Of a stretch of DNA of 64,000 nucleotides, positions 1 through 64,000 are shown in pieces. The position numbers and the translations under genes were made by a program. The number at the start of each line of letters is the position of its first letter. Position 1 is the first letter of the stretch. Source of the DNA: Branchiostoma lanceolatum (lineage: Eukaryota; Chordata; Leptocardii; Amphioxiformes; Branchiostomatidae); assembly GCF_035083965.1 (NCBI RefSeq), contig NC_089736.1, forward strand, positions 3,705,001-3,769,000, given 5' to 3'. Under the pieces are notes generated by a model. That model ran no database searches. It was not told the DNA's origin and worked only from the letters and a program-made list of their open reading frames with translations.

Positions 1-15
1 TTGTCTGTATGTTTC

Positions 16-46
<31 letters not shown>

Positions 47-190
47 GTGTGTATGTATGTATGTGTGTGCGAGTGTGTATGTATATATTGGTGTGTGTGT
101 GTGTATTTGTACGTTTTATGTGTGCCTATATGCGTGTGTGGCTGTGGATTTGTGTGTGTCTGTGTAGTGTATGAGTGAGTAGTGTATGTT
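1..190. repeat. TG-rich microsatellite
   Basis: Almost pure alternating TG with short GC and TA variants. It is simple sequence with no coding potential. Similar short GT tracts occur at about 2075-2102 and 51590-51655. Confidence 0.9.
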
Positions 191-251
191 TTATATATAT
201 TTGCGGCTTTTCTGAAATTTCTGACACCATTTGTGCGTAATGTATACGAAG

Positions 252-380
252 ATGAACCTAGACCAGCCGACGTTTAAAAAGAGCGTAAGATATTATAAGA
301 ATATAGTAATGATTGCTGATGAAAACGAGAAAGTCATCACAAAGTTAGAAGAAGACAAAAATGGCCGAAATGCCTCATAA
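252..380 (+). CDS. Possible 3' coding exon, unidentified
   Basis: A 42-codon open frame beginning MNLDQPTFKKSVRYYK and ending EEDKNGRNAS before TAA. The composition (charged, with spaced hydrophobics) looks more like protein than the surrounding AT-rich sequence, and the frame is open a little upstream (MYTK...). It could be the last exon of a plus-strand gene that starts before the window. I see no convincing acceptor; the best AG lies just before the ATG without a good pyrimidine tract. I do not recognise the sequence, and a chance frame cannot be excluded. Confidence 0.25.
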   Translation: MNLDQPTFKKSVRYYKNIVMIADENEKVITKLEEDKNGRNAS

Positions 381-539
381 GGGTAATACTTTTATTCATA
401 TTTCGACAATATTTTACTGAGAAGATGTTTCGCACATACTAGTATTCGAAAATTGGTACTACTGATATCGCACCCATATGCAAATATGACGTTTTCCGAA
501 AAAAAACGAAACATTTTTTACTGAATCAATAAACTCACA

Positions 540-730
540 TGATATAAGAATATTTATACATGTCATCAAAATATCCAAGAAAATTCTTCCACATTATTCC
601 GTTGTTAGTATCTGATTCATCCCAATCAATGTAAAAAAAATTGTTATTAGTCATTACCCTCTTAGATCTACAAATTAAAGATTCGAAAATGAACCTCTGG
701 GCCTCCATATCAGTGTGTTTATCGTTATAG
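540..730 (-). CDS. Possible coding exon on minus strand, unidentified
   Basis: On the minus strand an open frame of about 60 codons runs through MEAQRFIFESLICRSKR and then FFYIDWDESDTNNGIMWKNF to a TGA. It has aromatic and acidic clusters that look protein-like. A GT follows the RSKR codons, so the exon might end there instead. No family was recognised. It may be a piece of a mobile-element protein or of the minus-strand gene suggested by the exons at 1.85-2.5 kb. Confidence 0.25.
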
Positions 731-1060
731 AGTGTCTTTCGGGAGTCTTTTTACTTTGTCGTGTCATTGAATAATGGCCCTTGTTGTATATAGTACCTAT
801 GTCCAAGGAGGTTAACCTCCTGCTATGTCTTGTGCTTCAACGCTATTGTTAACGCCTTTATTTGTGCCTTGAAACCGCTTGTATTGCATATTGTTCAGTC
901 ACTAGGGCTAGCCCTTCGTTCAGACTTCGGCTGGGCAGCACATGCTGTATGTCTTTATACAGACGCTTAAATAGATCAAACGTAATCATCGCTATGTCTT
1001 GCAGCGGAGGGGGAGGGGGTGTCTTGAGATCCAGCGCCCACACGAGATCTCTGGCATTAA

Positions 1061-1295
1061 GGGCCCTGTCACACTTGTGCGTATATGCAAGTCCGCATGA
1101 CTTTCGTATTACCAAGTTTTTGCTTTAGGTTAAGTTTCCAGCCGAAGAAGTAATTTCTTTGGTTCGATAACTAGGCAGCTCAACGGTGGGTCAAAGTAGA
1201 AAACAACTTTCTCCCCGCAAGGTTTACTTAAACCAAAAAAATGTTACTGCGGAACTCATGCGGACTTGTATATATGCACACGTGTGACAGGGCCC
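1061..1295. mobile_element. MITE with long inverted ends and TAA target duplication
   Basis: The element starts GGGCCCTGTCACAC and ends with the complement GTGTGACAGGGCCC. The inverted ends continue for about 45 bp (both contain TGCAAGTCCGCATGA-like sequence). It is flanked on each side by TAA. Length is 235 bp with no coding capacity. A 3-bp TWA target duplication is typical of PIF/Harbinger-derived MITEs; that family assignment is inference. Confidence 0.8.
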
Positions 1296-1773
1296 TAAAG
1301 ACACTCATCCTGGTGACGTCTGTATTCACATCAATACACAGCCTGCAAAACAGGAGGAAACGTAGTTAGCGTAAGACACAAGTCAATCTCGAATAGATGA
1401 ATAGTTGGATTTTTTAGTTCCACAAATGTATTTATGCCATAATAATTTTCACAAGTCGTAGATGTTTTGATATACATGGGGCGATTAGTTTATCCCAGTA
1501 CACTATCATTCTGGCCTTTTTTTCTTTAACCTTGTCATCACTTTGTTTGAACGTACCAAAGAAGCACACATAGCCTCCAGTAGGTTCTTTAATAGTATGT
1601 CGACATCAAAGCTCAATACAAATCATATAGAAATTGACCCCTATGCCTTAGTACATGTAACAAAGTCTAGACGATGGAAATTCCACCAATTTTTGTAAGA
1701 ACCCATTCTAAACCCATACTATACACTCTTAAATTAGGTAGATTATTCCTTAGATACATATAGAATTGTAGTG

Positions 1774-1832
1774 ATGTACCAGCCATACTTTGTACCTTGT
1801 ACAATTGTTGCACAATAAAGTTATCTATCGAT
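1774..1832 (+). repeat. Retroposon 3' end carrying AATAAA
   Basis: Contains ATACTTTGTACCTTGTACAA followed by TTGCACAATAAAG. Close relatives lie at about 47604-47660 (minus) and 51795-51845 (plus), each ending in the same AATAAA motif. Repeated identical termini with a polyadenylation signal suggest 3' ends of a non-LTR retroposon family. Confidence 0.6.
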
Positions 1833-1848
1833 GTAACATTAGCAAAGC

Positions 1849-2012
1849 TACCTTTGCATCCTTTTAATTTTCCTTTCTTCTCCTTCTTGTCCTTCTTTTT
1901 CTTCTTCTTCTTTTCCTCTTTTTGGGGCTCTTCTACCTCTTGCGTTTCTTCTGCTTCTTGTGGCTTGTCTGCATCATAGGGCAAATAAGGGTACGTCATT
2001 GATGAAACCTGG
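1849..2012 (-). CDS. Lysine- and glutamate-rich exon candidate
   Basis: Minus-strand frame MTYPYLPYDADKPQEAEE followed by a Glu-rich and then a long Lys-rich run. It is bounded by an acceptor-like site (TTTCACCAG) and a donor (GCAAAGGTAGCT). The low-complexity charged tail resembles linkers of nuclear or cytoskeletal proteins. It may belong with the exon at 2326-2515, but the simple join of the two is out of frame, so another exon or a different boundary would be needed. No family identified. Confidence 0.45.
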
Positions 2013-2325
2013 TGAAACTATTCACGAATGTTGCTGACAACCTTCTTGGTGCAATTATTTGATTATATATGTGTGTGCGTGTGCGTGTGTGTGTGTGTGT
2101 GTAAATGGAGAAGACTTATTATACTGCACTAGTGTGCTGGTGTAAGAACATCACAACAAAGCATGTGAAGATTCAATGAATACAGTTAATTGATACACTA
2201 GCTAACATTGAGTAAATCCAGCTTCTCCTCGCTTTTGAGTTATAAAAGAAATTTAAAAAAAACAGATATGTGTTTTGATGGGAGTTATATAGAAAACTTC
2301 GGAGTGAGACAGCATCAGAGTATCA

Positions 2326-2515
2326 TACCGGAGTTTGTGAAGAGTGAGGAGTTCACGGTGTTGTCCGAACTCTGACTGGACGCGTCAAGTCTGTCGTCAT
2401 AGTTCCCAGAATCCCCTTCGATGTCCAGAACCCCCTCAAGTTTGGGGAAGGTCGAACCCTCCTCCATGACTACCGGGCCAATGTCCTCAACTGCCACCCC
2501 AGACTCCGCCGCCAT
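2326..2515 (-). CDS. Acidic first coding exon candidate
   Basis: Begins with ATG in a strong context (AAGCCATGGCG) and reads MAAESGVAVEDIGPVVMEEG, continuing as an acidic, Ser/Asp-rich segment to a donor (CTCCGGTATGA). An acceptor-like CGCATAG lies just upstream, so a 5' untranslated exon is likely. The CpG-rich patch with AAGATGGCGGGC near 3.25 kb on the same strand would suit its promoter. Protein family not recognised. Confidence 0.5.
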
Positions 2516-3199
2516 GGCTTATACTATGCGAGAAATTGCTGTAAATAAGAAAAAAACCTCCGTCAATAATTTCATCAGGTTGGCGAATGACTGAATAGCA
2601 ATGTTCTTTTATTCACAACCAAGTATTTACAAGAGCCGACGTTTCGATGACTGTCTGCAGGATAGAGATGTCTCAAATCAGTGTGGCGGATTTATGTAAC
2701 CCGGCGGATTAATTTTAATGGAGGTTGTCTCCTGAAAACATTGGTTTTCAGCCCTCAAATGCTTATTGCCACATTTTAGCATAGCTAAAGTGACGTTAGA
2801 AATACCCTTCCTCCCAATTCGGACCATAACACATATACTATTTTCAACCCATTTCGAGGCACGACGCGTTCATGCGCCTACTTGAAGAACAATCGCATTT
2901 TCTTTAAGTAATCGCACGATGCATCCATAAGTCATGATTCAGCCCTTTTCTTTACTCTGTGTACCTTAAGCTGAACGTTGTAGACAACTCACCTTCTAAT
3001 CGTGACAACTTTCAGTGTTTTAAATGTAAGTGCACAGAAAAATTAGAACAGCTTTTACTGTTGACAAATAGTCAGTCTTACCTCCTGAATCTTCAGAAGA
3101 AAATCGCCAAGACACAATGATTTACCTGGACGCCTGTACTTTGTGTATCTTAACAGGTGTGTTCTATGTAGAAGTGTCTCACCTGTACCTTAAGGCTGC

Positions 3200-3285
3200 T
3201 TGTCGTCTTAAGCGGTTGAACCGGCCGGGCGAGTGAGGTGGTGCGGATGTGCGCCCGCCATCTTTGATTTGCTGTGTGTCTAATT
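3200..3285 (-). promoter_or_regulatory. CpG-rich promoter-like patch with YY1-type motif
   Basis: A GC- and CpG-rich island in AT-rich surroundings. On the minus strand it contains AAGATGGCGGGC, which fits the YY1 consensus often found just downstream of transcription starts. It lies upstream of the minus-strand exon candidate at 2326-2515. Its role is inferred from motif and position only. Confidence 0.4.
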
Positions 3286-3289
3286 TCTC

Positions 3290-4369
3290 TCAGTTCCGAT
3301 GCTGAGAACCTTTAGGTTTAGGAACACCACGATACCGTGTCTTGTCCAGTTACTGAATAACTGATCTCGTTTTTCTTACCTGTACATATGGTGTAAATCA
3401 TAGCTTAATTCAGCGTTTTTGTACCTGCAACGGTATGTTATTGATTGTGTAATTTTACTGTGATTTTAATACTGAAGTAAACCAGTCATTCATTCATTCA
3501 TTCTAGTATCTAATTAACCTTCTTCAGCTGTAACCTTGAAATATTGGGAGGGTTTGGCGAACGAAAGCCAAACATGGCTGAGTTCATCGAGAAAGCCTCA
3601 CAATACAATGCAGCTGTTTACACCATAGTTACACTGCAGCTCTATTTGGTTCTAGAGCCACGCCTATACCAGAAAGGGTAGTGATGCAACCATTAGGCTT
3701 ATCCTAGTTTCTTATCGCAAAGCATAGCACATTACGTAATGGCGTTCCAAAAGGGAACGACCTGGAGTTGTATTAAATGCACACAATTCGAAAGTTATAT
3801 TGCGCAGTCTACTTCACTCATTGATCTATCGACACTCCCATATTAGAAGGAAGTCACCTTTGTCATCTCAATAGTTTCACTCATAACAGTATCATTACTC
3901 CGGGAAGGAGGATGTCCTTCTGCTGGGAGTATTGGAAATGCTTTTGTTTGCGCGTTCGCAGCTAGAACTCACGTCGTATTGGTGTGTAACTTGGCATATC
4001 GTTTGCCAGGTTTGGCGTGGTAATGCACGATGTCTTTGATACACTGTAACTGCTTTTATCGTCAATGTAGTATCGTAATTGCACCCCTATATTGACGCGC
4101 ATGTGGTACTGCCCTCCCATAGGGTTCATGCTGTAAATCCGTTCCGCATCGCTGAATGTTGTAAGCAGATACAGGGTAGATTCTTTCGCTACTTGTTGTC
4201 TTTAGATTGATGATGTGAACATACAAGTCGGACGAGTTTGTACAGAAGCGATTCCGTGGTTTATCAATACTGACATGTGTCTAGCAGCGTCGTTCGATTT
4301 GTGCCTCCACTGTATTGAGATGTGCTCTATGTCAGTTTATTTTCAACAAATCAAATATGAAGGACCTGT
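3290..4369. other. No gene seen
   Basis: AT-rich sequence with a short CATT microsatellite near 3487-3503. I see no convincing exon, RNA gene or bounded mobile element. Confidence 0.5.
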
Positions 4370-4833
4370 CACTCGTTAAATCTATATAGCTTGTCGTCAT
4401 TGCATGGCTCTGTGTGCAGTACCAGTGCCTTCCGCTGGTGGAGCGTCTGTAACGAGCGATACTCCTCGGTCACCATCTTAATCTTATGGATGACATCCGT
4501 GCGCGCATTGATTTTCGCCTGTTGTCAAAAAAAATAAAAAAATCACCTCCTCCAAGGCTACACGGAACTCCGGAACTTGCTGACTTAGATTGCCGCAAAA
4601 GGCTAGCATTGTGCCGGCTTATCGGAAAACTTGGGCTTGTCGGTAATGTTATGATTGCGATCGCTTCTTACTGACCCATAGTAATGGTATTTTATCTTTC
4701 GCCCGTCTTTGCCCTTTGAAAACGGGTAGAACCCGTACAAGTGGATCTGGTCGCACAGACTGGCCGATAACACGAACAAGATGGTTCCCGTCGACGGTCG
4801 TTTCGGCTTGATTTCTGAATTCTGGTCTCGCAC
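4370..4833 (-). pseudogene. Orphan copy of ST8Sia last exon, interrupted
   Basis: On the minus strand the sequence encodes NSEIKPKRPSTG, then an S motif (LSASLCDQIHLYGFYPF) and motif III (KYHYYGSVR), nearly identical to the last exon of ST8Sia-b (14643-14916). After the codons for NHNIT about 165 bp of unrelated sequence intervene (about 4481-4647). The match then resumes with EEYRSLQTLHQRKALVLHT and ends TEPCNDDKLYRFNE before TGA. No L-motif exon or signal-anchor exon is visible upstream on this strand to 6.5 kb. It is therefore a partial, inverted copy broken by an insertion, and presumably non-functional. Confidence 0.85.
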
Positions 4834-4989
4834 CCCAACCTATTATAAGCCACCGAGTCTTCTCTGTCCTAATCGCAAATAGTATTTGCTATAATAGGTT
4901 TGGATACCACGCTAGCTTACGAGCTTGAAAACATACACGGGAACGTCCACTACAGATTTGCCATTCTGAATTGTTGGGCTCCAGGCATC

Positions 4990-5275
4990 TAGAAGAAACT
5001 GTGTTCTTGTGTCAGTCAACCATAACGATAAACGCACTACTCCCGCAGTTCAACTCGGAGAAGCAGGTAGCAGCAACGCTCAAGTGGAGTGCTCAAGTTG
5101 GCAATCTGGTCTTGTTGTTTGGGCTGCTGACTTCGCTAGGTACATAAAGGATGAGGTCGTTGCTAAGAAGAAGTCGTCACGCTTTAACGGTGTTTAAACG
5201 TTAATGGACAACGTTATAAGTCGAGTTAAGCTGCTTGAGGCATGTGTTCACTGTTGTTAGTCCAGCAGGAGAAAC
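4990..5275 (+). repeat. Dispersed repeat shared with 12.84-13.2 kb
   Basis: Contains GTGTCAGTCAACCATAACGA and continues through a shared 3' part (TTTAAGCGTTAATGGACA-like). A second diverged copy is at about 12835-13200, inside intron 1 of ST8Sia-b. A short open frame here (from 5009) is a by-product of the repeat. Confidence 0.7.
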
Positions 5276-5318
5276 CAGAAAAATCTCATCTCATCTCGTA
5301 GCTAGCACAACCTGTACA

Positions 5319-5573
5319 TAATGGACCGTTCTAGTCGAACATCATATCGAACATAAAGAACACCCTGTTCTATGTTCTATCATAGCATTTTCTTTGGTCC
5401 GCTGCGAAAGGGTTTCAGAGCCAAAAAATCTCACTGACAGAAGTCAGTCCGCACTAGCGACAGCCAAGTGGCGGCGGCCGTTTTTGTCCGTCAAGGGCTG
5501 TTTTTGACGGAGGTGTTCGAAATAGAACAGGGGGCGGGGCTTATGGTGTTCAACTGGAACGGTCCATTAGCCC
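5319..5573. mobile_element. MITE, GGACCGTTC family, copy 1
   Basis: Inverted ends GGACCGTTCTAGTCGAACA and TGTTCAACTGGAACGGTCC, with an interior containing AGGTGTTCGAAATAGAACAG. A shorter relative is at about 38644-38764. About 255 bp and non-coding; the family name is unknown to me. Confidence 0.75.
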
Positions 5574-5574
5574 A

Positions 5575-6492
5575 CTATCAAAGAATGATAGCTTGATTGC
5601 TTCTACTTCCCACCCTTCTCAGCCTCGATTTCTTCCTTAGTTGTCAGATGGGTTTTCTCTGTAGTTTCTACGTGTTTCACTTTGCTCTAGTCAAACTCAG
5701 AAACTGCTGCTGCTGTCAGGGCACCCCTATCGTGGTGCATGGTCTCAGTGTCAGGCTTCATGTCCTTGACAATGTTCTCTGCGTGCTCTAAAGGCAACAA
5801 AAGAAATATAAGTGGCAAAATATGGGAATAAAATAAAATAATGCTAAGATCTTTATGGTAGTAACATTTACTAACACTGTTGAGCACATTTGCGTAATAA
5901 CTTTATACTTTGATCATTCTATAGCTAAAACCGCGCAAAAACGTGCTGTACGATGATCCTTTTAGTTTCGCGAGCCTGCAAAAACCCCGGCGACGATTTG
6001 CAGCGAGATCTCACATCAAAACGGTTGACAGCGTATTTTTGCATCATGGACGTCGCTTTACATTGTGATAGTGTTGTTTGAACGAATGAAATGAACGAAT
6101 CATGTATAGAAATGACTAAATAAATCGACCTTAAAAATCCTATTTTCGGGCCCTAACACTGGGGCCCCATTAAGGTCATAACAACGATCACACGATTCAC
6201 CATTCTGCCCAAGGCTGAGTCTGTACGGGCCAGGTTGAACCCGTCGAGCGACTTTGAATCCGGTACACAAAGGGCCGGGCCGCGGGATAATCCATTTTCA
6301 AACAGGAATTACTTTGGAAAAGTTCATTGTTGTACGGATTTTATTTTGGAATAGGACATCACTATTGTGGCTTACTTGTGGAATAGTAAATTTTTGACCC
6401 GGCAATCGGTTTTGGCATGTCTTCCTTTTTCTAGCAAAGGTTGACTTTCTAGCGCTCTCTTTCTAATTAACATGTGAAAACCCCGCCACTAA
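5575..6492. other. Upstream region of ST8Sia-a
   Basis: No further exon or bounded repeat recognised. The region directly precedes the first coding exon of ST8Sia-a and should hold its promoter and any 5' untranslated exon. No TATA box or Initiator stands out. Confidence 0.4.
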
Positions 6493-9400
6493 ATGTTCAT
6501 CACCCAAGGTCTTCACTGCCAGATGTCTATCATGATGGCGGAAAGAAAGGCTTGTTTTCGACTGATGGCCTGTGGGATACTTGTGGCGTTTGTTGTGACC
6601 ATTCTGATAAGTCTAAAGGCCGAACAGCCTCTATATCAAATTGTACTGAGGAACAAAGCTTGGGGGGATACAGGCGCAAAATACAATTTCAATACATCGG
6701 AAGTTGAACGGATAAGGTAAGGTCTTTTTTGTTCATGCGGAAGGAAAAGATGTTTGATTAAGGTACATTGTCCTTGGTCGTTGTTTTCATTTTGATTGCG
6801 ACAGAATTAGGTGTTAAAACTATCTTTGGAGTAGGGTGTAGGTTTTGGGACATACGTTTGGCTTATAATTAGTCGATGAAACACAAGCTCTCAATGACAT
6901 AATGACAATGATCTTAATTGCATATCCATGCCCAGAGTTTGTAATTGTGTAAAATATGTAATGAAAACAGAATCGGTAACTCTTGAATTCAAACCACAGG
7001 GAAGGAAAACCTTTCAATGAAACTCAGAGAAGACAACCCTGCACAGAAGTCCTAGGGAAAAACCCTAGCACAGAAACCATAGGGAGGATGAGACACCCCT
7101 GTTATTGTTGAAGGAGTCCTAAACTCCAGAGGGGGGAGCCATTTTCCAATAGATAATGATTTTAGGAAGTAAAAATGAATACTTATTACAGCATACGATA
7201 AAGTAGCCACTAGTCCCGTGCGCATCAAAAAGCATTGAGTATTCTACTAACTTTCCCAGGTGATCCTCTATTTTCTAATTAATCAGATTAAAAAAAAACA
7301 TCAGCCTATGCCTGAATACAATGTACCTGACAAGGCCTGACAAAAGATAGGTTACACAAAGAATGTCAGGGGGGGGGGTAAGAAAAATTTGTGTTCCTTT
7401 ATATCTTATTAACAACTGGCCTTCTTATTGTGCTTAACCCCCCTCATTCATGCCAAAAATATTCACGATGAAGGAAGTGAGTATACGTATAGGGAATACA
7501 TGGGTAGGGTCTGCATGGGTTTAGCGAGTTACATATCATTTTACAAAACACACCTTGTGTAATTCACCACAAGCGGAATTCTGTAAAAAGTCGGCTGGCT
7601 ATGTAGTCATTGATACATAATCTAGTGGAAAATGATACTCCCTTCTAGAGTTTAGGACTCCTTTAAAAAGGGCATAGGGAGCACACCCTAGCCAAAAAAG
7701 CCAATGTTAATGGCCCCTGCAATAATAAGCAATTTTCTAAATTTGTACAATAGCAAATGTATTGTTATTATATTATGTACTAATGTATGTGTGAATAAGA
7801 AATGAAAAAAAAACATATCCATACCTAGAGGGCCTGATGCAGTATGTCCATACCCTGGAGTTTGTGGACGTTCACCTCGAAACCGGGAGACATTAAAAAA
7901 CGACATGTGCCAATGAGTCTTTGCTACTATGAACATCAGTCCAAAAGAAGCGTGAGATTCCTTGTCACCGTTGAAATCAGTCACCACACACAGTCTCCGA
8001 CACACCATGGTAATGGACAGTTCCCAGGCTGAAAATGATAGATCTATGTTCGCACCTATGCATGAATCAAGAGGTGTTGGTCATCAAGCTACTATAGCTG
8101 TAGTGGCCTGTCCTGTGGAAAAATAGCTAGAACAATTTACTAAGGTTGATGTAGGCTTAGTTTGACTAGCCTCCACCAGGCCCTCCTACGGGCATATGGA
8201 TCGTAGAATTCGGCAGAAAAAGAAATAATTAGCCAGTAGAGTCAGTCCACGGTGAAGATCACATTTCGCCCGCGGAGCCTGCAAATGAAACCCTGGCAAA
8301 TATTCTCCCTATACTATAGCCGGCGTAGTTAGTCTGGTAGAGACTATAGTTTGACGATTTAGCAACTGCTAGTAGCCTACCGTCCCGTTTAACAATCTGA
8401 AGTCTAAAAAGGCAGTTTGTATTGGGTAGTACATGTGATAGCAGTATGTTTTGGGCGACTTTGTTCTTTGATGAATTCAAACACTTCTTTTTTCTGTTCT
8501 TTATAGACAGTGGGTTATGACGTACTTTAACCCCGACACAGACCTCAGCATCATTAAGTCTCAAGCACATCTTGGACAAGGACTCGAGCACGAAATGAAA
8601 ACTACAAAGAAGTTCAAAATCGGCAAATATTTCTATAAGCTAATTCCCGAATCACCCCCTCTTCTGGGCAAGCACTTCCGGTCTTGTGCAGTGGTGGGGA
8701 ATTCTGGAATTCTCCTAGACAGCGGTTGTGGTCCTCAGATCGACTCTGCAGACTTCGTGTTCAGATCTAACCTGGCTGCTATTGAAGGGTTCGAGAATGA
8801 CGTGGGGACAAAATCTAACTTCACCACCATGAATCCTTCTGTTCTTAAGCATGATTATAAAGGATTCAGTAAAAATGACAAGCTAAAAGAGAAGTTTATA
8901 AACCGACTGCGTCTAATCCGAGACCAGATTCTGCACATACCTGCTTTTGTATCGCATGGCAGCGATCAATACACGCAGTATACTAACATGATGATAGTAA
9001 AACGTCACTTACCAATCAAACTTTCCTACGCACCGAGGAATGTCAATGCAAAGATGACAGCGTAAGTTTTTTTGTTTTGTTTTTTGTACATTTTAGAATT
9101 CATTACAGGATAGCATTTACATTCATCATGTGATTGTAAAATACTCACAGCAAGTTGGTTTCGTTTGATAAACTGAGAAGCCTTTCTGGTAATCGCAGTA
9201 TGTACCACTGCACGAAATGGCCTCGGATCCTGACGTATACTGAGGTATCCTGACGTGATCCGGAACCTAAGATCCGGAAGAATCCGAACGGATCTGGGGC
9301 CGTATATTTCTCGGCAGACTAATGGGCATCCAAATATTGGGACTCAAGGTACCACTAACACAACTCAAATATGCAAGTAGTAACGTTACCTTGAGTCCCA

Positions 9401-9878
9401 ATATTCGGTGCCCATTAGCCTGCCGAGAAATATACGGCCCCAGATCCGTTCGGATTCTTCCGTATCTTAGGTTCCGGATCACGTCAGGATACTTTAGGAT
9501 ACGTCAGGATCCGAGGCCATTTCGTGCAGGGTACTGTTTCTTCTTTATAGCTGTATAGCAAGTGAAACTGCCTTACATGTTTAAGATACCTTTTACTGCC
9601 TTAGGTTGTGGCAGAATTCAGAATTCAAGCCGAAACGACCATCGACGGGAAACAACTTGTTCGCGCTGGCGGCCTGTCTGTGCGACCAGATCCACATGTA
9701 CGGATTCTACCCGTTTTCTGAGGACGAAAAAGGGCGGAAGATAAAATACCATTACTACGGAAACATAGGAAACCTTCCTAAGCACGAAATGCCCGAAGAG
9801 TATCGCGCGTTTCTGACTTTCCACCAGCGGAAGGCACTGGTACTGCACACAGAGCCTTGTAATGACGACACACTCTAG
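6493..9878 (+). CDS. ST8SIA: ST8Sia-type alpha-2,8-sialyltransferase, copy a
   Basis: GT29 enzyme of the Golgi that adds sialic acid from CMP-sialic acid onto sialylated glycans. Coding exons: 6493-6716, 8507-9061, 9605-9878. All junctions are GT-AG and both introns are phase 2; the sum is 1053 nt, 350 residues, the usual ST8Sia length. Residues about 24-41 form a signal anchor (LMACGILVAFVVTILISL). The L motif begins at about 133 (RSCAVVGNSGILLDSGCG), the S motif at about 271 (RPSTG...CLCDQIHMYGFYPF). Motif III is KYHYY (His 309) and VS is H320-x4-E325. Cysteines in L and S that form the family disulfide are present. Translation could also start at the ATG ten codons later (MSIMMAERK). Intron 1 holds a MITE and intron 2 a fold-back. 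The exact ST8Sia subtype and acceptor cannot be told by eye. Confidence 0.93.
7112..7665. mobile_element. MITE-like element in ST8Sia-a intron 1
   Basis: Starts AAGGAGTCCTAAACTCCAGA and ends with the complement TAGAGTTTAGGACTCCTTT; the inverted ends extend about 35 bp (both contain ATTTTCC). About 550 bp, AT-rich, with no transposase frame. The family is unknown. Confidence 0.65.
9206..9530. mobile_element. Fold-back element in ST8Sia-a intron 2
   Basis: Two arms of about 140 bp, nearly perfect complements, separated by a short loop around 9350-9390. The ends read CACTGCACGAAATGG and CCATTTCGTGCAGG, and GTAC occurs at both borders. It lies in the 543-bp intron before the S-motif exon, so the pre-mRNA would carry a long hairpin. 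Confidence 0.8.
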
Positions 9879-10349
9879 ATTTAAAGAATGATTTGTTTTT
9901 TGGCTGATAAACGAACTAGACATATGTGCATAAAAGCACATCTCGGTGCAGTAGATGTACGAATTGAACGGCACGGTTATACATATCACGTTGGTGAATC
10001 ACGGAATCTCTTCTGTATAAAATGACGTTGAACTTGTCTGTTCACAGAATCTAAAAGCAGAATGATATTATTGAGTCAAACTGTTGAAATGTCAAAGGTT
10101 ACTTCCGATATGTGAGTGCCGATGGATTAATGAGTTAATCTGACTGTGCAATTTGATTTTCAATTTTTGTGCATCTGGGTAAACACATATTATATAATGG
10201 CGACATCATCAGTTGTAATTTAAGATCATTACCATTTAAAACGCCATTGTCGTTATTAAGTTTATCAAGGAAACAAATGCTGGCGTCAAGACATAGGCGT
10301 TTTTGTAACCACACCTAAACATACAAGTTCTTGGTGCCATAGACGCACT

Positions 10350-10355
10350 AATAAA
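10350..10355 (+). terminator. Polyadenylation signal candidate for ST8Sia-a
   Basis: AATAAA about 470 nt after the stop codon of ST8Sia-a, the first canonical signal in that direction. Use is inferred from position. Confidence 0.5.
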
Positions 10356-10737
10356 GATCACTCTTAAAAATCAGTTCAGGTCGGTCTTACGCAGCTTGTT
10401 CGTGTATTATAAAACTGGTGTGTCACGCCTTAGGGCAGTTTAACGGTTATACAAAACTAACAATGCTTCACCCAAGTACGTCACTGAAATAGTCGCCTTA
10501 CTTTGTGACCTCAGGCGTATTTTGGTGAACTATTGCACCCTTAACCTTTCACTGTTACATAACAACAAAGACCGAATCAGTTACGTAAGGTATTCAATAA
10601 ATAAATAAAACAAATAAACAAACCAACATAGGGTAACATTTGCTCGCACAGTTAGGTAAATCAATATCTACATCTACATTACGTTACCCCCAAATAACCC
10701 CTTAAGGGGCAAAGTAGGGGGGAGTTGAGGTCCCGGG

Positions 10738-10911
10738 CTAAGTCGGGCAGGCCTCCAGCCTGGCACGGAACGACTCAACGGTGGGAGCCGTCGCAACCAG
10801 GGCGTTCCACTGTGGGATAGTACGGGGAAAGAAAGAGTGTTTATATGTGTCGGTTCCTGCGTGGATGGTGTAAAACTTGAGGTCGTGGCTCCCCCGGTTT
10901 GTTAGGTAAAC
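10738..10911 (-). mobile_element. LINE fragment, reverse transcriptase C-terminus
   Basis: The minus strand encodes FYTIHAGTDTYKHSFFPRTI followed by PQWNALVATAPTVESF and ends ACPT before TAG. The pattern SFFPRTIPQWNAL is the typical end of ORF2 in CR1/L2-like non-LTR retrotransposons. The 3' flank (10660-10737) ends in ATGTAGATGTAGAT-like repeats. The copy is heavily 5'-truncated. A related piece is at 54665-54800. Confidence 0.75.
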
Positions 10912-11286
10912 CCCTGGTTAATTATTCACGCTGTGTTTGAAGGATACCGCTAACATGTAACCCATGAGGAATGCCTATTGAAGGCAGATAGGTCATATAT
11001 CATGTATTATTAAGTACACCACTGTTGTTTGTGGATCAAACCACTTTACTTGTACGTTCTTCGATACTGAACGGATCGCTATTCACTAGAATCTTACATC
11101 ACGCTCCAATTTACATACAATCCTTGTAACAATCAAAAAGATCTGCCAGTATTCCCTCTCACATCGTCTCTTCAGATGTTAGATTGTACGACATGTACCC
11201 TTCCACGTGTAATATACTCAGCCACTCTGCAAGGTGTTTAGGTAACGCCTAGAATAGACAAAGCCACCTTTATGATGACAGTGAAC

Positions 11287-14200
11287 ATGGCGTGCAGACG
11301 GACTTGTGTCCTATTTCTCGCCTGTGGATTGCTCTTGTCGACGGCTGTCTCCATTTTTATCGCCATGAAGACGTGGCGACATCGCCGCTACGTTTCAGTC
11401 AATCAAAATTTGGGTACAAAGGCAGTTTCTTCAACAAACTGGTAAGTTCAGTACGAGGAAATGGCTGTTGGTTATAATCTTGACCAGCTCTAGCTTGTCG
11501 ACCGTTTTGAAAGGATACTTTCCAAACCGTGTGGATAATTCAGTTCAACAAACTGGTAAGTTCAGAATGAGGGTACAATTTGATTATACTCTTGACTAAC
11601 CCCAGCTTGTCGACCATTTTGAAAGGATGTATTCCAAATTGTTTGGATAATAAAGTTCAACAACCCAACAGGTAAGTTCAGAATGAGGATATAATTTGAT
11701 TATAAGCTTGACTAACCCCAGCTTGTCGACCGTTTTGAAATTATGCATTCCAAACCGTTACTTGCAGAATCATCGTATCATACCTTTGAACATTGCTTTT
11801 CTGGGGTGAGTTAAGATACGTTTGTCGGTTCGATGCATTTGAATCTAATATTTCGGCAAGGAAAGGTGTGTGGAACCAAATTTTTCTGGCAGCTCGCTTC
11901 TCTCTTTTTTTTTAATTCTGCAACATGTAAACAAATGGACACTGCCGTCGTACTCAAGCCGACGAGCTCATGCTAACGTCGTTACAAGAAAAAAATACAG
12001 GTCTGAACAATTAAGAAGAAAAAAAGCATATAAACGGGACCGTCCATTACTTCATTCATTTATTTATCTAACCAGCGCACACGCTCGGGTATCTGGACCT
12101 GTTTTTCAGGCTCCCTGGATGCAAATACAATGCACAGACATGATACACAAGGATCACAAGAATTTAAAACTCGGTATCAGTCCTTAAGTCCATTTCTAAA
12201 AGCGGATACGGCAGTGTGTTTTCTTTTGTTTGTACAGGACCTGTGTACGGTCGACTGCTTTTGTATGACTGAACATTTGCCTGTGGTATATGCAGCAAAT
12301 GAGGGTGCCATTTTGTGAGCTGTCTCACAGCAGTGCGCGTCCGTGCTTAAAACTGTAAAAATTGTTTTGTGAGAATGTCTTTAGTAAACGGACCATGAAC
12401 CAGCTTTCGCTTTATGTTTTGTACCATGTACATTTTGTATATGTAATGATATACATGTATGTTGATAGAGTTATTAGGACTTGAATTATTAATTTGTATC
12501 TCTGTTATACTTTATCTGACCCTTCCTCTTCCCTCCTGACCTCAATGAAAAGCGGCCTACATGCCGATTTAAGCTTCTTAACACCGGCACACTTAATTTA
12601 TCTGTACTTTCGGGATTCAGGTAAATAGTAGTGGACAACCTCAGGCCAACCGTACACACTCACGCCACATCGTCAGAAAAGACGCTGTAGCCGCATAGTT
12701 CCCGTTTAGAACTCTATTCACTGCGGCCCACGTACACCGACTAGTTTAGCCTTGTGTGCGGCCAAGTTCAAGGATTAGAGCTCCAATGTGCACAGGTACA
12801 GCGTGTTCTGGCTTCTGTGTCGGGATTCAGGTATTAAGAAGAAACTGCGTCCTTGTGTCAGTCAACCATAACGACAAACACAGTCCTGAAGCGCAGTTCA
12901 ACTCTAAGACGTATGCAGCAGCTCTCAAGTAGGGTACTGAAGGTCGTAGCCTAGTCTTGTTTTTAGGGCTATTGACTTAGGAATTCAGGCCCTAAGTCAA
13001 CAGCCCCAACAATAAGACTAGGTTGTGATCTTAAGTACTCTACTTGAGCGCTGCTGATAGTTACGTTAACGCTAGGACTGAGGTGGTTGCTAAATAGTGG
13101 TCGTCAAGTCATTTAGCTGTGTATTTGTTTAAGCGTTAATGGACATCGTTAGTCCTCATGCGTTCATTGTTGTGGTTGGTTGTAATTCCTAGCAGGTCCC
13201 AATGTAATGTCCTTGGTAAAGGTACACTACACCTACAGTAACTGCAGAAATTTTCGCGGTGAGCTCTTCAAACCACCAATATCTTTCAACTTTTCCACAC
13301 AGGGTCAGCATTCCAAGAACAGTTGAAGCCGCCGAAGCGAAGTTTAATACATCGGAAGTTGAACGGATAAGGTAAGATATTTTTGTCCAGCAAAACGAAG
13401 AATATCTCTTGATATTTCATGCAGGTACATTGTCGTACTCTCCAAGCAGAGGTTGGGGGAAGATTGTGACCGTTTTATCATATGCCCAGTTTTTTGTCCG
13501 CTACCTGGGTGGGGCTAGCGGACAAAAAACTGGGCATATGATAAAACGGCCACATTCGTCACAATCTGCCCCATCAACCTCTGCTTGGAGAGTAACATTG
13601 TCGTTGGGTGTTGTTGTCATTTCGATTCCGATAGGATTCAGGATTTCGGGTTTAGAGCTAACGTTTGAGTAATCGGGGTTTAAGTTTTGAATGAGGCACA
13701 TGCGTTTGAGCAGATAGTGACTTAGATTTGGCATTTAAGCAACTGCAACATTATGTAGTCTTAAAACACAGTCTTTGTTGGGATAGCAGGATTCTCCGGT
13801 CGATTTTGTTCTTTAGTGAATTTAAACAACTTTTGTTCTACCCTTAATAGGAAGTGGGTAATGACGTACTTCAACCCCGGCACAGATCTCACCGTAATAA
13901 AGTCTCAAGTCAAAATAGGACAACTGATCCGATACGAAGTTAGTCGAAAAGCGTACGCCAATATCACTGAGAACTTCTTCCGCCTGATTCCGGAGTCGTC
14001 GCCTCTTCTGAGAAAGCATTTCCGGTCTTGTGCAGTGGTGGGGAATTCTGGAATTCTCCTAGACAGCGGTTGTGGTCCTCAGATAGACTCTGCAGACTTC
14101 GTGTTCAGATCTAACCTGGCTGCTATTGAAGGGTTCGAGAATGACGTGGGGACAAAATCTAACTTCACCACCATGAACCCTTCTGTCCTTAACCACGATT

Positions 14201-14916
14201 ATAAAGGATGTCGCGAAAATAGTACCAGCGGCGCGTGTGAAATGTTCGTGAAACGACTGCGTCTCATCCAGGACCAGATTCTGCACATTTCTGCTTTCAC
14301 CACGGTGAACGGGCGTCAGGACGTGGAGCTTACCAACTCCATGATACTGGAACATCACCTGCCGATCAAGGCTTCATATGCACCCGTGGAAACTACGAAA
14401 AGAATGAAAGCGTGAGTTTTCACTTTGAGTCAACTGTGATGATTATTTTGTGAGAATTCTTTTAGTTCATAGCATCTTAACCACTAGTTGTGTGCTGTTT
14501 GAACGCACAGACAACCTTTTCATCAATCCAAAAGGACTTTCTTCTAATCGCTGTGTTTTCCGTTTGTACTTTCAACATTATATTGAGTGTAGCTGTGCGG
14601 TTTTTTTGCATGCTTTACAAGTGGTTCCTTTCAACTGTTCAGGTTATGGAAGAATTCAGAATTCAAGCCGAAACGACCGTCGACGGGAACCATCTTGTTC
14701 GTGTTATCGGCCAGTCTCTGCGACCAGATCCACTTGTACGGATTCTACCCGTTTTCAAAGGGCAAAGACGGGCGAAAGATAAAATACCATTACTATGGGT
14801 CAGTAAGAAACCTTCGCAACCATAACATGACTGAAGAGTATCGGGCGTTCCAGACGCTCCACCAGCGGAAGGCACTGGTACTGCACACAGATCCTTGTCA
14901 TGACGACAAGCTCTAA
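11287..14916 (+). CDS. ST8SIA: ST8Sia-type alpha-2,8-sialyltransferase, copy b
   Basis: Paralogue of the gene 1.4 kb upstream, same strand. Coding exons: 11287-11441, 13303-13371, 13851-14411, 14643-14916; three phase-2 introns, 1059 nt, 352 residues. The N-terminus MACRRTCVLFLACGLLLSTA is a signal anchor followed by a basic stretch. Exon 2 ends with EVERI, identical to the end of exon 1 in copy a, so copy b splits that first exon in two. L motif RSCAVVGNSGILLDSGCG, S motif RPSTG...SLCDQIHLYGFYPF, motif III KYHYY and VS H-x4-E (HNMTEE) are complete, so the enzyme should be active in the Golgi. The donor of exon 1 is repeated in the intron. A Muller-type hairpin search is not needed to see the 159-bp fold-back in intron 2. 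Subtype undetermined. Confidence 0.92.
11429..11762 (+). repeat. Tandem repeat across the exon 1 donor of ST8Sia-b
   Basis: Three units of about 113 bp starting at about 11429, 11542 and 11655. Each begins TTCAACAA and contains GGTAAGTTCAG, then AGCTTGTCGACC. The first unit includes the last bases of coding exon 1 and its donor. The second keeps the same exon end and donor (CAACAAACTGGTAAGTTCAG); in the third the exon end is altered (CAACCCAACAGGTAAGTTCAG) but the donor is intact. Confidence 0.85.
11763..12834. other. Intron 1 of ST8Sia-b, no further feature
   Basis: Several short open frames occur but none has both splice sites and a recognisable protein. No bounded repeat seen. Confidence 0.5.
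12835..13200 (+). repeat. Dispersed repeat copy with internal fold-back
   Basis: Second copy of the repeat at 4990-5275. It contains an inverted duplication absent from that copy: CTCAAGTAGGGTACTGAAGG at about 12925 pairs with the complement ending TACTCTACTTGAG near 13047, with arms of about 55-60 bp around a tiny spacer at 12980. Confidence 0.7.
13436..13594. mobile_element. Hairpin MITE with 9-bp target duplication
   Basis: The two arms (TACTCTCCAAGCAGAGGTT and its complement) run almost to the centre, giving a 159-bp fold-back. ACATTGTCG flanks both sides (13427-13435 and 13595-13603). A 9-bp duplication is typical of Mutator-like elements; the assignment is inference. It lies in intron 2 of ST8Sia-b. 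Confidence 0.8.
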
Positions 14917-15217
14917 AGAATGATAAGTCATTTCTGTTTGATGTGTTATTCAAGCTAGTTGATTAGCCAGAACTATTTATCCCATTTCTTTATTTCACAA
15001 AAGTATCTGAATCGAAAGCCGGGATAACTACTTAAAGACGTGATAATGGCAATGAGATAGAGGGTCGCTATCTCATTGATTCACTTGAAGGAGAATTCGT
15101 GAATGTCTATCTAGTAAATTAACTAAATGGTAGATTTTCATAAAGATATCTGTACCAAAATGACTTATCACCGGTTTTCCTAGTTATCACGTTTTTTTAA
15201 TTGAATTTATTATCAGA

Positions 15218-15223
15218 AATAAA
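15218..15223 (+). terminator. Polyadenylation signal candidate for ST8Sia-b
   Basis: AATAAA about 300 nt after the ST8Sia-b stop codon. Use inferred from position. Confidence 0.55.
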
Positions 15224-15289
15224 CAAATGTGATAAATAATCAGGTCTGATTAACCAGACCGATTTACACATATCGTCATTGTTACCGTC

Positions 15290-15540
15290 CATTTAACGCT
15301 AGGAACCATACATTATACGGTTACACTACTCCAAAGTGGCGCTAACATACCCACAAACCAAATACAGTGTGTGTTACCATACTCCATAGTCTTAAGCTTC
15401 AAAGAAGGGCGTGACGAAAGTCAATCGGATTCTAGATCGACAGTCGGTTATACTGTGTTGTTTTCACTAAAATTGGATAATCAGGGCATAGAAAGATTTC
15501 AAGGGTGACCTTTACGGACCTCGGGTCACCTCAGAATGGT
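15290..15540 (+). repeat. Dispersed 240-bp repeat, copy 1 of 3
   Basis: Starts TTTAACGCTAGGAACCATA and contains GATCGACAGTCGGTTATACT. Two other copies lie at about 29350-29590 and 30856-31095, inside the tandem block. No coding frame; class unknown. Confidence 0.75.
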
Positions 15541-15547
15541 CGGAGAC

Positions 15548-15695
15548 TGTAATGTCATATTAAATCAACTTCGCCCAGGTGTATAAAAAAAATGGGTATG
15601 TTGTTATCTGTATGTGGCACTGTTAATATAAGTAATAAAAACTTGAGTGCAATGCCATGTCGTCCTTGTCTGTCAAAAACCGAAGTACAAAAAAA
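15548..15695 (+). repeat. tRNA-derived SINE, 3' part
   Basis: Contains CGCCCAGGTGTATAAA, TGGGTATGTTGTTATCTGTA and the tail CCTTGTCTGTCAAAAACCGA. It matches the 3' half of the complete copies at 48850-49095 and 63650-63895; the tRNA-like head is missing. Confidence 0.75.
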
Positions 15696-15754
15696 ATTAA
15701 AGTTGATGAAGAGAAACAGGTAGTCCCCATGGTGCACTGCGCCACAGAGCCCGG

Positions 15755-16000
15755 GAGATGTGAATCAAGATGGCGTCCGGACTCGGGAAGGAAAGAACAC
15801 CTCGGGCAAAACTCGTCCTTGTGGGCTGTTAAACGCCCGTTTGGGAGGTAAGCGGCCGTCAGTTTGTGTCCTAAGTTCTTCTGACCATTATGAAGGACAT
15901 TTTGTGCAGAGACGAGGTGATATCATGGCGAAATTCGCGTTTTTTTCTTCTGAAGCATGGCCATGTGACGTCACACGTAGCTCACCCTGCTGTCAGCTGT
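15755..16000 (+). promoter_or_regulatory. Promoter-like patch and possible first exon
   Basis: AAGATGGCGTCC resembles a YY1 site and carries an ATG. A good donor (GGGAGGTAAGC) follows at about 15848, and a palindromic cyclic-AMP response element (TGACGTCA) lies near 15966. Reading from the ATG gives MASGLGKERTPRAKLVLVGC and then a stop. I see no downstream exon on the plus strand that would complete a gene, so this is only a candidate. Confidence 0.3.
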
Positions 16001-16439
16001 TTGTAATTGAGTAATCTCCAAGCAGATATTGGATGGACATGAACATTGTTCAACGCGCGTTGGTAATATTGTTCTTATGATGATATAACTTATAAGTACC
16101 TAAGTTTGTGTAATATTGAATTTTACAGTTTTGCAGAATTTTTTTTTTGCCATATGTAGAAATCAATTGTAACTTTACATGTAATTTTTTTCTTGAACTT
16201 ATATACAACTTACAAGAATCGTGTTTTTTTTAGTTTTTCTACTAGATTTGATATTATGATTACATGATATTACAGCAATATAATGAAGGCAGCAGTTGAG
16301 AACCGGAAGTATGATTTTTAAGGTTTCGATGTTCAATAATATCAGAGGGGCAGTGTGATGTTATATTTTATGATTTATTCATCAGAGGTCTGTAATGTTA
16401 TACATGTAGTTTGTAGAAATGTTTAACGTTATGTTCACT

Positions 16440-16921
16440 GGCAGTTTGAATGTGAAGTGCTGCATGAGGGAGGTGATGAACAGGAACAGCTCCATCCTGG
16501 CCAGCTGTTCTCCCTGACACCCATGCCGACCTGAAAACAGTTCAAAGTTCATAATGAGGACGCAGAATTTTAGGGCTGACTGTGTACCTAAAACTAAAAC
16601 GTTCTCAGGTAAACTTAGAGTACTAAGAGGTACAGCAGTAAAAGCAGTCATCTTCAATTGAGTGCCATTTCACATACGTTCTTTTACGTGCAGAGGTTTG
16701 AAGCTTATGCCTGAAGCTTCCTAATAACTGGAATGTCTGATATCCCCATCTGCTGAAAGGTGTACCAGGCAGGTTTACTGTTGAAGTCCTCCCCTTTCCT
16801 GCCCAGAGCCTGGTGGATGGCTGAGTAGCTGTTCAGAACAACGATCCGCTGGCTGCCCAGTCTCAGGGACACCACAGGGCTGTAGGTCCGGCCTAGTCCT
16901 GTCCAGGTCAGGTGTGGTACC
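16440..16921 (-). pseudogene. Cytochrome P450 (CYP2-type) remains
   Basis: Two exon-like pieces on the minus strand. The upstream one (about 16700-16921) follows a good acceptor (TTTGTTGCAG) and encodes LGRTYSPVVSLRLGSQRIVV and then LNSYSAIHQALGRKGEDF, the N-terminal beta-sheet region of CYP2 enzymes. The other (about 16440-16537, acceptor TGTTTTCAG) encodes GRHGCQGEQLARMELFLFIT, with the heme-binding cysteine and the following L helix. Everything between them in a normal P450 (about 300 residues including I and K helices and ExxR) is absent, with only about 170 bp between the pieces. No donor follows the first piece. A deleted or incomplete copy is the best reading; a real exon lost in assembly is possible. 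Confidence 0.75.
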
Positions 16922-17699
16922 TGCAACAAAAAGACACAAGTTATCTGGCACGTTTGACCCGCTACTAGGGTCACATGTCATCACGTTCCAGGAGTAGAGA
17001 TGAAGGGTTGACCATAAGTTGATTAGAAGTATTCAGAATCATCATTAAAAAATGATTTTCATGTATATCTGTGTCTGGGTGAGTTGCTATGTGTATTTGA
17101 ATGTTTGTAATAAGAATTATATTACATTATACATTTCTCTACAATCAAAAAGTGTTGCTCATTCAGAGTCTGAGTGTTTCATTATTGTTTATGAGCAATT
17201 GCCTGTTATGTTCTGTCCATGGTGTGCAAGTTTCTTGTATATCTTTCAGAATAACATGTTCTCTCAATGAGAGATATGTGTTAACTTTTTGATGTACTTT
17301 CTGATGTGAGATGTATTTTTGTGTGATTGTTGTTTGGCTTGATATTGTACAAAATTAATGTATACTAGTAATTAAATGGACTTTTGACTTAATGTAATTT
17401 TATGTTCTTTTTTTTGCCTTACTAACAAAGCTCATGTGCTCTTGCCCCAAAGCAGGTTTTAGATCTTAAACAAATGTTGTAAATATTGTGAATGTTTGTT
17501 GTCTGATGGTAGTCATACAATTGCTCTGTGAATAGTGTTGTGTAAATTTGACATGATTTTTCTTCAATTCACACTAACATTAAAAAAAAACACATTCCTG
17601 GTCGCAAGTAATTCCTATCTTCAAACGAAATCAGATATTGCTGTCAGCTCTGTTGAGTTACAATACAGGATCTGTCCTTGGTGCTGACATTGTGATTTT

Positions 17700-20600
17700 T
17701 CTTTTACACCCCAGGTTATTGGAAGATGATGCTGTACACCTGACCATGTTGCTGTGAGACCTGTCTATATCCTGTGTGCCTGTCCATATTCCTGTGTGGG
17801 ACCTGTCTATATCCTGTGTGGGACCTGTCCATATTCCTGTGTGAGACCTGTCTATATCCTGTGTGCCTGTCCACATTCCAGGAGGATTTGCCTGTATTCC
17901 TGTGGGACCTGTCAGCCATCTACAAGACAAGAGTACATCGGACTTTGACTGTGAGTTGCCTTAAATTTTCAGAACTCTTTCAAAAATGGGGTCTGCATGC
18001 TGCAAGGCGTAATCAGCAGTTTGAATGTTGCGCAGTTATAGAAGCCATACTGCTCAGATTAACGATAAGATAGTCTGTGCATTATGCGTGAAACGTCCAA
18101 CCAGCGTGAATGAAGCGTAATACGGGGCCGTTGCTTTCCGCGTCTTGCCGTTTAATGTTCGGACCAACATCAAATGCGAAACACCTAGCCTACACAAATG
18201 AAGCGTAATACGTGGTCGCTGCTTTCCAGAATTTAGTGCAAAGCGTGGTCGGGACCTCCCATGCAGACCCCTAGAAATGGCAATGAAAAATGTTGTGAAA
18301 GGGCATTTCTGTGATCCTCTGAATTTTTAGTTCCAAACACCATTGTTAAAACTCAGGCCCTCCCTTCTGTTTGTTGTCATTTCTGAAAGAATTCACCTTA
18401 TACTAACATCTAGTTTAAGGTTGTGACTAATATTTTATTGCAGATTGAATACAGTACATTTTCCTAAATGGAAGAGAGCACTTGCAATATTGTTTTTTCA
18501 TTCTGTATGGCAAAGGGGGTACATCTTCAATATCATTTGCAATCTGTTTTCCCTGATATCCTCTTCATCACATTAGACTTCATCATTTTGACCTTTTTGT
18601 CTGAAATGAAAATTGTCTATGGAGAAGCAAATTAGTATCAAAGCAACAAAATATTAGGGATGAATCTTAAGTGTAATGCAACAATTGTGGAAAATAAGTA
18701 CCGGTAAGTTGCAGTGATGCAAAAGAATGACAGATACATGTAGGAAATGATAAAAAGTTGTAAACATGTATATGGCAGCAATACAACATCTTTGGGATTA
18801 TGAAAATTTGATTTGTAAAATTATCATCATAGCTTGTTGCTGTTTCTCTCCACCCAGTCCAGTGCAGTGCAGATTTGTTAGGAAGGAAATAAAAGCCACA
18901 TGACTTAGTCTAAAGTTCCACCCTGCTTCACTTAGATTTAGAAGCTATAATTAATGTAGAGCACTGTACAAGCACTGTACCAAAACTACTGATATTTCAC
19001 ATGATGATTTAGACTTCTGTCTTGTTTTTTGACATCAAACAATGTAATTGTGAAGGAAGATAGCAATATAAACCTGAAGGATAAAAGGAGGTTGAAATAT
19101 AATCAAGGCTAATTTCGCACTTTATTTCTCTCAATAATGTGAGTGATGAAGTGGATTTCAGGGAAAATACTTTGGTTACATGAAGACTGTTGGATATGTG
19201 TCCCATTGCTTTACAGAAAATGGAAAAGACAATGTTGTGCTTTCTGTAGAGTGAAATGTACTACAGGTAAGCTGTGATGTTTGAAAGAGAGGAATTGAGG
19301 TAAAGAATCAGCGAAACAAAGATTAATGCATTTTGGATTATTTTCAAAAATACATAATGGATTACAGACATTTTGCCCAGTGCAATTCATGGTTTCTATG
19401 TTGTTGACATCATGTGAAAATGAACATTCAGTAAATATTTTTCATAAGTATGTCTTCCAAATCTCGGCAACTTAAAAACTAATTTTATACGACAGTGTGT
19501 GCATGCATCCACAATTTGATGACACAGGAACACAGTTTGGTAAGTATTGTACAGAATACATGTACTGTATCATTGACTTTTATTCATATCATGGTGCATT
19601 GTACAGTACAGGCTTCAGGATATGCCAACTTGTTGGGATGACGCAAACTTGTTGTTCCATGTGCACGCTGCCACTTTTGCCACTTAATGCAGAATCCTTG
19701 ATCATGAATCTGAAGTATTAAGCTCCCCAAACACTTATTTGTGCGTAAACCCAGACAGTTGGGCATTAAAACTGGGAATTTATCGCCGAAAACAACAAAA
19801 AGAAGCTCGGCAGATGACACAGGTGCCATGTTGGTTACATCATGGCATGTCTTAATCAGTGATCGTGCAATGCCCTTTGACCTCCAGTCCCCTGGTCGGG
19901 AACAAACTTCCAGAAGCAGCACTATTTGCAAGTATTTGTAAACCGGTTGTACCTGCGAGCGGCAGCTTCAGTGTTAAGAATTGCAAAGAAATATGTCCAA
20001 ACTGTTTGGAACCACGCTAGACTCCATTTAACAGGGCCTGATTATTAAAATGGGCTACAAGACACAATCAGCATCTTGCGGTAGTCCCACAAGTCTCTCG
20101 TAAAATCCCAGGGTACGTCCGGCGAAATCTCACATGACTTTGATGCTTATCCCAAAGCCTGTACTGTACAACAATAATGAGATATGCAAGTTGACCAATA
20201 AGTAGTTAACAGTCCAGCCTGTTGTGACCACGCTCGTTCCTGGGTACCATACACTACTGAAGCTAAATGAATACATATGTCGATATTCTGCACGGCATAT
20301 TTCAAACTGGCTGCAAGTTCGATGAAATGACCAAAGCTGCATGGTTAAGGTCGTTTTTACAAATTTTCTAAGAAAAAAAAAAGCATGTACGTTCATCACA
20401 AGCTATATCGTGAAGCGTTGCGTTTTAGGCAGTAAGTTTGTGTATACAGCAATTACATTCTGTGATTCCTGATTTTTTATGGTAGTTCTGTGTTCAAGTT
20501 TTTTACAGTGTACGACAAACTTGTTATCATTACCGTTTTCAAATCATTCGTATGTTGCCCAACAAAATGGTGGCCCTCCTTCACATACTCGCCAATCCTC

Positions 20601-21735
20601 GAATGTTCAAGGCAGAACAATGCAAGGCCTCATGTTTTTTGCTTATTTGTTGCGATACAAGATTGACGATAACTTTTTGTTTTTGTCGAAGCTTTTCGCT
20701 ATGTAACTATGAGCCTGATGCATTTGGTCATTTCATTGAATTTGCACATAGTTTTGAAATATGCAGTGCAGAATATCGTGCGTTACCAATGACGGGCTGG
20801 ACTGTTTACTATTTTTAAGCTAACTTACATATCCCAATTATTGTTGTACAAAAAAAAAGTCATATGAAGGAAAGTCAATGATACAAGTTTCTGAACTGTC
20901 TATGTTCCTGCCCTGGTCATCAAATTGTGGGTGCACACGCTGTTTTATCAGTTTTTAAAGGAAACAAAAGGTTTGGTTGGAAAACTTACTGTGCTAAATA
21001 TACCCTGACGTCAAGTTCTCACCTATTTTACCTAATTTGCGACTCCTGTAACCGTTTGAAAATCGCGCCATAAGTGGCCCGAGGCAAAATGTGAAGGTGA
21101 GAAGCCCTCCCACCTCTGCATTTTGGGGCGTCCCGAAGTGATGTCATGTGTTTAAATGCAGCTGACAAATTCACTCTGTGGTATATTAAGTTTTCCATCC
21201 AAAACCTCTTAGGTTTCCTTTAAGAAATATAAACAGGTAGTCATGAAAGACTTATTTTTGACATGGTCAACAACATGAAAATGTCCCGTTGATGAGTTGC
21301 TTTCTGCTTCAAATGTTGAGATATCATAGTTGTTCCAAATAGCTAAGCAGTTTGACTAATCACAAAAAGAGGAATTGTGTGATCAGTACATGTTGGTGTT
21401 CAAAGCACTCCCCCTATTTGCATATGATAACATAATTAATTGGATTAAGTTTCTCCCGCCGATTCTCTTAGTGCATGGTTTCCTCTCCTAATTTGCATAA
21501 ATTTGCATATTCAGGTCTCTCCTGATTTGCATACTTGGTATTCTTTGCTATTCTTGGGTAAGCAGGCCTGTAGACATTGCACTATGTACATTGTATTGTA
21601 TTTTCAATGCTTTGAAAGCTTAGAATGGATGCGTTCTGTATTACTGTATTAAGTTTACTCATTTCTAAGTGTCTTCGTTCCTTTTCCCTGATCAGTCTGT
21701 GCAAATGTTCTCCCGAGGAATGTCTTTTCTGGAAG
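17700..21735 (+). repeat. Left arm of giant inverted duplication
   Basis: From TTTTACACCCCAGGTTATTG at about 17702 inward, this arm matches the reverse complement of 21741-25685. Clear anchor pairs: 17905-17945 with 25455-25490 (ATCTACAAGACAAGAG), 18475-18600 with 24855-24990 (CTGATATCCTCTTCATCAC), 19490-19620 with 23680-23800, and 21420-21720 with 21760-22060. Similarity by eye is roughly 85-95 percent with several indels. A tandem repeat of 21-45 bp (CCTGTGTGGGACCTGTC-like) sits at 17755-17905. No intact gene recognised inside. Confidence 0.85.
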
Positions 21736-22062
21736 ACATTGGGGCGTCGAAACCCCAGTACACAAGCACATTGACTGACAGGAAAAGGAACGAAGACACT
21801 TAGAAATGAGTAAACTTAATACAGTAATACAGAACGCATCCATTGTAAACCTTCGAAGCATTGAAAATACAATACAATGTACATAGCGCAATGTCTACAG
21901 GCCTGCTTACCCAAGAATAGCAAAGAATACCAAGTATGCAAATCAGGAGAGACCTGAATATGCAAATTTATGCAAATTAGGAGAGGAAACCATGCACTAA
22001 GAGAATCGGCGGGAGAAACTTAATCCAATTAATTATGTTATCAAATGCAAATAGGGGAAGTT
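21420..22062. repeat. Central palindrome of the inverted duplication
   Basis: The innermost arms, about 300 bp each, are the most alike part (for example TTCCTTTTCCTGTCAGTCAA-like sequence against its complement) with a centre near 21735. Each side contains AATTTGCATAAATTTGCATA-type repeats. It could be a fold-back element of its own that seeded or survived the larger duplication. Confidence 0.8.
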
Positions 22063-25000
22063 CTTGGCAGGTGATGATTTGAACACATTGACTGATCACA
22101 AAGAGAGGAATTGTGCGATGAAAGATCAAACTTTGTTAGCACTGTTCAGCTTACTTGGAAAAATTATGATTTGAAGCAGAAAGCAACGTTTTCATGTTGT
22201 TGACCATGTGAAAGTCTTCTTTATTTAGATAATCTTTTATTTCTTAAAGGAAACTCAGAGGTTCGGATGGAAAACTTATTATACCAAATATACCCCAGAA
22301 TGAATTTTTCAGCTCAATTCTTCTTTGATGCCCCCAAAACGCAGGTCTAGAGGTGGGAGGGCTAATATTTTGCCGCGGGAGTGATGTCGGCCACTTATGG
22401 CGCAATTTTCAAATTCCCAAATTAGGTAGAACTTGACGTCCGGGTATATTTAGCACCGTATAGTAAGTTTTCCAACCAAGCCTTTCAGTTTCCTTTGAAA
22501 ACTGATATGACAGCGAATGCACCCACAATTTCATGACCAGACAGTTCGGAAACTTGTATCATTGACTTTTATTTATACTATAGTGCATGTACAATAATAA
22601 TTGAGATATGTAAGTTAGCTTGGCTTGAAAATAGTGAACAGTGCAGCCTGTCATGGGTAATGCACAATATTCTGCACGGCATATTTCAAAACTATGTGCA
22701 AATTCCATGAAATGACCAAATGCATCACCAGGCTAATAAATATGTTATGCTCATATTTAAATAGAGAAAAGCTTCAACAAACTTAACACAAGTTATAGTC
22801 AATTTAGTGTCGCACCAAAAAAGGAAAGACATTAACATGGCACCAACAAAAGCTATTCCACGAGGCTTTGAGGAATGTACATATTAACATTGCCATTCTG
22901 CATTTTTCCAAACTTTTCAAGGTCGAGCAATTGCTTTTACAGTACTTACACAGTAAATTGACAAATCCTTCAGCCACTACCTTTCTAGTACATCCTGTGA
23001 ATTTTTGGATAGTGGTTACAGTAGCAACTGTTGCGTCTTACAGTAAATTTGCAAATTTGGAAGAATGATTAGAACATACGTGGATTGACGAGTATGTGAA
23101 GGAGGGCTGTCTACACAGTACAAAGTTACTGTCTAAAACGCAACGCCTCATGATATAGCTTGTGATGAATATAACGTGTTTTTTTTTCTTGTTGACGCTT
23201 TGCGCGATCACTTCAAATTTGTAAAAACGACCTTAATATGCCATTTCATTAAACTTGAAATATGCCATGCAGAATATCGACATGACATTCGACGTATGTG
23301 GTCACAACAGGTTTACTATTTTTAGTCAACTTGCATATCTCATTATTGTTGTACAGTACAGGCTTTGGGATTATGCACCAAGTCATGCAGGATTTCGTGA
23401 GACGTACCTCGGAATTTGTGGATAGAGTTGTGGGACTTTAAAGGATAGTGTCTTACAGCCCATTTTGTGGTGAGAGAATCAGGCCCTGTTATCTACCATG
23501 GTTCCCAAAAGGTTTGGACATATTTCTTTGCAATCCTAAAGATTTTTAAAATAGTTCGCAAGTTCGGGGTTCACTGACCTCTAAAAAGGTTTTGCCGAAT
23601 TTACTATCTAGCTATTTGTCTATCTCTAACTTACGTGCTAGTCACACAAAATTCCAGGATTTAATACATATACTGAAGCCTGTACTGTATAATGCACTAT
23701 AATATGAATAAAACTCAATGATACAGTACATGCATTCTGTACAATACTTACCAAACTGTGTTCCTGTGTCATCAAATTATGGATGCATGTACTGTCATAT
23801 AGAATTACTTTTTAAGTTGCCAAGATTTGTAAGACATACTTGATATGAAACATATTTTAAACTTTTCACATGTCAAGAACATCAAAACCATGAATTGCCA
23901 TTTGTACTGGGCAAAATGTCCATAAATCCAAAAATGTATAACTGTATATATTTTTTTTTGAAATTCACTGATTGCTTAACTCAATTCCTGACTCTTTCAA
24001 AGTCATCACACAGATGCAGCTTACCTGTAGTACATTTCACTCTACAGAAAGCACAACATGTCTTTTCCATTTTCTGTTAAGCAATGGGACACAATTCCAA
24101 TAATCATCATGTACCCAAAGTATTTTCCCTGAAATCCTCTTCATCACTCATAAAATTGTTGAGAGAAATAAAGTGAAAACCACACAAATTGATGATTCAC
24201 TTGATCAATACCTTGAGTTGATGTAAATTATATACATTTGTTTATTCTTGAGAAGCTGAAATCTCCATGCATGCCCCTTTTCATTGAGGTCATGTCATAG
24301 AAGAGGTAAGAGTAAGACAAAATATAACAGATTTGTTTATTCTTGAGAAGTTCAAATCTCCATGCATGCCCTTTTTCATTGAGGCCATGTCAGAGAAGAG
24401 GTAAGAGTAAGACAAAATATAACAGATTTGTTTATTCTTGAGAAGTTCAAATCTCCATGCATGCCCTTTTTCATTGAGGTCATGTCAGAGAAGAGGTAAG
24501 GGTAAGACAAAATATAACAGAGATATAGCTCAAATCTCCATACATGCCCTTTTTCATTGAGGTCATGTCAGAGAAGAGGTAAGAGTTAGACAAAATATAA
24601 CAGATTTGTTTATTCTTGAGAAGCTCAAATCTCCATGCATGCCCTTTTTCATTGAGGTCATGTCAGAGAAGAGGTAAGAGTAAGATAAAATATAACAGAT
24701 TTGTTTATTCTTGATTAGCTCAAATCTCCATGCATGCCCTTTTTCATTGAGGTCATGTCAGAGAAGAGGTAAGAGTAAGATAAAATATAACATTTGTTTA
24801 TTCTTGAGAAGTTCAAATCTCCATGCATGCCCTTTTTCGTTGAGGTCATGTCAGAAAATGTCAAAAAGGTGAAGTCTAACGTGATGAAGAGGATATCAGG
24901 CAACAGTCTGATTGCAAATGATATTGACGATATACCCCATTACCATACAGAATGAAAAAACAACATTGCAAGTGCTCTCTTCAAAAGGAAAATGTACTGT

Positions 25001-25685
25001 GTTCTCCGATGAATATCTACAATATAATATAAGTCACAACCTTAAACTAGGGATTAGTATAAGAAATGTGAAATCTTTCAGAAATGACAACAAACAGATG
25101 GGAGGGCTAGTTTTGACAATCATTTTATGGTGTTTGGAACTAAAAATTCAGAGGATCGCAGACATGCCCTTTCCCAACATTTTTTGTTGTCCTTTTTAGG
25201 GATCTGCATAAATAAATAAATTGGGAGATTGCGACTACGCTTTGTGCTGAATCCCAGAAGACCGCGGCCACGTATTACGTTCTATTAGATCATTCCGACT
25301 GAACGCTCAGCACGTATTGCACAAATTAAATGTTAAATCAAATGCTCCGGCTTCGAGTTTCGCAAAGTCTAAACGGTTGATTACGCTTTGCGGCATGCAG
25401 ATCCCTATTTTGAAAGAATTCTAGAAGTACAAGCCAACTCACAGTCACAGTCCGATGTTCTCTTGTCTTGTAGATAGCTGGCAGGTCCCACAACACACAC
25501 AGATAGGTCCTCCTGGAACATTCCTCCTGGAATAAGGACAGGTACACAGGACAGCCGACAGGTCCCACAGGAACACAGCAAAGTCCTTCTGGAATATCAA
25601 CAGGCACACAGGATAGCCGACAGGTCCGGCATGGTCAGGTATGCAGTATCAACTTCCAGTAGCCTAGGGTGTAAAATAAAAACTC
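21741..25685 (-). repeat. Right arm of giant inverted duplication
   Basis: Reverse-complement partner of the left arm, ending outward at GGGTGTAAAATAAAAACTC near 25670. It carries a 640-bp minisatellite (24225-24865) missing from the left arm. It lacks the left-arm stretch at about 19680-20100. A short open frame shared by both arms (AIYKTR-x-HRT-x-TVS) ends at a GTGAGT donor in each, which may be a relic exon of the duplicated segment. Confidence 0.85.
24225..24865 (+). repeat. Minisatellite, about 95-bp unit, about seven copies
   Basis: Units contain TTGTTTATTCTTGAGAAG, then CTCCATGCATGCCCTTTTTC and GAGAAGAGGTAAGAGTAAGA. One unit near 24520 is shortened. The array is present only in the right arm of the inverted duplication, so it expanded after that event or was lost on the left. 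Confidence 0.9.
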
Positions 25686-25689
25686 ATTC

Positions 25690-26490
25690 AGAAAAACCAC
25701 ATGCCAAATCAACATATACCAACATTATTCACAGAACATACATGTCATCAGACAATATACATTTCATAACATTCGTAACATTTGTTATATTTCTAAAAAC
25801 TCACAACTCCCCCTCTTTTTTCACTGCTCTGCTGATCAAAGTCTGGTTCTTCCTCCCAACAGGTTACAGACTGGTCTCTGCGGTCTCATCTTCAAGAAAG
25901 ACAAACAAAAGTCAGGGCTTTGATAGCAGCAGTTGGCCTTTCTTACAACTAACATCTAGAATGTCATGCTGTATTTCATTCACTTTTCTTCAGCTGGTCT
26001 ACCTGTTACCAACTACAAAAGTTTAAATTTTAGATCCAAAACTAAGCATGAACCCCCAGGATTGATCATAATTTGTGCCTAGGAAGAAAGTCTATCAAAC
26101 TACAAAATTTCATTGGCAACATTGAATATGAATGTGGTATTGTGTAGGTTTATAAAAAAATTATATACAATAGCAATCTGTAATACACTTTCTTGATGGC
26201 AAAGTGCAGTTAAAACAACACAAACTAAGTTACTTGATGTTGGAAAGGAGGATACGATGTTCCATGCATTATATTGTAAGTCCTCTTCAAGTTTAGAAAA
26301 AGTATGTAAAACCTTAGCACTTTACAAGAAATACTTTGTTTTAAAAGTCTCACAGACTGAATAAAAGTTCTGAATGGGAACTGTGCATCTCTGGCTGTCT
26401 TACTGAAGTGTGAATGTAGAGTGAAGAATGTCTGTTGACTGAGGATCAGTCCATCTCATATACAGTATAGGGTATCATCCAAACAATCTT
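25690..26490. other. No gene seen
   Basis: AT-rich sequence next to the outer end of the right arm. An open frame from 25631 starts in the repeat and has no recognised protein. Confidence 0.45.
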
Positions 26491-26505
26491 ACCTGTAGAA
26501 ACATT

Positions 26506-26577
26506 TGGACTCCCTCAGTGTTCACGAGTGTAGGTCTGGTCCAACAGGAGTCACAGCTCAAGTCCTTAAGATGCACA
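26506..26577 (-). CDS. Weak exon candidate
   Basis: Between an acceptor-like CATCTTAAG and a donor (CTACAGGTAAGATTG) the minus strand reads DLSCDSCWTRPTLVNTEGVQ then MFLQ. Boundaries are plausible and the frame is open, but no family is recognised. Its phase does not fit the exon candidate at about 27293-27440. Confidence 0.25.
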
Positions 26578-27109
26578 GCAAACTATGTATGAAAACAATT
26601 AACAGTTTAGGGCATTGACAGGGGCAACATGTGATTAGGAAAGTACATTTTATCACTAATGACTTATACAAGTTGGGCCAAAAACATTAAACAAATACAG
26701 AGATAGAAACAGTTCTTTTACAAGATCTGACAAGCTGTAGAAAGAGCCAGGCCATAACTTTCTTTCAATTTTTATTGAGAGTTCAAGCTCAACAAAATAT
26801 TAATTGAATATCAAAATCCAATAAATTTGTATGACATTTTTGAAGACAAACTTCTTCACATCGAAGCAAAACCTTAGACGCCCCAATAACCATACCAACT
26901 AAGTTGGATATCAAATCAAAATAAACTGGGCACAGAGGATTGGGGAACATTTTACTTGCCGGAGTGATAAACATTCATTATAATGATATATAACTTAGCT
27001 AGTGCAACGGAGAAATGATTGACCAAACCTAACTAACTTGCAAACTTCTAACGCAGTTTCTTTCTTTCTGTGCTTCGAAGCTAATGCCCCGGCCGCCTTG
27101 TTTACGGAG

Positions 27110-27165
27110 TTATTGAAATCTTTATTGACACAACAAAAGTACAGCGACTTTCGTAAGGTCCTCTA
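27110..27165 (-). repeat. Retroposon 3' end with AATAAA
   Basis: The minus strand reads CTTACGAAAGTCGCTGT then TTTTGTTGTGTCAATAAAGA, matching about 61835-61875 on the plus strand. The identical terminus with AATAAA marks a retroposon 3' end. Confidence 0.6.
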
Positions 27166-27292
27166 CAACTATACATGCAAACAACAAACAATGGGATACA
27201 AAATGATTAACCTAAGTACAAGTATATGCTTCAACATGTCGAGTTTCACGTATCACACTACTAGTTCTAAGATCTAAACATTCTTTGAAATA

Positions 27293-27440
27293 TTTACCTA
27301 TTTCCACACAGTAATAAGGGTTGCCGCCTTCTAGAATGTTTTTGAATTTATCTATAGAATGGATTATATCAAATTCTGTTGCGAAATACGCGACAATTTT
27401 GGGCGGAAAAATTTGCGGATTAAATCCTGCACACGTGCGC
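27293..27440 (-). CDS. Possible first coding exon, unidentified
   Basis: Minus-strand frame MRTCAGFNPQIFPPKIVAYF continuing ATEFDIIHSIDKFKNILEGG and ending in a donor (GAAATAGGTAAAT). An E-box (CACGTG) lies just upstream at about 27472. Composition is protein-like but no family is recognised. The open frame further down at 26789-26974 (NPLCPVYFDLISNLVGM) could be another exon; phases were not resolved. Confidence 0.35.
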
Positions 27441-28334
27441 ATTCCAACAGGTGGTCACTGAGCCAGGCGCACCACGTGGAGAGAAACAAAGATGAGACTT
27501 CTGTTATTACATTCTTTTGCACAAATGTCAACTGATACTTTCTACAATACATCATAAGTGAGACATACACATAACAGCAGTTACATTCAATGTTCTATAA
27601 GCTCACCACAAATTGCGAATATTCAAGAAAATGGGGCAAAATTAACTCCTCCCAAGCCTCACGGTCTTAAATGAAGAATTGTCGCCAGGACTTAAAAACT
27701 ACACACATTTTTTAAAAAGACATAACTATCACATGCCCTTACTGGTCGCTTACAAACAATATGGACAGAATGATTTGTTATTTTACCTTGTATGAACTCG
27801 TCTTCTCCACACCACACCACGCCGCCGCCCGTTCATTTCGCCATGTTGTCTTCTCCAAATTCCACACGCCAGGAAACACACATTTTCTCATCAAGCCACC
27901 AACATTTGTCAGTTTAAGTCCACCGGGGAAGGGTCCAAACGTTGTTCTTCAAGCGCATGAAAAAAAAAGTTGAAATAAGCCTAAAAGTTGCAAACAAAGT
28001 AAAGAAAACTCCACAGCATTCCCTGTGATACAACAACAGCAGTACCAGTTTGGACCATACCCAATGTGCTTTTACACGGGGGTGTAAAATTGCCACATCT
28101 AATTTTTGTTATTGATTCCTATTCATACATTGACCGGTACATTTTATCACCAGGTTTAATCGAAAATGTCTCAAAAAATAATTGTTATGGTGGTCATTTC
28201 ATTACTTCAGACTGTACTTATACGCGTCGAACATATCGTCTATCTTGGCATGTCTCCCATGATACGTTATCAGTTGGACCGATCCAGTTCAACCAATGAT
28301 AGCTTGCGACACTTCCCCGAGATACAAAACACGC

Positions 28335-31300
28335 GTCCATGTGCCTCATTAATTCAGCCTTTTTTATGGTCCTTTTTTAGCGTCCTCTATCTCTCAGCCA
28401 GCCAACTGCAGCATTGCGAACCGTGATTAACCGCACCGTTGCACGGATAACGCCGCGGCCGGCAAGCAGGTCGTGTACAGGTTTCTTGGGTAAACCAAAT
28501 CAAAATGGCATCGGAAAGGAGACACAGTAGGGCTCGGAATACTTTGGAAAACCGATGAATGGTAAAGAATTTCTCAAAGTGAAGGAGAAATATCTGTGAC
28601 AGTCACGGTCACTACACAATACACACAGTTTGCGGGCACCATCTGTTTTCAAAAGTATTTCGAGCACTAATGTGTCCCCATTCAAATAACTTTTGGCTCT
28701 ACACGACCTGCTTGGTGTATAACGTTTACTTGCAACGGTGCGGATGATCACGGTTCGCAACACTGCAGTTGGCGGGCTTAGAGATAGAGGGCGCTAAAAC
28801 ATGACCGTAAAATAAGATGAATTAATGAAGTACACAAACGTGTGTAGTGGTGCCTTGCATCAACATGCATGTAAAGTTGGACAGTTGCCAGCGCTGTCTG
28901 GTATTTCCAAAAGATCTGGAAGCAACAGCACCACACGTTTGCCAAGTTATAACACTATAAGACCCCCGGTTTGCAAAAATGACAGCGTTTATCGTGTCAT
29001 TTATTTAAATGCTCTTCTCCAAGATCCTCGAACTCGCCGCGCGCGGTACAATGACGCTACTCTTATCTATCTTGACATGCCTCCCACAATACGGTGTTGG
29101 CTGCCAAACTTTAAATCATCAGTTGGACCGATCCTGTCTGTCCATCACAATTAGCAGTTCAACCGATGATAGCCAAGGAGGGTCTACAACCAAGGTGCTT
29201 AGCAAACTCGTTCATTTAATATCATAATATCAGGTGTATTTGCAGCCAGTGCCACAGGCAGGTACCCAATGTATAGGGTAATGAGGCTGTTTAACGTGTT
29301 CGAGGCACCTCCTCGAGCACGGGACCCCCGTTTTACGTCCCTCCCGGAAATTTAACGCTAGGAACCATAAATTATACGCTTACATTAATCCAAAGTGGCG
29401 CTAACATATCCACAAACCAAACACAGCGTGTGTAGCCATATTTTAGACGCAAAGAAGGGCGTTAACGAAAGTCAATTGGATTTTAGATCGACAGTCGGTT
29501 ATACTGTGTTGTTTTCACGAAAATTGGATAATCAGGGCATAGAAAGATTTCAAGGTTGACCTTTACGGACCTCGGGTCACGTCAGAAGGTCACTACATTA
29601 TCCTGGTTACCCAGCTTAAAACCATATTGCACAGTACAACCGATTGTCGATCTAAAACATAATGAATTCCTCCTGAAATCGATTACTTCTTTTTTTGACA
29701 CCTAGAACAGGGCTTGATGCAATATATTTGGCTTTTGTAATTGGTAGCATCACAAGGGGCACTGTAACCGTGTAAACAAACTGGTTTGCTGCGAACCTTG
29801 GTTGTAGTATCTCAGACAGCCGTATAGCGTCTCTCTTGCACCGCGCCGACTGCACATATGGTACATTGATAATGGATGACAATTATTGACTTCTCCTTGC
29901 GTATCAACAATGCCATGTCTCCCACAATACGGTGTTGGATGTCAAACTTGGAGCGATTCTGTCAGTCCATCACAATTAGCAGTTCAATCGATGATAGCCA
30001 ATGAGGCTCTACAACACCTGCTTGGTGTATCCATATCATGCCTTGCAACCGTGCGGTTGATCACGGTTCACAATGCTGCAGTTAGCGGGCTGAGAGATAG
30101 AGGGCGCTAAAACATAACCGTGAAATAAGCGGAATTAATGAGGCACACAAACGTGTATGTAGTGGTGCCTTGCATTAACTTTGTAAAAACAAATGATGGG
30201 TAAAGAATTTCCCAAAGTGAAGGAACTGTCACGGTATACTATAAAACACAATTTGCGGGCACCATCGGTTTTCAAAAGTATTCGAGCCCTGATGTGTCTC
30301 CTTTCAAATAATTTTTTGATTCCGTTTTACCCAAGGAGGTTCTACAATACCTGCTTGGTGTCTCCTATCCTTGCAACCGTGCGATTGATCACGGTTCACA
30401 ATGCTGCAGTTGGCGGGCTGAGAGATAGAGGGCGCTAAAACATGACCGTAAAATAAGATGAATTAATGAAGTACACAAACGTGTGTAGTGGTGCCTTGCA
30501 TCAACATGCATGTAAATTTGGACAGTTGCCAGCGCAGTTTGGTATTTCCAAAAGATCTGGAAGCAACAGCACCACACGTTTGCCAAGTTATAACACTATA
30601 AGACCCCCGGTTTGCAAAAATGACAGCGTTTATCGTGTCATTTATTTAAATGCTCTTCTCCAAGATCCTCGAACTCGCCGCGCGCGGTACAATGACGCCA
30701 CTCTTATCTATCTTGGCATGTCTCCCACAATACGCTGTTGGCTGCCAAGCTTAATCATCAGTTGGACCGATCCTGTCTGCCCATCACAATTAGCTGTTCA
30801 ACCGATGATAGCCAAGAAGGGTCTACAACCAAGGTGCTTAGCAAACTCATTCATTTAACGCTAGGAACCATAAATTATACTGTTACATTACTCCAAAGTG
30901 GCGCTAACATATCCACAAACCAAAGACAGTGTGTAACCATATTTTAGCTGCAAAGAAGGGCGTTAACGAAAGTAAATTGGATTTTAGATCGACAGTCGGT
31001 TATACTGTGTTGTTTTCACGAAAAATGGATAATCAGGGCATGGAAAGATTTCAAGGTTGACCTTTACGGACCTCGGGTCACGTCAGAAGGTCACTACATT
31101 ATCCTGGTTACCCAGCTTAAAACCATATTGCACAGTACAACCGATTGTCGATCTAAAACATAATGAATTCCTCCTGAAATCGATTACTTTTTTTTTACAC
31201 CTAGAACAGGGCTTGATGCAATATAATTGGTTTTTGTAATTGGTAGCATCACAAGGGGCACTGTAACCGTGTAAACAAACAGGTTTGCTGCGAACCTTGG

Positions 31301-31850
31301 TTGTAGTACCTCAGACAGACGTGTAGCGTCTCTCTTGTACCGCGCCGACTGCACATATGGTACATTGATAATGGATGACAATTATTGACTTCTCCTTGCG
31401 TATCAACAATGCCATGTCTCCCACAATACGGTGTTGGATGTCAAACTTGGAGCGATTCTGTCAGTCCATCACAATTAGCAGTTCAACCGATGATTGCCAA
31501 TGAGGCTCTACAACACCTGCTTGGTGTATCCATATCATGCCTTGCAACCGTGCGGTTGATCGCGGTTCACAATGCTGCAGTTAGCGGACTGAGAGATAGA
31601 GAGCGCTAAAACATGACCGTGAAAGAAGCTGAATTAATGAGGCACACGGACGAGTGTTTTGTATCTCGGGAAAGAGGACGCGTGTAGTGGTGCCTTGAAG
31701 TTATAACACTATAAGACTCCCGTTTGTACATGACCGGGTTTATCTTGTCATTTATTCAAATGCTCTTCTTGAACTCGCCGCACGTGGTACAATAATGCCA
31801 CTAGTACTGTTACTCAGTGGAATAAGATAGAACTGCATCTAAGCCGTCAA
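28335..31850. repeat. Tandem block, about 1.6-kb unit, two copies, with inverted parts
   Basis: The sequence at 28761-29218 (CTGCAGTTGGCGGGCTTAG onward) recurs at 30400-30858 with few changes. 29350-30118 recurs at 30856-31625. The first copy holds about 135 bp extra at 29219-29350. Segments at 28335-28450 are inverted relative to 28725-28840 and to 31560-31665 (for example TTGTATCTCGGGAAAGAGG against its complement). Short open frames with CLPQYGVGCQT appear in each copy, but they shift frame among copies and look incidental. No transposase or reverse transcriptase seen. Confidence 0.8.
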
Positions 31851-32094
31851 TCTTGTTATGTCGAAGTTGATTGGTCCATCAAAATGAATTGACCAATTGG
31901 TGTAGACTTGTGTTTGGTCTGCGGGAGTATAACACTAAGTAATCCGAATAAGCTGTATGATAACCAATGGGTAAGTCCAATTGATTTCTAATCGTAATCA
32001 TTGGCTTTTTGTAATGTCTCTTTTGATTGGTTAGATCTAGCATTGCCTCTGGTCAAGTCTGTGATGCTGGAACATTTATATCCTTAGCTGCTAG

Positions 32095-32187
32095 TAGCCT
32101 GGTTGCCATCCTATTTCTACCGGGGCTCCTACACTCGCTACCCTAAGAAGTAGGAGCCCCGGTAGAAATAGGATGGCACCCAGGCTA
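32095..32187. mobile_element. 93-bp hairpin with 9-bp target duplication
   Basis: Arms TAGCCTGGTTGCCATCCTAT...GGCTCCTAC and the complement, 38 bp each with one mismatch, around a 17-nt loop. AGCTGCTAG flanks both ends (32086-32094 and 32188-32196). This is a complete minimal fold-back transposon copy, probably Mutator-like by duplication length. Confidence 0.9.
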
Positions 32188-33029
32188 AGCTGCTAGAGGT
32201 CGCTCTTAAATACCCAATGTAAAATCGAATTAGAATATTACACGTTGTGGCATTCTTTTTAATCCGCTTGATGACGCCCTTGACATGCAGCGAAAAATAC
32301 GGCGATCATCGATTGTAGCCGTTGAATTGTTTACTCCGTGGCCTTTCACATCTTCTTTGAGTTTGGCATTCCATATATTAGTTATAGTATCCGTTTTCCG
32401 AAATATCTTTACGCAGTTTACGGCATATCATTTGCTCATTTTGTAGCTGCTTTGCACACTTTACAAACAAAATAGTAATTACTTTGTGTCCTACGGACTC
32501 TTGTTCTGTCTATAATGATTGTAATTCTGACAAAGTGTTTACTTACTGTTTTATTGAAAACAAGAATAAAAGACTTGTTGGCTGTGATAAGTTGTGTCGC
32601 TTCAATTCATCTTACATGTTTCAAATTTGAAAATGTGTGTTTATTTTTTTCCTAGTGGAAGTGCACATTTTGCCTTTTTTTCTTTCTCTATGACGTTAAA
32701 ACAGAAAAAAATACATATATGCGGGTAGAATCTACGTACATGTATCAACATTCTCGTGGGAGGGGGAAAGGGGGACATGTTCAAAAGATAAACTAGTGAA
32801 ATGATTAATGCAAATGAGGTCCTTATTTGTATAATAAATAGAAAACATTTATGATATGCCACTCGAAAAGGTTAACATCGATCAGTCGGCGAAGGTATGG
32901 GGTCGTGGGACTCTAGTTACCACTGTAATGTACAACATTGAACATATGTTTCAATACCAGATGTGTTAGTTTGTCTTAAGTCATAAACGAGTGTTGCAAA
33001 GCTACAATAACGAAAATCATCATCAATGC

Positions 33030-33150
33030 TGTGACTAGCCCCCTGTTTTAGTGATTGCACAAATCTGTGTGGCCCAAGGGCTACTGAAACGGAGATGGGC
33101 GTCGCCCTATGCACCATCGGTGCGGGAAGGAACTTTGACTTTGACTTTTC
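33030..33150 (-). repeat. SINE-like repeat fragment
   Basis: The minus strand contains AAGTTCCTTCCCGCACCGAT, CCCATCTCCGTTTCAGTAG and ACAGGGGGCTAGTCAC. Related fragments: about 56575-56660 (minus) and 52545-52605 (plus). The open frame at 32917-33249 is made of this repeat and is not a gene. Confidence 0.6.
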
Positions 33151-33364
33151 TTTTTTACTGTGACATGAAAAATTGATCGTGAGGTTACACCTCAGTATAA
33201 GCTTGCATGTTTTGCACAAGTCTATTAGGGATACCAAGTCTTTTTGCAACTACATGTATATATGTGAGGCCGGCTAAGTCCTCTGGCATTTTATCCAGTC
33301 TATTTGGCCAACTTCTTCTTTCAGCAACACGTAGAGTCCAGTAGAGAGTAACCTAAGACTTTAG

Positions 33365-34681
33365 TCACCCTTTGGGTTTCCATGAAGGGCAGTGGAAGGA
33401 GATTTTGTGGTATTTTGACCACATTTCAAACACTCTCTTCTCGGCGAAGAAGCGATGTACAAGTTTTGCCTGTCCCTCCATCCATTTATACTCGTCGCAC
33501 TCTTTCCTGTAGTTCTTGTGTGAACTGGCGAAGTAATGATACGCTGCTGGGTAGGCATTCGGGTCCCTGCAAGCAATAACATTATAATTTTTAACCTCAT
33601 TGCAATTTCATTCCCAACGGCTAATTGAGGACGAACAAGTACATGGAGATACATGTACATGGAAATGGAAATAGTTATCTATTCTACTGTGAAAGTCCTA
33701 TGCTAACTAGGTTGACTATGGTTGGGTTTGACTTCTTTTTTGAAGGCAGTGGAAAATGGAGTGACCCACGTTTTGAATTATAAGTGGGTTGGTTGATTTT
33801 AGTAGAAAGATGGATTTTTGTAAATTTTTCAAATGGTAAAAGCTAGGAGAATCTATGGAAGCTGTTTTATAACAGCATCTCTGGTTAACAGCCAAGGTTG
33901 GCTTGAAGAAATTGACACGGTTGCAAAGGGCTAGGCCTACTGACAAAGACAATACATTACAATGGACAGCATAACGAGCAATAACAAGCTACCTACATAT
34001 TTAATAACACGGAAATCTGTCGTTCCTTTGTTCACTTAGTCTCCTTGGAAGATTTTGACATAAACGCCAATGCAGTTCCAGCGCCACATACCAGGAGCCC
34101 CAAAATCAACCTTGACCTCCCAACGCCTACCCACGTACCAAATATCTTTACAATCCATCCAGATATTCTTGAGTTATGCTGACTACAAGCGTCCGGACAC
34201 ACACACAAACACGCACGCAAACAAACACGCTCAATACAATATCTCCATGAAAAAAATCTCCATTTTTCATGGAGATAACAATATCTTTAATACATGAACA
34301 TATCAAAAATAGTGGCCTCACGAGCAGCTGTCTCCGTTGCTCATCCCGTACACTCTGACCTGACCGCACATTTCTGTAGCCAGGACCATCGTGAACCAAC
34401 CTGTACTCAGGAAGATCTCGTGTCCGGTCCGTCTGTGGTAAAAAAACACAGAGAATATTTAAAAGACAATGTAAAGACAATGACATGATATATGACAATG
34501 AAAAGTACATTTATATCGTATATCTTTTACTTACTTTGACTTATACTGTTTAGGAATACATAAAAAAAATACATTATATGAACGCTCACAAGCACACCCA
34601 TTTGTATACATATGTGTAGATACAAACACAATCATGCACGAGCACACACACACACACACAAACGCACACACACACACATAC

Positions 34682-34714
<33 letters not shown>

Positions 34715-35653
34715 AACACACGCACACACACACACACACAAACCTGCAATACAGATACAGACACGGACGGCAATGGACACATAAAAAATCAACATCCCCT
34801 TTTGCTGAAAGGCAGAAAGGAGTAAAGCCATTGGATTACTCACCCGGTTTGTATTCCTGTCTCTTTATCAAACAGTGTGTGAGCATAACTCATTCTCGCT
34901 GGTGTTAGCATGTAGAACTCAACGCCCTTCGATTCCTTAGTTAGCCGTGATAAATGGCCGTATGCCTTCCCGCCTATCCTCATGGTATCGTCCGGACCCC
35001 ATACGACCACTTTAGACCGGTTTTGTCTCGAGAAGATGTGTGTGATCTCCTTTAAAGCATAGGTGAAGCTGCTGTGCGTGACCACGCGGACTGTAGTTCT
35101 GGTTCCGACGTGCTTTTCATACCCTTCAACGGGAGCGTGGTTCATGCGTATCACACACTCCGCCTGGTCGATTTCTGCTCCGGCCGTGTAGTTCAGGACA
35201 TGACCAGATGTGGACACCAAGGCACACACACTACAGCGCATGTTAAAGGCCTGTGGAGTAACACATTAGATATACATTTATTGGACTTGGAAAAGGCAGA
35301 ACGTAAGATCGAGTAATAACACGCTATTTGCACACACTTGCATATTAGTATTCACTGTAGCAATGTACCACATTCACATATTGTGCTATTATAATGACCT
35401 GTACTTAGCTTGTAAGAGCAGAAGCGTACGGTAAAGGTCTTTCTAGTCTGAGAGAGAGAGGGGGAGGGAGAGAGAGGGGGAGAGAGAGTGTGTGTGTGTC
35501 TGTGTGTGTGTGTGTGTGTGTGCGTGCGTGCGTGTGTCTGTCTGTGTGTGTGTGTGTGTGGGGTGGGGGGGGGTGGGTGTGAGAAAGAGAGAGAAAGAAA
35601 GAAAGAGAGAGAGGGAGGGAGACAGAAAGAGCGAGCGAGAGAGAGAGTTTCAC

Positions 35654-35700
<47 letters not shown>

Positions 35701-36843
35701 GAGAGAGGGGGGGGGGGGGGAGAGAGAGAGAGAGACTCACCTCCTTGTCTTTCAGCACGTTGACGTATCCACTGAGCGGGTTGGTGAGGTTGAACGGTGC
35801 CGGATGGACCGGACCGGGCGGTCTGGTAGGGGCGGCGGTCGTGTTCGGGACTCCAGTCGGAACTTCTGTCTGTTGTGAAAGTCTTTTACCCAGTGCAGCG
35901 TGCCACAGCGGCTGGGTTCTCAGCTCTCCGAGATACAAGTACGTGGGAACGTACAGTAAGGTGCAGAGCGTGAATCCCACCACTATTCCAGCCAGAAACG
36001 GTCTTTTGTCCTATGAGTGAGGGACAACATGGGGCAATTTATCAAAGCTTCACATGAATGGACAGATATAGGTTCAAACAGACAAATAAACAAAACTTAG
36101 AAAATAACAGCAGAGGTTCTATCCGCGTATTGCATTTTCAAGTTCTCACTGAAATGACGCCCTGTGTGTGATACGTAGATCATCTTATCATGCTGTGACA
36201 ACGTGGTTCAAGCGCCACTTACTGACCAGTCTACCTGGTCCGGACCTTTTAGCCTAGCCTAGGTACCATATCATATTTCCCTTGGTTTGACGGGGAAAGT
36301 GGGTGACAGGGAAACGACCTGATATCAATATTACAAAGTTTATTGCAAGTTCTTGCAAGTACATTTAACATGAAAAGACGGACAGACAATGGGTAACAAT
36401 ATATAACATGTGACTATTCTAGTCTAAATACTGACACTAAATTCTAACTTATTAGGTTTGACTTCATTTTCCGAGACAGTGGAAGACGAAGAATCCCTCT
36501 TTTTCTGTAATGTGTGGGTTTTGTGATGTTAAGAGGAGAGTAGTTTTATTTTTGTCTGTAAACGTGGAGAAATTAGGATGGAAATTGGTAGCCTCTTTAA
36601 ACAGCTCATTTCTTTCTGATATCAATGTTATGCCCTAATAGCGCTGGGTGTTATTAAAAAATACACCGGCAGGGGGGGTCGTCCGTCGCCCTGGGTGACA
36701 ATGCATCTGAGCGGTCACTGGCCCCCACTCCAACCTCACAGGTACACTACATTGACAACAGTACACCATCGACCACGTTAACTTAGTGCTGACTATAGCT
36801 AGTCACCATGGGTACTCACCTTGTAGTTAGAACACGGGGCCAT
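33365..36843 (-). CDS. ST6GALNAC: ST6GalNAc-type alpha-2,6-sialyltransferase
   Basis: GT29 enzyme of the ST6GalNAc III-VI group, expected to add alpha-2,6 sialic acid to GalNAc in O-glycans or gangliosides in the Golgi. Exons on minus: 36820-36843, 35741-36010, 34844-35250, 34322-34432, 33365-33566. All join in frame through GT-AG sites (1014 nt, 337 residues). MAPCSNYK comes from exon 1; residues about 13-35 (FLAGIVVGFTLCTLLYV) are the signal anchor, followed by a Pro/Thr stem. L motif from about 104 (CSVCALVSTSGHVL ... GAEIDQAECVIRMNHAP), S motif 242-264 (FLSTGWFTMVLATEMCGQV), motif III YHYF (His 281), VS H308-x4-E313. All sialylmotif key residues are kept. Intron 2 opens with long GA and GT simple repeats. 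Which of III-VI it matches best is undetermined. Confidence 0.92.
33708..33955 (-). repeat. Interspersed retroposon family, copy 1 of 3
   Basis: Shares GGGTTTGACTTCTTTTTTG, GCAGTGGAA and GTGGGTT with about 36335-36600 and 39685-39910. The other two copies also share TTTATTGCAAGTTCTTG, whose complement carries AATAAA. All three lie in the same orientation in introns or flanks of minus-strand genes. Confidence 0.55.
34630..34742. repeat. CA microsatellite in ST6GalNAc intron
   Basis: Runs of CA with interspersed ATA and GCA. The long open frames reported here in several phases are artefacts of the dinucleotide repeat. Confidence 0.9.
35450..35736. repeat. GA/GT compound microsatellite at ST6GalNAc donor
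   Basis: Alternating GA, GT, G and TA tracts begin within about 5 bp of the exon 2 donor. On the transcribed strand this is a pyrimidine-rich (CT, CA) stretch immediately after GTGAGT. It may affect donor use; that is inference. Confidence 0.85.
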
Positions 36844-38640
36844 GATGGTAGGCGGTGTGTGTCCGTCGGCTCAGTCGGACAGGTAGCACACGCCGGCGTG
36901 ACCCAGTTGACTCCTGTAGACGGTTACGAAGAACTCGTTTACTAATGAATCAAGCCTTGCTTCTACTAGAACCGCCACGCAGTACTACAGACATGATACG
37001 ATGCCTTTGGTCCGTGGAATACCGCATACTAGTGTCGACCGTACTGTCTCAGAACATTAGAAAGAACCGACTGTCTTGTTACGCATTCTTCATTTGTTCC
37101 GAGCAGGTACAGATAGGCTTGCCCCGGGCGCTACCTGACCCAGTTTTCCTAATACTAGCACTGCCCATAATACACCTTAATGCAGTGTGATAGTACAGAT
37201 GAATAGTGGAGATGAAATTGTTGAACTGAAGCGGCCCAAACGATACAGACATGTTGGAAATGAGTCCAATGTTGCTTAGTTTTAATTTTAACACAAGATA
37301 AATGGGAATGGTGCCTCAAGGCATATTCTGATATCTGAGAAAATAGTGACCCCCCCCCCCACACACACACACACTAAAACTGGCATGGCGATGGATTTAG
37401 AATTGCAATGCTTCATTTTTTTAGGTCTTCTTTGTAATGTACAAAATACAAATACCAAGTTTTACAGTGACTTTTGATCATCTTAGACAAATTTGTCGTC
37501 TTTTGGTTGAAACATATGTACAAGAAACAGACGACAGAACCCATATGTTTTGGGACAAAACAAGCTGGATGGAAAGGAAGATCTAACGTTATATCATACA
37601 AGTGCACTCGGAGGAAATGTACTATGCAATTGTGAACGTTTTTACAAACCTGAACTTCAGATGACTGGATACAGTTGAAAACGACACACCGGCGTAATCC
37701 TGGGCTGTTCTATTTCTGACGAATCACCGTGATAATTCTTGCTCACCTGGATTTGCAAACGGTACAAGCCAGTCTGTCTTAGAACCACTTACACTTACCA
37801 TCGATCTATTGTTACAGTGCATGCAGTAGACTACTACCAACGAGACACGGAATCCATACCTAATGTCAACAACAAGGCCTTGTTATTCAAATGACATGCA
37901 GATGATTGTTCTACTGGCATCACCCCGTTTTCTGGCCATGTTTTCCTTGCCATTGTCGACCAAATATTTTCCGTTGTCTGGACTTGAACTACCGGTAGCA
38001 TCCAAACCAGTTGCGTGCATTTGTAACCCCCTAGAAGTAGAGAGAGGACGATTTAAGAGATTACCAGTGTGGTAAAGAGTTTGTAAATACTGTACGTCCA
38101 AAGCGATGGAAGACGAAACACATTTTATTTCCGAAATTTTGTAACAAGTTATTACGAAATACCCCTACTTTTACACATTCACGGATGAACAAAAAGCTAC
38201 TTTTCTCTTGAAATCACAGAACCCACAAATACTAGAAAAAGTGGGACTTTTCGTCTTCCAAAAAAGAGATCAAACCCAGCTTGTCTAGATATAGCCAACA
38301 GTCATATTCAGTATTAGTAGCCTATTGTTACAACAAAGTCAGCCACAGTTCACTGACACATGTATGATTTTCCCTATGTTTCTTCCATGTATTTGCAATT
38401 AGTTTATGAACTTGCAATTAAACTTCTTATTATTATTATCGCAAATAATGTAAACCTGAACCTTACATCAAAGACGCAGTCAATCAAAGGAAACACGTTC
38501 TTCTTATGGTGTTTTTATTGAAGCTTCATTGTAGGCAAAACGAGTAGAACGTATAATAAAATAACACAAAAGACAAACCTCATCTAAATTCCTCACTTTT
38601 CCCATCTATTTGTGCTGACAGGATCAAGTGACTCCAGGCA
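36844..38640. other. Intergenic, ST6GalNAc upstream region
   Basis: Between the ST6GalNAc first exon and the next MITE. I see no convincing exon. A short CA tract lies near 37350. The ST6GalNAc promoter should lie just above 36843; no core motif stands out. Confidence 0.4.
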
Positions 38641-38643
38641 ATA

Positions 38644-38764
38644 TACCGATCCCGAAGCCACGCCCCCTGTTCTGTTTCGAACACCTGTTTTTGACAGAGG
38701 TGTTCTAAATAGAACAAAGAGTTCTATACCTTCGATATGGTGTTCGACAGGATCGGTCTATTAC
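38644..38764. mobile_element. MITE, GGACCGTTC family, short copy
   Basis: Ends ACCGATCCC and GGATCGGT, with interior CGAACACCTGTTTTTGACAG and AGGTGTTCTAAATAGAACA. These match the interior of the element at 5319-5573. About half its length, so an internal deletion form. Confidence 0.65.
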
Positions 38765-39065
38765 AAGAGCTGCCTCACCTACACCATCTGAAATACCACA
38801 CAGTAATAAATCACGTAGTAAATCTATACCAAATGATGTACAATCAAATATGTACCACAATAGTCACTCAGCAGCCAACCAGACAGATGGCCAGACTGGC
38901 AGAAGATCGCCAGCAGTGGATAACCTTTACTGGACGCCATGCTGCCCCTACGGCTGACTAAGCTATGGGAGAGAAGGAGAGTGAGTGACTCACTCTTTAG
39001 TGGTTTATTTGATTGTTTATCGCATTGAACCAAACAAAAAAAATCCTGTCCATTGTGGCCACCTG

Positions 39066-39071
39066 TTTATT
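39066..39071 (-). terminator. Polyadenylation signal candidate, 14-exon gene
   Basis: AATAAA on the minus strand about 140 nt beyond the stop codon at 39208. Its position suits the 3' end of that gene. Confidence 0.6.
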
Positions 39072-39207
39072 GCGACAGTTCTCTCAAATTTCTGGGGTGG
39101 TCACTTCGGACAGGTTTGACAAGGAGACTGGAAGCAAACACAAGGAAGGCGATGCGATGAGTGTAGCTAACTGCGTCAGGTCCGACTCTGTAGACCACCA
39201 GTCCCGT

Positions 39208-41730
39208 CTAGTACAGCGCCTTTCGGAAATGCTGTAGAAATAAAGAAGACAAGCACATTATGTACATGTATTTAATTAGTTATGTGAGATGGGACAGAAT
39301 ACCTCAGAGTCATTCTTTCCTATGCACTCTGTCTGTAATTCTACTTCAACAAAATTTTTCATTGCCGAAAAAACAAATTATTCATAACGTTATAGTTGAA
39401 ACATGCTAGTAATTCAAATCAATGCCAACATCTTCGTATTACATCGAAGACATCTCTACATAGCTTTGATCTTCTAACGCGATGTTTAATGAGTTAGAGC
39501 CTTATACCCATGTTAGGAGGATCCATACATTGTAAAAGTAAAGATATACAAAATTCTTTCTTACCTTCATAAACAGTTCTCCCTGTATGATCCTCGGTCG
39601 TGCCGGGCCCCACGCAACGCGCTGTGGAGACAAGAAAATAACGGAGTAAATCAAAGAGCTATTAATAAATGTAAATGTTTTATTTGCAAGTTCTTGTCCG
39701 AGAGTTAATTGCAACATGAAACAATGCAAAGCAAGGGTATACTGTACAGATAGTGTGAGTTAACAATGTTGACAAGTAGAACATATGACTATTCTAAGAA
39801 CTTCTACGGAATACAATCTACGCTTTTTGGGTTTGACTTCTTTTTTGGAAGCAGTGGAAGACTGTGTCCCCCTTTTTTGTAATGAGTGGGTTTTGGGAGG
39901 CATGTGAGATTGGGCTAGAAGTTATAGCATTTTAACAAAGATACGAGGTACAAAGTTTCAAATACTGTCTTCTCCTTCTGTCACAACCAGTGAAGGAATA
40001 GCTCAACTATTTATTGAGTTCATACGAGCTAAACTCGTTCGAGATCACTTTTACAAAACGTACCTTCTCATCTGAGGAGTATCTGTGCCATCCCTTGGGT
40101 CGCCTCTTCTTGTTGTAGTTTTGCTGTAGAAGGAGAGATGAAGGCAGCAAGTAAGATGACGCACGAAGTTAAATGGATGGCCCAAGATAGGAAGGGCTGG
40201 AGGGAGTTTGTTGGCGCATTATACTCCAAACGGAGTGAACAGGATTAAGCAAGTATCAGCTAAGTACAGTTAGGAAAAATACATTTTCCCCATAGATATT
40301 TCACCCAAGCACCAATACAATGCATATCTTATATGGTATTGCACCCTACCTTTAAGTACGTCTTTGTCTTGCGTTCCTCTGACCTGCGATATCCTACAAG
40401 AGAAAGTGCAAATGTTGTATAATTCTAATTCTACAACATACCATTCTACAATACCATTACCATACCATTCAACAATAACCTACCATCATTCGATTGTAGC
40501 ACATGATCTCAAAACATACCAATTATATACACACACTTGACAGAAGAAATGAATACCCGGCTAGTAATGATAGTACGGTATAGGTCAACAAACTAATTAA
40601 CAAACAAATAAGTAGATATTCCACATAGCAAATACCTTCAGGTTTCTTTAATCTAGACTTGGACTGTCAAACAAATAGATTATGGTGGTATCCTGAAGAA
40701 ACTGAAATATATCATTTGAACGCCTTTTCGCGTTGTTTCTATAGTTCCAAGTACATACCCATCAAGTCCTGTCCGTATGGAGTTCGCTTTTTCGAAAACC
40801 CGGGCACTGAAAGAGAGAAATAGAGCTAGTTATGCACCGTTAAAAAGACGTTAAAACTATAAAGCACTATCTACCAAACTTCTCTGCTACACAACATTAA
40901 TGAAAGAACTATAGCACATTCGCTTTTTTTTAATATAAAATATTTTAAACATTGTTTTAAACATTGTGACAATTTGTTCAGATCAGAACACATCTTGTTC
41001 AGATCTGTTGCGAACTAAATGCTAAGGGTGGGGACATTTTTAACAGAAATATTGAGTATAAACATTTGTACATCAAAAACATGTCAGCTATTTGTTTTAC
41101 GGAATTAGACAGTATATATATATACCACTCATGATAACCCATATGATTTAGTTATTTGGCCACCTGAATTCTGAGGAAGACTGCAGTAGGATATGTCAAT
41201 TTCGATGCGCTGATTTTTTTGTGTTGGAACATAGTTTTAGCTCCGTACTTTTGTTAACACAGATGAACGTTTGTACTAATCTCCTTCTCAATATTGACTA
41301 TTTCCTACTACCTTCAATTTTGGGGGCTTTCTTTTTCGATTTTTTCTTCTCCTTCGGGTCTTCTTCCTCCTCTTCAGAGCCAGAATCTGGTTCGGGTGCT
41401 GCGATCATGCCTGGAGGTGTACAGAGGAAATGTTGCTCAGACATGATGATTCTATATCAGATTTTACAAACTACGTGAGAAAAAAATAGACTGGGGTTGA
41501 TACAAATCTATCACAACAACGTTAGTTGTATCTTTCTACCCCCCCCCCCTCTCTCTGTCTGTGCTTCTGTGTCTCTCTCTCTGTCTCATTCTCTCTCTGT
41601 CTGTGCTTCTGTGTCTCTCTCTCTCTCATTATCTCTGTCTGTGCTTCTGTGTCTCTCTCTGTCTCATTCTCTCTCTGTCTGTGCTTCTGTCTCTCTCTCT
41701 GTCTCATTCTCTCTGTCTGTGCTTCTCTCT

Positions 41731-41762
<32 letters not shown>

Positions 41763-44700
41763 AGAGTACTGTGGTTTCAGTACACATTGATACTGTTAAA
41801 TTACAAAGGTCTGGACGTTTTCTGGATTCGTCAAATACTTGGGCATAGTCTTAGCTCCCCTGCTCTAATGATAGCATTGAAGATTCAAGATGAAACGATG
41901 AAACTGTATAGACTTCCAAAGGCAGTTGCCAATGATTTTGCTAAGAGAAAATCTCTGTCACCCCTCCCACCTTCCGGATTCGCCAGAGCCTCCTCCATGT
42001 ACGCCGGGAGGATGAGTGTGACAGACTTGGTGCGTTTCAGCCGCTGTGTGCCGTCGTCTTTCTTCAAAATTCCTGGAAAAAAGAGAAAACGCTTGACTGT
42101 ACAGAATAGCTAATCACATACCAACATCATGACAATCCACCCAAAGGTTCTTATAGTATGCTGTTCACTCACAGCAATACAATCTTACAAAAACCACAAC
42201 ATGACCGAAAGCATATCCGTCCAGGCGAAGGTAATTATCAAAACTCAAACTTGAAATACAGTTGTAACGTTATATAAAAACATCACATTTTACCTACGGC
42301 TAGGAACCCAGACGCACTCTTCCTTCTAAGAGTGTTTTGCTGTTTGAGACATTCAGCTGGTGTATATATTATCAATGTGTGTGTATATATTATAAAATGA
42401 ACGTAGATAGTACAGTAAGTAAAGGCCTACAGATTGACGTAGCGATCATTACCGTGGGTAGGTTCTACTGCCAGTGAGCGAACGGATTTGGTTCGGAACA
42501 ACTCGGGGTCGTCTTCTTCGCCTTCCTCTGCAGAATAAAGAAGAGGAAAAAAAAACTTTAAACATAATATCTTTTGTCGTGGTTCTTGAAAATCTGCTCT
42601 CTTCGCCCGTAGCAAAACACTGGTAACGTTGAAGTCCCTCTCATTGGACAGTAAACCTGTGTTTGAGGAAAGCTAAACTTCTAGCACCCACCACACTTAT
42701 CAATAAGAGTACACTATGGGTCCATCCAAGTGAAGTGTGAGTGGATCAAACCTATCAGTCTGTATACGTAAACATATATCTATCTTTTGCATCTTGAAAT
42801 TTATGCACAAAACATTCAGGAGGTTTAACGATCATTTGAAACAAACAAACAAACAAACAAACAAAGTACAACATAAAGGCACGACATGAAAGACACTGTA
42901 CCGCCTCCGGATGAGAAGTCTCCGTCCGTGTCCCTCCCGGTCTCTTCGCCCGTTTCCGGATCCGGTGCGATCTCGGACGGAGGTGCCGACAGTTCGGACA
43001 CCACCGACAGTCTGCGGGGGGTCCTGAACCCGGACGCTACATGGCGGGAAAACATGTGGGGATAGGGTCAAACTTGAAAATAACACTTAAGCTGTTCATT
43101 TGTTTGGTACTAGTTTCTGAGTCTAACCTTTCAACCGAAATGTATGCCAACGTAAACTATGGCCGCAGGATTGGGCTACTATATCCTTTCATCGAATTGT
43201 ACGGATAAAGTTTTTGAAGAGAGCCAGATTAAGCACTAACTTTCTGTTGTTTTAGGTTATTTGTTTTTAACTCACCACTTATTTCTAATGTTGCGTTTGT
43301 ATTTCTTAATTTCTGTCGATTCTATTTGGTGAAATTTTATTATACTTTATAGGTTTTGGGGAGATGGACGCATGAGCTGATGCTGCTTCCTTCCAAATAC
43401 TCTGTAAATGATTGACACTATAAATAAGTCTGGGAAACTCACATGCCATCCGTAAGCGGTGCCTCAGCAGTTTCCCCAGGAACGCGAAGTCCTCCTCCTG
43501 TCCTGGGAAGCTCGTTCCCTGGTCCAGCATATCCAACACGCCTGCGTACTGAGACACCGCCTTGTCCACGGTGTACACACGGGCCTAATGAAAGTGACAC
43601 ATCAAAAAAGTGAAACATTATACAAAAATTGAAAAACGAGAAGGGTGGAGAAAACTTCTGTGGTGCCCCAATGGTCAAAATAGTGAGACTAAGGGATAGA
43701 TGAGAAGATGACATGAGAGAAATACCCGCCTGGAGTATCGAACTGGCTAGGGACTCCCATTTCAACACTAAGGACATCGCCCGCGGACGCACCGTCACTA
43801 CTCCCGCCGTAGCTGAGCGCTCTCCAGAGGCTTGGAGCGTCGTGGGGGAACGCTTTAATGTTTTGTTATGAACGAAGGGTTGTTCAGAAAACTGTATGCA
43901 TACATGCAGTAGGGATTAGGGACCCCCATTTCAGTACCAAGGACATCGCTCATTGGCGCACCGCCACTTTAGCCTTTCCGGTGGTTCAGAGCGGCTTTGA
44001 TGTTTTGTTATGGACGAAGGGTTGTTTAGAAGACTGTATACATGCAGTAGGGACTGAGGACCCTCATTTCAGTACCAAGGACATCGCTCACGGACCTGCT
44101 GCAAGTTTAGTCCAGCCGTATTTCCGCTATACTAGTATTTCCTTATAAAAACGGTTGGCGTTCCTTAGATATAGAAAAGTGAAACTGCTGCATTCACCTG
44201 TACATGCTCGTCCACTCGCTCTATCTCCCGCCTAGCGTCCTCTGCATTGAAAATCAAAGATGGCGCCAAGTCTAATTTTTGTGCGTAGACGTTTGCCAGT
44301 CTTTCCGAGTCGGATGTGTTCTCTGAAAACTGCTGTCCTCGTGACGTCGCTCGAACGCTGTACAACCTCACGCAAAACACCCCGAACTTCTCCTTTTCGG
44401 GAACCAAGTTCGCTCTCATTTCTTTCCTGAAGCACCATGGGATAGTCTTCAGGCCGTGTCTCGCGAACTGCCGGATGATTCTCGTGTCTCGCGAGAGTAT
44501 GACGTCAAGTTCGCCAAACTCGCCCGTCATCGGCACGCATCGGTGGGACAGGTCGAACCGCGAGAAATCACCGACGGTTCCGTAGGCAAAGACGTATCCG
44601 ATGTCGCAACCTGGTAAATGAAACAGAAAGAAGGATTTAAAGTACAGTACAGTAAAGAACGGAAGTGAAATAGAGATTATATTTCTTAAATTTAAGATGG

Positions 44701-47487
44701 ACGGACGCATTCCTTACATGCGGCAATTCAGTGTCAATCTACAATATACAAATATATCGTAGTCATTCTGTTTGCTTACTTTTACTACACATCAAACTTT
44801 GCTTGAAATTATTATATGAAATTTCAAATTTTCAGGGATTTTTTTCTTTCTAAATAAGTGTAAATATGCTGTCTTTTCTAGGTACTAGATGAATGGACTG
44901 AAATAATAAATCGACCAACTGAAGTAGTTTTTTCCTCATTTTACTCTACTCTTTATACGCGCATAAATACAAATAAATAAGGGACTGAACCCCTGTTACC
45001 TTTGTGCGCCACGAAGTACGCCATCTTGGCGAAGGCGTCCCGGATGGATTGGAACTCGCCCTTGAACTTGTCCGTGACCCGTTTGACCTCTACGGCCACC
45101 TTGCATTTTGAGAAGTTGCAGATGAAGCTGGTAGTCGGCAGGGGAAGCTCCTCTTCCTGAAAGTGCAAATCTTTATATATATACATGTATTTCCGAAAAT
45201 AATTTCATCAGGTTGGTAGAAAATAGGATATGGGAGATTCCTTATACACAACCAGGCATTGATCCCACCTGCTAACGTTTCGATGTCTATCAGACACCTT
45301 CTTCAGAGCTTCTGACTGGAGTACTGCTTCTCACCGCTATAAGTAGCCGATGTAGGTGGCACTTTTGCGGTGAGAACACTGTCCCAAATATGGTGTCTGA
45401 TAGACACACCTGGTTGTGTATAAAGAATCTCCCATATCCTTTATATGTATACTTCTGACATTTAAGTCAATTTTCACCTAATGACAAAGTTTATAAAGTC
45501 AGGAAGCAGTTTTTATAGAATTCGAAACACAAAGGATTGTAAAAAGGGAGGGAGAGAAGCATGTTAAGTTTGCTTACAATTACCGTTCAATAAAGTCAGT
45601 ACCATGTGTTATTGCCTGGGGTATATGAATTTCGTTCCTTCTTTGATCAAGCACCCCCATCTATTTAGTGTCCCCTTCAATTTTACAGACACCAAAACCT
45701 TACAAGTACGGAAATATTAAGCAATTTTCCTATATACACAAATATCAAACGCTCCAGTCCGCGTGTCTTCTTTAGGATAATGGAGAACCCGATTACAACC
45801 TTTGTATTGTTATAGAATAGTTTTACTTTTCCACAATGCTGAATAACAACACAGGATTCAGATGACATACTGTATAATCTAAGTAAGCTACGTAATGTCA
45901 ACCTAATTTTTAGCTTTGTTAACGATTTTATATATAGCTTAGTCTCGTGCATTTTTTTCCATATACGCTCCATTTTTGTGCTGGTTTTTGTTTATTTCGT
46001 TTCTTCTATGTATTTTAGTCTTGCGTTTTGTGTGCGCCTCCGTATGTGTTCTGGCGTGCTTTGTGAAAGTTTGTATTGAATTTTGAATCCTGTTCCCATG
46101 ACTAACCCTTTCAAGTTTGTAATAGCCTTCGGCTAGTTGGGTAGCCCTGCATGGCTGTACTTTTTACAGCCAACTAAATAAATCAAATCAACAACACAGG
46201 TGAGCCTTCAAGATAAAGCGTACCATCTTTGCCGGAGTGAGGAGATTGAAAGCCTAGCCAGGAAGCTTGTTTTTTTATAAATGACGTACAGAACATCGTA
46301 GTCTGACTTCTGTCGTGAGAGTAAAGATCGAGAAATGAAGCGAAGTCTACTACAGAAGTCTATTACTCGGAGGCTGTACGTAGTACACTTCTGACGTAGA
46401 ATTCTCTTTATACCTCTTTACACTCCGAAAAAAAGCTACAGTCTACGATAGAAATCGACTACGATGTCTAGTACAACAGTTAAGGAAAAAAACACATGTG
46501 TAAACCTCGTCTAAGCTTGCGTTGTATTTCAAACAGAACCGTACCATCTTTGCCGGAGTGAGGAGGCTGTGCGTCGCCTCCATCTCCACATGTCTGATGT
46601 CGTCCGCCCGGCCAGACTTCTCCAGCTCGTCACAGATGCAGTCGTACAGCCTCGCTTTCATGAACTGTTCATCCTTCACCAGCTGCTTCTTACCCGCACG
46701 GATGTCCCTGAGAACCAGAGAGATATGTAGATTAACAAGACCTAGCAACTCCCTATTTCATAACAATCCATCCATAGTTTCTTTAGTTATATAACGCACA
46801 CACAAAGGGAGGGAGAGAGAGGGAGAGAGAGAGAGAGAGGGAGAGAGAGAGAGAGAGAGAGAGGGGGAGAGAGGGGGAGAGGAAGAGAAAGAAAAAGAGA
46901 GAGGGAGAGAGAGAAAGAGAAAGAGAGAGAGAGAGAGAAAGAAAGAGAAAGAGAGTGGCTACCGAAAACATAGTCGTTTTGTTTTGTCGAAGGTAACGTA
47001 TATCATCATTGATTAAAGTCAAAGAAAATGCTACATAAATATAAACATGTATTTTTTAAGAATTTCATTTCAGTATTCTTAACTTCTTTTAGTGATTTAG
47101 CTCCACCTCAAAAAGTTCCATGTGAACCTCAGAAAAACATTGCCCCTTAATTACATAGAGCCTTATGGTGATTTCACAGGAATCACCACAATTTGACTCT
47201 GAAAATGAACGAATCTCCACGTTTTACTAACCCATCCCCACCTGAAGTAATCTCACTGACTAGAACACCCCTCACCTGTTGACGCTCCTGAAAAGCGCCG
47301 CCGCCACGTCGTCCAAGAAACTTCGCGTTCGCTGCACCTCCTTCGACTCCTCGGGAATCTGCACTTCGGGAGCAATCGGTAGCGGAAGAGGGACTACCAC
47401 TGGAGGCGGTTCTGCCTTCTTGAGAAAATTCACGGCAGCTAGGCGGGCCCGGATTCGGTCTATCAAACCTGTATCTGTATCACCCAT
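39208..47487 (-). CDS. Conserved-looking 14-exon gene of unknown function
   Basis: Exons on minus: 47276-47487, 46545-46707, 45000-45156, 44198-44610, 43443-43584, 42902-43036, 42453-42527, 41971-42072, 41312-41410, 40759-40806, 40350-40393, 40064-40123, 39565-39621, 39208-39231. All phases agree; 1731 nt, 576 residues. It starts MGDTDTGLIDRIRARLAAV and ends HFRKALY. The largest exon (residues about 179-315) holds DIGYVFAYGTVGDFSRFDLS and looks globular. From about 363 on the protein is polar: a Ser-Glu segment, EEEEEDPKEKKKSKKKAPK, then a basic tail (QNYNKKRRPKGWHRYSSDEK). No signal peptide or membrane segment. Exons 6-10 are all phase 1-1 and could be skipped singly without frame loss. I do not recognise the family. 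A 5' untranslated exon is likely near 48640-48700, with a second untranslated start of the ATG exon at about 47537. Confidence 0.82.
41540..41762. repeat. CT/CTGT minisatellite
   Basis: Repeats of CTGTCTGTGCTTCTGTGTCT with CTCTCT runs, about 50-60 bp per unit, five units. It lies in an intron of the 14-exon gene; open frames in it are artefacts. Confidence 0.9.
43735..44120. repeat. Tandem repeat, about 150-bp unit, three copies
   Basis: Each unit holds AGGACATCGC and GGGACTCCCATTTCA-like sequence; the last two also share ATGTTTTGTTATG and CGAAGGGTTGTT. Intron of the 14-exon gene between its fourth and fifth exons. Confidence 0.75.
45200..45445. mobile_element. Fold-back repeat in intron
   Basis: GATATGGGAGATTCCTTATA near 45228 pairs with its near complement around 45415-45441, and TGTCTATCAGACACC near 45283 pairs with GGTGTCTGATAGACA near 45391. 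A related end (AATAATTTCATCAGGTTGG) occurs at about 2560-2580. A short terminal fold-back retroposon is likely; its class is unknown. Confidence 0.65.
46224..46252 (-). repeat. Partial copy of an exon 3' end with its donor
   Basis: CGTACCATCTTTGCCGGAGT plus GAGGAG is identical to 46542-46567, the 3' end of the second exon of the 14-exon gene and its GTACG donor. It lies 319 bp downstream in the following intron. Confidence 0.7.
46800..46958. repeat. GA microsatellite
   Basis: Long GA/GGGA tract in the first coding intron of the 14-exon gene. Confidence 0.9.
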
Positions 47488-48849
47488 ACTGCACGATGTC
47501 ACCCAAAGATGTGTTCTTAGGATGCAATGTGTTTCCTGTAAGAAAATAGAAACCGCAGACAAGATTATCACTTTGGAGTCATCATATCGACATGATGCAT
47601 TATATAGAAGAACTTTATTGCACGACAATTGTACACGGTACAAAGTATGGCAAGAATTCGTAAACATGATACAAAGTAAAAGGATAGAATAAAACTTAAC
47701 ATACTATATCAATACATGTGTATATTATAGCCATTGATTGAAAAATTATCATGGGAAAGGAAAACTGCAACTATACCAATGCACTAGTCATCCCCTTCTC
47801 GTCTGTGAATGATTTTCAGATCTTTTAAAGCTTTTCAGATGTTAGAAAGCTATGTTGAGTTGGTAAAACAACAACAACAACATTCTAATGTTCCCATTCT
47901 CCTTGTACACAGGTGGAGACGCCTTCGCCCCTGGCGAAAGATTGTGGTGCTTTGGTCAATGTGGAAATCCGCCAAATACTTTTTCATCAAACGTAACCAG
48001 CAACCTTTTTCTGCTGTATTTGCTATTTAGTTTTCTCCGTCTCATAAAAGTGTGTGCAGATAGCATGCCTGGTACCGAACATTCAACACGTTTTGTCATA
48101 ACTCGCCCCCCTCCCCATTAAGATTAATAATGATCCAAACATTCCACAAACACTGAGGAAACAAGAGGGCATATCTTAGGCGTATTTATTTGCTCCCAAT
48201 ATGTTGACACAGCTAACGTATTATCCACACAGAAGACGTGTAGGATGTTTTGATGCAAACAATTACGTTTGATCAGCATGAAAAAGTGACAAGTAGACTT
48301 TTGTTTACGTTCAAAATCAGAATTAGAACCAATCCGTGTCAGTAAAAACCACCGTATGGTGCTCACTTTTCAACGTTTTGTGCACCTTACGAACTACAAA
48401 AGGTATCACAGCAGTGCCGGATATCATATATGATTGGGAAAACAGATAGAATACAGTTTACGTTTGTAGCAGTTGCTGTATTTTTCCTACACTTATGAAA
48501 TACTATATAATTTAGTAAGAAAAACTGAGCAATCATAGCTTTATCAACAAACCGACCTCTGCCACAAACCCACTTCTTACTAGTATGTTCATATACCTAT
48601 TTTTATATTTACTAATCATACTAACTTACCTGTGATACAAGATGTCTGAATGTTTGGCAACCAGCGAGAGTTCTTTACGTATTCGGCATGTTTGTCGCCA
48701 CAATCAAGGCGTGCAGACAACTATCTTTACTCTCGTGTGAAAGACTGTGAGGAATGGAAAAACCGGTTCAGATGGGATGTTAATGAGTGCACACTGCACA
48801 TCGCTTCGGGCAATATTTCTCGTTAGTCATAGAATGGTGCTGAAAGTAC

Positions 48850-49095
48850 GCTGTGGGGTCGTGTGGCGTGACGGCAGGGTGTTCGACTCAGAACCAAGAG
48901 GTCCCGAGTTCGAATCCCCCTGACGCCACCGATGTTGTGTCCGTGTTGTGCCACACGACTTTCCTCACTTCGCCCAGGTGTATAAAAATAAAAATGGGTA
49001 TGTTGTTATCTGTACGTGGCCGTTAATATAAGTTGTAAAAACTTGAGTGCAGTGTCACGTCCTTGTCTGTCAAAAACCGATATGGAAAAAAAGTA
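48850..49095 (+). repeat. tRNA-derived SINE, complete copy
   Basis: The head has a polymerase III A-box-like GTGGCGTGACGGCAGGG and a B-box GAGTTCGAATCCC. The body contains CGCCCAGGTGTATAAA and the tail TTGTCTGTCAAAAACCGA. Same family at 63650-63895 (minus) and 15548-15695. Confidence 0.85.
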
Positions 49096-49785
49096 CGCTG
49101 CCACGCTGGTAAGGGTTTTAGAAGGCCATGATTTGACAGTAATGTCACCTGCGAGTCAAGAGTTATGACTTAATGCTGGTAACTTCGTCCAGCAATGACA
49201 AACCAAGACACCTCACTAGTGGTCAAACATGGCGTAATGTCGTGTACGTCTACCCGAATCGTAATATGATTCTAATTTACAGCAAACATTGATGAAGTTT
49301 GACTGTGAAGTTACTTATGGAAATATATTGATGAATAAAAAAACAAATGATATGGAAAATTCAGAAGAACCGAATCGAGTGATAAAATGAATTTCACCAT
49401 TTTGCACCCATTTGCGCCATTTTTCCAATTGAGAATTCTTATGAAATTGAAGTAAAAAAACAGTACCAATTTCAGGCGACTTTCAGGCCAATTTGCGCCG
49501 GTTTACACCACATTGCGAATACCAGGTGATAGAAAATTCTAATCAGCTCTTCATCTGTCTTTCGTGCGACTAAAGTCTTAGCACACACGCATTATCTTAA
49601 CGCTCATCCGGAGATGAAAGTGTATGTTATATAATCGGGTAGAAGTTATGAACATTAATGGAGCCCAGGGGAATATTGTTAATGGATAAGTCTTGTAGAA
49701 CAATCAATAAATGTCTAGACATTGTCCGTGATTCATACACGATGTAATTTCTGATTCTTTTCTTCACCTTTCTATGTTACCATCC
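49096..49785. other. No gene seen
   Basis: AT-rich intergenic DNA between the 14-exon gene and the globin. No bounded element recognised. Confidence 0.45.
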
Positions 49786-49789
49786 CTAA

Positions 49790-50050
49790 TTCAGAGCAGC
49801 GCGCGAAGTCCAGTGGTTAGCGACCCTGTGTCTGGACCAGGGGGTCACTCATCCGACATGAACGCTACTGGAAAGGGTCGCAGTTCTGAGGTCGAGACGT
49901 TAAGCCGTGGTCCACTGTTCACTTGTCGAAAAAGGCTAAGGGAATTTCCCCGGTACAATGAACCTGTAAATACTGTACATGGCGTTTGTCTTCTCTGTCA
50001 CCGCCAGTGGAAGATTGGTCTTCATCAGTGAGCTAAACTGGTTCGAGGAC
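49790..50050 (+). repeat. Possible second type of SINE
   Basis: AGTCCAGTGGTTAGCGACCC resembles an A box and GGTCGCAGTTCTGAGGTC a degenerate B box. The rest (GGGAATTTCCCCGGTACAAT) is not seen elsewhere in the window. The open frame from 49774 lies entirely inside it. Confidence 0.4.
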
Positions 50051-50904
50051 ACTTTCACTTTTCAGCAGCAGGCATTCTAGACCTCCAGAATAAAAGTTAA
50101 TGTGCGACTGTACTTGAAAACAAACGGTGTTGTGGGAGAAGACATCTTTTTTATTACGAAGTTTCGCTAGCCTTCTTTCTTGCTACCGGAAATAGCGCCT
50201 CATTTTGCTTGATGAAGGATAGAATTTGCATAAGTGTCTTTGATCTTGCGTTCGAAATAAAGCTTGATTCTCAAAACGCGTTGTTTTTCAACTATCCGGC
50301 GGAACTTTCTTGGAAGCAGCCTAAAGAATTAAGCCTGAGATGTTGTATAACGCATTGTCACGAAATATATTTAGAGCACAAATAAATGATTCATCGCAGA
50401 TCCCAAACTAAGTGCAGTGGGCCTTTAAATCTCTTCAGAGTGCATGGGAAGAATAAAGACTAAGTCTGCCTAAATGACTCATGATAATCTGACTCATGAT
50501 AAGTGCCGACCATGTCAAGTAGTTTCATCGTCATCAGATTGTTACACAGTCCTCCCATCTAAACGTTAAGGTTTTCTGTAATTCTAAAAAGGCCTAAGCT
50601 TACACTAAACATTCCGAGCGAGTTTTATCAAGGTGTGTCAAGTAGTTAAGGATTAAGGCAGCTTTAGGTTCATTGCGTTTGGAGATCAAGAAAAAAAAAT
50701 CAGCCTTTAAGCAATGACGACATTTGAAGGTTTGTAGGTTGCTTTAATTATTTATCACAAGCAGAATGCTTCCTCCGATAGCTTCCTCGTTGTAAGATGT
50801 TAAAAAAGACATATTTCATATTGTCACTTTCTGGCATTGGGACGCAAAACCGTTCCCAAAAGTAGAAAAAAAGTAGGACCCAATCTTCACTGATTTATGA
50901 TCCG

Positions 50905-51190
50905 ATCATCACGGCACGTTTATGGTAAATGTAGCCGTTGAGGCTGTAGCTACGTAGGGGCAGTGGGTTGTTATCCACTGTTTCTGGGCACGGTTTTGGA
51001 AAGCAAAGCCTGGCTTTCCACCGCCTTTTACCTCCCCAACCGAAGTCAGGTACCCATTTTTATGCCTGGGTGGAGTGAGGGAAGTTGTGTAAAGTGCCTT
51101 CCAAAAGGAAACAACGTCTAGCCAGGAATAGAACTCGTGAGCTCTTGATCTCGTGTCCACTAGTCTAGCCACTCAGCTTTTCCACGCCAC
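50905..51190 (-). repeat. tRNA-derived SINE upstream of the globin
   Basis: The minus strand begins GTGGCGTGGAAAAGCTGAGT, has GAGTTCTATTCCTGGC as a B-box, then CTCCACCCAGGCATAAAAAT and a long unique body (GGGTACCTGACTTCGGTTGG). The head is related to the 48850 SINE but the body is different. It ends only about 70 bp before the globin start codon, so it lies in the 5' leader or proximal promoter. Confidence 0.75.
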
Positions 51191-51257
51191 CTCTTTATCG
51201 GATCTATCTGTCAAAGGGCAACTCAGGATCAGAAGCAGATCAAGAATAAAACCGAAG

Positions 51258-53336
51258 ATGGGCAGCGTTGCGTCCAAGTCCGCCTCCAGACGGAAGCATA
51301 AGGGTGCACCCCTTCCGCCTCCGCTGCCTCCTAAACCTCTGGACCCGCGTATTAAACTCGACCCCAAGGAGAAGTTCTATCTTCAGAAATCGTGGAAGAC
51401 AGTAGCGAGGAATGAGGATGTTGCTGCGATGACTATGTTTATCAGGTGTGTGTCACATGTAGTCAAACCTATACTAGTGGTAACCTCTGTCTCTCTCTCT
51501 CTGTCCATATCTACAATGCGACATCCCCCAGTATAATTTACTCGTGCATATCTAAACTACCTGTTTGTGTGTACGGTCTGTATGTATGTATGTGTGTGTG
51601 CGGTGTGTGTGTGTGCGTGTGTGTGTGTGTGCGGTGTGTGTATATGCCTGTGTGTGTATCCAGGTATGACCTGCTGTTCGACCAAACTTCTTCAGAGTCA
51701 TTGATGAAAAGTAGCGGATGCTACTTGAAACGTCTGGCCGTTTCCAAAAGCATATCCAGTTGCTTGATCGAGTAACTGTTATTTGGCATTGTTTAATACT
51801 TGTTGCCATGCATTGTACCGTGTACAATTGTCGTGCAATAAAGGACATTTTCATAATTGTTACCATTGCCCGCAGCCTCTTTCGGTCCAGTCCGGAGATC
51901 AAAGAGAAGTGGCCGCAGCTCCGGAAGTTGTCGGAGGATGAAATGCGGGGCAGTCCATACCTACAGAAGTTATCTGTGAGGATACTGGGAGCGATGGACC
52001 ACGTCATAGGTAAGGGCTAAAATGGGGGCCGAGAACTAATATGCAAATAAGCTAGATTTCTCACGTTTTGCATTTTCGTCGTTTATTAATGATGGAATTG
52101 TGACAAAATGACGGGAATATGTTGGAAATAAGTTACAAATAAGTTACAAATGTGAATCTGAATGTAACTTTTTCAAATTCTTATCATTTGTAGTTTTTAC
52201 CCATCAAATTCTACAATACGTCCCTTTAAAGTCGTGCGATGGGTTTACAAGACAGGGCCATTCTTGGGGCAGTCGTTAACCGTTAGCACCCTGAAGTAGC
52301 CATTTGGCACCCCATTCTCCATTGGTTAGAGAGTTAGGCAGCAGGGAGAAGGTTAAAGTGCCGTGCAAAATTCAGCTGATGAATGCACCAGCTTAAACTT
52401 TTGCCTCCCAGACTCCCTGGACGACCCAGACTACCTGATCCCGGCCCTGGAGAAGCTCGGACAGATGCACGCCGACATGACCAACCCCGTCATCTTACCG
52501 GAGGACCTATGGGTAAGTTAAGTTAGTATGTTATGGGTGCCCATCCCCGTTTCATAGCCCTGGGCCACCCTGTGGTGCAATCACTGCAGCAGGGGGCTAG
52601 TCCACTGGCAGTGGAGTGTGTTTAACTTCCATACTGTTTCATAAGTATGTACCATTTTCATAAAGTCTTTGGTATGACTCAATGCGACTCTTGTCCAGAG
52701 GAGTCCTACCCGGGAGTTGAACTCGGGCCTTCTGGTTCCAAGTAATCAGAACCAGATGTGGTAAGTAACAGAAGCGCAGACCACTACACGATAGGGAGTA
52801 CAAATGTATAAACCACTTATATGAGAGATAAAGGGCAATCATTTTACAGTCTCCTTCCTTCCTTCCTTCCACGGTATGGTCCAACTATTCTGCTGCTAGA
52901 AGCATGGTTTACATGTAGTCAGGCCATTATCTGACGAAATGAGCTTGACCAGTTTAGGCTTCGTCTTCTATTGAACCATCCTAACATAGTCTTCATCAAT
53001 TAACATATAAATTATGAGGTTTGGTTTACAACCTATTAACCCCAGAAACTCGTTTTCTCACGGACAAAAGACTGTGGGTGCTGTCAGAAACGTCTGACGG
53101 TTTCCGCATTTTATCCAGCTGCATGAGTAACAGTTACTGTAACCGTGTGAAATAATTTTCGGTTACCGTTCAAATTTTCTCTACGTCTATGATCTTCACA
53201 GAAGCTGGAGGGACCGTTCCTAATCGCTGTGGGGGAAGTCTTGGAGGACAGGTTCACACGGAAGTACAAGGACATATACCAGAAGTTCATCATTTTCGTT
53301 CTGGAAAGCATCGTCATCGGCTTCGATCCACACTGA
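51258..53336 (+). CDS. Globin with N-myristoylation signal and unusual heme pocket
   Basis: Exons 51258-51445, 51876-52009, 52412-52512, 53202-53336; 558 nt, 185 residues, in frame. MGSVASKS fits an N-myristoylation signal (Gly2, Ser6) followed by RRKHK and a proline-rich linker; membrane-bound globins of the globin X type have such N-termini. Globin fold: Trp46 at A12 (QKSWKTVA), proximal F8 His127 (LGQMHADM), C-terminal H helix (YQKFIIFVLESIVIG). The intron before the E/F region and a B12-type phase-2 intron fit globin gene structure. By ungapped alignment, position CD1, almost always Phe, is Trp75 (KEKWPQL) and the distal E7 position is Leu95 (SPYLQKLS). A membrane sensor or redox role is inferred from the family. 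Subfamily not certain. Confidence 0.88.
52640..52805 (-). repeat. tRNA-like SINE in globin intron 3
   Basis: The minus strand has TCGTGTAGTGGTCTGCG (A-box-like) and CCCGAGTTCAACTCCCGGGT (B-box) about 50 nt later, further apart than in a normal tRNA. The sequence between them does not fold as a cloverleaf by eye. Best read as a SINE or tRNA relic. Confidence 0.5.
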
Positions 53337-53584
53337 GAATGTCTGGAACAGCGTGTAGAGAAGCACTGTCAGCTATTGTAATAGCATTGTGCTGGGTCTC
53401 ATGCGAAATGCTTTGTGCTAGACTGACGAGGGACAGACTATTAGCTGAAACTATCTAATACTATACTTATCATAGAAATACCGGTAAGTAATACGACCAC
53501 CACAGAGAAGTAACACGACAAAGACCAGCGTTTGTTATGGCTGTGATCAATTATTAACCATTCCACTGTATTGTACTAACATTG

Positions 53585-53590
53585 AATAAA
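53585..53590 (+). terminator. Polyadenylation signal candidate for the globin
   Basis: AATAAA about 250 nt after the globin stop codon. Confidence 0.6.
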
Positions 53591-53599
53591 ATCCCCTAC

Positions 53600-54660
53600 A
53601 AAAAGTACAAAATTCATACAACCTATCACTAACCTGTGTTCCGATACTCTTCCGGTCTCATTACCAAGACAGATTCAACGCTACAATGTACCATTATACA
53701 TGCGCTAAAACACACATTTACAAATTGACCTGTGCCGTATCATTCCCTTATCCTTTAAAACATTTACAAAAGGAAACATTAAAAAAAGTGTTAATTACAA
53801 GATTCAACTTAACTTGAACCAAAAAAATGAAAAGAAGTCTCTCGATGTCTCGTTGTATACAAATATTCTGATATTGGTCTTTGGTCACTACATGGTTGGT
53901 TTTGGACCACGCTATTTGTTAAAGGGGGGTGTTCAAAACTTAACCTACTCTGTCACCCTCCAGTCTAGTAAAATATACTGTACATCGTAGACATCAGCAC
54001 CAAATGTATTGGCAAATACGAGTCACATAAGTATTAGACCCTACTACTACATTAGTTTATCATTTTTCAGACTATTCCACTTCAAAAACGGGTTTCACAG
54101 CAAGGTTAATATGTACAGTTGACATTATTACAAGAATGCCCTGACCTTTAGTAGGTTGACACTCAGAAAAAGCACCAAATTCTTGTCATAATTATTTCCT
54201 GATGTTTTCTGCTCTATGTAAAAACAGTATGTTTGAGATAACACTATTTCACAATGTCGTGGTCATTGTAAGTTGAAAACTTATGTCACAGACATGTCCT
54301 TAAGTGGGTATCTCACAGCACCAATTTGCACCAATTTATCAACGAAATTGACATTTCTAAAAGATATTCAATTGAGTAAAGTTATCTTGTATCTGATTTG
54401 CAGCGACAAAACTAGTGTGACATTCCGGGCACAACCATTTTGTTTGTAGAGGTCTTGTATTTTACCCATGCATGACCACAACGGAAAATTGGCGAATTTT
54501 GTAAAGTTGGCGCAATTTGGCACAGTTCAGTGAGATACCCGACTTAGAATCACTTCCGAGAGACAGCAATTCCTGGCATTAATGAATTAAAAGTACTGTT
54601 AAACCACTGTGAGTGCATTTGGGCCCGACTCGATACACAGTATCCACATTTCACTGGTAA
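53600..54660. other. Intergenic between globin and SETD2
   Basis: The two genes converge here. No exon or bounded element recognised. It should contain the 3' untranslated region of SETD2. Confidence 0.45.
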
Positions 54661-54664
54661 TCTC

Positions 54665-54805
54665 TCCCTAACTGTACAAGTGGAATGCCCTGCCTGGCCA
54701 GTTGTGACGGCTCCCACCGTTGAGCCTGCCTGCCCTAGCCCGGGACCTCAACTCCCCCCTTCTTTACCTCTGTTGGGGTTACTGGGGAGTATTACAGACG
54801 ATGAT
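54665..54805 (+). mobile_element. LINE 3' fragment
   Basis: GTGACGGCTCCCACCGTTGA and CCCGGGACCTCAACTCCCC match the reverse transcriptase C-terminus and 3' tail of the LINE at 10738-10911, ending in GATGATGATGA. It lies antisense within the presumed SETD2 3' untranslated region. Confidence 0.65.
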
Positions 54806-54830
54806 GATGAAAAGTGGTCCATTTTGAATC

Positions 54831-57800
54831 TCAAAGTTCCTCGCGAGGAGATGACTGGTACAGGCCGTCGAACTTGCTCATGTACTTGCGGACGTATTCT
54901 CGCGCCTTGCTCTTGACATTTTCGTTGACTTCTAGGTCTTCAACATGTCGGCAATGCTTGAGTTCCTTGTTCATGATCCCATGTGTAAGCTGAAAGGAAA
55001 GAGTTTTAACAATTAATATTGACAAAGGGCTACGAAAAGGTAATGGTTCAGTGCAACATATTTTAACAGTGAAAATAGTACGTACTCAAAATCTCCAATT
55101 ACTGTAAATGCAGAAATGTTTGCGGTGGTTTTATGTTCACAGTTTTTTTCCAAAACTGTACTCTGCTGTAAGTATGTGACTGTCGCGAACATAAAGCCTC
55201 CGCGAACACTCCATTTTTGCCTTAGCACGAAATATAAACCACACAAACTTAAAATGCATTTCCAGTATCAGAAATGTACATGTATGAGGGTCTCAGTGTT
55301 TGGTGGATTCAAAGTTAAAAGTTTGTCTTTCTATGCAAAGTAACAAGTTTGATAAGCTGGCATCAAATTAGGCCTTTCCAAATTATAAATTAAAGGCCTT
55401 ATTTGAAAGTTTGCAGTGATATAATTTTGCAGTGTTTAGAAAATGGAGTGTTCGTGGTGGTTGCAAATCTGCAGTTGAAACAATGGGGTAGGTGGGCAGA
55501 AGACAAAACAAGCATTTTTGCGGTGATTCTAAGTTCGCGGTTAAGAGGTCATTGCAAAACATTGAACATAAAATCAGTGCGAAACATTTACAAGGCTTGA
55601 CTTTATTTCATAGCTTTGCCAGGCCTTAACATTTATAAGACCAAAAGACATATAAGTTACTAGTACATTTCCACTCTCAGGATCTAAAACTAAAATAGGT
55701 ATACTAGTAGTAGTATTGGATTATACTGTTGCGGGGTTCCCTGACGCAGGGGTTGGCAGCAGTCGGCCAGTCTTCACACACCGCCTCCAAGCGGCTGTGT
55801 CCAGCGGGTCCACGTTGGTGAGGCCGCACTCTGTAATGTCCTTAGCCTTTGAAATGTTTAAGAAGAGACTGTTACCTTTCTGGCCAGATGTTTGAAGTCT
55901 TCCGTAGATGTGATGCGTCCATCCTTACAGTCCGGCTTCCGGTACGGGTTTAGTATCGACACGACAAAAGTCGCCATCTGAAATACACCAATCAACAAAC
56001 CAATCAACAAACAAGAAAGTAACAAGTAAAATTGGTTTTCTGAAGAAAAGTCTGTCACTGAAAATACTAGTGGTGATATCTGTGCCTGTATCTGTATAGC
56101 TTGTATAACTGGCCTTAAGCGTAACACACTAGCTTTGCAGGCACGCTGCATGACAGCAGCTGGTTATATTACACTGAACAACTTGTCACACCTAACCTTT
56201 GTACATCTATCTGTAAGCAATGTTTAAAGCTATATGTAATGGCTGTAAACAATTCTTACACCTGCATATGAGGATACGACAACATTCTGTCATGTCCGAA
56301 TGGAGAAGCTGAATTTACCAGCCTACTAGAGTTTTGACTGACAAGCATATCATAGCAAATTTATAGAACAGAAAGGAACAAATATAAGGATTTAGACATC
56401 ACTTACCTTTTTCCTGAAGACATCCTTGCACTTGCGTGCCGTCTCACTGGAGGTATCAGCATCAGCCTTGGTCGGTTTCCTCTTACCCTGGTTGGGAAAA
56501 GACAAAATTAGTAATGAGATATGAAAACCAGAAGTCCTACTGCAGTATCTGTATCTATTAGCCGGTATAACTATCAGTGGACTAGCCCCCTGCTGTAGTG
56601 CTTGAAAGTTGTGTGGCTCAATGGCTATTATAAACGAAGATGCGGGAAGGACTTTAACTTTAAGACTGAGAGAATAATACAATGCTGAACTTTCTTCCAA
56701 CACAACATAAATTTTTGACGACCATTGTCGCCTTCTTCAGGATCAATAATGACCAATCACTGCCAATCCGTGAATACCTTAGTGATGGAAGAAAGTTTAG
56801 CATTGTATTATGATCACTACCAACACAGATGAGCTTTCATTATAAGACTGAGAGAAGTTGTTACCTTGTGATGATCGTCGTGTGTCGGTGTTCCCAGGTC
56901 CATGTCTGCCTCGTCCCCTCCCAACTCTGGCTCGTTACCGATACCATCCCACGACGGCGGGTCCCACTGGGTTTGTCTGGGGGAATAACAACAACAGGAA
57001 ATTGTTTTTTGCACTGTAAATGCGAGCTTTTGTGTGGTGAATTAGATTTGATCATTTTAAAAAGTATCATGCCAGGCATACCTACATATATACAGGGTTC
57101 TCAACAGAATTTTTTCACAGTAAAGGGGTTAGGTACAGAAGGCCAAATTTGTGTGGCACAAGTCGCACATGGTGTGTGGAAGACATGGGTCTGAGGTCTG
57201 GATTCTTAATCCTTAACACAATTTCCTACATTTTGAGGGACAAACTTTGTGAAGTTAATTCTTCCATTTATTACAGCCAAATCTATTTTACGTTGTGAAG
57301 ATCCATTGATCCATTCATGCATCCCTCCCACTCCATCCATCCATGATTTATCCTTCCTTCCCTCCATCCCCCACCTACTGTGTGACAGCATGGTAGTAGT
57401 AGACTTTACATACCGTGTAACAGCATGGTAGTAGTAGACTTTACATACCGTGTAACAGCATGGTAGTAGTAGACTTTACATACCGTGTAACAGCATGGTA
57501 GTAGTAGACTTTACATACCGTGTAACAGCATGGTAGTAGTAGACTTTACATACCGTGTAACAGCATGGTAGTAGTAGACTTTACATACCGTGTAACAGCG
57601 TGGTAGTAGTAGACCTTACGTACCTTGTAACAGCGTGGTAGTAGTAGACCTTACGTACCTTGTGACTGCGTGGTAGTAGTAGACCTTACGTACCTTGTAA
57701 CAGCGTGGTAGTAGTAGACCTTACGTACCTTGTAACAGCGTGGTAGTAGTAGACCTTACGTACCTTGTAACAGCGTGGTAGTAGTAGACCTTACGTACCT

Positions 57801-60800
57801 TGTGACTGCGTGGTAGTAGTAGACCTTACGTACCGTGTAACAGCGTGGTAGTAGTAGACCTTGCCCTCCTGATCCCTGGCTGCCCTCCAGTTGGGCGGGA
57901 GCCTCAGCATGCGGGGTTTGGGGGGAGAAGGAATGTCTGGAGGCTGCATCACCATTGGCTGGGGCGTCACCATCACTGCCTGCTGTAAGGAGGATTCAAC
58001 AAAACATCAGAACTAAATTACGGTCACTTCCAGGGATGTCCCTATTGCTCAACTGGTACCAACCTCACAGTTAAGCTCCTTTTTCCAATTAGTTGGTAAC
58101 TTAGAGAACCTGGTTAGGGCTGGACCCATCTTTCAGAAAGGACGTAAAAAGGGGTACAGTGTTCAAGGAGGTGAATCAATCACGTTAACGGGAAAGGGCT
58201 AACAACCTCTTCAGGTAGAAATATACCCTACTACTGAAACAGCAAGGAAACTTGCTGACCTATGACTGTATGACTATTCCTACAAAGGTCTGAACAAACC
58301 AAGGAATGAACAAACAAACCTGTTGTATGGGCTGCATGACCTGAGTATGGACCAGTCCAGACTGGGAGTAGGTGACGTTAGGCTGGATCATCACACCCTG
58401 AGGCTGGGGGTAGAACTGGCTGTCTCCGGGACCGGGCTGGATGTACTGAACCTGTGATAAGGGAAAATCAATCAATTAATCAAACTTTTTTAGTCAACAC
58501 TTCAATGAATAGTTTCAACAGGTTGGTTAATCTCTGGATACCATGTTCTTTTTCATCCCCAGACAATGGAGGTGGGTAGCGTGGGACGGGAGCATAGGAT
58601 TTTTGAATTCAGTTCTTCCAACAGAGATCAGGATTCAAACAATGTAAATCTAAGGCCGTGATATGTACTACCATGTATTGATGATATTAAGCGTTTTATT
58701 CAAGCCAACGTTTCAGTGACCGTTGCAAGTACATGACCAGTACGGGTTAGACTATATATCAATGGCCAGGTGGTCTTTGTGCAGAGGTAGCCAATTGTAC
58801 AGGTTTAACTTGAGGGAACGTGAAGTCTGAGACATGAAGAAAGTCTGACCTGTGGTGGTTGAGGTAGGACTGCTCGAGGCGGTGGTTGTGGTTGCACGTA
58901 GGTGGGTTGCACTGTGTACGTCATTGGCTGGGAAAAAGGAAAAAGCACATCATTCCTACAGCTGTAAAACACACAAGTCTGAGAAGAAAGCCTGTGCCTT
59001 GCACAGTGTCATTGAATGAATATACTGGTAGTCAGGTAACTTTTCCTTCCATGCAGAATTCTTACTTTACGATGCCTGACAACTAAGAAAATAAAGTGGT
59101 CTGGACTTCGGAATCTGTATCTGTACAGCTGGTATAACTGCCTTTTGACATACACACCAGTTTCGCAGGCACACAGCGTGGCAGCAGCTGGTTAAATTAC
59201 ACTAAAAAAACTATCACATTATTATTATTGGGTAGGCCGAATACTCTCTCTTCGCAGCCAGGGGCTGAATTGCGAGGAGCGCACAATTGGAGGGGCTAGA
59301 TTGCAAGGGTATAATTCTAACTGCAAGCGTTCTTCAAAGCTATCTAGTAACAATGCCCCTATTGTTCTTGGTGGTAACAAATTCCACTCTACGACAGTTC
59401 TAGGAAAATACGAATTTTCGAACACATCAATCCTAAGTTGGTTTTCTTAAAGACATGACCACTTCTTTTTTGAGCTGAGACATGATAGTATGTACAATAT
59501 ATCCAATGTTGTCAGAAGCATTTACTATCTGCACTTCACATCAAAACCCACCTGCTGGTACACAATGTTCTGCTGCTGCTGTGGAGGAGGTATCTGGTGT
59601 GGTGGAACGATCGGCGGCTGTGGAATGTCGAAAGGAGGCGGCGGATGTTGTTGATTCACTACGTAGCTCACTGGCTGGCCCTGCTCCCATTGCTGCTGCT
59701 GCTGTTGTTGTTGTTGTTGTACTGGTGCAGCTGGCAGTGGTTGGGGTGCTACTGGGAGTTGCTGTTGCGGGGCCTGAAAAGGAACACCAAGAAGAAGAGT
59801 TAGAACCAGATATTGTTGACCACATAGATTCGAGGTTGTTGTTGTACTGGTGTAGCTGGCAGTGGTTGGGGTGCTACTGGGAGTTGCTGTTGTGGGGCCT
59901 GAAAAGGAACATCAAGATGAAGAGTTAGAACCAGATATTGTTGACCACATAGATTTGAGGTTGTGGTTGTACTGGTGTAGCTGGCAGTGGCTGGGGTGCT
60001 ACTGGCCGGGATTTGCTGTTACAGGGCATAACAAATGAATACCAAGAAAAATGTGTCAAAGAGCAGTTGTACATCATCGAGGTTGGCATGAGTTCTACAT
60101 TTGAAGTTGTGGTTGTACTGGTGCCGCTGGCAGTGGTGCTACTGGGATTTGCTGTTGCGGGACCTAACAAATTAATATCAGGGAAAAGGCTTAGAATCTT
60201 ATCTTTCGTGAGAAGGAAAGCTGATCTGAATAAGTAGACAACATCTAAGATCTTGTGCAGTTGATCCAACTCAAATAACGATCAGTCAACATGTGAATTA
60301 CCTATTACATGCCCCTAGTATATGTCTGAAGTTATAATGATGGAATAATAACATCACAACAAAAATCTTAAATTAGTAAAAAGCCTTACAGTGCAACAAT
60401 GATGAACCATATTTTTGAGAGGTATAAGGTACATCACTAGTCCTGAACTTTACATATCATTTTGAAGAACAGATCTGATTGGCCAGCTGGCAGCCAATCA
60501 GAGCCCTTTACCTGTGGTGGTTGCTGCATGTGGCTGACCTGAGGAGAGGGCACGGACTGTACCACTACTGCCGGGGGTGGCTGGCTGCTCGCAACTGCTG
60601 GATGGACTGGCACATTAGACTGAAAACAGAGTAAAAAACATTTGTTTATAGTTGCACTGTAACTTGGCACTTCAAGGTCCAGCATATTTGTTTCTTAGTT
60701 CAACAAAGACTTTGACGGAATGGCTTTCTTTCTCCATTAAATGGACAGAAAAGAAAGACCAATTGCAACTGAAGGATGTTTCCTTAGATGTGGATGCATA

Positions 60801-63800
60801 ACCTGAAGATGAAATGATGGCCAAAGATATTCCACATTTTGGCAATAGACTATTCTGCTGGAAAGCAATCAAAGGAGTGAACAGAGCACGAATTGGATGG
60901 TTACGATTAGTTATGCGTACCTAAACCCCGGACCTGATCCGGACTGGACCTAACGTTTAGGTTCAAGTCCAAAAAAACCTAAACGTCTGGAAACAAGTCC
61001 GAACTTGAAACAAAAAATCCCTTGCTTATGTTTAGTTATACTCCCTTTTTGTCTTAAGCCATCATAAACCTTCCTTAGATCATGAAATTTGCACTGAAAA
61101 AAAAATTAAAATATTGCTGTTTTTGTGTTTTATAACTGAACTTTTGTGTTTACTACTGACTGTATATAATTTCGCAAACATAGTTTTCAAATTGCATGTA
61201 AGATATATGCCAATTTTTGTGACAGGAAAAATTTAGCACACATATGCCATGGGTTCAGGTCCGGAGTTATAAGTCCGGACCTGAACCCGAACCTCTGGAT
61301 CTGAATCCGGACCTGAACCTGAACACGGGTTTAGGTACACACCACTAGATACGAAGCTAGGATGGCACCTTACCTGTAGTACTGGTATAGGCTGTGGAGT
61401 GGTGGGAAGAGAGGAGGTGGGGGTGCCTGGGTCTTCAAGCCCCGACAGGTGGGACACATTCAGGCTATTGTCTAACAGACTCCCACGCATTTGGTCCATA
61501 GGGTCTCCACCTATACTGTCATCCAGGAAGTCCTAACAAAAGATGAAGAACAGTTTTAGCCTACTATGTCAGGCAATAAAATGCAGTTCCATGTATATAT
61601 CTCTAGGAATTGCTGACAACTCAAGAGGAAGATTGACTTAAGGGCATTAAAGCCACATTGCAGTATCATAACATAAGTCGTAGTTCTTCCTTTACACAGA
61701 CATATTCAATCTGAAATAATGTCATAACACAGCATTTGCAAAGAAAGGAAGACTGCAACAACAGTAGCAAGCTTCTTGGCCAAGTTATGAGCACTCATAA
61801 TGATGAAGATGATATGTGTCTATGAAGTAGACCTTACGAAAGTCGCTGTGCTTTTGTTGTGTCAATAAAGATCTATATCTATATATAAACTGTATCAATC
61901 ACAATTAATTCCATACATAGCTATCAAGAGGGAACAACAGTGAGACTTAGACGAGAGTTTAAACTACCAAACTTATTTGTAATTGTAATTTTTCTCTGTT
62001 CACAAAACAAGTTCAAACAACAGCTAATATACTTGACTTCAGAATTATAATGAAAGCTCATCTGTGTTGGTAGTAATCATAATACAATGCTAAACTTTCT
62101 TCCAACACTAAGGTATTCACGGATCGCATTTTCGACGACCACTGTCGCCTTCTTCAGGATCAATAATGACCAATCACTGCCGAACGTAAACTCGCGAGAG
62201 TTACGGACACGTGACTCTATAGACACGTGTCACTGCGGATACGTGACGTCAGCAATTGGTCAAAAGTTTAACTTCCTGGCACGTTTGACCAATTGCTGAC
62301 ATCACGTATCCGCAGTGACACGTGTCTAGAGAGTCACGTGTCCGTAACTCTCACGAGTTTACGTTCGGCAGTGATTGGTCATTATTGATCCTGAAGAAGG
62401 CGACAGTGGTCGTCGAAAATTTGATCCGTGAATACCTTAGTGTTGGAAGAAAGTTTAGCATTGTATTTTGACTTCAGAATCTTTCATGATTATTTTTACA
62501 CAATGTTTGAAATTCCAGTAAAAATCACCTGAGGTGGGTACTGTTGCAGGTTTTCGACAGGTTGTCCCGGGACGATGTGACTGGTGTCCATGGAGACGTC
62601 CGGCCCGTGCTGCGGTCCTCCCGGGTACAGGGGCGCCCCCTCCTGATCATAAGAATACTTCAGGATAGAACAGACCACGGAGCCAACGTCAGAACAAACC
62701 AAACCAAACAAGAAAACAGGCTCCCACCTTCCGGAGGTAACGTAGGAACGGTAGAATCATGCAAAGTGTAACAAGTGGGAAAGAAAATTCGAAGAAAAGT
62801 ATGAAATGCAGATCATGTCCTAATATCAGCAAAATATCACCAAAGACATAACTTATCAATTACATGTAAACACATGCAAAAAATGAAACCAACAAAAAAG
62901 GAAAGTTTCAGCATGATCTTTGTCTTTGACTTAAAACATTAATGGAATGGTGAAGAAAAAATCATTACATGGGATTTACCCCTACAGTTAATCTCTACCC
63001 TGAAAGTACAACGAAAGGTTTCATAGTTTATTGCTTGGCATAAAAAGTTTGACAGAAAAAAAGGGAATTAAAATCAAGTTTATAGCAAGAAAATAAGGAG
63101 GAAGACTTTATAGAATGATGTAAAAAAAACAAGAACTATAACTTTCACAGCAATTTCTAGCTAGGAAATAAGTAAGTTGTCTTTACAGTCTGTACCTGTT
63201 GAAAAGCCTGAGCCATGTTAGGGTCGAACGTGCCCAGGGCCTGCAGTGCCTGGAGCTGGTGCATGTACAACTCCTGCTGCTCACGCTGTTTAGTCTCCTC
63301 TTCTTCAGCAACCTGCAGTAAGGAAACATTGTGTGTGGGTTAACTTATCCTTGTCTAACATGAGGTCAGGACCCAATTTCTTTCCCGTTGAAATATAGAA
63401 GTCCTCACCAAATATTTTGACTATGCTTTGTGAACTTCAAAGCCAAAGACGCACAAAGTATGTTGTCATTCTCACAGATTTGAGTCACTGTAAAAGGTGA
63501 ATTGTTCAGGAAAATAGAGTGTTTTTAAGTTCTCGGTTACAACTGGAGGGTTTATGGTAAAAGAGGAAATATTGGTCGATGGTTTTAGTTATACGAATTG
63601 GACAGAAACACAGCAACCTACAATGATGTAAGTTTTTTTTTTTACTTCGCTTTTTGACAGACAAGGACGACGTGGCACTGAACTCAAGTTTTTATAACTA
63701 ATATATTAACAGTGCCATGTACAGATAACAACATACTCATTTTAATTTGTATACTCCTGGGCGGAGTGAGGAAAGTCATGTAAAGTGCCTTTCCCAAGGG

Positions 63801-64000
63801 CCTAACATCGGTGGCGTCAGGGAGATTCGAACTCGGGATCCCTTGGTTCTGAGTCAAACACCCTGCCGTTACGCCACACAACCCCACATGGTTGTAAATT
63901 TGTAACAGAGCACTTATTTTCTGTCCATACCTTCTTCTCAAACAGCCTTCTCCTCTCTTCCTTGCTGAGTTTGATGAGTGGACTCCTTGGTCTGTCCAGC
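54831..64000 (-). CDS. SETD2: SETD2 histone H3 lysine-36 methyltransferase, 3' part
   Basis: Nuclear methyltransferase that trimethylates H3K36 while bound to elongating RNA polymerase II. Exons on minus: 63931-64000 (runs off the window), 63196-63312, 62529-62642 (5' edge could be 62657), 61374-61532, 60512-60619, 59552-59773, 58850-58927, 58320-58451, 57834-57982, 56865-56976, 56407-56487, 55876-55977, 54831-54989. All phases agree. Near the 5' edge SPLIKLSKEERRRLFEKK matches SETD2. A Gln/Pro-rich middle with a polyglutamine run follows. The WW domain is LPPNWRAARDQEGKVYYYHA joined to QTQWDPPSW across an intron. The SRI domain that binds the polymerase tail is in the last two exons (LNPYRKPDCKDGRI, EDFKHLARK, LTHGIMNKELKHC). 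AWS and SET domains must lie above 64000. The WW exon donor and the polyglutamine exon acceptor are both tandemly repeated. Confidence 0.95.
55098..55580. repeat. Interspersed repeat in SETD2 intron
   Basis: Starts TTACTGTAAATGCAGAAATG followed by TTTGCGGTGGTTTTATGTTC. Similar pieces occur inverted or direct at 55480-55560 (TTTTTGCGGTGATTCTAAGT) and at about 13230-13260. Non-coding; probably a MITE pair. Confidence 0.5.
56675..56842. mobile_element. Short fold-back retroposon, 14-bp target duplication
   Basis: AATACAATGCTGAACTTTCT at one end and its near complement AGAAAGTTTAGCATTGTATT toward the other, plus a one-sided extension to CAGATGAGCTTTCATTA. TAAGACTGAGAGAA flanks both sides (56661-56674, 56843-56856). 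It is a shorter, oppositely oriented relative of 62046-62467, in a SETD2 intron. Confidence 0.8.
57376..57862 (-). repeat. 35-bp minisatellite built from the WW-exon splice donor
   Basis: Fourteen 35-bp units. On the transcribed strand a unit reads GTCTACTACTACCACGCTGT then TACACGGTACGTAAG. The first unit transcribed (57831-57862) is the real exon end, coding VYYYHAVT. Units fall into two types: those nearer the exon with GTACGTAAGG (mostly AAG before GT) and the distal ones with GTATGTAAAG. Thirteen carry a GT donor; the most distal unit (57376-57410) has lost it. A unit of 35 is not a multiple of three. Confidence 0.95.
59221..59450 (-). mobile_element. LINE fragment, reverse transcriptase C-terminus
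   Basis: The minus strand encodes NQLRIDVFENSYFPRTVVEW followed by NLLPPRTIGALLLDSFEERL and a stop. YFPRTVVEWNLLP is typical of the ORF2 end of CR1/L2/Jockey-like elements. It is a different family from the 10738 fragment. Inserted in a SETD2 intron, 5'-truncated. Confidence 0.75.
59700..60185 (-). repeat. Tandem repeat across the polyglutamine-exon acceptor of SETD2
   Basis: Four diverging units of about 75-145 bp. On the minus strand each contains CAACAGCAA followed by CCAGTAGCACC and a CCAGTACAAC run. The last one transcribed contains the real exon start (TTTTCAGGCCCCGCAACAG, 59773). The next unit upstream keeps an intact acceptor (CCTTTTCAGGCCCCACAACAG, near 59899); the oldest, near 60165, has TTTGTTAGGTCCCGCAACAG. 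Exon frames starting there meet a stop. Confidence 0.85.
60914..61345. repeat. Fold-back made of GGACCTGAACC variants
   Basis: GTACCTAAACCCCGGACCTG at the left pairs with ACACGGGTTTAGGTAC at the right; both ends consist of imperfect 6- and 12-bp repeats of the type CCGGACCTGAAC. About 430 bp, in a SETD2 intron. Class unknown. Confidence 0.6.
61822..61880 (+). repeat. Retroposon 3' end with AATAAA
   Basis: CCTTACGAAAGTCGCTGTGC then TTTTGTTGTGTCAATAAAGA and a CTATAT tail; it matches 27110-27165 on the other strand. Confidence 0.6.
62046..62467. mobile_element. Long fold-back retroposon, 13-bp target duplication
   Basis: Arms of about 185 bp (TACAATGCTAAACTTTCTTC and its complement), nearly perfect, around a loop of about 20 nt near 62265. 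A single-sided extension (ATGAAAGCTCATCTGTGTTG) precedes the left arm. TTGACTTCAGAAT flanks both sides (62033-62045, 62468-62480). Variable 13-14-bp duplications and head-to-head arms resemble Penelope-like or twin-primed non-LTR insertions. It lies in a SETD2 intron. Confidence 0.85.
63650..63895 (-). repeat. tRNA-derived SINE, complete copy
   Basis: The minus strand has GTGGCGTAACGGCAGGGTG, B-box GAGTTCGAATCTCCC, CGCCCAGGAGTATACAAA and the tail CTTGTCTGTCAAAAAGCG. Same family as 48850-49095. Inserted in the SETD2 intron next to the window edge. Confidence 0.85.

Follow-up and report, generated by a model that had tools for sequence, protein, structure and literature searches.

When an intron begins with copy after copy of its own 5' splice site, two questions arise: how such a structure came about, and which of the donors the spliceosome would use. 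We studied such a case in the lancelet Branchiostoma lanceolatum, within a stretch of 64,000 nucleotides of contig NC_089736.1, here called the window. All positions are those of the window, and the features under study are collected in Table 1.

The array and its host gene

The gene that hosts the array is SETD2, of the animal type judging by homology, in agreement with a previous sequence-only reading of the locus. The product of the last five exons matches the WW domain and, C-terminal to it, the SRI domain in Pfam, and its best PDB match is to human SETD2 chains (E 4.4e-80). The gene model is on the minus strand, from 63312 to about 54836, and contains 11 two-ended exons plus a terminal exon. 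The catalytic SET domain would fall upstream of the modelled exons; the window stops at 64000.

The lengths of nine of the 11 two-ended exons are divisible by three, and the two exceptions, of 146 and 112 nt, flank the intron that contains the array. That intron, of phase 2, interrupts the WW domain within residue 49. Of the 30 WW residues (Pfam match 27-56), about 23 come from the exon before it, with the junction inside residue 49, and not half of the domain as had been proposed. It can also be seen that this is the sole intron outside phase 0 among those between the 11 modelled exons. The acceptor of the WW exon is of the NAGNAG type (ACAGCAG, 57979-57985, minus strand), so that the exon may start at 57982 or 57979, and one residue could be gained or lost.

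Tandem Repeats Finder (TRF) recovers the array at exactly the coordinates first reported, with a period of 35, 13.9 copies, 96% matches, 0% indels and a score of 764, well beyond anything expected by chance. Each unit, read on the minus strand, consists of 26 nt of exon end (GTCTACTACTACCACGCTGTTACACG and variants) followed by 9 nt of intron start (GTACGTAAG or GTATGTAAA), as expected if the minisatellite grew from the exon end plus its donor, which had also been suggested. The join itself reads ...GTTACACG/GTACGTAAG, and 57834 is the last exonic base. Stepping by 35 nt from 57833 to 57378, one meets a GT at all 14 positions; donor 1 is authentic and the other 13 are decoys. The earlier count of 13 splice sites is thus one short, the 14th being ACA/GTAGGT at 57378. 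Donors 1-7 continue as GTACGTAAG and donors 8-13 as GTATGTAAA, while donor 14 is degenerate. The AAG reported before GTACGTAAG in units 8-13 is found at donors 2-7 in the order of transcription, since the earlier count ran along the plus strand. In every unit a second GT follows 4 nt downstream of the main one.

Table 1. Features of the window that are discussed in the text. A slash marks an exon/intron join; U1 energies are in kcal/mol.
Feature	Position	Strand	Basis and remarks
SETD2 exon, proline-rich linker and most of WW domain	57834..57982	-	gene model; Pfam WW, E 4.7e-13
Host intron, 857 nt, phase 2	56977..57833	-	gene model; array fills roughly its first half
Next SETD2 exon (QTQWDPPSW...)	56865..56976	-	gene model
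SETD2 C-terminal exons with SRI domain	54836..56487	-	gene model; Pfam SRI, E 7.1e-27
35-bp minisatellite	57376..57862	-	TRF and unit dissection; part of its first repeat is the true exon end
Authentic donor (donor 1), ACG/GTACGT	57832..57833	-	sole main-series donor with intact WW-SRI product; U1 energy -6.7
Proximal block, units starting GTACGTAAG	57589..57833	-	decoy donors 2-7 (57798 to 57623), AAG/GTACGT; U1 energy -8.0
Distal block, six units starting GTATGTAAA	57379..57588	-	decoy donors 8-13 (57588 to 57413), ACG/GTATGT; U1 energy -7.1
Degenerate 14th donor, ACA/GTAGGT	57377..57378	-	array far edge; U1 energy -6.4
Second SETD2 boundary repeat, four copies, outer two degenerate	59710..60196	-	TRF (59710-60005), blastn, repeat search
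Probable third boundary repeat, 116-bp unit	11430..11758	+	exon from ORF alone
Family 29 sialyltransferase stretches	8475-9062, 13765-14412	+	Pfam
Family 29 sialyltransferase stretch	34843-35265	-	Pfam

Reading frame and donor strength

In the gene model, joining donor 1 to the exon that starts at 56976 restores VTRQTQWDPPSW and leaves the SRI domain intact. Use of donor 2 shifts the frame, leads to a stop in a later exon and loses the SRI domain, while donors 3-14, as well as full retention of the intron, run into a TAA at residue 62 counted from the start of the WW exon. The frame shift and the TAA had both been read correctly from the sequence. Of the 13 decoys in the main series, 12 lead to a stop inside the extended exon. 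The further claim, that no donor but the first preserves the frame, holds for the main series and fails overall: if the GT at +4 of unit 2 were used, 39 nt would be added without loss of the frame or of the SRI domain. The splice products with a disrupted frame would be expected to undergo nonsense-mediated decay.

The donors were scored by the energy of their duplex with the 5' end of U1, calculated with ViennaRNA duplexfold and with the register not fixed. By this measure six decoys are clearly better than donor 1, six are slightly better and one is slightly worse (Table 1). That 12 of 13 surpass donor 1 bears out the proposal that the decoys stand in a similar or better context than the real donor. 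The GT at +4 is weaker than the main GT in units 1-13 (-5.1 or -1.6 kcal/mol) and reaches -9.2 kcal/mol in the edge unit. Among the 11 authentic SETD2 donors, whose energies range from -6.5 to -11.5 kcal/mol, donor 1 is the third weakest; two others are slightly weaker, and it is not exceptional for the gene. If U1 energy alone decided, donor 1 would receive only about 1.6% of the use among the 14 main-series donors.

Two ways in which the right donor might be favoured, or the decoys used, were considered and rejected. Decoys could be hidden in RNA structure; predicted accessibility ranks donor 1 sixth of 14 with a window of 80 and seventh of 14 with a window of 150, which is no advantage. Recursive (ratchet) splicing through the AAG/GT units was dismissed by reasoning only, as steps of 35 nt are too short for introns and the units have no pyrimidine tract.

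Other repeats in the window

The SETD2 gene contains a second boundary repeat (Table 1), at an acceptor. Its unit of about 125 bp comprises the intron end, the acceptor and the first 64 nt or so of the exon 59773-59552, and its copies, which extend out to 60196, are 100, 96, 83 and 78% identical to the unit by blastn. Reading on from the first decoy acceptor, CTTTTCAG/GCCCCA at 59898, one meets a stop inside the copy. What the copies encode is a shortened form of the exon start, followed by a stop.

The repeat at 11430-11758 is probably a third one, with an exon that is read from an open reading frame. Its unit starts within the final 12 nt of an ORF resembling an N-terminal signal-anchor exon, which is probably a first exon. 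The GTAAGT donors at 11442, 11556 and 11672 have U1 energies of -9.1, -9.1 and -12.1 kcal/mol, the outermost being the strongest. A tblastn search within the window found no paralogue of the exon before this array, the best other match having an E of 0.026.

In total, six TRF arrays in the window score at least 300, and three of these six touch an inferred exon boundary. An enrichment of minisatellites at boundaries is not demonstrated by this: when blocks are placed at random in SETD2, 75% (487 bp) or 55% (296 bp) of them meet a boundary, and 26% and 34%, respectively, meet exactly one. In a gene as dense in exons as SETD2, overlap with a boundary alone is not significant.

The remaining arrays and features can be described briefly. 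At 24236-24855 a 95-bp unit is present in 6.7 copies; most units carry a donor sequence of the GTAAG type, and an open frame spans several of them. We found no evidence of a gene there; in a search of the window the unit peptide matches only itself and, weakly, 12582-12529. The array at 43852-44110 is separated by some 55 nt or more from the point where an ORF without an assigned family ends, and was, like the array at 24236-24855, left unassigned. By eye, in the ORF list, the array at 17753-17913 resembles a stretch near 25341-25650 and seems to belong to a dispersed repeat. The two sialyltransferase stretches on the plus strand are 66% identical. A possible N-terminal globin exon at 51141-51533 (plus strand) has one weak PDB match (globin 5ziq, E 0.0044) and no Pfam match at 0.01. 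An inverted repeat at 21449-22019 gives the same peptides on both strands in the ORF list, for example VSPADSLSAWFPLLICINLHIQVS.

Origin of the array and what it means for splicing

Tandem repeats of exon/intron boundaries, with unstable length and reportedly normal splicing, are known in amphioxus as mirages; the available text of two papers names Adh3, TnC, BflGb6, BflGb9 and PGBD5 (PMC3087553, PMC3902484), the TnC and PGBD5 cases being added by the second (PMC3902484). As far as mirages are described there, the SETD2 array is like them in several respects: the 35-bp unit spans an exon/intron boundary, the repeats carry decoy splice signals, the coding join at the authentic site is intact, and both 5' and 3' boundaries are affected, as they are in the SETD2 gene (PMC3087553, PMC3902484). 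The unit length lies inside the range given for the Adh3 mirage, 10-72 bp. The lancelet repeats of PGBD5, of 60 and 108 bp, likewise lie over 5' and 3' splice sites; from what the available text reports, they differ from the SETD2 array in having few, imperfect copies (PMC3902484). SETD2 is not among the genes named in these texts, and its array has 14 donors (PMC3087553, PMC3902484). In the literature that we searched, which covers few subscription journals, no report of a mirage in SETD2 was found; a coral annotation among the papers names the gene. Judged by the available text, the phenomenon itself is already described in amphioxus and the SETD2 array is a good new example of it. The significance of the array is reduced accordingly.

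In the Rogers model, and in Gao and Lynch 2009, introns are said to be gained by tandem duplication of sequence that bears AG/GT. The SETD2 array shares the duplicated proto-splice sites with this type of intron gain. However, it lies inside an existing intron and no new intron is evident. In another lineage, human tandem repeats at exon/intron boundaries that change the structure of genes (PMC2812944) and TERT VNTR6-1 (PMC11830802) are, according to the available text, also minisatellites that touch splice choice. VNTR6-1 differs in that it works by way of G-quadruplexes, and that text does not present it as a repeated splice site (PMC11830802).

From the observed anatomy of the array we infer how it may have grown. 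Exon and intron have an AAG in common, immediately ahead of the repeated GTCTAC. This 3-nt match perhaps primed a first duplication, which would have copied the 26 nt of exon end together with the 9 nt of donor. Later slippage or unequal exchange would have expanded the array to its roughly 14 copies, drawing time and again on the exon-end copy. The present shape of the array, two homogenised blocks and beyond them a far edge that has decayed, is consistent with repeated slippage or unequal exchange.

The variation among the repeats bears on the source of new units. Repeats 1-13 differ at six sites; the four exonic ones are all synonymous, and the other two are at donor positions +4 and +9, outside the core. 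VYYYHAVTR is still encoded by all 12 intronic repeats (2-13), and even the change from CG to AG remains Arg, because the next exon begins with A. With an expected silent share of 29-33% for random changes, and transition weights of 1-4, six silent sites of six have a P of 0.0005-0.0013, in a test that was devised after seeing the data, assumes independent changes and relies on our own choice of which donor positions count as silent. When the far-edge repeat is included, a change from Arg to Gln that is not silent makes it six of seven (P 0.003-0.006). This pattern hints that new units may be seeded from, or exchange with, an exon copy under coding selection; if the exon-end copy is the recurrent source, as we propose, the intronic copies would carry only variants that the exon tolerates.

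The same silence could be chance in a young, neutral minisatellite in which the exon copy plays no special role. There are few variable sites, the two homogenised blocks are what ordinary turnover gives, and the count drops from six of six to six of seven when the edge repeat is included. Against this, the probability of so many silent changes is 0.0005-0.006 depending on how they are counted, and we consider such neutrality rather unlikely. That the array was inflated or misassembled is hardly credible: tandem repeats are prone to error and one mirage was, by the available account, aberrantly assembled in a draft genome (PMC3087553), but simple stutter would not be expected to give two distinct blocks that differ at fixed positions, nor a far edge that has decayed, and the array is less than 500 bp in total.

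A functional role would go further. The decoys could rival donor 1 or sequester U1, so that the unproductive share of pre-mRNA depends on copy number and the length of the array sets the dose of SETD2, as in a splicing rheostat. The U1 energies and the stops met by 12 of 13 decoys fit this, and TERT VNTR6-1, with its 38-bp unit, is a precedent for an intronic minisatellite whose effect on splicing can be proportional to its length, by another mechanism, G-quadruplexes, in the available description (PMC11830802). However, the published mirages are reported, in the text available, to leave regular splicing undisturbed (PMC3087553, PMC3902484), and we regard a rheostat as quite improbable. Tuning of SETD2 dose through copy number is possible, and unsupported. 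A more elaborate version, a self-renewing array in which the coding-constrained exon end keeps seeding donors, the length of the decoy train sets the share of productive SETD2 splicing, and copy number, heritable and perhaps somatic, tunes H3K36 methylation, appears slightly less probable still.

In our judgement the array is probably a mirage, that is, an intronic minisatellite that arose by tandem duplication of the SETD2 exon/intron boundary, is fed from the exon and has decoys that are mostly tolerated. The match of the unit to exon end plus donor, the anatomy shared with published mirages, the second boundary repeat in the gene and the probable third in the window speak for this reading. 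Regarding splice choice, the spliceosome most likely still uses mainly donor 1, defined together with the upstream acceptor; the small share that U1 energy alone would give this donor, and its lack of any advantage in predicted accessibility, speak against it. The decoys would then be mostly tolerated noise, and their products would be destroyed.

The silent-only variation offers a testable idea, namely that such arrays grow from the exon outwards. Further, the SETD2 array is a natural experiment in which the spliceosome has to choose among 14 near-identical donors 35 nt apart, while pairing with U1 favours incorrect ones. Should donor 1 be used cleanly, in line with what is reported for other mirages, then position or exon definition would have to override a bias in U1 energy of about 60-fold, a crude estimate that follows from the expected share of donor 1.
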